From Sulfuricurvum sp. (GTDB lineage: Bacteria > Campylobacterota > Campylobacteria > Campylobacterales > Sulfurimonadaceae): 39,874 bases of DNA. Below the pieces are notes generated by a model. That model ran no database searches and was not told where the DNA came from. It saw nothing but the letters and a program-made list of their open reading frames with translations. Made by a program: the position numbers and the translations under genes. The stretch lies in assembly GCF_028712165.1 (NCBI RefSeq), contig NZ_JAQTQR010000019.1, positions 1 to 39,874 of the forward strand, in the 5' to 3' direction. Positions 1 to 39,874 of the stretch are shown here, in pieces; positions within the stretch are counted from its first letter, which is position 1, and each line of letters opens with the position of its first letter.

Positions 1-235
1 TTGGTAATCAATGCCGCAATCCCCTCTTCCGTAGTCGGATACGAACCGTTATCGATTTTAAACATTTTGAGCCCTTCGGAGAGGCTCTTCATTTGAACAC
101 ATACCAACTTCTGTTTTGCTTCTTCGCTTTTGCCCGTAATATTAGGGATGACAAAAGCTGCCAACAAGCCAAGAATGATTATGACGACCATAATCTCGAT
201 CAGAGTAAATGCGTTTCGTTTTTGATTCTTTTCCA
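1..235 (-). CDS. gspG: Type II secretion major pseudopilin GspG (3' end outside window)
   Basis: Only the first 78 codons are in the window; the gene runs off the left edge. The protein begins MEKNQKRNAFTLIEIMVVII, a classic class III prepilin start: a short basic leader, the FTLIE cleavage motif with Glu at +5, then a long hydrophobic helix. The later NGSYPTTEEGIAAL stretch (about residues 65-75) is the usual GspG signature after the helix. Residue -1 is Ala rather than the canonical Gly. GspG polymerises into the periplasmic pseudopilus that pushes substrates through the secretin. It is separated by 8 kb from the other T2SS genes (8294-16332) but shares an upstream element with gspK. The remaining minor pseudopilin genes (H, I, J) may lie beyond the left edge. 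Confidence 0.93.
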
Positions 236-288
236 TTAATAAATGCCTTACGTTAAAATTTGGTAAAAATAAACTTTTTTCAAATTTA

Positions 289-321
289 TTTTACCCTTTC
301 AGCCCTTCTAAGAAAATTAAT
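289..321 (-). promoter_or_regulatory. Shared T2SS upstream element, gspG copy
   Basis: Read on the + strand, the element is TTTTACC-N2-TTCAGCCCTTCTA-N3-AAATTAAT. The same 28 fixed positions recur at 16377-16409 upstream of gspK. On the gene strand it ends in GGTAAAAT, so TAAAAT (293 to 288) could be the -10 and the AGAAGGGCTGAA core an activator site or spacer. It lies 53 nt before the gspG start. A common promoter or operator for both T2SS units is inferred. Confidence 0.6.
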
Positions 322-431
322 CTTGAGTTAGGATTATACGGTAAATAGGTTACAGCAGACGTACATATACAGTCAACGGTTCTATTTAAATCATCAAAAA
401 ATACTTTTTAACTATAAATTTTTCTTTTATC

Positions 432-461
432 TTGACTTCCATATATATCATTCATTATAAT
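432..461 (+). promoter_or_regulatory. Sigma-70-type promoter of the 521 lipoprotein gene
   Basis: TTGACT (432-437) and a perfect TATAAT (456-461) are separated by 18 bp. Transcription would start near 468, giving a leader of about 50 nt with the ribosome site GAAGGGAG just before the ATG at 521. Confidence 0.6.
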
Positions 462-462
462 G

Positions 463-479
463 ATTACAGAACGGTTACA
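463..479 (-). promoter_or_regulatory. Possible half Pho box between gspG and the 521 lipoprotein
   Basis: On the minus strand TGTAAC (479-474) and TGTAAT (468-463) are spaced by exactly 11 bp, as in the Pho-box arrays at 20008-20046 and 21903-21941. AATGAT (452-447) lies 10 bp further on as a poor -10, which would point toward gspG. The 12-mer AACGGTTACAAA here is also present in the 21903-21941 array. Only two repeats are clear, and the site also overlaps the predicted start of the rightward transcript, so its direction and function are uncertain. Confidence 0.3.
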
Positions 480-520
480 AAATAAGTATTTATTATTTTA
501 TAACTACGAAGGGAGCTTTT

Positions 521-2482
521 ATGGAACGAAGAAAATTTATGCGATACAGTGTCGCAGCAGCGATAACGTTGCCAGGGATAGTTTCCTTTAGCGGATGTGG
601 TGGTGGCGGTGGTGGTGGATCAACAACCACATCGTTAAGTGCCGTTGATACTCAGGTTGTCTCTATTTCTACCCTACAAAGTGCCAGTAGTACACTGCGG
701 ACCAATGTAAATACAGCTTCCTCAGCACTCCTGACATCTCAAACAGGAGTTATGCTGACATCTGTTGAAGCGTACCCATCCTATCTATTATTTACGAAAT
801 ATCCGCCTCTTAATCCTGCAATTACCAGTTGGACAAATTATCTTGATTACCATACTTTAACGTATTCGCAAACAACCAGCCAAATCACTAAGCTCAAAGC
901 AAGTTTGCGACTGTTTGGTAATAAACAGCAAACCAGCGGACAGGCAGGATTAACTCTCTCTTCGGCAAATGTAACCGGAAATGCCTATTTGGATGGACTA
1001 TTGACAGTAATTGCGGATGTATTAAAAGGAGACATCACAACCGCAGCGCTCGATTCTCTCACTTTGTCTCTCAAACTTGTTAAAGATGGGCTCACAGCGT
1101 TATTAGCAAACGATGCTGTAAGCGGATATGCGTATGTCATCCTAACCTACCTGGCTATTGAAAAGGTTATGAAATATGTCGAGGAAAAAAGTCTTGCCTC
1201 ACTTTCCTTTACAACGAATACTGAGATATTGCTCAGTTTCACTAAATTAGCTGTTGCAGCTCTTAGTGCATTGGCAATAGTCTCGATTGAAAGTCTTAAG
1301 CCGACAACTCCGGTATCCATGGCTCTTGCATCGACCACAACAACATTAAGTGTTGCCGATGAACAAAAGCTTAAAGCTTTTTTACAAGCGGCAACGCTTC
1401 AAAGCCAGCTTGTCATTACCTTGACATCCCTGATCGACAATATCATGAAAAATGTTACGGCATCCACACAGTCACGTATCGATGCTCTCTCAACTGCTCT
1501 TGATAATCAAGACGGTTCGTATACGCTAACAGATGAAGATACTGCTCTCATTGCATCTCTTAAACAACAATCTCTTGTCCTCGCTGGACTGGGTCTGGTT
1601 GTAAAAGTTTTGACCAGCATGTATCAAACAGGCTTAAATGCCAATAGCGGTACGGATGCTGGGAACTTACAAGCGGATGCAGAAACCTATGCTATTTTAT
1701 TTAGCGATCCAATTAACAGCTATGACACTCTCTTCTCCACCTACATCTCTGCAAATTTTACTCAGTTGTTTTTCGGAGACGCTACTATCACTCAATTATT
1801 AACGGATTTGGCGTCGTTAAATCCATCTGTTCCACTCGCGTCAAGTTTGGATCTAACCTCTGTTACAACCAATACATTAAACACAGCTACCTCTGTAGAA
1901 ACCGATGCGTTCAGTTTTGCTTCGCTTCTTGCCTCACTATCGTATCAGTTTACCTCCGATACTGCGACTCAAGCCGCAACTTTTACCACGCACATGGCTG
2001 ATCTTGCCTATCAGTTTACGATGAAAATTGAAAATGATGCCTACAACTTTGCTATGACAGGAATGGAATACGGCTATCTCTTTGCTTCACGCGGCGAAGA
2101 AGTCGGTCTGATGGCGGATCGCATACTGTGGATGGCAGTACAGATAGGCCAGATGGCTGATCGTATCGGAGAGATGGCCGATCGTATCGTCTACACCGAG
2201 CAATTGATCGTTTATACTGAAATGTTGATTTTGGATTTTGGTTTGCTCATTTACGGCGGTATGAAACAAATCACTAATCTTATGCTAATGGGGATGGCAA
2301 TCGTTTTCGACCGACAATGGTATACCCCTACCGCAAACGATCAGATTGTTACCGTTATTTCAGAGATGACAAAACAGATGCTTGAAAACATGAAAGAGTA
2401 TGAAAATACCGTTCTAACCAATCAGATTTCACTTCGTGAAGTCACCTTAAAGGCTCTCAATTGGATACAGGGCGCCTATTAA
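521..2482 (+). CDS. Tat-type lipoprotein with heptad-repeat C-terminal region, function unknown
   Basis: 653 aa; the family is not recognised. The N-terminus has a twin-arginine motif (RRKFM, residues 3-7), a hydrophobic stretch and a lipobox (FSGC) followed by a run of seven glycines, so it should be a lipid-anchored protein exported folded. The middle (about 45-480) is Ser/Thr/Ala/Leu rich and largely helical in appearance. From residue 531 the sequence falls into seven-residue units: MADRILW, MAVQIGQ, MADRIGE, MADRIVY, TEQLIVY, TEMLILD, FGLLIYG, then two less regular units. This suggests a coiled coil or an amphipathic membrane-associated helix. The stop overlaps the next gene by 22 nt, so the two are probably translated as a pair. 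Promoter at 432-461, ribosome site GAAGGGAG. Confidence 0.85.
   Translation: MERRKFMRYSVAAAITLPGIVSFSGCGGGGGGGSTTTSLSAVDTQVVSISTLQSASSTLRTNVNTASSALLTSQTGVMLTSVEAYPSYLLFTKYPPLNPAITSWTNYLDYHTLTYSQTTSQITKLKASLRLFGNKQQTSGQAGLTLSSANVTGNAYLDGLLTVIADVLKGDITTAALDSLTLSLKLVKDGLTALLANDAVSGYAYVILTYLAIEKVMKYVEEKSLASLSFTTNTEILLSFTKLAVAALSALAIVSIESLKPTTPVSMALASTTTTLSVADEQKLKAFLQAATLQSQLVITLTSLIDNIMKNVTASTQSRIDALSTALDNQDGSYTLTDEDTALIASLKQQSLVLAGLGLVVKVLTSMYQTGLNANSGTDAGNLQADAETYAILFSDPINSYDTLFSTYISANFTQLFFGDATITQLLTDLASLNPSVPLASSLDLTSVTTNTLNTATSVETDAFSFASLLASLSYQFTSDTATQAATFTTHMADLAYQFTMKIENDAYNFAMTGMEYGYLFASRGEEVGLMADRILWMAVQIGQMADRIGEMADRIVYTEQLIVYTEMLILDFGLLIYGGMKQITNLMLMGMAIVFDRQWYTPTANDQIVTVISEMTKQMLENMKEYENTVLTNQISLREVTLKALNWIQGAY
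2111..2299 (+). repeat. In-frame 21-bp repeats encoding heptads
   Basis: Nine consecutive 21-bp units can be laid out in frame (residues 531-593 of the 521 gene). The first four are clearest at DNA level, each beginning ATGGC. The units diverge toward Thr-Glu and then hydrophobic versions. The seven-residue period fits a continuous helix. Confidence 0.65.
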
Positions 2483-3192
2483 TCGCATTGGGTATTAGCG
2501 TAGCTTCTCTCTATGCTGCACCAAGTGCGAGTGAAATTTATCAAAAAACCGTAAAGGTTCTCTCTATTCCGGAAATAAAATTTCAGGTCTCTTCTACCAT
2601 AACGAGCGGAAAATATCTGGAAAAACAGATCTTCAGCCTCTCTCGGATGGAAAAAGACGGAGAGTCTTCTCTTCTTATTTGTTTTGCTTCACCTTCCAAA
2701 GTAAAAGGGACCGCAATGCTGCTTAAAAAAAACAAAAACGATTCTCAAACGCTGGTTTATTTTCCGGCATTGGATCGAGTCCGTTTGGTTCCGAAACAAA
2801 ATGAAAAAGAAGAAGCTTTTGGACTGGGTCTATCTTATTCTGAAATTCAGAACAATAAAGAAGATCTCAGTTTTCTAAAAACTGTTACCCAACACGGTGA
2901 GGCATGCTATCAAATTTTAAAAAATAAAGATGGGGTAAAAACCATTTATACGATTACGGTGAATGATCTCGTTTTAAAAAAAATGGATATCTTTGAGAAT
3001 GAGCTACTTCAAAAAGAGGTCTTTATCGATGAAGTAAAAGAGCTTCACGGCAAAACCATCATAACGAAATGGCATATCAATGATCACATCAAAAATCAGA
3101 CTCTCGTTTATGATATCAACGAAGATTCAATCCAAACTGTCGTAGACAGTAAACTGTTTACCCAAACAGCACTCACTCACTGCAAGTCGTAA
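2461..3192 (+). CDS. LolA-like periplasmic outer-membrane lipoprotein-sorting protein
   Basis: 243 aa with a signal peptide (cleavage likely after LYA, about residue 19). The mature part resembles the LolA-like family found beside RND/MMPL exporters: early SASEIYQKTVKVLS helix, repeated beta strands, and the motif GTAMLLKKNKNDSQTLVYFPALDRVRLV around residues 80-107. Such proteins have a half-barrel that carries a lipid or lipoprotein across the periplasm. The start is TTG at 2461: no ATG precedes the signal peptide in frame, and AAAGG lies at a suitable distance upstream. The start lies inside the preceding lipoprotein gene. The 3' end overlaps the convergent RND gene by 20 bp. A role with that exporter is inferred from context; the actual cargo is unknown. 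Confidence 0.75.
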   Translation: MDTGRLLIALGISVASLYAAPSASEIYQKTVKVLSIPEIKFQVSSTITSGKYLEKQIFSLSRMEKDGESSLLICFASPSKVKGTAMLLKKNKNDSQTLVYFPALDRVRLVPKQNEKEEAFGLGLSYSEIQNNKEDLSFLKTVTQHGEACYQILKNKDGVKTIYTITVNDLVLKKMDIFENELLQKEVFIDEVKELHGKTIITKWHINDHIKNQTLVYDINEDSIQTVVDSKLFTQTALTHCKS

Positions 3193-5041
3193 AATAACGC
3201 CGCTGGATTTTCGGTACGATTAATAGGATAAAAACAAGATTGGCGGTGAGGAGTATACCAAGCTCAAAAGCAAATGCGCTCATCATTCCTCCTACGAAAA
3301 ACATCCCACCCAAACAGATCAAAATCGAAAAGTTTGAAATAAAAATCGGCTGCAGCACACTCCGTTCACACGATTCACCCTCACGCTTATAGCAGACGAA
3401 AAGCTGAATAAGCGAATCCGCGATCAATCCCGCATATAATATAACATTGAGCAAAGTCAAGATTGTAATAGGCTTATTAAAGATGATATGAAATATTCCC
3501 AAAGTACCCAATGAAAAAAGTGCAGAAAAGACTATGGTCGATACACTCATCATATTGCGGCAAAAATACCAAAAGAAAAGTGCCGTTGCTATCAATGTAG
3601 CAATAAGACCTATCAAAAACTCTTCAACAAAAATATTGATGAAATAATCAAAATCGGATATTTTTCCGCTCACCGTAACCGTAAAATCAGGATATTGAGA
3701 TGAGAGTTCCTGAATATTATACAACATTGTTCGCATCGTATTCGTCGTCGTTGTCAAACCTATCGATGCCACAATATTGCTTTGTGTCCGATCAGCAGAC
3801 CATAGGGAGAGAGGATGGATACTAAAGCTCTCAGCCAATAAAAATTGGGCTAGAAGATTTGGATTTTTTTTATCCGATGCAAGATTAGTAAATTCTGCAA
3901 ATGCTTTCGGGGCACTGGCTACAATTTTTCCCGGAATAAGCGGTTCAAGCTGCCGTTGAAATTCTATCAATTCGCGCATCATTTTTTCATCCGAAAAAGT
4001 GTTATTTTTACTATGTACACTGATGACAAAAGGAAGAGTCGGCAAATGTTTTTCCTCAAACTGATTAATCTGTTTCAGTTCATTTGATGAGTGAGGGAGC
4101 AAATTAACAATATTCAAATCTATATTTAGAGGATGATATGAGAGGAATAATGCAGCTGCAATAGTACCGGGAATCATGATTTTAAAATATTTTTGAGAAA
4201 CGTTCCAAAGTGAATGGGTTGATCGTAAAATCAAAGGATTTCGATATGGCTTGTAGGGAAAATACTTCATCAGATAGATACGTACATTCATATAAAGGTG
4301 CAAAATGCCCAAACCGACCATCATCATGACCCCGAACGAATGAATCAGTCCAAAATGGGAGGTAACCAAAAAAACGGCACTGAGCATCGTTGCCGCGACC
4401 GAAATCTGAATCCCGAAAAAAAGTCGTCTGGGATTCATCCCTTCGGCATAAATATAGTTAAAGAGTGTTAATGCATATATCACCAGAAAAATAAGGGCAA
4501 GCAAGGATGCAGAATTGATCTCAAAAAAACCTAAATTTAATACAATTGCCAATACCATAAGATAAAGTCCCATCTCCATAATGATATCCATCCATAAACG
4601 CAAAGGGATAAAAAACAGTAAAACCATTAAGACAAAAGGGAAGATCACCAGAGCATAAAACCCCAATTCCTGAAAAAAGTTTTTAAACAAAATATTGCCC
4701 ACGATGGAAGTACCGCTTCTGGGGAATTCTTTGGTTATCTCTATTACAGAATTTAGTTTTTCAATCTCAAAGATTAAGAGATATGTATGAGGATACTCCT
4801 CCAGAGGAAGATATCGATCGATCAGATTCTGCTTTTTCCACTCTTGCGGAAGACTTTCGGATGGTATAGAACAAAAGAGGTACTGCTTATGTCCATCCAA
4901 CACTACCTCTTTATCTTGAACCATCGGGCTTTTGGGTAAAAAAGAACTCCATTCGATCGGATTTACATGTATACGAGTAACAATCGTATAATCACTGATC
5001 AGAATGATCAGAAGAATAAAGAGTTGTTTAAAAAGGGTCAA
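3173..5041 (-). CDS. RND/MMPL-superfamily membrane exporter
   Basis: 622 aa. An N-terminal membrane helix (about 5-22) is followed by a short periplasmic segment, a cluster of helices (about 130-265), another helix near 290, a second periplasmic domain (about 305-465) and a final helix cluster (470-615). This duplicated layout is that of RND/MMPL proteins. The segment YAGLIADSLIQLFVCYKRE (about 540-560) matches the conserved intramembrane region that includes an acidic residue used in proton coupling. At 622 aa it is shorter than the usual 750-900, mainly because the first periplasmic loop is small. It is last in a leftward operon after two outer-membrane barrels (4-bp overlap with the preceding gene) and converges on the LolA-like gene. 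This suggests an RND-LolA-barrel pathway for lipids, lipoproteins or hydrophobic compounds; the substrate is not predictable. Confidence 0.8.
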   Translation of the reverse strand: MTLFKQLFILLIILISDYTIVTRIHVNPIEWSSFLPKSPMVQDKEVVLDGHKQYLFCSIPSESLPQEWKKQNLIDRYLPLEEYPHTYLLIFEIEKLNSVIEITKEFPRSGTSIVGNILFKNFFQELGFYALVIFPFVLMVLLFFIPLRLWMDIIMEMGLYLMVLAIVLNLGFFEINSASLLALIFLVIYALTLFNYIYAEGMNPRRLFFGIQISVAATMLSAVFLVTSHFGLIHSFGVMMMVGLGILHLYMNVRIYLMKYFPYKPYRNPLILRSTHSLWNVSQKYFKIMIPGTIAAALFLSYHPLNIDLNIVNLLPHSSNELKQINQFEEKHLPTLPFVISVHSKNNTFSDEKMMRELIEFQRQLEPLIPGKIVASAPKAFAEFTNLASDKKNPNLLAQFLLAESFSIHPLSLWSADRTQSNIVASIGLTTTTNTMRTMLYNIQELSSQYPDFTVTVSGKISDFDYFINIFVEEFLIGLIATLIATALFFWYFCRNMMSVSTIVFSALFSLGTLGIFHIIFNKPITILTLLNVILYAGLIADSLIQLFVCYKREGESCERSVLQPIFISNFSILICLGGMFFVGGMMSAFAFELGILLTANLVFILLIVPKIQRRYFTTCSE

Positions 5042-6426
5042 AATGTGCTTCTTAAAAGAATACTAACACTGTTACTTTCACTGTTATTTCCGGATACAAT
5101 CCCCTGCAAAACCAAATCCGTACGATCATACTCGATCGAGAAGCTCGGATTCACAGCAACATCAGCCATGTTATCGACTGCAGCTGCAATAAGACGATTT
5201 TCAAAATGACCTCGGAATACCGAAAAAGAGATTGGTTCAAATTTGGCAGTGAACATACCGATCATCGCATCTTTATTGTATTTACTGAGGTGTAGATACT
5301 GAGCTTCAAGTGCATAATATGTGGAAGAATCTGAAACATGATCAATTGCAAATCCGAATGAACTGACGGAACCATAGGTATTGAGTAGCGGAACTTTATC
5401 TCTAAAAGCGGCTTCTGCCCGGATACCGTAGGAATCCATAGTGGTCTCTGCATAGAATCCTGCTTGCTGATACCTGAACCCCTGAACCGATTTGATAGGA
5501 TCCAAATCCATTGAAGCGAGATACTCAGTCAATGCGGGCGAAACATCTTCTCCATTATCATACAAGATCGCTGCATCCAAAAGATTTTGGTCTACACGGA
5601 TCAAAGGTATTTCAGAGTATCGGTTAAAATATAAGAAACCGAATTTCCCTCTATCATCCGTATATTCCGTCCCCAATCCAAAAGAGGTATTTTGTATACT
5701 CCATGGTTCTGATGGAGTTTTAGAATCAATTTCATGCGCTATAAACGGACTGATTGCATTGTAATACACCGGTGCGAATATATCCTGTCCTATAGGGTTT
5801 TGTTGAAAAAATTCATGGTAATGCTGAGGGACGAAACGGTTGAGAGCATAATTGACGTAGTATCCTGAATAGTCTTGATACTTACTGTCATAAGGCTGAA
5901 GGAAAAAAGAGAGTTTCATCTCATCGATAGGTGAATAATCTGCTTGAGCCATCCATACAGGAACCCTTTTAATATTCATCTTCGGATCGTCAAAGAATTC
6001 CAGACGAATGGGATTAAGGGTGTCCAATGTACTGAAATAGTCCAATACACCTACTTTAGCGACCATTTTACCGATTCTCAAATGGGTATTTTCGCCAAAA
6101 TAGTCAAGATATAGATGATTGATCGGAAAATCAGGATGAGGAAGCCCTTTTTGCCCAAAAACACCTCCCGATATTTTCCAATCATCTTCCCCGTACTCGG
6201 TATCAAAAAGGACAAAAGCATAGGGTGAGTTTTTGAAAAAAGTTTGGTTGCTCATATATCGTCCGATAAGTGTCGCTTCGATATAGGTTTGCTCGTCTGC
6301 TTTTACCTCTCCAACATCATTAGACCCTGTTTCATCCGCATAAATCGGGCTGAGAAAAATCAAAAGTGCAAAACAGAGCGCTGATAAATCTATTTTTTTA
6401 CAAAAATGATAAATGGACAGAATCAA
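5038..6426 (-). CDS. Outer-membrane beta-barrel protein, DUF1302-like
   Basis: 462 aa. A signal sequence (helix about residues 13-30, cleavage near YADE) is followed by strand-rich sequence and a C-terminal Phe (ILLRSTF), the normal ending of an outer-membrane barrel. The segment LRIGKMVAKVGVLD, then DTLNPIR and RVPVWMAQADYSP (about residues 110-165), resembles the DUF1302-type barrels often encoded with RND exporters and LolA-like proteins. Start ATG overlaps the upstream barrel gene by 4 bp, and its stop overlaps the RND gene start by 4 bp, so the three are translationally coupled. It probably supplies the outer-membrane step of the RND/LolA-like pathway. The family match is by pattern only. 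Confidence 0.65.
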   Translation of the reverse strand: MILSIYHFCKKIDLSALCFALLIFLSPIYADETGSNDVGEVKADEQTYIEATLIGRYMSNQTFFKNSPYAFVLFDTEYGEDDWKISGGVFGQKGLPHPDFPINHLYLDYFGENTHLRIGKMVAKVGVLDYFSTLDTLNPIRLEFFDDPKMNIKRVPVWMAQADYSPIDEMKLSFFLQPYDSKYQDYSGYYVNYALNRFVPQHYHEFFQQNPIGQDIFAPVYYNAISPFIAHEIDSKTPSEPWSIQNTSFGLGTEYTDDRGKFGFLYFNRYSEIPLIRVDQNLLDAAILYDNGEDVSPALTEYLASMDLDPIKSVQGFRYQQAGFYAETTMDSYGIRAEAAFRDKVPLLNTYGSVSSFGFAIDHVSDSSTYYALEAQYLHLSKYNKDAMIGMFTAKFEPISFSVFRGHFENRLIAAAVDNMADVAVNPSFSIEYDRTDLVLQGIVSGNNSESNSVSILLRSTF

Positions 6427-7202
6427 TAGCGATAAACCAATGCGGCATTAAAAGTATTAAAATTTGATTCTGAACGAGGTTCCCATACTATTTGACTACT
6501 TTGGTAAGGAAGAGTATTTGATTTTTTAATATCCCATGTCTGATACATATAGGTAAATTTGAGTGCCCAATTCGCTGACAATGTGTGCTCCCATGGAACG
6601 ATAATCGAAAAACCGTCGGTACGTCCTAAATCAAATGTTCCGTATTTATTGGATTTCATCTGAGGTGAGAATGCCTGATGATATTCTGCTGACAATCCAA
6701 GAGTATCATTTCCTGTCATATTGCCTAAAAAACCTAGTTTTACAGTGCCATAAGGCCATTTATACTCTTCCGTATGCCCATCGGATAGAGCTCTTTCCCA
6801 ATTCCGATAGCCAATACCTAAACGCATAAATACAAGGTAATTATCATAGATTTTTTGTTCAGAATAGCCGATACTTCCATCAGAGATAGTACTTTCAGTT
6901 GTTGCAGTTACATCACCATATTGTCCATTAGGATTATTTAGAGCAGATCCCACATAATTTGTATTCCCATAATATTGGGAAAAGTCTGCATCAATAAATC
7001 CTCCATTGCTGATACTTGTTTTATAGCTTAATGTAAAACCGGGCAACGTATCTGCTTTTTCAGAATCAGCTTTGTCACCATTATCTTTATATTCCATATA
7101 ATCCATTGACATTGAGCTTAATCCAAAACTAAATTCATTCTCGTGTGCAAATGATGCGACAGCTAGAGATAAAAACAAAACGATCAATTTATGCTTTTTC
7201 AT
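6423..7202 (-). CDS. Outer-membrane beta-barrel protein, unknown function
   Basis: 259 aa. Signal peptide MKKHKLIVLFLSLAVASFA is followed by alternating polar/aromatic strands (FSFGLSSMSMDYMEY, FTLSYKTSI, YLVFMRLGIGYRNW, LKFTYMYQTWDI) and a C-terminal ALVYRY ending in an aromatic residue. This points to a small barrel of perhaps 8-10 strands. It is the first gene of the leftward barrel-barrel-RND operon. AGGGAG is a good ribosome site, and two overlapping TATAAT-like boxes lie in the 7203-7295 divergent region. No specific family is recognised. Confidence 0.7.
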   Translation of the reverse strand: MKKHKLIVLFLSLAVASFAHENEFSFGLSSMSMDYMEYKDNGDKADSEKADTLPGFTLSYKTSISNGGFIDADFSQYYGNTNYVGSALNNPNGQYGDVTATTESTISDGSIGYSEQKIYDNYLVFMRLGIGYRNWERALSDGHTEEYKWPYGTVKLGFLGNMTGNDTLGLSAEYHQAFSPQMKSNKYGTFDLGRTDGFSIIVPWEHTLSANWALKFTYMYQTWDIKKSNTLPYQSSQIVWEPRSESNFNTFNAALVYRY

Positions 7203-7295
7203 TCACAAAACTCCCTAATTTATTATAGTTTATTATACAATAGAAGGATAAGAATATTCTTGTAAAAAAGCAACATTGTTGTCAAAAAGATACCC

Positions 7296-8282
7296 ATGAA
7301 AAAAATTTTTCTTCCCTGTTTATTGATCAATTTGGCCTATGCCGACAATGCCTTGGATATCACTAAAGTGGGAAACGTTATCACCACCGCTACCGAATAT
7401 TCTGATACACTCAATAAGATCACCCTCGGAGCTTTCGGAATAATGACGCACGGTGAGATAGAGGTAAGAAAAGGGACTATGTCTATGGAAGGGGGATTCC
7501 TAGGGTTAAACGGGAAAATCAGTGATGACGTCATGACCTATACCTTGAAAACAGAGCACCAAAATACTTTTATCCCTCATCTAAACTACGGCTATAAAAT
7601 CAATTGGTATGACTCGAAAAAAATTAATCAGGCACTATCCACCTACAACAATGTCGTAACAGACATAAACGGCAATACCTATAATGCCTTGGATATACCG
7701 ACGATGCAATACCGTATTCGGGGGCTTGATGCCGATATAGGGGTAGGATGGAATATTATTGATCTCGGTCCGCACGATTACTTCAGTTTTGGAGCGGATG
7801 TCGGGATATCTACACCATGGATTGAGTCGACACAAGGTTCAAGTTCTTCAAATTCCGGAAGTTCAAATGTCCTTGCCACATTATACGGATTCGGAGATAC
7901 AAAGATTTGGAGCTATAAAGTGGGGCCGCAAATGAAAGTGAGCAAAAGCTTGACCTCTACTCTGTCCCTTTACGGTTCGGCAATCTATGCATATCAATAT
8001 GCTTCACTGAAAAACAGCAGTATCGGATTAAAGAGTTTTGTGGATGGCACTTTTACCGAAAGTGAGTTAGGGCTTCGATATCAGCCTCTGGAAAAAAAGG
8101 TTCCGATAACACGCTGGTTGTCGCTCTCCCCTCAACTCTATTTTACTGCCGGAGTCCGATACAGCAAATGGGCACTTCACGATATTGCTATAAATCTTTT
8201 TGATCAAAATATCCCGTTGCCTAAAAGCGATATGAAAGTCAGTTCTTCAACAACCTATTTAGGATTAGGGTACTCTTTTTAG
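7296..8282 (+). CDS. Outer-membrane beta-barrel protein, unknown function
   Basis: 328 aa. Signal peptide MKKIFLPCLLINLAYA, many amphipathic strands and the C-terminal YLGLGYSF support an outer-membrane barrel. A Ser/Asn-rich loop (about 180-195) is probably surface exposed. It is transcribed divergently from the neighbouring barrel operon across a 93-bp gap, and its stop lies 11 bp from the convergent gspF stop. The ribosome site is weak (AAAAAGA). Placement between the RND cassette and the T2SS operon gives no clear partner. Confidence 0.7.
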   Translation: MKKIFLPCLLINLAYADNALDITKVGNVITTATEYSDTLNKITLGAFGIMTHGEIEVRKGTMSMEGGFLGLNGKISDDVMTYTLKTEHQNTFIPHLNYGYKINWYDSKKINQALSTYNNVVTDINGNTYNALDIPTMQYRIRGLDADIGVGWNIIDLGPHDYFSFGADVGISTPWIESTQGSSSSNSGSSNVLATLYGFGDTKIWSYKVGPQMKVSKSLTSTLSLYGSAIYAYQYASLKNSSIGLKSFVDGTFTESELGLRYQPLEKKVPITRWLSLSPQLYFTAGVRYSKWALHDIAINLFDQNIPLPKSDMKVSSSTTYLGLGYSF

Positions 8283-8293
8283 TATCCTCAATT

Positions 8294-9511
8294 TCAACCA
8301 AGACTCAAAGAAAAGATCGGCAGTAACATTGCCGTAACGATGACGCCGATGATCCCTCCCACCACCAAGATCAATGTCGGTTCCAGCAGCGAGAGAAACA
8401 AACCAATCATCTCGCGGTTACGCTCCATATACAGCTCAGAAAGACTCTCAAGCATACTCGGCAATTCGCTCGTCTCTTCACCGACAGCCAAGGCACCGAT
8501 AAAGGCTTCGTCCAATTCGACATGTTCTGCCGATGCAAGTGACGTAGAGAGCCTCCCCCCCTCTACGATCCGCTCAGCTCCATACGCGAATTGAGCTTTT
8601 AACACGGAAGACGAAAGTGTTCCTCCGGCAAGCGAAATCGCCTTGACGATAGGGATACCGGAACGGATTAAAAGCGATGCCACTGCACTGAACCGAGCTA
8701 AATCACTCGTTTGGATAATCTTTCCTACAACCGGTATCGACAATAAAATACGATCAACCCTATAACGAAATGCAGGACGATTTTTCAGTGCAGAAGTAAC
8801 CATCAGAGTTATAATTCCAAATAAGAGAAGGATCCATGGCCATGACACTGAAAAAAACGATGAAAGAGACAAAACACCGCGGGTCAATGCAGGCAGTTCT
8901 TGCCCCATTGTTTCAAAAATAGCAGAGAGTTTGGGAACAACAGAACTGAGCATAAATGAAACGGTGAGGATGGATACCGCGACGATAAATCCGGGATAGA
9001 TAAATGCTTTAGTAAGCTGAGCACGGATTTGCTCACCTACTTGGATATAGGAGGCAAGCTCGCTTAAGACGGCTGCCAAAACACCTCGATCTTCACTCGC
9101 ACGGAGCGTCCCCAAATAAAATGAGGGGATTGCATAAATATTTTGGGCTTCAAGCGCGGCTGACAGGCTTTTCCCCTCATCCAACAAGGTGATCAAAGAA
9201 ACAAAAAAACGTTCTGTTTTAGGTTCATTCCGATATTGGCGCTCCTGCAGTGAAAGTGCCCGTATCAATGGTACCCCTGCCCGCAGATAGACTGCCAGAT
9301 CCCGACTGATCCGGGTCAAAAGCGATGAAGGGATCGCTCTGGTGCCGAGTATCCCGAACAGATCAACCAATGATCCGCTTTGAGTGTTTAAAGAGGAGTA
9401 GATAATCCCCTGCGCCCTGAGCTGACGTTTGGCCTCATCCAGCGAGGCAGACTCCAGAGTTCCGCTGATCTGCACCCCCTCCGGATTTAGCCCTTTGTAA
9501 ACAAATTCCAT
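8294..9511 (-). CDS. gspF: Type II secretion inner-membrane platform protein GspF
   Basis: 405 aa, the usual family length. It has two repeated GspF cytoplasmic domains (about residues 70-190 and 270-390), each followed by membrane helices, and the final LLEPTLILVVGGIIGVIVTAMLLPIFSL segment near the C-terminus is a GspF hallmark. The N-terminus MEFVYKGLNPEGVQISGTLE is also typical. GspF couples the GspE ATPase to pseudopilus assembly in the inner membrane. The start ATG overlaps the gspE stop by one base (TAATG). It is the last gene of the leftward operon; no clear terminator is seen in the 11 bp before the convergent barrel gene. Confidence 0.96.
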   Translation of the reverse strand: MEFVYKGLNPEGVQISGTLESASLDEAKRQLRAQGIIYSSLNTQSGSLVDLFGILGTRAIPSSLLTRISRDLAVYLRAGVPLIRALSLQERQYRNEPKTERFFVSLITLLDEGKSLSAALEAQNIYAIPSFYLGTLRASEDRGVLAAVLSELASYIQVGEQIRAQLTKAFIYPGFIVAVSILTVSFMLSSVVPKLSAIFETMGQELPALTRGVLSLSSFFSVSWPWILLLFGIITLMVTSALKNRPAFRYRVDRILLSIPVVGKIIQTSDLARFSAVASLLIRSGIPIVKAISLAGGTLSSSVLKAQFAYGAERIVEGGRLSTSLASAEHVELDEAFIGALAVGEETSELPSMLESLSELYMERNREMIGLFLSLLEPTLILVVGGIIGVIVTAMLLPIFSLSLG

Positions 9512-11019
9512 TAGATCTCTTTCACACCGACGCGAAGTATCTCTTCCAACGTCGTTTCATGTGAGACCAAAAGATCTTTGAGCTGATCGGCCAAAAATGC
9601 CATAGATCCTTTCATTGCTGCGCGAAGTTCTACGTCATTGTCACACTGTTTCATCAGTGTTTGAACATTCTCATCCATCATCAGTAATTCGCCTACGGCA
9701 ATCCGGCCGCGATAGCCTGTCCCTCCGCACGAGGGGCACCCAACACTTTTGGCCACAAGCAGCTCCATCGGCAGATCAAGGTCATGGGCATCGATAGGAT
9801 CGATCGTTTGAAGTTCATGGCACTCTGAGCAGACCTTACGCACCAGCCGCTGAGCCAATACCCCTAGAAGCGTGGAGGTAACCATAAATTTGTCCACACC
9901 CATATCGACGAGACGGGTAACCGCCGATGTCGCATTATTCGTATGAAGCGTCGAGAAAACGAGATGACCTGTCATCGCTGCTTGAATCGCGATCTGAGCG
10001 GTTTCACCGTCACGAATTTCACCGACAAGGATAATATCAGGATCCTGTCGCAAGATAGAGCGTAGACCTTCGGCAAATGTCAAACCGATCTTCGAATTTA
10101 CTGCTATTTGACTGACGTGTGCGGCATCGTATTCCACCGGATCTTCGATCGACATTACATTTTTTTCAGGCCCTGAGAGCCGCTGGAGGAAAGAGTGAAG
10201 CGTGGTCGATTTTCCGCTTCCGGTCGGCCCGGTCACGAGAATAATACCGTGTGAAAATTTGAGCAGTTCGTAAAAACGTTCTGTTGTAGAACTATTAAAC
10301 CCGAGTTCTTCGAGTCCCGGAATGGATGCTGCATGCATCAGCAATCGCATTACAACCCGTTCGCCGTGATAAGTAGGCAAAACCGATACACGGACATCAA
10401 GCGATTTACCGGCGATTTTAATCTGTGTCCGACCGTCTTGGGGAAGACGTTTTTCAGCGATATCGAGGTTGGAGATGACTTTAATACGGCTGATGACCAA
10501 ACTGATAATCGATTTATCCAGATCAATATGTTTGGAGAGGACACCGTCGATACGAAAACGCACTTCCCCTTTTTTCTCATGAGTTTCGATATGGATGTCA
10601 CTGGCACGACGTTTAAGAGCCTGATAAAAGATGGTGTTGACAAATTTTATGATCGGGGCAGATTCTTCACTGGTCAGCAAATCCGATGAGTTTTTCAGAA
10701 AATCGATCAGTGAGAGTTCATCTTCATACGGCTCTTCCTGCGATACGTTTCGTGTCAGTTCACGATCCGTTTTGAGTTCTAAAAACTTTAGATACAGAGT
10801 CTCATACGTTTGCTCATCCAAATGGATTAGCGGAAGATCCAACGAGAGCCTGTTATACGATGAGAGTGCCGTAGCCGTATCGCGTGCAGAGAGGACTGCA
10901 TATTTTTTTTCATTAATCTCAGCAAAAAGCAATCCGTCACGTATGGTTTCAAACGGATCAATACCCTCTGGGGTAAACGCTACGGCATTGACCTCGGAAA
11001 AAAGAGGAATTTGAACCAT
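9511..11019 (-). CDS. gspE: Type II secretion ATPase GspE
   Basis: 502 aa from the chosen start. It shows RASDIHIE (Asp box), Walker A GPTGSGKST (about 264-272), the Walker-B-like DPDIILVGEIRDGETA, and the His box TGHLVFSTLHTNN. A four-cysteine zinc site follows (CSEC near residue 395 and CPSC about 30 residues on). It powers pseudopilus assembly on the cytoplasmic face. The reading frame is open to an ATG at 11040, but the ATG at 11019 directly follows the gspD stop by one base and has AAGGA upstream, so that start is preferred. Confidence 0.96.
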   Translation of the reverse strand: MVQIPLFSEVNAVAFTPEGIDPFETIRDGLLFAEINEKKYAVLSARDTATALSSYNRLSLDLPLIHLDEQTYETLYLKFLELKTDRELTRNVSQEEPYEDELSLIDFLKNSSDLLTSEESAPIIKFVNTIFYQALKRRASDIHIETHEKKGEVRFRIDGVLSKHIDLDKSIISLVISRIKVISNLDIAEKRLPQDGRTQIKIAGKSLDVRVSVLPTYHGERVVMRLLMHAASIPGLEELGFNSSTTERFYELLKFSHGIILVTGPTGSGKSTTLHSFLQRLSGPEKNVMSIEDPVEYDAAHVSQIAVNSKIGLTFAEGLRSILRQDPDIILVGEIRDGETAQIAIQAAMTGHLVFSTLHTNNATSAVTRLVDMGVDKFMVTSTLLGVLAQRLVRKVCSECHELQTIDPIDAHDLDLPMELLVAKSVGCPSCGGTGYRGRIAVGELLMMDENVQTLMKQCDNDVELRAAMKGSMAFLADQLKDLLVSHETTLEEILRVGVKEI

Positions 11020-11020
11020 T

Positions 11021-12619
11021 TTAGTGCTGTTCCTTAACATTTTTTACCACATCGTCTATATATTGCTGTTGGATTTTATCCAATTCAGCCAACTGTGTTC
11101 GAAGTGTCGCCAAATCCGTACTTTTATCAAGAATGTAAGGGGTTAAAATAATAACAAGGTTAATCTTGTCATGCGAAGTGGCTCTGTCTTTAAAAAGATT
11201 CCCAAGAATCGGTAGATCTCCTAAAAAAGGAACTTTCGAATTACTGCTGTCGTATTTATCTTTGATCAGACCACCAATGATTACACTCTCTCCGTTGTTG
11301 ACGATGGCGGACGTTTTCACTTCACGCTTAGTGGTACTCGGCAATTGTAGATTGGTATTGGTGGCATCTATATCTTCTAACTTGGTTTCAACCGCCAAAA
11401 GAACTTTATTATCATTCGAAAGTCGAGGTTTGATTTTTAGCGTCAAGCCGATATCCTGACGTGTATAACTCGATTGTGTCAGCCCGGTTCCTGTCAGTGT
11501 TGTTCCTGAACTGATCGATTCGGTTTTACCTACATAGATCGACGATTCTTGATTGTCGATACATAAGATAGAGGGTTCTGATAGGATATCTGCCGCGCCA
11601 TTACTGTTGAGCAACGAGATACTGGCACCCAATGCAATCCCTGAACTGAGTGTTGGGATAGTGATGGACTTCAGCAACAATGAATCCAGATTGATCGCAC
11701 CCGTTTTCCCGTCACCCAGAGTCGAGTTGAATGAAAATATCCCGCCTGATCCGAATGATCCGCCGGAGAGCCCGTATTTGAATCCCACTTCCTGTGCTTT
11801 GGTTTCGCTAATTTCAATAATTTTTGCTTTGACATAAACTTGTTGACGCTCACCGTCAAGTCCCTGAATAGTTGGCAATAGTGTCTTAAACAAATCGTCA
11901 CTGCTGATGATAATCAATGAATTCGTCGAATCATCACTGGCGATACTCGGTGGCTGTTGCCCCGGAGAAAGGGTCATTTTGGCAATAACGGTGCTTAGGG
12001 TCGTGACGAGATTTTTTGCATCAGCATTTTTGAGCTGTATGAGATGGGTGTAGTTTGCCGTTGTCTCATCTCGAATATCCATCGCTTCTACCAGCTTGCG
12101 CATTGTCTTGATATTAGCAGGAAGATCGGTAACAATCAGAGAATTTGACTCTTTTGACGGGACGACTTTACCGTTCTTGCTGGAGTAGTTTTTTACTTTG
12201 AGCGCCATTGGTTCAGCCATAGCGTATTTCAGATGAAGTATTTCCGTTTGCAACTGCGGGATATCACTCTTAGCCATAAACGGAACATTCATCGAAGCGG
12301 CATCAACACTTTTAACGATCGAATAATATCCGGCACCCGAATCAATCATTGTCATCCCACGCGCTTCTAGTGTTGTTTGTAAAAGAGTGAAAAGATCTTC
12401 GCGGTGAATCGGATGATTTCCGGCATAGCTGATTTTTCCCCCTATATCTTCGGTAACAAAGATATTTTTATGACTGAGTCTCGCTACCAATTTGATAAAG
12501 TCACCCAGTTCCATACCATCAATAGCAATACTGGCTTTGTCATTTTTTACCGTATCGACAGCGTACACAGGGGTGAGTGCAAAAAGAAAAACGATTAAAA
12601 GGTTAACGGCTGATTTCAT
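11021..12619 (-). CDS. gspD: Type II secretion secretin GspD
   Basis: 532 aa. Signal peptide (cleavage after VYA), N0 domain (about residues 28-95), short N1/N2 repeats with SNSLIVTDLP and TNSLIIISSDD, then the secretin domain ending in VPFLGDLPILGNLFKDR, the signature of the outer-membrane gate. It forms the multimeric outer-membrane channel. It is somewhat shorter than enterobacterial GspD (about 650-700), with fewer N repeats. No pilotin gene was recognised nearby. The ATG at 12619 is preferred over an upstream TTG because AAGGA sits 8 nt before it. It overlaps the 3' end of gspC. Confidence 0.96.
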   Translation of the reverse strand: MKSAVNLLIVFLFALTPVYAVDTVKNDKASIAIDGMELGDFIKLVARLSHKNIFVTEDIGGKISYAGNHPIHREDLFTLLQTTLEARGMTMIDSGAGYYSIVKSVDAASMNVPFMAKSDIPQLQTEILHLKYAMAEPMALKVKNYSSKNGKVVPSKESNSLIVTDLPANIKTMRKLVEAMDIRDETTANYTHLIQLKNADAKNLVTTLSTVIAKMTLSPGQQPPSIASDDSTNSLIIISSDDLFKTLLPTIQGLDGERQQVYVKAKIIEISETKAQEVGFKYGLSGGSFGSGGIFSFNSTLGDGKTGAINLDSLLLKSITIPTLSSGIALGASISLLNSNGAADILSEPSILCIDNQESSIYVGKTESISSGTTLTGTGLTQSSYTRQDIGLTLKIKPRLSNDNKVLLAVETKLEDIDATNTNLQLPSTTKREVKTSAIVNNGESVIIGGLIKDKYDSSNSKVPFLGDLPILGNLFKDRATSHDKINLVIILTPYILDKSTDLATLRTQLAELDKIQQQYIDDVVKNVKEQH

Positions 12620-13415
12620 ATTCAAGATCCTTTGGCTGATTATTGCGTAAAACAGTAATTTTTATAGCTGAATGGTGTATTCCGTTCTGATATGCCGCGA
12701 AAACGGCTGCATAGGAATCAAGAGGTTTATTATCCACACCGGTGATAATATCCCCTTTTTGAAGTCCCAGAAGTGCAAACGGTGTCCCCAAGGCTATCTC
12801 ATCAACTCTGAATCCTACGATTTTACCCTGTTGAACCACTTCGTTGATTGTAATATTTTTCCAGGTCTCACCCATATTTTCCGTATAACGATCTATCGTA
12901 GAACGAGGAATTGCAAAATTAGCTGCAGTAGCAGTTTCATCCGGAACATAGGAGGTAACCGACTCTTTAAGATTGAGATGCCCCTCTTCCCCCAAACGCA
13001 GTACCATACGCTGACCGTATGCACTAAATACAGCCTGTTGTGGTGTGACGCTGACAAGACGGTAGAGATTTTTATACAGTGCACCCTTGTCGACGAACGT
13101 CGTTGCCGTATTATCATTCACTCCGACAAAAGAGTGCGAACCATCCATATATACGGCATTTAAACGGTGAGGAACAGGTGTGAGAACATCGTGTATCACT
13201 TTTTTCATCACAGCAGCGTTGCCGTCGAAATGGAGGGCAAAAAGCTGCCCGAGATGGTATGGCTCGAAGAAAGGAATCATTTCGCTCCTAGGATGTTCAA
13301 TCGAAGTCGCCTTTAAAAACGGCAAGAGTGCCGTTGATACGCTCAAAGCAATAACGATCGGAAGCGCCATACGATTTAGTACACTCAGGGAATGGTCGTT
13401 AAAAAGAGGTTTCAT
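12603..13415 (-). CDS. gspC: Type II secretion GspC-like protein with PDZ domain
   Basis: 270 aa from the ATG at 13415 (MKPLFNDHSL), which has AAGGA at the right distance; the frame is open further upstream but without a good ribosome site. One N-terminal membrane helix (about 18-36), a periplasmic homology region with YLGG-type strands, and a C-terminal PDZ domain (about 190-268, containing FALLGLQKGDIITGVDNKPL). GspC links the inner-membrane platform to the secretin and helps select substrates. It overlaps gspN by 17 nt and gspD by 17 nt. Confidence 0.85.
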   Translation of the reverse strand: MKPLFNDHSLSVLNRMALPIVIALSVSTALLPFLKATSIEHPRSEMIPFFEPYHLGQLFALHFDGNAAVMKKVIHDVLTPVPHRLNAVYMDGSHSFVGVNDNTATTFVDKGALYKNLYRLVSVTPQQAVFSAYGQRMVLRLGEEGHLNLKESVTSYVPDETATAANFAIPRSTIDRYTENMGETWKNITINEVVQQGKIVGFRVDEIALGTPFALLGLQKGDIITGVDNKPLDSYAAVFAAYQNGIHHSAIKITVLRNNQPKDLEYEISR

Positions 13416-13914
13416 AGACCAGTCCTTTATCTGATTTGTGTAATTTAGCCAGTAAAAGCGGGTAAGCGCGCATGATTTGAGAAGGCTCAAATATCACTTC
13501 CAGCCGCTCGTTTTTCAAATCAATCTCTCCGTGAACGGGACCGAATCCCCCCTTGCCTTCGATGACAATACTCAGCGGGTGCAATAAGCTGTAGGTAAAT
13601 GTCAAATACTCAATTCCTTCCGGAAACAATGAGGCGAATTCTCCGCTGAAATTTAATGACGTGATCGTTGCACGATTAAAAAAGATCAACGGAATAACGC
13701 GGATGTGTTCGATGGTTCCGATCGGCATTGAATCCAGTAAAAGAGACGCATCACGGACATCCAGATAAAGAAATCGATCATTCACACTCTCTCCGCTCAA
13801 ATATAAATGTGCAGATGCAAGAGCCTCTTCCGCTGAATAGTAAATATTTGCTTTCGGCAAAAAGATGATGATTCCCAGCAGTAAAAAAGCACCAAATGAA
13901 AGAATTTTTTTCAT
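13399..13914 (-). CDS. Type II secretion GspN-like protein
   Basis: 171 aa with an N-terminal membrane anchor (residues 4-20) and a periplasmic strand-rich domain. The segments SMPIGTIEHIRVIPLIF, NFSGEFASLFP, and GFGPVHGEIDLKNERLEVIFEP resemble GspN/AsmA-like lipid-facing repeats. Its position between gspM-like and gspC genes supports the assignment. GspN is an accessory T2SS protein that many systems lack. It overlaps both neighbours, so it is translationally coupled. Assignment is by topology, motif flavour and context rather than strong sequence identity. Confidence 0.6.
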   Translation of the reverse strand: MKKILSFGAFLLLGIIIFLPKANIYYSAEEALASAHLYLSGESVNDRFLYLDVRDASLLLDSMPIGTIEHIRVIPLIFFNRATITSLNFSGEFASLFPEGIEYLTFTYSLLHPLSIVIEGKGGFGPVHGEIDLKNERLEVIFEPSQIMRAYPLLLAKLHKSDKGLVYETSF

Positions 13915-14309
13915 TGCTCAATCTCCACACTGATGGTTCCTGCATTAGCATTTCGAGACAACACAAGTTTGGTAATCACAAAAGGGGCATTCATCAGTGT
14001 TGAAACGATTCGGTCGAAGTCATTGCCGGAGAGATTGCCGAACTCAAGATAAAGACTCTTTTGTCTTTTTTCCTGACGAATCAGTGCAGGATGGGCAAGT
14101 AAAAAATCGGTCTTTTGTTTTATTTCAGGTGAATTTCCCCATCGTGTTTTTAATGATGACAACCGTTCAGATGTTTGAAGACTTGCATCACGCTGCAATG
14201 CCGCTTCATTCAAAAGAGAATGTTCATGCATCATCCATCCGGCGGCAATGGTAATAGCGACAAAAGAGAGTCCGACTACGAGGGTGGCGGGATCAAATTG
14301 AGCTTTCAT
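13911..14309 (-). CDS. Type II secretion GspM-like protein
   Basis: 132 aa. A short cytoplasmic start, one membrane helix (about 10-27), a helical linker and a small ferredoxin-like periplasmic domain (about 60-132, ending TKLVLSRNANAGTISVEIEQ). Size, topology and location directly after the gspL-like gene fit GspM, which pairs with GspL in the inner-membrane platform. It overlaps gspL and gspN by 4 bp each. Sequence signal alone is weak, as is normal for GspM. Confidence 0.6.
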   Translation of the reverse strand: MKAQFDPATLVVGLSFVAITIAAGWMMHEHSLLNEAALQRDASLQTSERLSSLKTRWGNSPEIKQKTDFLLAHPALIRQEKRQKSLYLEFGNLSGNDFDRIVSTLMNAPFVITKLVLSRNANAGTISVEIEQ

Positions 14310-15418
14310 TGAATACTCCCCTCAACCGTGTTCTCTTTGATCGTCACGGTATTGGTTTTAAGAGTTTTTGCCACACTATCGCGTATTTTCTCCGCATCCT
14401 GCGGTGAAGGGGTGGAAATTTTGAAATGTACGGATCCGTTTTCATAGGCAAGTGAGGTTACATACTCACCGGACACTGTTCCCGAGAGCGTGTTTGAACC
14501 ACCCGGAACCAACAGAAGATTGCGATCCCCCGGGTTGGAACCGGGTACAAGAACAATTCCGTTTGAAGCAGGAGCAGGAGCGGCAACCGGTAAAACCGTA
14601 TTGTTGTTTTCCAACGTCAATGTCGAAAATGCGGCAAATATTTTACGCAATTTCATCTGCTGTGATTCTTTTTTCTCCCATGATGAGGCAAGCGCATCCA
14701 ACTCCATTTGAGTAGCGGGAAGATTTTTTTCGATTTTCATCTGTTCTTGCTCATCTGCAATCTTTCCTGCCTCACGATAAGAATATCCCCCTTGTATCAG
14801 GAGGTTCAGGAGAATAATAAGGGAAAGCGAGAGTGTTATAGTAAGGGTTTTTTTTGTTACGTCTCCCCCTTTATACATATCTGCTCTAAAACCGGTCAAA
14901 CACGGTGCGAGTTTTTGAAGAGATACCTCTAAATCGTATTTGGGCGGTTCGCCGATATACTCCGAGGGTAACCGTACAACGATCCCATCATTCAATGCCA
15001 GGACTGAACCATTTTTCAAAGAAACAGGGAGAATATCCACTCCAAAGGCTTCTTGAGCAAGGACGAAACGTTCGACCGAAACAGGATCAACCCCTGCTTC
15101 TTCCAGTCGTACTCGAATCGGTTCCGGATCAAAAGCGCTTAAAAGATATCGCCCTTCCCCAAGCTGATAAGCTCCGTAACGAGTCCGTTCATCACTCAAA
15201 TCAAAATAAGAAGGGGCATATCGAACCGCTTCTTTAGGAGTTGCTACAGGGAGAGAAACAACGCAAATTCGATAAAGGTCGGGAGAGAGGATCAGGACCA
15301 ATGCTTCGCTTCCGGAAGGAATATGGCAACTAGAATGGTCCAAATAACCGTAGCGTCGTTTTCCGAAGCAACGTATAGAACGGATCAAACGATCAGTAAT
15401 CGAGTGGAGAAGGTTCAT
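14306..15418 (-). CDS. Type II secretion GspL-like protein
   Basis: 370 aa. The cytoplasmic part (1-185) is strand-rich like the actin-like domain of GspL. A single membrane helix (about 190-208) and a helical linker follow. The periplasmic part (about 285-370) ends in a ferredoxin-like fold, with GEYVTSLAYENGSVHFKISTPSPQ. A Pro/Gly-rich linker contains two similar units (IVLVPGSN and LLLVPGGSN). GspL recruits GspE to the membrane and pairs with GspM. It overlaps gspK and gspM by 4 bp each. Context gives much of the confidence. Confidence 0.75.
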   Translation of the reverse strand: MNLLHSITDRLIRSIRCFGKRRYGYLDHSSCHIPSGSEALVLILSPDLYRICVVSLPVATPKEAVRYAPSYFDLSDERTRYGAYQLGEGRYLLSAFDPEPIRVRLEEAGVDPVSVERFVLAQEAFGVDILPVSLKNGSVLALNDGIVVRLPSEYIGEPPKYDLEVSLQKLAPCLTGFRADMYKGGDVTKKTLTITLSLSLIILLNLLIQGGYSYREAGKIADEQEQMKIEKNLPATQMELDALASSWEKKESQQMKLRKIFAAFSTLTLENNNTVLPVAAPAPASNGIVLVPGSNPGDRNLLLVPGGSNTLSGTVSGEYVTSLAYENGSVHFKISTPSPQDAEKIRDSVAKTLKTNTVTIKENTVEGSIQ

Positions 15419-16332
15419 TGAATAATCTCCAAACGATTAAAGGTACGATTGAGTGTGTCAATATGAAATTCGAATTCGCTTCCCGCACCATCCATTTCCA
15501 TGGCTACCTTTCCGATCAGGGGATAAGAGTTCCCTGCACTGTACACAAAAAACCATGAATCATACAACGAAGAGAGCTGAGCGGCAGCGGCAATGACCTG
15601 CTCTTTGCTCTCAAAGGGCACTGTTCTAAGATCGGTTATACGATGAAGTGTTTCAGAATCAATTTCCGGTGCGATAAGGGCAACAAGTTCCGGTGAAGCG
15701 TAATTGAAATCTATTTTGTCTCCTTCAAACCCAATAAGGCGTTCCCACGGAATTGCAAGAATCTGAGTATCTTTTGTCAATGCAAGATAACGCGCAATAA
15801 TCTGCCTAAACTGAGTAAAGTTTTCAATCGATCCGTTATGGAAATCAGGGAAAACTGCCGCGACTTCACTGCCCGCTTGACGCTCAGTTAAATCAGTATC
15901 AATTGTATCGTAAAGAATGTTAATAAACGTATCCGGTGCTGCGATGGGATAGTGTGTGAATATCGCTGAGAGAAGCGTGGAATACGGCTCTATCGGTTTA
16001 CCGCTCACATCGCATACTTTGTTAATATTGAACCTTCCAAGAGGTGAATGCAACGAAGCCTCGAGAGTAAATCGACCATCAGTTGAGCGGCTTGATAACG
16101 GCAAAATCATCGCATATTCCAAATCATGAGCAGAGCCGATTTTAGAAAGCATTCCCGGAAGAAGTCGCTTGAGATCACTCGAAATCTTACTGATTTCAGC
16201 ATCACTTCGGCTCCGTTCAGACAGCCGCAGCAACTGGTCGCTTTGAGAAAGTAAAAGAGCAATTCCCCCACTCATAATCGCAATCAGAAGCAGTGTCATC
16301 AACAATACGGCACCGCGGCGTTTCATCCCCAT
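15415..16332 (-). CDS. gspK: Type II secretion minor pseudopilin GspK
   Basis: 305 aa. The start MGMKRRGAVLLMTLLLIAIMSG is a prepilin-like leader with Gly at -1 and, as usual for GspK, no Glu at +5. The large soluble domain (about 45-290) includes LGRFNINKVCD and FNYASPELVALIAPEI, typical of the GspK helix-hairpin region. GspK caps the tip of the pseudopilus with GspI and GspJ. It is the first gene of the leftward T2SS operon, preceded by the shared element at 16377-16409. A second in-frame ATG at 16326 has better spacing to GAGGGA and could be the true start. Confidence 0.9.
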   Translation of the reverse strand: MGMKRRGAVLLMTLLLIAIMSGGIALLLSQSDQLLRLSERSRSDAEISKISSDLKRLLPGMLSKIGSAHDLEYAMILPLSSRSTDGRFTLEASLHSPLGRFNINKVCDVSGKPIEPYSTLLSAIFTHYPIAAPDTFINILYDTIDTDLTERQAGSEVAAVFPDFHNGSIENFTQFRQIIARYLALTKDTQILAIPWERLIGFEGDKIDFNYASPELVALIAPEIDSETLHRITDLRTVPFESKEQVIAAAAQLSSLYDSWFFVYSAGNSYPLIGKVAMEMDGAGSEFEFHIDTLNRTFNRLEIIQ

Positions 16333-16376
16333 AAATCCCTCTACACTTATTATTATTTATTAATTATAAAAACTCA

Positions 16377-16409
16377 TTTTACCGATTCAGCCCTTCTATA
16401 TAAATTAAT
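16377..16409 (-). promoter_or_regulatory. Shared T2SS upstream element, gspK copy
   Basis: Identical at 28 of 33 positions to 289-321: TTTTACC-N2-TTCAGCCCTTCTA-N3-AAATTAAT on the + strand. On the gene strand TAAAAT (16381 to 16376) is in the same position relative to the core and could be the -10. It lies 44 nt before gspK. The flanking DNA outside the element is not similar, so the conservation seems selected rather than a recent duplication. Confidence 0.6.
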
Positions 16410-16423
16410 TAAAATTCATTAAA

Positions 16424-17587
16424 TCAATGACTGTACCCATCTGTTAACGTCATCAAAAATGCCACAAGGGCATCTTCTTCTTCGTTCGTCAGATTCAGGT
16501 CACCAATAAAATCTTTATTGACATTGTCCGCTACTTCCGGAGCTCCCCATCTCGCAGGATCCGAATCACGGGTATTGTAAAACGAGACGACTTGTTTTAG
16601 GGTTGTAAATACGCCGTTATGCATATACGGCCCGGTTAACTCCACATTACGGAGTGTCGGGGTTTTAAATTTCCCTCTGCTTTGGGCAACACGACCATCG
16701 GCAATTACTTTAGGATTACGTGCCAACCCTGTATCGATAAAGTTTTCTCCGTCTGGATTGTACTCGCTTGGAAGCGTATAAAATTTATTATTCGGATTTT
16801 TCGGAACACCGATATTTTCATAATCGTACTCGGTAAAAAGTGCCGGTACCGTCGTCAAATCCTCGTTTGCAACAGGATGGCATACAAAACATTTTCCTTT
16901 CCCGACAAAAAGATCCAGCCCTAATTTTTCTTGCGCCGTTAGATTTGCATCCCCTTTTTGAAACGCATCAAATTTTGAAGAAAATGCCGAGAGTTGGGAC
17001 GTCCGCTCATAGGTTGCCAGTGCATCGCCGATAGCCGCATAGGTTTTGTTGGCATCTGCAAAAATAGTTTGCCCGTATATCCGTTTAAATTCACCGGCAT
17101 ATGCAGCTTGGGCAATTTTGCTGCTGTAGCTCTCTTTTGAGGCATTGTGCATTTCGAGCGGGTTGAGAGGAGGCCCTCCTGCTTGGATTTCAAGAGTTGA
17201 CGCACGCCCGTCTAAAAACTCTCCTCCGACATATCCCGTGCCGTCATAATAAAATTCGGGCGAATACTGAGAATAGGCAATGGTAGGAGCGTTGCGATCC
17301 GCGAATAATCCGACAACTGCACCTTCGGATGTAGGATTGGTATGATCTGGATTGGCAAATCCCGCCTCAGGCGAATGACATGATGCACATGATTGTCCTA
17401 CAGGATCGGAGAGATTGGTGTCAAAAAAGATCGCTTTACCCAGTGCGATTTTTTCTGCTTCGGTAATTTTTTCTTCTTGCGCAGTCGTAGTGGTTGTGTT
17501 CGTATCCGATGTTGCATCGCTTTGACACCCAACAACAATACACAATGCGATAACGCTCAATGTTCCTATAATAAACCGTTGTTTCAT
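16424..17587 (-). CDS. Di-heme cytochrome c peroxidase (MauG/CcpA type) lipoprotein
   Basis: 387 aa. Lipobox (VVGC, Cys21), then two heme c sites: CASCH (67-71) and CFVCH (about 233-237). FFDTNLSDPVGQSCASCHSP, the GLARNPKV/GKFKTPTLRNVELTGPYMHNGVFTTLKQVVSFYN block and the Met in PYMHNG (probable heme ligand) are family hallmarks. It reduces hydrogen peroxide in the periplasm with electrons from small cytochromes. The ATG at 17587 is preferred because AGGAAG lies just before it; an ATG at 17611 lacks a site. It follows phoX in the same direction but a terminator (17634-17660) separates them. Confidence 0.93.
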   Translation of the reverse strand: MKQRFIIGTLSVIALCIVVGCQSDATSDTNTTTTTAQEEKITEAEKIALGKAIFFDTNLSDPVGQSCASCHSPEAGFANPDHTNPTSEGAVVGLFADRNAPTIAYSQYSPEFYYDGTGYVGGEFLDGRASTLEIQAGGPPLNPLEMHNASKESYSSKIAQAAYAGEFKRIYGQTIFADANKTYAAIGDALATYERTSQLSAFSSKFDAFQKGDANLTAQEKLGLDLFVGKGKCFVCHPVANEDLTTVPALFTEYDYENIGVPKNPNNKFYTLPSEYNPDGENFIDTGLARNPKVIADGRVAQSRGKFKTPTLRNVELTGPYMHNGVFTTLKQVVSFYNTRDSDPARWGAPEVADNVNKDFIGDLNLTNEEEDALVAFLMTLTDGYSH

Positions 17588-17615
17588 CTTTACTTCCTCT
17601 TCTTTGACCAAAAAT

Positions 17616-17631
17616 CAACAATGGATTGTTG
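17616..17631. promoter_or_regulatory. Inverted repeat before the peroxidase gene
   Basis: CAACAAT-GG-ATTGTTG is a perfect 7-bp inverted repeat, about 30 nt before the peroxidase start and just after the phoX terminator T-run. It could be a regulator half-site pair or part of an extended terminator structure. Confidence 0.35.
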
Positions 17632-17633
17632 GT

Positions 17634-17660
17634 AAAAAAAGAGTCCCCCCGAAAGGGAAC
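17634..17660 (-). terminator. Rho-independent terminator after phoX
   Basis: On the minus strand GTTCCC, loop TTTCGG and GGGGAC form a 6-bp stem (one G-T pair), followed by TC and seven T. It starts 8 nt after the phoX stop. Confidence 0.7.
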
Positions 17661-17668
17661 ATTGTAAT

Positions 17669-19957
17669 TTAGCGGATAGCAGGAAGTTTCATGTATCCGA
17701 TGGCCGCTTTTTTCTTGTTGACATTATCGAGAGCTTGTTGAACGGTTGCATTGGTAGTTGTCCAATCACCAGGGTGTTGAATACTAGACATCACATATCC
17801 ATGTCCATTGAGGTTATCGATAGCTTGAAGACCTGTAGCCTCAGCCCCAACAGTCGTTGAAAGGATACGAGAAAGTTTTTTCGTATCGACGTTGTATGCC
17901 CAAACAAAGTTGTTGACATGCAAACCGCTGTCTTCACCGACAAAGAGTGTACGCATTTTTTCTGAGTATTTGAGGTTGTCCGGATTTGCGATTTTATTCA
18001 CATCGCCGGTATTTCCGAATGTATCTTTAGCAATCGTCAATCCGGTCAAAGCAGGCATAGCATTCATAGCTGTTGCAACATAATCACTTGCAATCGTTGC
18101 ATTTAGCGTGTCTTTTTGTCCAGTAGTAAGTGAGAGTTCAAAAACTGCACCCGCTTTTTCAACCGGAACATGGATATCATCTACCGGATCAGATCCGCTT
18201 GCTGCCATACCTTTTTCCATATAGGAAATTGCCATATAGACTTTTTTGTCTTTGGCATTGAGTGTTACCCCTTCCATTTTGTTAAACTCGCTGGTTGCAC
18301 CGAGCAATGCACCGTAACGACGAGATTCCAAGAAAGCTGCTGCCAATTCTTTGCCAGCTACGAGTTTTATGTATTCCGTCCCTTTATAGGTTTTGATTTT
18401 GGTAAATCCGGCTGTTGCAGATGCAGCTGTTTCGAAAATATCACTGAATTTGATTCCACCGTCGATAATTGTTTTAATTTCCGCATCGGTTGCGTGACCC
18501 AGTTTGATCCATGTTAGGTTTGCTTTGACAGCACGGTCATCTGATGCACTGGTTTGATTCCATTTAGCCGCATAAAGAGTCCCTGCGCTCAAATCACCTG
18601 CTGTATCGGCAACGTACATAAAGAGCATAGTGTAATCGCCGTCATCTCCGAAATAAACCGTTTTATTATCCGGCATCACTTGTGCAAGCTCATGTGAGAA
18701 ACGTCCCATGCTGTAGTGTTTTTTAACAGTTGTTGCACCTGCAGCCGTTACAGTTGTTTCGTGGATAAACCCATAGTTGTAAACCTTGGCTGTCGTTGTA
18801 TCTCCAAAATAAGCATTTGGTCCGCCAAGTGTATCGGTTCCTGAACCGGTTCCTAGTTCAACCAATTTAGCATTCGGCTCATACTCTTCACTTCCCAGAT
18901 GGGTTGTCCATGGAGTCATACTCGCTGCACAGGTAATCCATAATCCGCTGACACTGCTTGTATTGATATTGGAAATATTGCTGACAGAAAAATCTCCGTT
19001 AGCGGCTTGTGTCAATGTGCTAAGATTCATCATAGCCGGCAAAACGCCGTATCGGCTTGCTCCGCTTCCATCCGCCGTAACGTATTCGAATTGAGAAACC
19101 ATTTGGATCGTATTTCCGATTTGCATTACGCTTTGACCATCCGGTGTGTCTGAAACAAACGGAGTCGGTGTTGCTGTACTCGTATCCATGATTGGATTAC
19201 CGTTAACATCCAAAATCGCTCCGACCGTTGTCCCGCCGATAACATCCGTAGTATTCATCAGTGTTTTGTACTCGATAGGACGAACAATACGTGTTCCGTC
19301 ACTGTATTTGACTGCAACATACGCTTCGGAATAAATGTGATCCATTTTATCTGCTGTTGTCGGAGCATCCATTCCGATAAACTCCGTGCTAACGACAGTG
19401 GCAGTTGCTGGAACAGTACCTTTGGTTGAAAGTTCCGCCAGAGATTCACGGAAATGCGATTTAACCTCATTAGACGCTTTCACTGTTGCTCCGGCAGCAG
19501 TCAAAGAGTTGGATACATTCGCATCATCTGATAAATCAAGCGATTTGATTTTTGAGGCCATAGTAGTATCGATCACAATACCGTTCGCTGCATTGCCGTC
19601 ATTATCCAAAGATTGAAGAAGCATCAGCATATTGGTCGTTTTGGTACCATCAATTCCATCATCACTAAGATCAAGCGGAGTTACAAGTGTAGAACCGTTT
19701 GTCTCACCTAATAGAGCACCGTTTTGTCCAAGATAGAATTTGACATTCTTACCTGATTCATATTTGAACGTACCGTTCTCATCCGTTGTCCCGGTAGTAG
19801 CACCGCTGACATAATAGAGTCCTTTTACCGGACTATCGACAAATGTTCCGGTTTGAACACTCGTAGTGGTTGAAGAAGATGAACCGCCGCATCCAACAAA
19901 AAGCGATGCGCCTAAAACTGCTGCCGCCGCCACAAGAGAATAATTACGATAATGCAT
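17669..19957 (-). CDS. phoX: PhoX-type alkaline phosphatase lipoprotein with N-terminal accessory module
   Basis: 762 aa. Sec lipoprotein signal (LFVGC, Cys23), then a module shared with the neighbouring metallophosphatase (about 35-175). The C-terminal catalytic part matches PhoX/DUF839: ITCAASMTPWTTHLGSEEY (the Cys and Glu expected near the iron/calcium centre), MGRFSHELAQV, VYFGDDGDYTMLFMYVAD, GTLYAAKW, and near the end SSIQHPGD. PhoX enzymes hydrolyse phosphate esters outside the cytoplasm to release phosphate. Known PhoX proteins are usually Tat substrates, but no twin arginine is present here (MHYRNYSL). AAGGGGA is the ribosome site. A Pho-box array lies directly upstream (19992-20046), so phosphate-starvation control is likely. 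A terminator follows the gene. Confidence 0.88.
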   Translation of the reverse strand: MHYRNYSLVAAAAVLGASLFVGCGGSSSSTTTSVQTGTFVDSPVKGLYYVSGATTGTTDENGTFKYESGKNVKFYLGQNGALLGETNGSTLVTPLDLSDDGIDGTKTTNMLMLLQSLDNDGNAANGIVIDTTMASKIKSLDLSDDANVSNSLTAAGATVKASNEVKSHFRESLAELSTKGTVPATATVVSTEFIGMDAPTTADKMDHIYSEAYVAVKYSDGTRIVRPIEYKTLMNTTDVIGGTTVGAILDVNGNPIMDTSTATPTPFVSDTPDGQSVMQIGNTIQMVSQFEYVTADGSGASRYGVLPAMMNLSTLTQAANGDFSVSNISNINTSSVSGLWITCAASMTPWTTHLGSEEYEPNAKLVELGTGSGTDTLGGPNAYFGDTTTAKVYNYGFIHETTVTAAGATTVKKHYSMGRFSHELAQVMPDNKTVYFGDDGDYTMLFMYVADTAGDLSAGTLYAAKWNQTSASDDRAVKANLTWIKLGHATDAEIKTIIDGGIKFSDIFETAASATAGFTKIKTYKGTEYIKLVAGKELAAAFLESRRYGALLGATSEFNKMEGVTLNAKDKKVYMAISYMEKGMAASGSDPVDDIHVPVEKAGAVFELSLTTGQKDTLNATIASDYVATAMNAMPALTGLTIAKDTFGNTGDVNKIANPDNLKYSEKMRTLFVGEDSGLHVNNFVWAYNVDTKKLSRILSTTVGAEATGLQAIDNLNGHGYVMSSIQHPGDWTTTNATVQQALDNVNKKKAAIGYMKLPAIR

Positions 19958-19991
19958 GGGAGTCCCCTTTTTGGTGTTTCATTACGCCGAA

Positions 19992-20046
19992 ATAGTAGGA
20001 AGTAGCGGTTACAAAAAGATAACATTACAGTAATAAATTCGTAACA
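19992..20046 (-). promoter_or_regulatory. Pho-box promoter of phoX
   Basis: On the minus strand four direct repeats occur at exact 11-bp spacing: TGTTAC (from 20046), TATTAC (20035), TGTTAT (20024), TGTAAC (20013). Ten bp later is TACTAT (19997-19992) as the -10. This repeat period and the 10-bp gap to the -10 are the known arrangement of PhoB-activated promoters in E. coli. The predicted transcript starts near 19985, about 28 nt before the ATG. Confidence 0.75.
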
Positions 20047-20146
20047 TTTTCGCATTAGTATCAGTTTTTTGCAGTTATAGAAACTGATGATATAACAATA
20101 AGTAATTTTAGAGAATCAAGTATTGTTATAGCATCTTAAAGAGACT

Positions 20147-20178
20147 AAAACTGCCCGAGTACAAAGTATGGGCAGTTT
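20147..20178 (-). terminator. Terminator of the metallophosphatase gene
   Basis: Perfect 9-bp inverted repeat AAACTGCCC (20148-20156) and GGGCAGTTT (20170-20178) with a 13-nt loop, 10 bp after the stop. On the minus strand it is followed by only four T, so it is a good hairpin with a modest U-tract. The rest of 20047-20146 shows no gene. Confidence 0.55.
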
Positions 20179-20187
20179 CATATTCAA

Positions 20188-21849
20188 CTATTGATTGATA
20201 CGTTTCCAGCTGAATGGTCCAAAAGCATCTTTACCGTGTGCGGCATTGGCTTTTGAATAAATGGACAGTTTGATCCATTCCATCGGATTTGTACTTCCAT
20301 GCACAACGATACGGTGGAAATTTGGTACGTTATAGCCATTCGGCTGTGTTTCATAAGGATCGGCAGGATTAGTCCCAAGTACGGGAATGGCATTATCAGC
20401 ACTACATGCTACCGCATCAACACCCGGCGTCGGCTCGATGTAACAAGGTGAATTTGGTTTCAGTGGATTATCCGAACGGAATACATGCGAATCACCGTTA
20501 ACGAGCAATACTGGTTTACCGAACATCGTAGACCCTGCCGCGATTTTATCAATGTATCGTTTGTAGTTGCTGATATGTTCAGCACTGGCACCGTCAGTGT
20601 CCCACATATCGGCTTGGGTAAGAATAACCATCGCATAATCTCCCGATGCTTTAGCCTTTGCAAAAGCAACATCCAACCAGCGTAAATCGGCTGCACTGCG
20701 CTGTGCAACTTCATTTTGCTGTTGTGTGCTCATCGACGGTGCACCGTACCAAGGATCGGTATCATCATTGGAACCGCCGGGAATATTGACGGCTACATAC
20801 AGTACTCCGTCTTTTTCCCACCAAACATTTTCCGAAAAGTTTGCATCATTAGGATAAGCATGATCATAATCAACCGCTTGCGAGTGCACGCTCATCGCAG
20901 TACCCAATGTAGTACCCGGATTGGCAAAAAACAATGCACGGATAAGATTTAGATTGTCAACCGGATTGCCGCTGGCATAATCTATCGGATTATTATTGGC
21001 ATCGAGTACATAATCAATTTGAGTCGTTGTACTGTTATAAGCACCTCCACCCTCTTTTTTCTTATGACAATCCGTCCATTCGTTGTCACCCGGGGTATAA
21101 ATCAGCGGTTTGTTGTAAGTTCCAAAAAGTGTTGAAATATTTCGATCGTATTCTTCAGTACAGTATTGTTTGCCCGAGTGGATATCCCCTGCATGCAATA
21201 TGGCTGATACTTGTTTGTCTTGATTGATTGATGCGATAAAAGTAGGCATTGCATTATACTGACTGACGTCGGTTGGGGAAGTTCCGTATGGGAGGTCTCC
21301 GATGAGCGCTACATGAGTTGCAGCCGACAACGTAGATAATGTGTCTCGGAAATGTTCTCTTGCTTCATCGGCAGTTTTGATCGTTGCCCCTGCAGCAGTC
21401 AATCCTGCTGTTACGTTTACATCATCGCTAAAGTTAAATGATTTGACTTTAGCCGCTTTAGTTATGTTAATATCAATACCGTTTGAAGCATCTCCGTCGC
21501 TATCCAATGATTGAAGTACTCGAAGGATATTAGACGTTTTAGTACCGTCGATTCCATCATCACTCAAATCAAGTGGAGTTACGAGGGTAGAACCGTTTGT
21601 TTCACCTAATAGAGCACCGTTTTGTCCAAGATAGAATTTAACCGTTTTACCTGATTCATATTTGAACGTACCATTGTCATCCGTCGTTCCGTTAGTAGAA
21701 CCACTGACATAATAGAGTCCTTTAACAGGGCTGTCAACAAATGTCCCCGTTTGAACACTCGTGTTGGATGAGTCACTGCCACATCCGACAAATAGCGATA
21801 CGCCTAAAACAGCCATCGCTGCAGCAAGAGAATAAGTCCGTAAATGCAT
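20188..21849 (-). CDS. Calcineurin-like metallophosphatase lipoprotein
   Basis: 553 aa. Lipobox LFVGC (Cys23); residues about 33-175 are nearly identical to the same region of the adjacent PhoX. The catalytic part starts near 185 with HVALIGDLPYG, then HAGDIHSG (metal-binding Asp and His), PLIYTPGDNEWTDC (in place of GNHD), and LLVNGDSHVF (final GDSH metal motif). These are the ordered motifs of the metallophosphoesterase superfamily, though several are variants. It is probably an outer-surface or periplasmic phosphatase or phosphodiesterase. The ATG at 21849 is chosen: AAAGGGA precedes it, and the ATG at 21876 would sit only about 4 nt after the predicted transcript start. A Pho-box array lies upstream. 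Confidence 0.8.
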   Translation of the reverse strand: MHLRTYSLAAAMAVLGVSLFVGCGSDSSNTSVQTGTFVDSPVKGLYYVSGSTNGTTDDNGTFKYESGKTVKFYLGQNGALLGETNGSTLVTPLDLSDDGIDGTKTSNILRVLQSLDSDGDASNGIDINITKAAKVKSFNFSDDVNVTAGLTAAGATIKTADEAREHFRDTLSTLSAATHVALIGDLPYGTSPTDVSQYNAMPTFIASINQDKQVSAILHAGDIHSGKQYCTEEYDRNISTLFGTYNKPLIYTPGDNEWTDCHKKKEGGGAYNSTTTQIDYVLDANNNPIDYASGNPVDNLNLIRALFFANPGTTLGTAMSVHSQAVDYDHAYPNDANFSENVWWEKDGVLYVAVNIPGGSNDDTDPWYGAPSMSTQQQNEVAQRSAADLRWLDVAFAKAKASGDYAMVILTQADMWDTDGASAEHISNYKRYIDKIAAGSTMFGKPVLLVNGDSHVFRSDNPLKPNSPCYIEPTPGVDAVACSADNAIPVLGTNPADPYETQPNGYNVPNFHRIVVHGSTNPMEWIKLSIYSKANAAHGKDAFGPFSWKRINQ

Positions 21850-21886
21850 GGGAATCCCTTTTTTTGGTGTTTTCATTAAACCAAAA

Positions 21887-21941
21887 ATAATAGGGAGTCC
21901 GAATTACAAATCTATTACTGTAATGTTATCGATTTGTAACC
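21887..21941 (-). promoter_or_regulatory. Pho-box promoter of the metallophosphatase gene
   Basis: On the minus strand GGTTAC (from 21941), GATAAC (21930), AGTAAT (21919) and TGTAAT (21908) are spaced by 11 bp, and TATTAT (21892-21887) follows after exactly 10 bp. The array also contains a perfect inverted repeat, TTACAAATC (21904-21912) and GATTTGTAA (21931-21939), so it can be read on both strands; only the minus reading places a -10 correctly. Confidence 0.7.
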
Positions 21942-21966
21942 GTTACGTATTAGTTCTTCAAGAGAG

Positions 21967-22179
21967 TTAGTAACTTCCCTCTCCGACAGTGATTACATAG
22001 TTATCATCCACTTCTACAACACCGAATGCATGCTGGCCGCAAAAGCTTTCATTCATCTCCTGCGCCCATGCACGAGCTATCCGCATCGCATTTTCTTTAT
22101 CGTCCAATGTTTTAATTTGAGGCATTTTTTTTCGAATTGCACATTTGCACAATTTTTCTACTACAACATGATGTTCCAT
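21967..22179 (-). CDS. Small Cys/His-rich protein, unknown function (second of a tandem pair)
   Basis: 70 aa, family not recognised. It is a clear paralogue of the 74-aa protein encoded immediately upstream. Conserved in both: EHHVV at the start, EKLC-x-CA (Cys11, Cys13), MN-x2-FCG-x-H (Cys47, His50) and VEV-x-DN-x-VI. The paired Cys and His residues suggest a metal or Fe-S site. No signal peptide, so probably cytoplasmic. The ATG at 22179 is chosen because GGAAGGAA sits directly before it; an ATG 15 nt upstream would place that ribosome site inside the gene. A hairpin (22200-22215) lies 20 nt before the start. Confidence 0.8.
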   Translation of the reverse strand: MEHHVVVEKLCKCAIRKKMPQIKTLDDKENAMRIARAWAQEMNESFCGQHAFGVVEVDDNYVITVGEGSY

Positions 22180-22199
22180 AATGATTCCTTCCATAATTC

Positions 22200-22215
22200 T
22201 GCCTCGAATGAGGCA
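22200..22215 (-). promoter_or_regulatory. Leader hairpin TGCCTC-N4-GAGGCA, copy 1
   Basis: Perfect 6-bp stem with a 4-nt loop, embedded in TTCTGCCTC-N4-GAGGCAAG, located between the two small Cys/His genes and 20 nt before the second start. The same stem and flanks recur before nifK (38231-38246). No T-run follows on the minus strand, so a terminator is unlikely. Confidence 0.5.
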
Positions 22216-22274
22216 AGCTTCAGTGCCATAGCGGCAAACGTCGCCAAAGAAATTGTATTCCTTTAACGTTCAAA

Positions 22275-22499
22275 CTAATGTTTGCAGCCGCAACCGCCGC
22301 CGACCATACCAATGACAAAATTGTCATTCACTTCGACCAATTGAAACGTATGTTTGCCACAAAAGTTTCCGTTCATGTGAGCAAGTTGTATTTCTGCCGC
22401 TTCAAATGCAGCATCTTTACCTTCAAAGGTAGCAATCTGGGATAATCCCTCTTTTTTTGCACAACTGCACAATTTTTCGATAACAACGTGGTGTTCCAT
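22275..22499 (-). CDS. Small Cys/His-rich protein, unknown function (first of a tandem pair)
   Basis: 74 aa, paralogous to the 70-aa protein downstream. It carries the same EHHVV, EKLC-x-C (Cys11, Cys13) and FCG-x-H (Cys47, His50) positions, and in addition a C-terminal GGGCGCKH tail with two more cysteines. Ribosome site AAGGA before the ATG. No signal peptide or membrane helix. The two genes probably form one transcript from a promoter in 22500-22600. Nothing around them reveals a pathway: a phosphate-regulated phosphatase lies downstream and a c-di-GMP gene is divergent. Confidence 0.8.
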   Translation of the reverse strand: MEHHVVIEKLCSCAKKEGLSQIATFEGKDAAFEAAEIQLAHMNGNFCGKHTFQLVEVNDNFVIGMVGGGCGCKH

Positions 22500-22660
22500 A
22501 TGATAATCCTTCTTAGTTGATTAAAAAAGCAACTGCATAGAGTGTTCTAGATGCTGCCTTTTATAGATTATGATCATACAAATACTGCTTTCACAAAAAG
22601 TGGATAAAAGTCTTGTCTAATCTCTAAATGTCATATGCAAAAACTATCTTTTCTCTATGG

Positions 22661-22666
22661 TATAAT
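22661..22666 (+). promoter_or_regulatory. -10 box of the GGDEF-EAL gene
   Basis: A perfect TATAAT preceded by TATGG lies 33 nt before the ATG at 22699. No strong -35 is visible, which is common in this phylum. Confidence 0.45.
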
Positions 22667-22698
22667 AATCCATTATTTGAGACAAAAAAGGGACAAAG

Positions 22699-25044
22699 AT
22701 GCAGTTAAAAGATTTGCAAAGTCTAAAAAGTGCTTTGAAAATCTCTGTTTATTACCTTGTTTTCGGACTTGTATGGATCTATTTTTCGGATAGTGTCGTA
22801 GAACTACTCTCATCGGACAACCCTCATAAACTCACACTTCTTCAAAATTATAAAGGGTGGTTTTTCATTGCCGCTACTACCTTATTTCTCTTCATTTTAA
22901 TCTATCGATTATTACATAAAGGATTTATCCAATATACACGACGTATCAATGAGCAAATAGCCGCTCATGAGCTGCTTGCACAACAAGACGCCCTTCTAAG
23001 TACGATTGTCAACGGATCGCCTGATGCCATATATGCAAAAGACATGGAAGGCAGATACATTTTGTTCAACACTGGTGCCGGAGAGCTGGTCAATATTGCA
23101 CCTGAAAAAGTCATTGGAAAAACGGATGAACTCCTTTTTTCTCCGGAAGCAGCACAAAAAATCAAAGAAATGGACCGATTAACACTCATAGGCGGGGCGA
23201 TACATAATCATGAAGAAGATTTGATAACCTCCGGTGGAATAGAAAAAAGCTTTTGGGTTACGAAAGGACCATTAATCGCTGAAAACGGAAAGACATTCGG
23301 ACTTTTCGGAATTTCTCGTGATATAACGGAATTCAAAGCTTCCCAAACCCGTTTGGAACAGAAAAACGCTCTTTTAAATTCCCTCATCGATAGTTCCTCT
23401 GATGCCATTGCCATAAAAGGGCTGGATAGACGATATATAATACTCAACGAAGCAGCAGGACTACTTTCAGGACTCCCAATTAAAGATGTCCTTGGAAAAA
23501 CAGCAGATGAAATTTTCCCTCCGGAAACTGCGCAGATGATTAATAAGCTCGATGATGAGCTACTGGAAAAAAAATCTTTTATTGAACATGAAGAAACGAT
23601 GCTCATGCCTAATGGTACTACACAAATCAATTGGGTTACAAAAGGGCTTCTTACCACTGCAAACGGTGAGCTGTTCGGAATCTTCGGAATCTATCGCAAT
23701 ATCACGGCAGCCAAACAATATGAACAAGCCATCATCGATGCCAAAGAACATTTCGACTATATGGCACATCATGATCCACTTACCGAGCTCCCTAATCGCC
23801 CTAGTTTGATCGAAAAACTTCTATTCAAAACATACAGTCCCGAATCGCCTCCGTTTGCACTATTATTCCTTGATCTCGATGGTTTCAAAGAGGTAAATGA
23901 TTCCTACGGTCATCGATTCGGGGATGAACTTTTGATTCGCATCACCCACTTATTGCAAGGACTTTTTCCATCCGACACCTTTATCGCCCGTACCGGAGGA
24001 GATGAATTCGTCATCCTCTTATCATGTCATCAAGATAAAAATATCATCCATAACACGATGTCCAACCTCATCGATATACTCAATAATCCTTTTCACATCG
24101 AAGAGATAGATGTATATATCACTGCCAGTATCGGTATCGCAATGTATCCAAAAGATGCCACCAATGCCGAAGAGCTCCTACAAAAAGCCGATGCAGCCAT
24201 GTACAATGCAAAAAATATGGGAAGAAATACCTATAGTTTCTACGACACCGTGTTTACTGAAAAAGCACTCTATCGCACCACCCTCGCCACACATCTAAAA
24301 AAAGCATTGCAAAACAACGAACTGGAACTCTATTTCCAGCCTCAAGTTGATGTGCGTTCTGGAAATATTATCGGCATAGAAGCCCTCATACGATGGTCTA
24401 CACCAGAAGAGATGATTTCACCTGCAGTTTTTATACCTATAGCCGAAGAGAGCGGATTAATTCTCCAATTAGGTGAATTTGTTCTGATGAAAGGGTGTCT
24501 AATTGCTGCACAATGGTCAAAGGAAGGATTGTTGCGAGGTCGTCTTGCTATCAATGTTTCAGCACGTCAGCTCAATCATATCGATTTCCTCATGACTCTC
24601 GATCGTATTATCCAAGAGACAGAATGCAGTCCTACATTCATTGAGCTGGAAATCACTGAGAGTTCTATTCTCGAACATCCTGAAAAAATGATAGCCCTTT
24701 TAGAGATTATCAAAGCAAAAGGATTTCATATATCTATAGATGATTTCGGTACGGGGTATTCGTCCCTCTCTTATCTGAAAAATCTCCCCATCGACAAACT
24801 CAAAATCGATATCTCCTTTATCCGGAATATCACTATGGAACCGAAAAACCAAACTATTGTCAAAACCATCATCGCTCTTGCAAAAGGACTAAGTATGCAA
24901 GCGCTTGCTGAAGGGGTTGAAACCGATGATGAATTCTCGTTTCTGCGAGAAAACAACATTGATTCGATACAAGGGTACTACTATTACAAACCTATGCCGT
25001 CCACAGAAATTCAATCATTGCTTTTAAATTATAAAGATATCTAA
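22699..25044 (+). CDS. Membrane PAS-PAS-GGDEF-EAL cyclic-di-GMP protein
   Basis: 781 aa. Two membrane helices (about 15-35 and 52-72), two similar PAS domains (about 95-212 and 225-340), GGDEF domain (345-510; GGDEF at about 434) and EAL domain (525-775; EAL at about 560). The EAL residues needed for phosphodiesterase activity appear intact: EALIRW, INVSARQ, ELEITES, SIDDFGTGYSSLSYL, LKIDISF, AEGVET and QGYYYYKPM. The GGDEF motif is also intact, with no RxxD inhibitory site at the usual place. It may therefore make and/or degrade c-di-GMP in response to a PAS-sensed signal such as redox state or oxygen. Monocistronic, with its own -10. Confidence 0.93.
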   Translation: MQLKDLQSLKSALKISVYYLVFGLVWIYFSDSVVELLSSDNPHKLTLLQNYKGWFFIAATTLFLFILIYRLLHKGFIQYTRRINEQIAAHELLAQQDALLSTIVNGSPDAIYAKDMEGRYILFNTGAGELVNIAPEKVIGKTDELLFSPEAAQKIKEMDRLTLIGGAIHNHEEDLITSGGIEKSFWVTKGPLIAENGKTFGLFGISRDITEFKASQTRLEQKNALLNSLIDSSSDAIAIKGLDRRYIILNEAAGLLSGLPIKDVLGKTADEIFPPETAQMINKLDDELLEKKSFIEHEETMLMPNGTTQINWVTKGLLTTANGELFGIFGIYRNITAAKQYEQAIIDAKEHFDYMAHHDPLTELPNRPSLIEKLLFKTYSPESPPFALLFLDLDGFKEVNDSYGHRFGDELLIRITHLLQGLFPSDTFIARTGGDEFVILLSCHQDKNIIHNTMSNLIDILNNPFHIEEIDVYITASIGIAMYPKDATNAEELLQKADAAMYNAKNMGRNTYSFYDTVFTEKALYRTTLATHLKKALQNNELELYFQPQVDVRSGNIIGIEALIRWSTPEEMISPAVFIPIAEESGLILQLGEFVLMKGCLIAAQWSKEGLLRGRLAINVSARQLNHIDFLMTLDRIIQETECSPTFIELEITESSILEHPEKMIALLEIIKAKGFHISIDDFGTGYSSLSYLKNLPIDKLKIDISFIRNITMEPKNQTIVKTIIALAKGLSMQALAEGVETDDEFSFLRENNIDSIQGYYYYKPMPSTEIQSLLLNYKDI

Positions 25045-25122
25045 TATGAAATTTATTATTTAAATTTAATGCTTAGTCTGTATTATTCAGTATTTAAAAA
25101 ATTCAAACACTCTGAAACACAG

Positions 25123-25128
25123 TATAAT
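25123..25128 (+). promoter_or_regulatory. -10 box of the soluble GGDEF gene
   Basis: Perfect TATAAT in AGTATAATAG, 41 nt before the ATG at 25170. No convincing -35 is seen. Confidence 0.4.
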
Positions 25129-25169
25129 AGTCGTAAGTGGCTTGACTATATACAGGTTAATGAGAAAAG

Positions 25170-25940
25170 ATGAAAAATTTGCACCAAGAACATATAGAAA
25201 TTACCGGTGAAGTCAAAGAAACAATAAAAGATATCAAAATCGTATTTCCAGCCTTATACGGAAAGCTCTACCAAGAAGCGGCACATTCTCGTGATGTTGA
25301 GCTCAAACCCGATGAGCTATTGACACGCGAAATGCTTGATGAAAAGATCGTTCGCCATGTTATTACTCTCGCCGACTGTGCCGATCAGGCCATTAAAGCC
25401 ATAGAGACCGAAAATAAAGTGATTTTAGCGACTGTTTTATCTGAAACAAAAAAACTTCAGAAAGAGATTCAAGAACTTCAGAAAATCGTATATGAAGACG
25501 GTCTTACCAAAAGTTATAATCGTAAATGGTTTGAAGACACCGTTTTAGATCACAACCACCTCACTTTGCGTGAAAATGGTACAATCGTCCTTATCGATCT
25601 GAATAAATTTAAAGAGATCAATGACACGTACGGACATATTATCGGAGACAAAGTACTCATTCATCTTACCGTTAAACTTAAAGAGACCGGTGGACGGGTT
25701 GTACGCTATGGAGGTGATGAATTTATTGTCATTTTTGATTCATCTGTCAATTCAACACAAATCAAAAAAAAAATGGAAAAACTTCTTGCTTATTTTGAAA
25801 AGATCCATTTCAAAGTCGAAGATCAATCGTTTAAAATCAGTTTTGCATATGGGTTGGCTCCATTTACCCGCGGTGCAGACATTTCGAGCGTTATCGGAAG
25901 TGCAGATAAATCAATGTATAAACATAAAAATACAAAATAG
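25170..25940 (+). CDS. Soluble GGDEF diguanylate cyclase
   Basis: 256 aa with no membrane helix. Residues 1-110 are helical, ending in a probable coiled coil (KVILATVLSETKKLQKEIQELQKIV). This leads through the conserved DGLTKSYNRKWF linker into a GGDEF domain (about 110-255) with LIDLNKFKEINDTYGH and VVRYGGDEFIVIF (GGDEF at about 181-185). It should make c-di-GMP from GTP as a dimer. No RxxD inhibitory site was seen. The N-terminal input region (1-80) is not recognised; a signal may come through a partner protein. It follows the GGDEF-EAL gene by 125 nt with its own promoter. Confidence 0.9.
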   Translation: MKNLHQEHIEITGEVKETIKDIKIVFPALYGKLYQEAAHSRDVELKPDELLTREMLDEKIVRHVITLADCADQAIKAIETENKVILATVLSETKKLQKEIQELQKIVYEDGLTKSYNRKWFEDTVLDHNHLTLRENGTIVLIDLNKFKEINDTYGHIIGDKVLIHLTVKLKETGGRVVRYGGDEFIVIFDSSVNSTQIKKKMEKLLAYFEKIHFKVEDQSFKISFAYGLAPFTRGADISSVIGSADKSMYKHKNTK

Positions 25941-26033
25941 TTTCAACTTCCGTACAATTACTGAAAATTGTACCTATCCATATAAAACTTCTTAAAAAAA
26001 ATTCCGCGTAGTTTTCTGTTGTTTAGCTAGTGA

Positions 26034-26039
26034 TATAAT
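26034..26039 (+). promoter_or_regulatory. -10 box of the P-type ATPase gene
   Basis: TATAAT in GTGATATAATCA, 52 nt before the ATG at 26092. The ribosome site CGAAGGAG is close to consensus. Confidence 0.45.
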
Positions 26040-26091
26040 CAAAGCCGTTGCTAACAATATCATTAACCTCTCAACCTCCGAAGGAGATACG

Positions 26092-28662
26092 ATGGATACA
26101 AAGCAAATACAAGGATTAAGTTCTGAAGAAGCCGAAAAGCTGCACAAGCAGTACGGCTATAATGAGATTCAAGAAAACGAAGAATCTGCATGGCACCGAA
26201 TGTTCCGTAGATTTTGGGGCCCTATTCCGTGGATGATCGAAGCTGCAGCCGTACTTTCAGCATTGGCACAGCGGTGGGAAGACTTCATCATTATCCTCAT
26301 CTTGTTATTCGTAAACAGCGGTGTCGATTACTATCAAGAATCCAAAGCGCTCAATGCCATCAAAGTTTTGAAACAAAAACTCGCTCGTATGGCTCTCGTA
26401 TTGCGCGACGGAAAATGGATGCAGCTCCCTTCACGTGAACTGGTTCCCCAAGATGTCATCAAACTCAAAAGCGGCAATATCATTCCTGCAGATGCCAAGC
26501 TTTTAGAGGGAGACGGCTTTCTCTCCGTCGATCAATCCGCGCTGACAGGAGAATCACTCCCCGTACAATACGAGTCAGGCGCTCTCGTTTATGCCAATGC
26601 TATTGTTAAACAAGGGGAGATGAGTGCCGTAGTTACTGCGACCGCTGAAGCAACCTATTTTGGTAAAACAGTAGAACTTGTAGCCAAAGCACAAAGCGAA
26701 GAGCGCAGCCACTTCCAAAAAATGGTCATCAGCGTCGGAAATTTTTTGATTATTATTACAGTCGTTATGATCAGTGTTATCATCGCCGTCGGGCTGATCC
26801 GGCATGAACCTACGATGGAACTGCTGGTATTTGCACTGGTGCTGATGATATCGGCCATTCCGGTTGCAATGCCAGCCGTACTGACCGTAACCATGGCAGT
26901 AGGAGCCTCAGTATTGGCTAAGAAAGAGGCGATTGTCAGCCGTCTGGCAGCTATCGAAGAGCTCGCCGGAATGGACGTGCTCTGCTCGGATAAAACGGGG
27001 ACTCTGACACAGAATAAAATGAGTATCTCTGAGCCTTATATTGCAGGATTGAAAGATGCTGATGCACTCCTTTTATATGCGGCACTCTCAGGCAAAGAGG
27101 AAAATGGTGATCCGATCGAAGCCCCTATTTACGCCTATCTTCAAGAGCACAGTCTTTATGCGAAGCTTTCCGACTATACCCTTAAAAAATTTCTCCCCTT
27201 CGATCCGGTAGGTAAACGCACTGAAGCTCACATGGTTCTTAATAGTGCACAAAGTGAACTAATCGTCACCAAAGGAGCTCCACAAGTCATTATTGAACTG
27301 TGTGATGACACAGCTTTCGACAAATCCGAAGCCTACAAACAAGTGGAGACCTTTGCCCATAAAGGATTTAGAACATTGGGGGTTGCATACAAAAAACCGG
27401 AGGAAAAATCATACCGTTTTGCAGGGCTCATTCCTCTCTTCGATCCGCCGCGCGAGGATTCAGAAGAAGCCATTGCTGCGGCCAGAGCAAAAGGGGTTAA
27501 CGTTAAAATGGTCACCGGCGATAATCTCGCAGTTGCGGCCTACATCTCCAGTCTCTTGAAAATCGGTGATAAAATAGAAGATGTCCGTGACCTAAAAGGG
27601 GAAAGTATCGAAGAATATCTGATCCTCTCAAAAATTCTCTCCGAAGCCATCGTCAAAAAAATGGGTTCTGCTGATTCAGAAGATGAGATAGCAGCACTGG
27701 TTGCAGGGATCGTATCAGACGTTAAAAAACAGCTTTATGCTATTGAACTTCCGAAAGGGAGCATCAAAAAACACGAATCGCAAATCATTGAAATGATCGA
27801 GCAAGCCGACGGATTTGCACAGGTCTATCCCGAAGATAAATATTTCATAGTAGACGAACTTCAAAAAGGGGGGCACATTGTCGGAATGACAGGTGATGGA
27901 GTCAATGATGCCCCTGCACTCAAAAAAGCCGACTGCGGTATTGCCGTCAGCGGCGCAACCGATGCGGCGCGTGCATCCGCTGATATCGTCCTTATGGCTC
28001 CGGGGCTTCATGTCATCGTCGATGCTATCATGATCGCCCGTATTACTTTCGAGCGGATGAAAAGCTATACAATTTTCCGCATTGCCGAAACCGTCCGTAT
28101 TATCGTATTTATGACACTGGCAATCGTCTTTTTCAAATTTTATCCCGTCACGGCACTGATGATCATCGTCCTGGCGCTGCTCAACGATATCCCGATTCTT
28201 GCCATCGCCTATGATAATACAAAAGTCCGAGAAGCCCCTGTAAGATGGGACATGAGAGAGATTTTAATCCTATCCTCGTGGCTGGGGATAGCCGGTGTCA
28301 TCTCATCGTTTTTCCTTTTTTGGCTTGCGATGTCCGTATGGAAACTCCCTCTTGCATTTATCCAGTCGCTTTTTTTTGTAAAACTGATTGTAGCCGGTCA
28401 TGGGACGATCTATAATACCCGAATCGACGACTGGTTTTGGAAACGACCATGGCCTTCATGGACACTTATTAACGCCAGTTTTTGGAGCGCCATAGCCGGT
28501 ACCGTGATTGCAGTATACGGATTTGGGCTCATGAGCCCTATCGGATGGAGATGGGCAGCTTTTGCATGGGGATATGCTTTGGTATGGTTTGTCTTCAATG
28601 ACCTTGTAAAAATGGGGGTACTGCGCTACTACCGCAAACATATGGGAATCGAGGTTATATAA
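26092..28662 (+). CDS. P-type proton-exporting ATPase (P3A, plasma-membrane type)
   Basis: 856 aa. Motifs in order: TGES (actuator domain, about 152-155), DKTGTLTQNKM (phosphorylated Asp about 300), KGAP (nucleotide-binding domain), MVTGDN, and MTGDGVNDAPALKKADCGIAV (hinge). About ten membrane helices: two pairs before the phosphorylation domain and six after it. The M6 segment VLALLNDIPILAIAYDN has the Asp expected in proton pumps of the PMA1/AHA2 type, and there are no CPC or Ca/K-pump motifs. It should export protons at the expense of ATP. Role in pH homeostasis of an acid-producing sulfur oxidiser is an inference. Single gene between c-di-GMP signalling genes. Confidence 0.9.
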   Translation: MDTKQIQGLSSEEAEKLHKQYGYNEIQENEESAWHRMFRRFWGPIPWMIEAAAVLSALAQRWEDFIIILILLFVNSGVDYYQESKALNAIKVLKQKLARMALVLRDGKWMQLPSRELVPQDVIKLKSGNIIPADAKLLEGDGFLSVDQSALTGESLPVQYESGALVYANAIVKQGEMSAVVTATAEATYFGKTVELVAKAQSEERSHFQKMVISVGNFLIIITVVMISVIIAVGLIRHEPTMELLVFALVLMISAIPVAMPAVLTVTMAVGASVLAKKEAIVSRLAAIEELAGMDVLCSDKTGTLTQNKMSISEPYIAGLKDADALLLYAALSGKEENGDPIEAPIYAYLQEHSLYAKLSDYTLKKFLPFDPVGKRTEAHMVLNSAQSELIVTKGAPQVIIELCDDTAFDKSEAYKQVETFAHKGFRTLGVAYKKPEEKSYRFAGLIPLFDPPREDSEEAIAAARAKGVNVKMVTGDNLAVAAYISSLLKIGDKIEDVRDLKGESIEEYLILSKILSEAIVKKMGSADSEDEIAALVAGIVSDVKKQLYAIELPKGSIKKHESQIIEMIEQADGFAQVYPEDKYFIVDELQKGGHIVGMTGDGVNDAPALKKADCGIAVSGATDAARASADIVLMAPGLHVIVDAIMIARITFERMKSYTIFRIAETVRIIVFMTLAIVFFKFYPVTALMIIVLALLNDIPILAIAYDNTKVREAPVRWDMREILILSSWLGIAGVISSFFLFWLAMSVWKLPLAFIQSLFFVKLIVAGHGTIYNTRIDDWFWKRPWPSWTLINASFWSAIAGTVIAVYGFGLMSPIGWRWAAFAWGYALVWFVFNDLVKMGVLRYYRKHMGIEVI

Positions 28663-28709
28663 TCAATATTCAACCCATTCCGATGATATTGTTAGGTGTT
28701 TGAAAATGC

Positions 28710-28715
28710 TATAAT
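28710..28715 (+). promoter_or_regulatory. -10 box upstream of the HD-GYP gene region
   Basis: Perfect TATAAT. Just downstream, in the likely leader, GAAAAGATT (28723-28731) and AATCTTTTC (28735-28743) form a perfect 9-bp hairpin with a 3-nt loop. Confidence 0.4.
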
Positions 28716-28763
28716 CGTTGCTGAAAAGATTGATAATCTTTTCGTTAGCGAATAGGGAGCCAA

Positions 28764-28847
28764 ATGATGAAGGATACTCTAGATAGCTGTAAAAAATATT
28801 ATTACAAACTATTATGTGATATTATTGTTATAGATGGTGTAGAATAA
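28764..28847 (+). CDS. Possible 27-residue small protein or leader peptide
   Basis: ATG-ATG start preceded by AGGGAG at good spacing, 28 codons including the stop. The peptide reads MMKDTLDSCKKYYYKLLCDI then IVIDGVE. It lies between a promoter with a leader hairpin and the PAS-HD-GYP gene, 41 nt before that ATG. It may be a leader peptide or a chance frame; no homologue is recognised. The rest of 28663-28888 holds only the promoter and the hairpin. Confidence 0.3.
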   Translation: MMKDTLDSCKKYYYKLLCDIIVIDGVE

Positions 28848-28888
28848 CTTATTGATTTAGTATGAAGATCTAATCCAGGATAGAAATA

Positions 28889-31531
28889 ATGGGCGTCAAA
28901 GAAGTCGAAAAAGCACTTAACGAATGGGTAGACGCATTAGATGCCATTGAGTATCCTATTTTCATGCATGACAGAGAATTTCGCATTTTACGCTGTAATC
29001 GTGCGTATCAACTACATGCAGAATTGCCGTTTCAAGAGATCATAGGTCGTCCCTACTACGAACTCTTCCCAAAAAATGACGGCCCCATGCATCACTGTTT
29101 AGAAGCATTAGAGTGTTCTGACGATGAAGGAAGCGAAGAAGAGATACAGGTGGATGAGCGCTTTTTCTTTTCTCGCGGAGTTATTATCAAAGATGATAAT
29201 GGCAATTACCTTTATTCCTTGCATATTCTCAAAGATGTCACCGAACAACGAAAAATCGAGCAGGCACTCCGTGAGAGTGAGGGAAAATTTCGTGCATTGG
29301 TCGAATCAACCAGTGACTGGATATGGGAAATCAATGCTAAAGGCCTTTATACCTATATCAGTCCAAGGGTCGAAGAGCTTCTTGGATACACTCCGGAGGA
29401 AGTATTAGGGAAATCTCCTTTTGATTTCATGACACCTGAAGAAGTAGAGCGAATCGGCGACGAATTTCAAAAAATCATCGCTGACTGCGCCCCTTTAAAT
29501 ACACTTCAGAACGTCAATCGCTGCAAAGACGGCACACTCAAAATCTTGGAAACCAGCGGTCTCCCTTTTTTTAACGAACAAGGAGATTTTTTAGGCTATC
29601 GTGGAATAGACAGAGATGTTACCGCACGCATACATGCAGAAGAACATCTACGCGAAAGTGAAATACGATACCGTACCCTTTTTGAGGCAATGCTTAACGG
29701 TTTTGCCTATTGCCAAATGATTTATGATGAAGGACGCCCCGCAGACTTTATCTATCTTGAGGTCAACAAAGCATTTGAGCAGCAGACCGGCCTCAAAAAT
29801 GTCATTGGCAAACGTCTAAGCGAAGTGGTCCCAGGAATCCGACAATCTGATCCGGAGCTTTTCGAACGATATGTACGAGTTGCTTCCGGAGGTAAGTCGG
29901 AGCAATTTGAAACTTATGTAAAATCGCTCAACATGTGGTTTTTTATCTCTCTGTACTGTCCGATGACAGGATATTTTGTTGCTGTCTTTGACGTCATTAC
30001 TGAACGAAAGCTTGCGGAAGAAACCCTCAAAAACGAAGTCACTCGCCGTCGTATTATGATGGAAAGTTCCCATGACGGTATCGCTGTCATTGACAAAGAT
30101 TTCAAAATAGTAGAAGCCAACGCCTGTTTTGAAAATATGATCGGGTATACACCTGAAGAAATACTTGATTTGCATATATGGGATTTTGAAGCCTTAATGA
30201 ATGAACATGAGATCCGAAACAAATTTCTCGATATAGGAAGTGTAAATACCACGATCGAAACCCGTCATCGCCGAAAAAACGGTACCCTCTACGATGCTGA
30301 AGTGAGTATCAGCGGGGTAATAATCAATGGTGAGCCGATGACTTTTACCATTACTAGAGATATCACCGAACGAAAAAAAGAACAAAATGCTTTAATGCAT
30401 GCAAACCGTGCTCTAAAAACGCTTTCTGCCGGAAATATGGCTCTCGTACGGGCAAACGATGAACAGGAACTCCTCCAGCAAGTTACAGATATCATCAAAA
30501 TACAGGCCGGATACAACCTCGCTGTTGTCGTATATGCTAATAATGATGCTACAAAAAGTATTACGATGATGGCAAGTTCCGGAATGGAAGACGATGATTA
30601 TGAATGGCTGAATCGAGTCACATGGGATGATACGTCAAACGGCCAATTTCCTGTTTCTCATGCGATACGCAGCGGAATGACACAAGTTTACAGAAATAAC
30701 CAATGTATAATCGGGTGTGAGACATGGAGAGAAAGTATACAGATAAAAGACTACACCTCTAACATCGCATTACCTCTCTTTGATGGGAAGAAAGTATTTG
30801 GTGCTTTGTGTATCTATTCTTCTAAAGAGAACTCTTTTGAAGACAATGAAATCCGACTCTTAGAAGAGCTTTCCGGTGACCTCGCATTTGGAGTAATTAC
30901 CTTGCGTACCCGTATTGCACACGACCAACAGGCAAAAGCCCTACGCCAAAGTCTCGAGCAATCGATTCAGATTATTGCTGCTACCGTCGAAGCAAGAGAT
31001 CCCTACACTGCCGGTCATCAGCGCCGTGTTTCAGAACTTGCATCCGCCATCGCACAGGAAATCGGTTTAAGTGAAGAGGAAGTCCAAGGAATCCATTTTG
31101 CCGCTCTTATCCACGATCTGGGGAAAATTCATATCCCTGCCGAAATTCTAGTCAAGCCCGGCAGACTCAGTGAAATCGAATTTATGCTTATCAAGACCCA
31201 TCCGCAGGAAGGATATAATATTCTCAAAGATGTCAAATTTCCATGGCCCATAGCCGATACAATTTTGCAGCATCATGAAAAAATTGATGGGTCCGGTTAT
31301 CCGCAAGGGCTGAAAGGGGAAGATATTCTTATAGGGGCAAAAATTATCTGTGTTGCTGACGTAGTCGAAGCCATGTCGTCTCATCGCCCGTATCGTGCAT
31401 CCTTAGGGATCGAACCGTCACTGGATGAGATTCGACGCGGACGGGGAACTTGGTACGATTCTACAGTGGTTGATGCTTGTTTGACACTTTTTGAAAAAAA
31501 AGGGTTTATGTTTACGTCCTATTCAGGGTAG
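28889..31531 (+). CDS. Multi-PAS-GAF-HD-GYP cyclic-di-GMP phosphodiesterase
   Basis: 880 aa, soluble. Four PAS domains (about 12-122, 128-248, 262-372, 380-497), a GAF domain (about 505-675) and a C-terminal HD-GYP domain (about 690-875). Catalytic residues are present: EARDPYTAGHQRRV, IHDLGKIHIP (HD near 741), LQHHEKIDGSGYPQGL (GYP near 803) and the following ADVVEAMSSHRPYR. HD-GYP enzymes hydrolyse c-di-GMP to GMP. The large sensor half suggests several cytoplasmic signals. The stop lies only 4 bp from the stop of the convergent GGDEF gene, leaving no room for separate terminators. Confidence 0.93.
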   Translation: MGVKEVEKALNEWVDALDAIEYPIFMHDREFRILRCNRAYQLHAELPFQEIIGRPYYELFPKNDGPMHHCLEALECSDDEGSEEEIQVDERFFFSRGVIIKDDNGNYLYSLHILKDVTEQRKIEQALRESEGKFRALVESTSDWIWEINAKGLYTYISPRVEELLGYTPEEVLGKSPFDFMTPEEVERIGDEFQKIIADCAPLNTLQNVNRCKDGTLKILETSGLPFFNEQGDFLGYRGIDRDVTARIHAEEHLRESEIRYRTLFEAMLNGFAYCQMIYDEGRPADFIYLEVNKAFEQQTGLKNVIGKRLSEVVPGIRQSDPELFERYVRVASGGKSEQFETYVKSLNMWFFISLYCPMTGYFVAVFDVITERKLAEETLKNEVTRRRIMMESSHDGIAVIDKDFKIVEANACFENMIGYTPEEILDLHIWDFEALMNEHEIRNKFLDIGSVNTTIETRHRRKNGTLYDAEVSISGVIINGEPMTFTITRDITERKKEQNALMHANRALKTLSAGNMALVRANDEQELLQQVTDIIKIQAGYNLAVVVYANNDATKSITMMASSGMEDDDYEWLNRVTWDDTSNGQFPVSHAIRSGMTQVYRNNQCIIGCETWRESIQIKDYTSNIALPLFDGKKVFGALCIYSSKENSFEDNEIRLLEELSGDLAFGVITLRTRIAHDQQAKALRQSLEQSIQIIAATVEARDPYTAGHQRRVSELASAIAQEIGLSEEEVQGIHFAALIHDLGKIHIPAEILVKPGRLSEIEFMLIKTHPQEGYNILKDVKFPWPIADTILQHHEKIDGSGYPQGLKGEDILIGAKIICVADVVEAMSSHRPYRASLGIEPSLDEIRRGRGTWYDSTVVDACLTLFEKKGFMFTSYSG

Positions 31532-31535
31532 ATTT

Positions 31536-32894
31536 TTACTCTTTTTCACCTAATATGACTCGATTTCTCCCATTCTCTTTTGCTCGATAGAGTTGCATAT
31601 CCGCCTCTTTATAGAGCTCATCACACGACATGACACTATCAGGATAATAGAGTGCAATTCCGATCGATACGGTTACACATGAAGCAGGATCGTTTTTTTC
31701 ATGTAATATTGCCAACTTTTCAACTGAAGTACGAATGTGTTCAGCCAAAGCTCCGTATTTTTCTTCATTCATATCGCTGACGATAATCCCGAATTCTTCC
31801 CCACCCAATCGAAATGCATACTCACCGAATCTTGATGTATAAAATTTGAGTACATTGGCAATTTTACTGAGTACAGTATCTCCTGCGTGATGTCCATAGG
31901 TGTCGTTGTAAAGTTTAAAATTATCAACATCCAGCATCATCAATGCCAGAGTGGAGTGATGCTGTTTGACACGGTTGAGCTCATCATCAATTATTTTCGC
32001 ATAAAAACGGCGATTATACAGACCGGTCATCGCATCGGTAATGGCCATCTCTTCAATCAGTTTTTGATCCGTGATATCATGTCGTACAGCTGTATAGCCC
32101 GTAATTACACCCTCTTCTATATTCGGTGTAATGGTTGTATCCACCCAATACTCACCACCATCGGATTTACGATTTTTCATCTCGCCATGCCATATTTTCC
32201 CCGAGCTGATAGTAGCCCATAACTCTTCAAATAATGTTGCAGGCATGTCGGGATGTCGAATAATACGGTGATTCTCTCCGATGAGGTCCTCTTTCGTATA
32301 GCCGCTGATCCGGCAAAATGCCTCTGATGCATACGTAATCGTGCCGTTTATATCGGTTTGAGAAGTGATAACATAATTATCGATTATGTCGAGATAACCT
32401 TGAAGCTGTTTTGATTTGATTTTAATCTTTTTAGCGAGACGTTGATTGAGTTCTTCAATCTGTTCTTTATAGATAAACAAGACTTCATTCTGATTATTAA
32501 GCTGCTCAATCTTGCGCCGCGTTTCTACGGACATTTGGTTAAATATGCTCATCAATAGCTTCCATTCAACATCATAGTCTTCAATGTTAAAATGGACATT
32601 ATAATCACCATCCGCTATTTTCAAAGCGTTTTCGGTCAATTCCGTAATCGGTTTTGAAAACGATCTGAATACCTTTATAATCAATCCGATAACAATAGAA
32701 ACACCGATAAAGTACAAAATTATTAAGCTTAGAGAGGGATCATACCCTTCCTGAACCGATTGTTTTAATGCCCATATAATAGAAAGCAGTAAAAGAAAAA
32801 AAAACATAGCTATTGCGATCAACCAGACGACTGTTCGTTGCAATAGAGTCATTTTTTTCATCTGAAACACAATCAAACCTTTAATTGATTTCAC
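31536..32894 (-). CDS. Membrane HAMP-PAS-GGDEF diguanylate cyclase
   Basis: 452 aa. Two membrane helices (about 20-45 and 57-78) with only a very short periplasmic loop, HAMP domain (about 79-130), coiled coil (about 130-165), PAS domain (165-280; the FCRISGYTKEDLIGENHRIIRHPDMP segment is typical of Aer-type PAS) and GGDEF domain (285-450) with GGEEF at about 362. It should make c-di-GMP in response to an internal redox or membrane signal rather than an external ligand. The first ATG (32894) has GATGGA upstream; an ATG 11 codons later lacks a site. It shares the 32895-33114 divergent region with the Met-rich protein gene. Confidence 0.9.
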   Translation of the reverse strand: MKSIKGLIVFQMKKMTLLQRTVVWLIAIAMFFFLLLLSIIWALKQSVQEGYDPSLSLIILYFIGVSIVIGLIIKVFRSFSKPITELTENALKIADGDYNVHFNIEDYDVEWKLLMSIFNQMSVETRRKIEQLNNQNEVLFIYKEQIEELNQRLAKKIKIKSKQLQGYLDIIDNYVITSQTDINGTITYASEAFCRISGYTKEDLIGENHRIIRHPDMPATLFEELWATISSGKIWHGEMKNRKSDGGEYWVDTTITPNIEEGVITGYTAVRHDITDQKLIEEMAITDAMTGLYNRRFYAKIIDDELNRVKQHHSTLALMMLDVDNFKLYNDTYGHHAGDTVLSKIANVLKFYTSRFGEYAFRLGGEEFGIIVSDMNEEKYGALAEHIRTSVEKLAILHEKNDPASCVTVSIGIALYYPDSVMSCDELYKEADMQLYRAKENGRNRVILGEKE

Positions 32895-33052
32895 ATTCCA
32901 TCATAAAACTTTATGACATGAATCATGATATTTTTTGACTGAAACTTACAAAAGATTTCGACACTGTGTATAAATGAAACAAATACTTAAACATGTAAGC
33001 TCCCTCTTTAATATATCTAATGTATGGATGACATTGCATTCATTGTACTTCG

Positions 33053-33086
33053 CACTAACACTTCACTAATGCTACTACGTAATACT
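33053..33086 (+). promoter_or_regulatory. Direct-repeat operator and promoter of the Met-rich protein gene
   Basis: CACTAAC (33053-33059) and CACTAAT (33064-33070) are 11 bp apart; AATACT (33081-33086) follows after exactly 10 bp as a -10. The same layout recurs at 35140-35173 upstream of the second small periplasmic gene. This is the arrangement used by OmpR/PhoB-family activators; the regulator encoded at 33482 is the natural candidate. Confidence 0.6.
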
Positions 33087-33114
33087 TTCAGCATCTAAAA
33101 CACAGGAGCATCCC

Positions 33115-33393
33115 ATGAAAAAGTTAGGTCTAATCGCATTATTAAGTGTTGCAGCGTTTGCAACAGACTACAGTGCTATGAATATGGAAGAGATGAAAGC
33201 AATGCGTGGATCAGTACCGATCGAAGAACGCGCAGCCTACCAAGCCCAAATGCAAACCCGTATGCAATCTATGAACCAAGAAGAGCGACAGATCATGCAA
33301 AGAGATATGACTCAAAATAGATTTAATCACCAAAATGGTGCTAGATCACAAATGGGTCAAGGCGGAGGCATGCAGCACCAAAGAATGCGATGA
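33115..33393 (+). CDS. Small Met-rich periplasmic protein
   Basis: 92 aa. Signal peptide MKKLGLIALLSVAAFA, then a 75-residue mature protein with many Met and Gln: MNMEEMKAM, MQTRMQSMNQEERQIMQRDM and a C-terminal QMGQGGGMQHQRMR. The EERAAYQAQMQTRMQSMNQEERQ region looks helical and resembles small Campylobacterota periplasmic proteins (DUF1104-like) and, loosely, Spy/CpxP-type proteins. The Met/His pattern could bind copper or silver, or the protein may be an envelope-stress chaperone; neither is shown. It is followed by a response regulator and kinase with their own promoter, and preceded by a direct-repeat operator. Confidence 0.75.
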   Translation: MKKLGLIALLSVAAFATDYSAMNMEEMKAMRGSVPIEERAAYQAQMQTRMQSMNQEERQIMQRDMTQNRFNHQNGARSQMGQGGGMQHQRMR

Positions 33394-33449
33394 GTTTAGA
33401 AGAACTCTGCGTCAAAAACCATCTCGCAGCGTTTAATAAACAACTCTGA

Positions 33450-33455
33450 TATAAT
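33450..33455 (+). promoter_or_regulatory. -10 box of the two-component genes
   Basis: TATAAT in TGATATAATTA, 27 nt before the TTG start at 33482, allowing basal expression of the regulator and kinase apart from the Met-rich gene. Confidence 0.4.
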
Positions 33456-33481
33456 TATTAATACACTTAAAAGGAGTTTCA

Positions 33482-34114
33482 TTGACTATCCTCTTGTTGG
33501 AAGACGATACAGTTCTAGGTGAAACTCTGCACGAAATGCTCACTGAAGCAGGATATGCGACAGACTGGGTTTCCGATGGCGAAGCAGCGGCGGAAGCCGC
33601 CTTCAACACTCACTATGATCTCTATATTTTTGATATCAATGTCCCTGAGATCAACGGTTTCGATCTTGTAGAAAGTCTCCGCAGTGCCGATGATCAAACC
33701 CCTACAATTTTTATCAGTGCAATGAGCGATATTGCTTCCATCACAAAAGGATTTGGTGTGGGTGCAAACGATTATCTAAAAAAACCCTTTTATCCAGAAG
33801 AGCTTTTAGTTCGTATCGAGGCCCGATTCGGTCAGATCAAACAAGATGTACAATATGGAGAGGTCACCTATAATCCTATTAATGATGAAGTAAAACGAAA
33901 CGGAAAATTCTTGTCACTCGGTGATGTACAGCTGCCATTCTTACGCCTTTTTATAACCAATATCGGCCGCACTATCAGCAAAGAAAGTTTATTCGATCTA
34001 ATGGAACACCCTAGTCAGAGTGCATTACGAGTCGCAATCAACAAACTCAAACATACTACCGGATGGAACATCGAAAATGTTCGGGGGATAGGATATCGCA
34101 TTGAGAAGAGCTGA
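33482..34114 (+). CDS. OmpR-family response regulator
   Basis: 210 aa. Receiver domain with the acidic pair Asp8/Asp9, phosphorylated Asp51 (YIFDINVPEINGF) and the Lys of DYLKKPF near 101. Winged-helix DNA-binding domain (about 120-208) ends in LRVAINKLKHTTGWNIENVRGIGYRIE, the typical OmpR recognition helix and wing. TTG start at 33482, with AAAAGGAG upstream; there is no earlier ATG. The gene overlaps the kinase start by 14 nt. Likely binds the 11-bp direct repeats at 33053-33070 and 35140-35157, because OmpR-family dimers bind tandem repeats with this period. Confidence 0.93.
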   Translation: MTILLLEDDTVLGETLHEMLTEAGYATDWVSDGEAAAEAAFNTHYDLYIFDINVPEINGFDLVESLRSADDQTPTIFISAMSDIASITKGFGVGANDYLKKPFYPEELLVRIEARFGQIKQDVQYGEVTYNPINDEVKRNGKFLSLGDVQLPFLRLFITNIGRTISKESLFDLMEHPSQSALRVAINKLKHTTGWNIENVRGIGYRIEKS

Positions 34115-35156
34115 ACGTGAATCGTTTCTAAAAAGTTTCGGAGTCTTTTTTCTCTCTCTCGCCTTTTTGAGCGGAGTACTGGAGTATTATGAATATTTCA
34201 AACTCAAACACGAAATCCATGAAAAAGTATACAATGAAATGCGTTTATGCAGTTACGATCTCAAATGTACCCAATACGACTTTGATTTTGTCCCGCTGGA
34301 ATCGAAAAAACTCTACCAGCTCAGTGAATCACACCAAGAGCTGTATGCGCTGTTTTCAATACCGAAAAACGATACCTATGCCCTGAAACTTAGCTTGTCG
34401 CAAAGTCATTATCAAAAACTGCTGCGACAATCACAAAATCAAGTGATAGGTCATTATCTCTGGGCACTTGCAGTCATATTAGTCATCTCAGCCCTCTTTT
34501 CTCTCTATGCTCTCAATCCATTGCGTCGGGCTCTGCGTTTGACCGAAGAGTTCAGTCGTGATATTTTGCATGATCTAAATACTCCTCTATCAACCCTTCG
34601 TCTGAATGTCAGCCGATTAAGCGTCGAACAAAAGGATGAAAAAAAGATAGCACGAATCACACAAAGCATCGATACAATCGTCTCATTAGGGGATAATTTA
34701 CGCGGATATCTCGAAGAACATGATGTCAAGCGTGAACGTTTCGACCTCCATGGTCTATTGGAAGAGAGGTTGATAGCGTTTCAAAAGCTTTATCCTGAAA
34801 TCACGTTTACCCTCAATCAAGAAACGCTCTTGATCGATACAAATCGAGATGCTTTTGTCCGTATTATCGACAATCTGCTTAGCAATGCCGCTAAATACAA
34901 CATTCGAAGCGGCTCAGTTAACATCAATGTTGATAGCCGCAAAGCATCTCTTTTTATACAAGATACAGGCAAAGGGATTGCCCATCCTGAAAAGATTTTT
35001 GAGCGTTTTTACAAAGAACATGAACGTGGAATGGGAATCGGACTGCATATCGTAAAAAAATTCTGCGATATGCTAAAAATATCCATAGAGGTAGAAAGTT
35101 CACCCGGCAAAGGGAGTCTATTCACACTACAGCTTGCTTCGCTAACGGTTCGCTAA
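34101..35156 (+). CDS. Sensor histidine kinase partner of the OmpR-type regulator
   Basis: 351 aa. Membrane helices at about 12-30 and 115-137 frame a small periplasmic sensor domain (about 85 residues) containing two cysteines (RLCSYDLKCTQYDFDF). There is no clear HAMP domain: the dimerisation helix follows almost directly, with RDILHDLNTPLSTLRL (phospho-His157), then the N box DNLLSNAAKYN and G boxes DTGKGIA and GMGIGLHIVKKFC. The start is TTG at 34101, inside the regulator gene, with AGGAT upstream. Its signal is unknown; the adjacent Met-rich and small periplasmic proteins suggest metal or envelope stress. The 3' end contains the operator of the next gene. Confidence 0.9.
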   Translation: MRRAERESFLKSFGVFFLSLAFLSGVLEYYEYFKLKHEIHEKVYNEMRLCSYDLKCTQYDFDFVPLESKKLYQLSESHQELYALFSIPKNDTYALKLSLSQSHYQKLLRQSQNQVIGHYLWALAVILVISALFSLYALNPLRRALRLTEEFSRDILHDLNTPLSTLRLNVSRLSVEQKDEKKIARITQSIDTIVSLGDNLRGYLEEHDVKRERFDLHGLLEERLIAFQKLYPEITFTLNQETLLIDTNRDAFVRIIDNLLSNAAKYNIRSGSVNINVDSRKASLFIQDTGKGIAHPEKIFERFYKEHERGMGIGLHIVKKFCDMLKISIEVESSPGKGSLFTLQLASLTVR

Positions 35157-35173
35157 TGGTTTTATACCATACT
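35140..35173 (+). promoter_or_regulatory. Direct-repeat operator and promoter of the second small periplasmic gene
   Basis: CGCTAAC (35140-35146) and CGCTAAT (35151-35157) are 11 bp apart, and CATACT (35168-35173) follows after 10 bp, matching 33053-33086. The repeats lie inside the last codons and stop of the kinase gene. Confidence 0.6.
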
Positions 35174-35199
35174 TACACTATTTAAAAAAAAGGATACAT

Positions 35200-35523
35200 A
35201 TGAATACTAAACTCTCTTTACTATTCGTCCTCGTAACTGCTATATCACTGGATGCCGCTCAATCACTGAACGAACAGATTGAAGCGATCAAACATGCCAA
35301 TCCTCAGGAAAGAGTAGAATTAATGAATGCTCTTAAAATGAAAATCGCCGCAATGAATGAAGAAGAACGCTCCAATGCGTTAGAAACACTCAAAAGCAGT
35401 ATGGGAGGAAGTGGGAAATTTCAAAACGGTTTCACACAAGGAAGCGGTGTAGGCGGTTCAGGAGTGATACCGTTATATAATAAAAATATCAATTCCGCTC
35501 CAAAACAGCAAGGACATCCATGA
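35200..35523 (+). CDS. Small periplasmic protein of the two-component module
   Basis: 107 aa. Signal peptide (MNTKLSLLFVLVTAISLDA) and a helical region with ANPQERVELMNALKMKIAAMNEEERSNALETLKSSM, followed by a Gly/Ser-rich tail. The repeated QER/EER-plus-Met pattern resembles that of the Met-rich protein at 33115 and could reflect a common Spy-like or DUF1104-like ancestry. It has its own operator-promoter and overlaps the following barrel gene by 4 bp (ATGA), so both are co-expressed. No specific function is recognised. Confidence 0.75.
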   Translation: MNTKLSLLFVLVTAISLDAAQSLNEQIEAIKHANPQERVELMNALKMKIAAMNEEERSNALETLKSSMGGSGKFQNGFTQGSGVGGSGVIPLYNKNINSAPKQQGHP

Positions 35524-36329
35524 AACGGAGCTATCTTGTTGCACTTTTAATTAGTACTTCACTATTTGGATACACCGACAGCGATATGGACGGTGTAGAA
35601 GACGCGTATGACAAATGTCCGCAAACACTGTTTAGTGATTTGGTCGATCTAAACGGTTGTACGATACAAAGCACACAAAACTCACTTCATTTTGATCTGA
35701 TTTTTGCCGAAGAATATTCAAAAATAAACTACGCTTCACAAGAATACAGCGATACGTGGACAACATCATTTGAGGCTGATATCTATCTAAAAAACTGGAT
35801 ATTTCAAGGATTCACATCCTACTACCGTTCCGATCTATCCGATGCAATGGCAAACGGCTGGAATGACACACTGATAAATGTTTTATATCGAATCACACCA
35901 ACTGAAAAACTTACACTCTATCCCGGCATAGGTATCGTTCTTCCGACGTATAAAAGCAGTTATAGCAATGAGGCTGTTGACTATACAGCATTATTAAATT
36001 TACAGTATGAAATCGATTCTACAAAATATTTGTTCGGTGGATACAGCCATACATGGGTAAATGATAAGGATGTGGCAAAAGCAACGTATCAAAATACGCA
36101 AATGTTTCAAGCAGGCTTTGGATATCAGTTAACACCCAAATCAACACTCAGTATCTCATATAACCAAAACGATACGATCTATCAAGATATTGAAAGTGTT
36201 AAGAGTATTCATGCCGGATATATGCAAAATATCGGCTCACACTGGTCAATCGGGGGTGATTACGGGTATGGTCTGAGTGATTCGGCGAGCGACCATTCAT
36301 TGATTATCGGACTGAAATATCATTATTAA
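35520..36329 (+). CDS. Outer-membrane beta-barrel with thrombospondin type 3-like calcium motif
   Basis: 269 aa. Signal peptide (cleavage near LFGY), then DSDMDGVEDAYDKCPQT...LNGC (about residues 21-48), a thrombospondin type 3 / OmpA-linker type repeat with Asp residues spaced for calcium and two cysteines. The rest is a barrel of about ten strands (FDLIFAEEYSKINY, TSFEADIYLKNWIFQGFTSYY, KSTLSISYNQND) ending in GLKYHY with a C-terminal aromatic residue. It may belong to a DUF-type outer-membrane family in this phylum. Expression from the operator at 35140 suggests it is a target of the two-component system. A bidirectional terminator follows. Confidence 0.75.
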   Translation: MKRSYLVALLISTSLFGYTDSDMDGVEDAYDKCPQTLFSDLVDLNGCTIQSTQNSLHFDLIFAEEYSKINYASQEYSDTWTTSFEADIYLKNWIFQGFTSYYRSDLSDAMANGWNDTLINVLYRITPTEKLTLYPGIGIVLPTYKSSYSNEAVDYTALLNLQYEIDSTKYLFGGYSHTWVNDKDVAKATYQNTQMFQAGFGYQLTPKSTLSISYNQNDTIYQDIESVKSIHAGYMQNIGSHWSIGGDYGYGLSDSASDHSLIIGLKYHY

Positions 36330-36334
36330 AAAGC

Positions 36335-36355
36335 AATACACCGTACTGGTGTATT
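36335..36355. terminator. Bidirectional terminator
   Basis: AATACACC (36335-36342) and GGTGTATT (36348-36355) form a perfect 8-bp stem with a 5-nt loop between two convergent genes. On the minus strand GC and five T follow; on the plus strand only a short T-run. Confidence 0.65.
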
Positions 36356-36544
36356 TTAGGAGAGTGGAGTAGTTTGGACGACGAAATAAAGTTCATCTTT
36401 TAGAGTATTGAGACTTTTAATGACATTGCTTCGTCGAGTCTCATCAAGGTCGAAATGTTGTTCGATTGAATCATAAATACGATCGATACTCGCATAGATT
36501 TCGACCATTAATTCTGCTTTTAATTTATCTTGTACACCGGCCAT
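36356..36544 (-). CDS. Small helical protein next to nitrogenase genes, unknown function
   Basis: 62 aa, not recognised. It is predicted to be all-helical and acidic (MAGVQDKLKAELMVEIYASI ... FDLDETRRSNVIKSLNTLKDELYFVVQ). AGGATG precedes the ATG at usable spacing, and the stop directly abuts a strong hairpin terminator, so it looks like a real gene. It lies downstream of nifK in the same direction but after a strong terminator, so read-through or a separate promoter in 36545-36600 is needed. Small helical proteins of unknown role are common near nif genes. Confidence 0.65.
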   Translation of the reverse strand: MAGVQDKLKAELMVEIYASIDRIYDSIEQHFDLDETRRSNVIKSLNTLKDELYFVVQTTPLS

Positions 36545-36590
36545 AAATCATCCTATTTGTTTGACTAAGTCTTTCGAAAAAAACTCAACC

Positions 36591-36611
36591 AAAAAAATCC
36601 CCATAAGGGGA
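36591..36611 (-). terminator. Rho-independent terminator downstream of nifK
   Basis: On the minus strand TCCCC, loop TTAT, GGGGA and then seven T. It is preceded by a separate perfect hairpin (TTTGTCCC 36634-36641 and GGGACAAA 36647-36654) that starts 3 nt after the nifK stop and may protect the 3' end. Confidence 0.75.
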
Positions 36612-36657
36612 AAATGACGAGAAACAATGAAGTTTTGTCCCGCAAGGGGACAAAGAT

Positions 36658-38202
36658 TTAGCGAATGAGGTCGAAGAAGTAGTCCGTTGTAGCGATACCT
36701 TTGGTATCTTCATCCAATTGGTCAAGAACTTTGTTCGTGATCCAAGTAAGAAGGTTCAACGCTCCATCGTATCCGCTGATAGAGTAACGGTGTAGGTGAT
36801 GACGGTCGAAGATTGGGAATCCGATGTAGATCAACGGAGTACCAGTATCACGCATCAACTCTTTACCATAGCTGTTACCGATCATGAAATCGACAGGCTC
36901 AGTGAACAAGAGTGAACGCATTGCCCACAAGTCTTTTCCTGCCCAAACATTTAGGCTATCTTTCGCCGGAGATGTATCAAGCAATGCTCTCATTTCATCT
37001 TCCCAACCGTTCGGTGCATTGTGGCATAGAACGTGAGTCGGCTCTGCACCCATCTCTAACAAGAATGAAACAACACCTAGAAGGAAGTCAGGATCACCCC
37101 AGATAGCGAATTTTTTACCGTGCATGTACGGATAGCTGTCTTGCATAGCATCAACTAAACGGCCGCGCTCGATTTTTAGTTTTGCAGGAACTTCTTTACC
37201 TGTCAATTCTGCAAGTTTCATAACAAACTCATCAGTCCCTTTAAGACCGATTGGGTTGCTTGTTCCACCAGCATGTTTCCAACGTTTTTCTACCATTTTC
37301 ATAGTTTTAGACGTTGCATATTTTTGAAGACTGATAGTAGCAGAAGAGTTGATACAATCTTTTGCGTCTTCGATTTTTGTTCCGCCTTGGAACATTTCGT
37401 ATTGACCAGCAGGCATATCCCATTGATCAGAGTGGTCACCCAACATGATATAGTCAGTGTCGAATGCTTCTACGATGCTTTTTACTGAACGAAGGCTTCC
37501 GATATACGTTTCAAAACCAGGGATGATGTTAATACGTTGTTTTGTTTCGCCTTTTTGACCTTCAGTAAGTTGAGACATGATACCGTGCATCATGTTGTCA
37601 TATCCAGTAATATGGCTTCCTACGAATGAAGGAGTGTGTGCAAATGGAATCGGATATTCAGCAGGTAAAAACTCACCTTTATCTTCTTCTTTTGCAGCGA
37701 TGATGAATGCCATCAAGTCGTCACCGATAACTTCCGCCATACAAGTAGTAGAAACAGCGATCATTTTAGGTTTGTAAACTGCAGCACAGTTTTTAAGACC
37801 CTCTTTCATATTTACCAATCCACCGAATACCGCAGCATCTTCAGTCATAGAGTCAGATACACATGGTGTAGGCTCTTTGAAGTGACGAGTAAAGTATGAA
37901 CGGAAATACGCAACACATCCATGTGAACCATGAACGTAAGGCATAGTACCTTCAAACCCGAGTGCAACCATAACCGCACCAAGAGGTTGGCATGCTTTCG
38001 CAGGGTTAACAGTAATTGCTTCACGAGCAAGGTTTTTCTCACGGTAATCCCATGATTTAGTCCACTCAGCAATCTCTTCAACTTTCGCAGGGTTGATTGC
38101 GAGCATGGACGACTCAAATTGTTTTTTGTTTTTGAGTACATCTTGGTACTCAGGTCGTTTAAACAGGTCTTTCCCGTTTACGATTTTTTCTACTTCTTGC
38201 AT
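36658..38202 (-). CDS. nifK: Nitrogenase molybdenum-iron protein beta chain NifK
   Basis: 514 aa. P-cluster cysteines are present: ACQPLGA (Cys71), GSHGCVAYFR (Cys96) and STTCMAEVIGDD (Cys154), with SFVGSH following. FKRPEYQDVLKNKKQFE near the start and FPIFDRHHLHRYSISGYDGAL near the end are typical. Together with NifD it forms the tetramer that reduces N2. The ATG at 38202 is chosen (AAGGAA upstream); the frame is open for 24 more codons without a ribosome site. It is the shorter NifK form, similar to Azotobacter. It follows nifD after an unusual 155-nt spacer. Confidence 0.97.
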   Translation of the reverse strand: MQEVEKIVNGKDLFKRPEYQDVLKNKKQFESSMLAINPAKVEEIAEWTKSWDYREKNLAREAITVNPAKACQPLGAVMVALGFEGTMPYVHGSHGCVAYFRSYFTRHFKEPTPCVSDSMTEDAAVFGGLVNMKEGLKNCAAVYKPKMIAVSTTCMAEVIGDDLMAFIIAAKEEDKGEFLPAEYPIPFAHTPSFVGSHITGYDNMMHGIMSQLTEGQKGETKQRINIIPGFETYIGSLRSVKSIVEAFDTDYIMLGDHSDQWDMPAGQYEMFQGGTKIEDAKDCINSSATISLQKYATSKTMKMVEKRWKHAGGTSNPIGLKGTDEFVMKLAELTGKEVPAKLKIERGRLVDAMQDSYPYMHGKKFAIWGDPDFLLGVVSFLLEMGAEPTHVLCHNAPNGWEDEMRALLDTSPAKDSLNVWAGKDLWAMRSLLFTEPVDFMIGNSYGKELMRDTGTPLIYIGFPIFDRHHLHRYSISGYDGALNLLTWITNKVLDQLDEDTKGIATTDYFFDLIR

Positions 38203-38368
38203 TGTGTTTTCCTTGGTATAGACAATTTTCTGCCTCATACGAGGCAAGGAATTTTCAAAGCGCCAAAAGCGCAAGGGCCTGCTGCGAGAGCCAACTCAGT
38301 GTGTATAATTAAAGCAGCTGAGCCGGACTAAGCTCGCTCAGTGCAGGGAAGAAGGCTTCAGCCTTCTT
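38203..38368 (-). other. Hairpin-rich nifD-nifK spacer
   Basis: Four inverted repeats lie between the two genes: AAGAAGGCT and AGCCTTCTT overlapping the nifD stop (38349-38368), CTGAGC and GCTCAG (38318-38341), GCGC and GCGC (38260-38272), and TGCCTC and GAGGCA (38231-38246). None has a T-run on the minus strand. nifD and nifK are usually much closer, so mRNA processing or stabilisation that tunes the D:K ratio is possible. Confidence 0.55.
38231..38246 (-). promoter_or_regulatory. Leader hairpin TGCCTC-N4-GAGGCA, copy 2 (before nifK)
   Basis: Same stem and flanking bases (TTC upstream and AG downstream on the + strand) as at 22200-22215; the loop differs (ATAC versus GAAT). It lies 28 nt before the nifK start. 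Confidence 0.5.
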
Positions 38369-39824
38369 GTTCCCATGGTGCTTTTGAATGTGCCCATACA
38401 GGAGAATTGATCGCAAGATCCATATCCTGGGCGAAAATAGCGAATCCATCGTACCCGTGGTAAGGTCCGCTGTAATCCCATGAGTGCATTTGACGGTATG
38501 GAAGACCCATTTTTTGGAATACATACTTCTCTTTGATCCCAGAAGCTACTAGGTCAGGTTGAAGTTTTTTAACGAACGCTTCAAGCTCATACTCGTTGAC
38601 ATCATCATAGATTACAGTCGAACGGAAAATCTCTTCTTTTGTACGTTTGTAGTCGTCATCATGAGCGAACTCATAACCGGTTCCGATTACTTCCATACCC
38701 AAATCTTCGTAAGCACCGATAACGTGACGAGGGCGGAGACCACCGACGAACAACATTACAGTTTTACCATTAAGACGTGGTTTATATTTCGCGATAACCG
38801 CATCGATCATCGGTTGATATTTAGCGATAACTTCTTCACATTTTGCTTGGATGCTCTCATCAAAGAACGCCGCGATTTTGCGGAGAGATTTGATAGTTTG
38901 TGACGGTCCGAAGAAGTTATATTCAATCCAAGGTATCCCGTACTCTTTTTCCATGTGTCGGCTGATGTAGTTCATTGAACGGTAGCAGTGAAGCAAGTTC
39001 AATTTAACTTTTGGAGTCAATGCCATCTCTTTAAGAGTCGCATCTCCAGACCATTGTGCAACAACACGAAGACCCATTTCTTCCAAAAGAATACGGCTTG
39101 ACCAAGCGTCACCACCGATGTTATAGTCACCGATGATTGCTACGTCATACTCAGTCGTTTCTACATCGCTTGTATTAACATTTACTTTTGCATCAAAAAC
39201 ATAGTCACGAACCGTGTCATTTGCGATGTGGTGACCCAATGATTGAGAAACCCCACGGAAACCTTCACAGTTAACAGGAACGATTGTTTTATCAAGCTCT
39301 TTTGCTTTTACTTTCGCAACAGCACCGATATCATCCCCGATCAAACCGATCGGACATTCTGATTGTACAGTGATACCGTTATTCAAAGGGAAAAGGTTAT
39401 TGATTTCATCAATAGCGATACCCAATTTTTTGTCTCCGCCGAAAACGATGTTGTTTTCTTGGAAATCCGTACTAAAGTTCATAGTAACGAATGTATCAAC
39501 ACCGGTTACACCGATATAATAGTTACGACGACCAGCACGGCTGTATTGACCGCATCCGATAGGACCGTGAGAGATATGAATCATATCTTTAACTGGACCC
39601 CATACAACCCCTTTAGAACCTGCATAAGCACAACCACGTTGACTCATAACACCAGGGACGGTTTTTTTGTTAGAACGGACATCACCGCACGTTTTTTGAT
39701 TTTCGTCATTTGGAGAACCAACGCCTAAGTGTTTTTCACGGTTTTTTGCCGCTTTCTCAGGATACGCTTTTAAGATCTCTTCAATGGCCGCTTTTTGTTT
39801 AGCTTCTAGTGTTTCTGGACCCAT
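38358..39824 (-). CDS. nifD: Nitrogenase molybdenum-iron protein alpha chain NifD
   Basis: 488 aa. P-cluster ligands Cys65 ([15 protein letters not shown]), Cys91 ([11 protein letters not shown]) and Cys157 ([11 protein letters not shown]); FeMo-cofactor ligands Cys280 ([13 protein letters not shown]) and His447 ([17 protein letters not shown]). [24 protein letters not shown] is characteristic of the molybdenum form rather than the vanadium or iron-only enzymes. It carries the active-site cofactor of dinitrogenase. AAGGAAGGGG precedes the ATG, only 14 nt after the stop of the upstream gene, consistent with a nifH-nifD-nifK operon. The stop lies inside a hairpin. Confidence 0.97.
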
Positions 39825-39838
39825 AATACACCCCTTCC

Positions 39839-39874
39839 TTACGCGACTTCGATACGGAATTGTTCCATCGAATC
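39839..39874 (-). CDS. C-terminal end of the gene upstream of nifD (probably nifH)
   Basis: The last 11 codons ([11 protein letters not shown]) and a TAA stop are visible on the minus strand, 14 nt before nifD. Gene order in nif operons makes nifH the likely identity, but these residues alone are not diagnostic. Confidence 0.5.

Follow-up and report, generated by a model that had tools for sequence, protein, structure and literature searches.

The window, that is, the whole stretch of 39,874 nucleotides analyzed here, carries two genes for predicted phosphatase lipoproteins, phoX and metP, each headed by an array of four short repeats and a −10 hexamer, together with an operon of type II secretion system (T2SS) genes. 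The features are as follows:

463..479 (region 447-479), strand unassigned: two-unit Pho-like pair GATTACagaacGGTTAC, upstream of ORF 521-2482, a weak candidate
8294..16332, minus strand: T2SS operon GspK, L, M, N, C, D, E, F, downstream of phoX-mauG (L, M and N by position only)
16424..17611, minus strand: mauG/di-haem cytochrome c peroxidase gene, adjoining phoX in four of the five relatives with phoX
17669..19957, minus strand: phoX, lipoprotein with the shared N-terminal module and a PhoX domain (PF05787)
19992..19997, minus strand: phoX −10, TACTAT, after a 10-bp spacer (cgctacttcc) that follows the last unit
20008..20046, minus strand: phoX four-unit Pho array in 11-bp steps, TGTTAC (20046-20041), TATTAC (20035-20030), TGTTAT (20024-20019) and TGTAAC (20013-20008)
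20056..20061, plus strand: −10-like TAGTAT, a candidate, 10 bp away from the half of the phoX array that faces outward
20188..21876, minus strand: metP, lipoprotein that shares this N-terminal module and has a Metallophos domain (PF00149)
21887..21892, minus strand: metP −10, TATTAT, after a 10-bp spacer (tcggactccc) that follows the last unit
21903..21941, minus strand: metP four-unit Pho array in 11-bp steps and ancestral orientation, GGTTAC (21941-21936), GATAAC (21930-21925), AGTAAT (21919-21914) and TGTAAT (21908-21903)

The PhoX domain reaches 82.2 bits against a gathering score of 24, and alkaline phosphatase activity is predicted for the protein; a sequence search found no PDB homolog, the matches of PhoX to influenza haemagglutinin (E 0.04-0.08) being due to chance. 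The Metallophos match of metP is marginal, with 24.2 bits against a gathering score of 21.5, and the function of its product as a calcineurin-like metallophosphatase is putative. The N-terminus of PhoX, MHYRNYSLVAAAAVLGASLFVGC, is a lipoprotein-type signal without the RR pair. A twin-arginine signal has been reported for the PhoX of Campylobacter jejuni, and is typical rather than defining. The true start of metP is probably the ATG at 21849, because the ATG at 21876 lies upstream of the homologous start and of the AAGGG ribosome site. Promoter, leader and signal are common to both genes, and so is an N-terminal module of 180 aa, 74% identical (19400-19957 in phoX, 21300-21849 in metP); since promoter, leader and N-terminus are homologous, the two arrays are not fully independent pieces of evidence. 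An ortholog of phoX is present in five of 40 congeners, and full-length metP in none of the 40. In relative G035, whose PhoX is 89% identical, phoX comes directly after the small gene that is found ahead of metP in the window, so that metP looks like the product of an insertion or duplication in the ancestral place. The orthologs of G035, G011 and G015 keep both the array and the −10, and in G002 and G017 the array is degenerate.

The first-pass annotation had described four NGTNAY-like units at exact 11-bp steps in both promoters, with the last unit 10 bp from the −10. The spacings are borne out by the sequence, every step being 11 bp and both gaps exactly 10 bp. The motif needs some widening: six of the eight units fit NGTNAY, the second unit of each array having A at position 2, and all eight fit NRTWAY (N[G/A]T[A/T]AY). 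The window is contig C53 of a genome of 2.72 Mb, 99.9% complete, in a genus with some 40 sequenced species. This genome was searched by sequence patterns, and four consecutive (RTWAY, N6) units without mismatch were found only twice in it, at phoX and at metP. With up to two mismatches allowed, the 36 matches per strand come close to the 27 of the control.

A Pho box is built from at least two 11-nt direct repeat units, and both arrays contain them; they also overlap the −35 region and lie at the same fixed distance from the −10 as in phoA of Escherichia coli. This promoter, TGTCATaaagtTGTCAC-N10-TATAGT (TGTCAT-N5-TGTCAC-N10-TATAGT), was read as a positive control, and it justifies the earlier appeal to the geometry of PhoB-dependent promoters. 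Common to the E. coli phoA and phoB boxes and those described here are the 11-bp direct repeats, the NGTNAY-type half-site and the 10 bp from last unit to −10. Unlike in E. coli, the units number four, the array is nearly dyad-symmetric, and at the fourth base of the half-site, where TGTCA has C, all eight units have A or T. The consensus of the Pho box is known to vary between species (PMC4415409).

A candidate for the protein that reads these repeats is encoded elsewhere in the genome, within a cluster of phosphate genes. On contig C16 (L080), pstS is followed divergently by phoU, the regulator, a PhoR/PnpS-like kinase, a polyA-polymerase/CCA-like gene, pstC, pstA and pstB, and a gene for a 458-aa protein lies on the other side of pstS. 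Every promoter of the cluster carries a box, and two of the one-mismatch four-unit arrays elsewhere lie upstream of olsF and of a transporter gene:

contig C16, 5850-6524: PhoB-like response regulator, adjoining phoU, the PhoR/PnpS-like kinase and pst
contig C16: pstS box, TGTAATcgtttCGTTAC-N10-TACAAT
contig C16: phoU operon (phoU-phoB-phoR) box, TGTAATctcacGGTTAT-N10-TATAAT
contig C16: box of the 458-aa protein gene, TGTAACacgtaTGTAAT-N10-TACAAT
contig C16: pstC (pstCAB) box, CGTAACagtgtTGTAATcatgaTGTAAT, with a poorer −10
olsF (ornithine-lipid synthase) array: CGTAATctgccAGTAATcaaaaTGTAATcccttTGAAAT-N10-TACTCT, one mismatch
PHO4/Pit transporter array: TGTAATcatttCGTAACcatttTGTAGC-N10-TATTAT, one mismatch

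The regulator and E. coli PhoB share 36% identity, and PhoB is the best NCBIfam match of the regulator; it is named only PhoB-like because its score, 193.8 bits, lies below the equivalog cut-off of 296.2. Base-specific contacts of PhoB are made by T194, V197, R201 and R219 (PMC3264566, PMC3973317), and all four residues are identical in the local protein. Their neighbours in the recognition helix are changed (D196N, H198A, R200N, R203K), which would fit a half-site in which G, T and A are retained and the C is replaced by A or T. Ornithine lipid is a phosphate-free membrane lipid and its synthesis a classical Pho target. The 458-aa protein (L080:2389-3765), with its strong box, adjoins pstS in many relatives and matches no Pfam or NCBIfam family; it is perhaps a phosphate porin. 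Looser patterns, with two mismatches or with a single box containing one, occur at or below the control level genome-wide, and their matches were left out of the regulon. The pair at 463..479 has no good −10 at 10 bp and seems to point away from ORF 521-2482. This ORF encodes a lipoprotein of 653 aa without Pfam match; next to it come a LolA-like gene and one for a large membrane protein.

The same box recurs across relatives. In the pstS-phoU intergenic regions of the congeners inspected, a box with about N10 to TANAAT is present, nearly always in both directions, and the divergent pstS and phoU boxes are kept in nearly all congeners examined. Similar boxes stand at pst, phoU or the gene of the regulator in most of the other families sampled in the order, one example being TGTAACcaaatTGTATC-N10-TACAAT. 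The strict pattern TGTWAY-N5-NGTWAY-N10-TANAAT gave 110 matches in 60 genomes, mostly at pst loci, against six for the reversed control (88 against three in the genus, 22 against three in other families); the genomes being related, p-values drawn from these figures do not count independent events. Several genomes of other families that have the regulator contain no zero-mismatch match of this pattern. A matrix built from 62 distinct promoters reads ttTGTAAYC-N4-nGTTAYm-N10-TACAAT, and the genus consensus TTGTAAYC-N4-NGTTAY-N10-TACAAT. The box is directional, the forward orientation beating the reverse in 60 of the 62 promoters, a test that leans on the bases outside the selected core, since this geometry had already served to select the matrix. 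These pst/phoU-type promoters have A, T or sometimes G, never C, at position 4 of the half-site. Judged by layout and position, the element is an order-wide PhoB-type Pho box. The first reading as a classical-type box is thus upheld for the layout, and has to be broadened in scope, as it is no exception of one genome but the rule in most sampled families of the order.

The arrays of phoX and metP are very probably activating sites for the PhoB-like regulator, switched together with pstSCAB, pit and olsF. The array was looked for at phosphate genes of the genome and its relatives, as the first-pass annotation had proposed, and is present at both; the single phosphate-starvation regulon postulated there corresponds to a predicted regulon that includes phoX, metP, pstSCAB and the PhoB-like system. 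At low phosphate, the PhoR/PnpS-like kinase would phosphorylate the regulator, which would then occupy the 11-bp repeats over the −35 region in head-to-tail order and bring sigma-70 RNA polymerase to the −10 that lies 10 bp further downstream, so that phoX and metP would be induced along with pstSCAB, pit and olsF. The promoter-proximal pairs of the two arrays score 12.2 and 4.0 on the directional matrix, compared with a mean of 23.1 for pst promoters; given these scores and its off-consensus second unit, metP may be a weak target. The Pho site of C. jejuni is reported to differ from this type and to consist of GTTTC repeats. Phosphate control by PhosS/PhosR in that species is described as non-classical in the title of Wosten 2006 (PMID 16956379). 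C. jejuni, of the same phylum, likewise places phoX and pst under two-component phosphate control (PMC3197622, PMC9449129). In the open literature searched, no published Pho box was found for Campylobacterota other than C. jejuni.

Comparison of the arrays with one another revealed a feature that was not part of the earlier annotation. The phoX array matches that of metP at 33 of 38 positions when inverted and at 25 of 39 directly. The same holds against phoX of G035, G011 and G015, with 34, 35 and 33 of 38 identities inverted and 21 to 25 of 39 direct, while the metP array matches these three at 33-34 of 39 positions in direct orientation. The promoter flanks and the −10 of phoX are not inverted. 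By these identities the phoX array, as read from one contig of the assembly, has the opposite orientation to the array of metP and to those of phoX in the three near relatives, the array alone having been turned round in place. Scoring with the directional matrix shows, moreover, that each array is composed of two back-to-back boxes: in the ancestral array the distal two units mostly score better outward and the proximal two inward. The phoX array of the window scores 23.7 forward and 11.9 reversed; by these scores the inversion turns the stronger box towards phoX, and it leaves phase and −10 distance unchanged. Recombinase-driven phase variation is unlikely for the array, whose terminal repeats measure only 5-6 bp, and the window ORFs scanned include no recombinase domain; a one-off quasi-palindrome template switch is the simpler account.

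The back-to-back layout raises the question of whether the arrays serve mainly for divergent control, the outward box driving a transcript away from phoX (T2SS genes in G015, a short or antisense RNA in the window) and the phosphatases being secondary targets of the PhoB-like regulator. The outward tendency of the distal units in metP and the ancestral phoX arrays would agree with it, as would the −10-like hexamers starting with TA that lie exactly 10 bp outward in the phoX arrays of the window (TAGTAT), G011 (TAGCAT), G015 (TAGTAT) and G017 (TAAACT). In G015, furthermore, the outward side faces the divergent gspK, first gene of the T2SS operon, about 74 bp away. However, such a divergent gene occurs in that one relative only, the outward side in the window and in G035 faces the 3′ ends of genes, and the −10 facing phoX is the better conserved, which makes this reading unlikely. 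On the outward side of the phoX array, the interval 20056-20180 contains the opposite-strand −10-like TAGTAT, followed by an inverted repeat (ATAACAATA...TATTGTTAT) together with a hairpin of terminator type; it may encode a small RNA.

The symmetry of the arrays can also be read in another way, as the operator for a dimeric protein with no role in phosphate control, for instance a repressor of the TetR or MarR type, that recognizes the quasi-palindrome (centre ATTACAGTAAT, outer GTTAC...GTAAC), with the 11-bp register a mere by-product. The array does read as repeats on both strands, and the metP array and the phoX arrays of G011 and G015 come close to dyad symmetry. Nevertheless, pstS, phoU and other phosphate genes have two-unit forms of the motif that are direct and strongly oriented, with the forward direction favoured as described and the same 10-bp distance to the −10, and no palindrome is needed there; such an operator is therefore highly improbable. 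Chance similarity in AT-rich DNA, conceivable for a short and degenerate motif whose loose pairs match genome-wide at the control rate, is in practice already refuted by the conservation of the arrays in orthologs, by the restriction of four exact units to phoX and metP, and by their match to a motif enriched at phosphate genes.

The T2SS was identified by the NCBIfam models GspD, E, F, C and K. In the genome under study, G035 and G011 its operon follows phoX-mauG on the same strand; it is divergent from phoX in G015 and nearby and convergent in G002, and no T2SS gene lies in the stretch examined around phoX of G017. As a terminator-like hairpin with a T-run (17660-17643) directly follows phoX, co-transcription of mauG and gsp with this gene may be only partial. 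Of 41 congeners, 14 have the N-terminal module, and all 14 also have this GspD (in one as a contig-edge fragment), which is found in 22 of the 41; the hypergeometric chance of this co-occurrence is 9e-6, uncorrected for shared ancestry. The module is also present in many paralogs of about 740 aa in the genus. SslE/AcfD lipoproteins are substrates of T2SS. The module of phoX and metP resembles them weakly (E about 4e-4), and the genes are similarly linked to a T2SS; unlike SslE/AcfD, it lies far below the family cut-off, is without a protease domain, and is joined to catalytic parts that are phosphatase domains. Export of the phosphatases to the surface by the T2SS is a good hypothesis from this linkage. 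A bolder proposal, tentative and rather doubtful at present, is that the back-to-back array tolerates either orientation, can be flipped with phase and both −10 distances kept, and couples the surface phosphatases to their own T2SS, so that phosphate starvation would co-induce both and the module would mark the substrates. The window further contains dense PAS/GGDEF/EAL/HD signalling genes and a P-type ATPase (22699-32894 and 36658-39824), with nitrogenase-type gene(s) at its right end.

For environmental Campylobacterota, the analysis yields a defined Pho box together with the phosphate regulon predicted from it, and suggests that a PhoB-type box is no exception in the order but common across it. 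Linkage to the T2SS operon suggests a route by which the phosphatases might reach the cell surface. Box orientation relative to the promoter is normally taken as strict for PhoB, and the inverted back-to-back array of phoX would constitute a natural experiment on how much that orientation matters.
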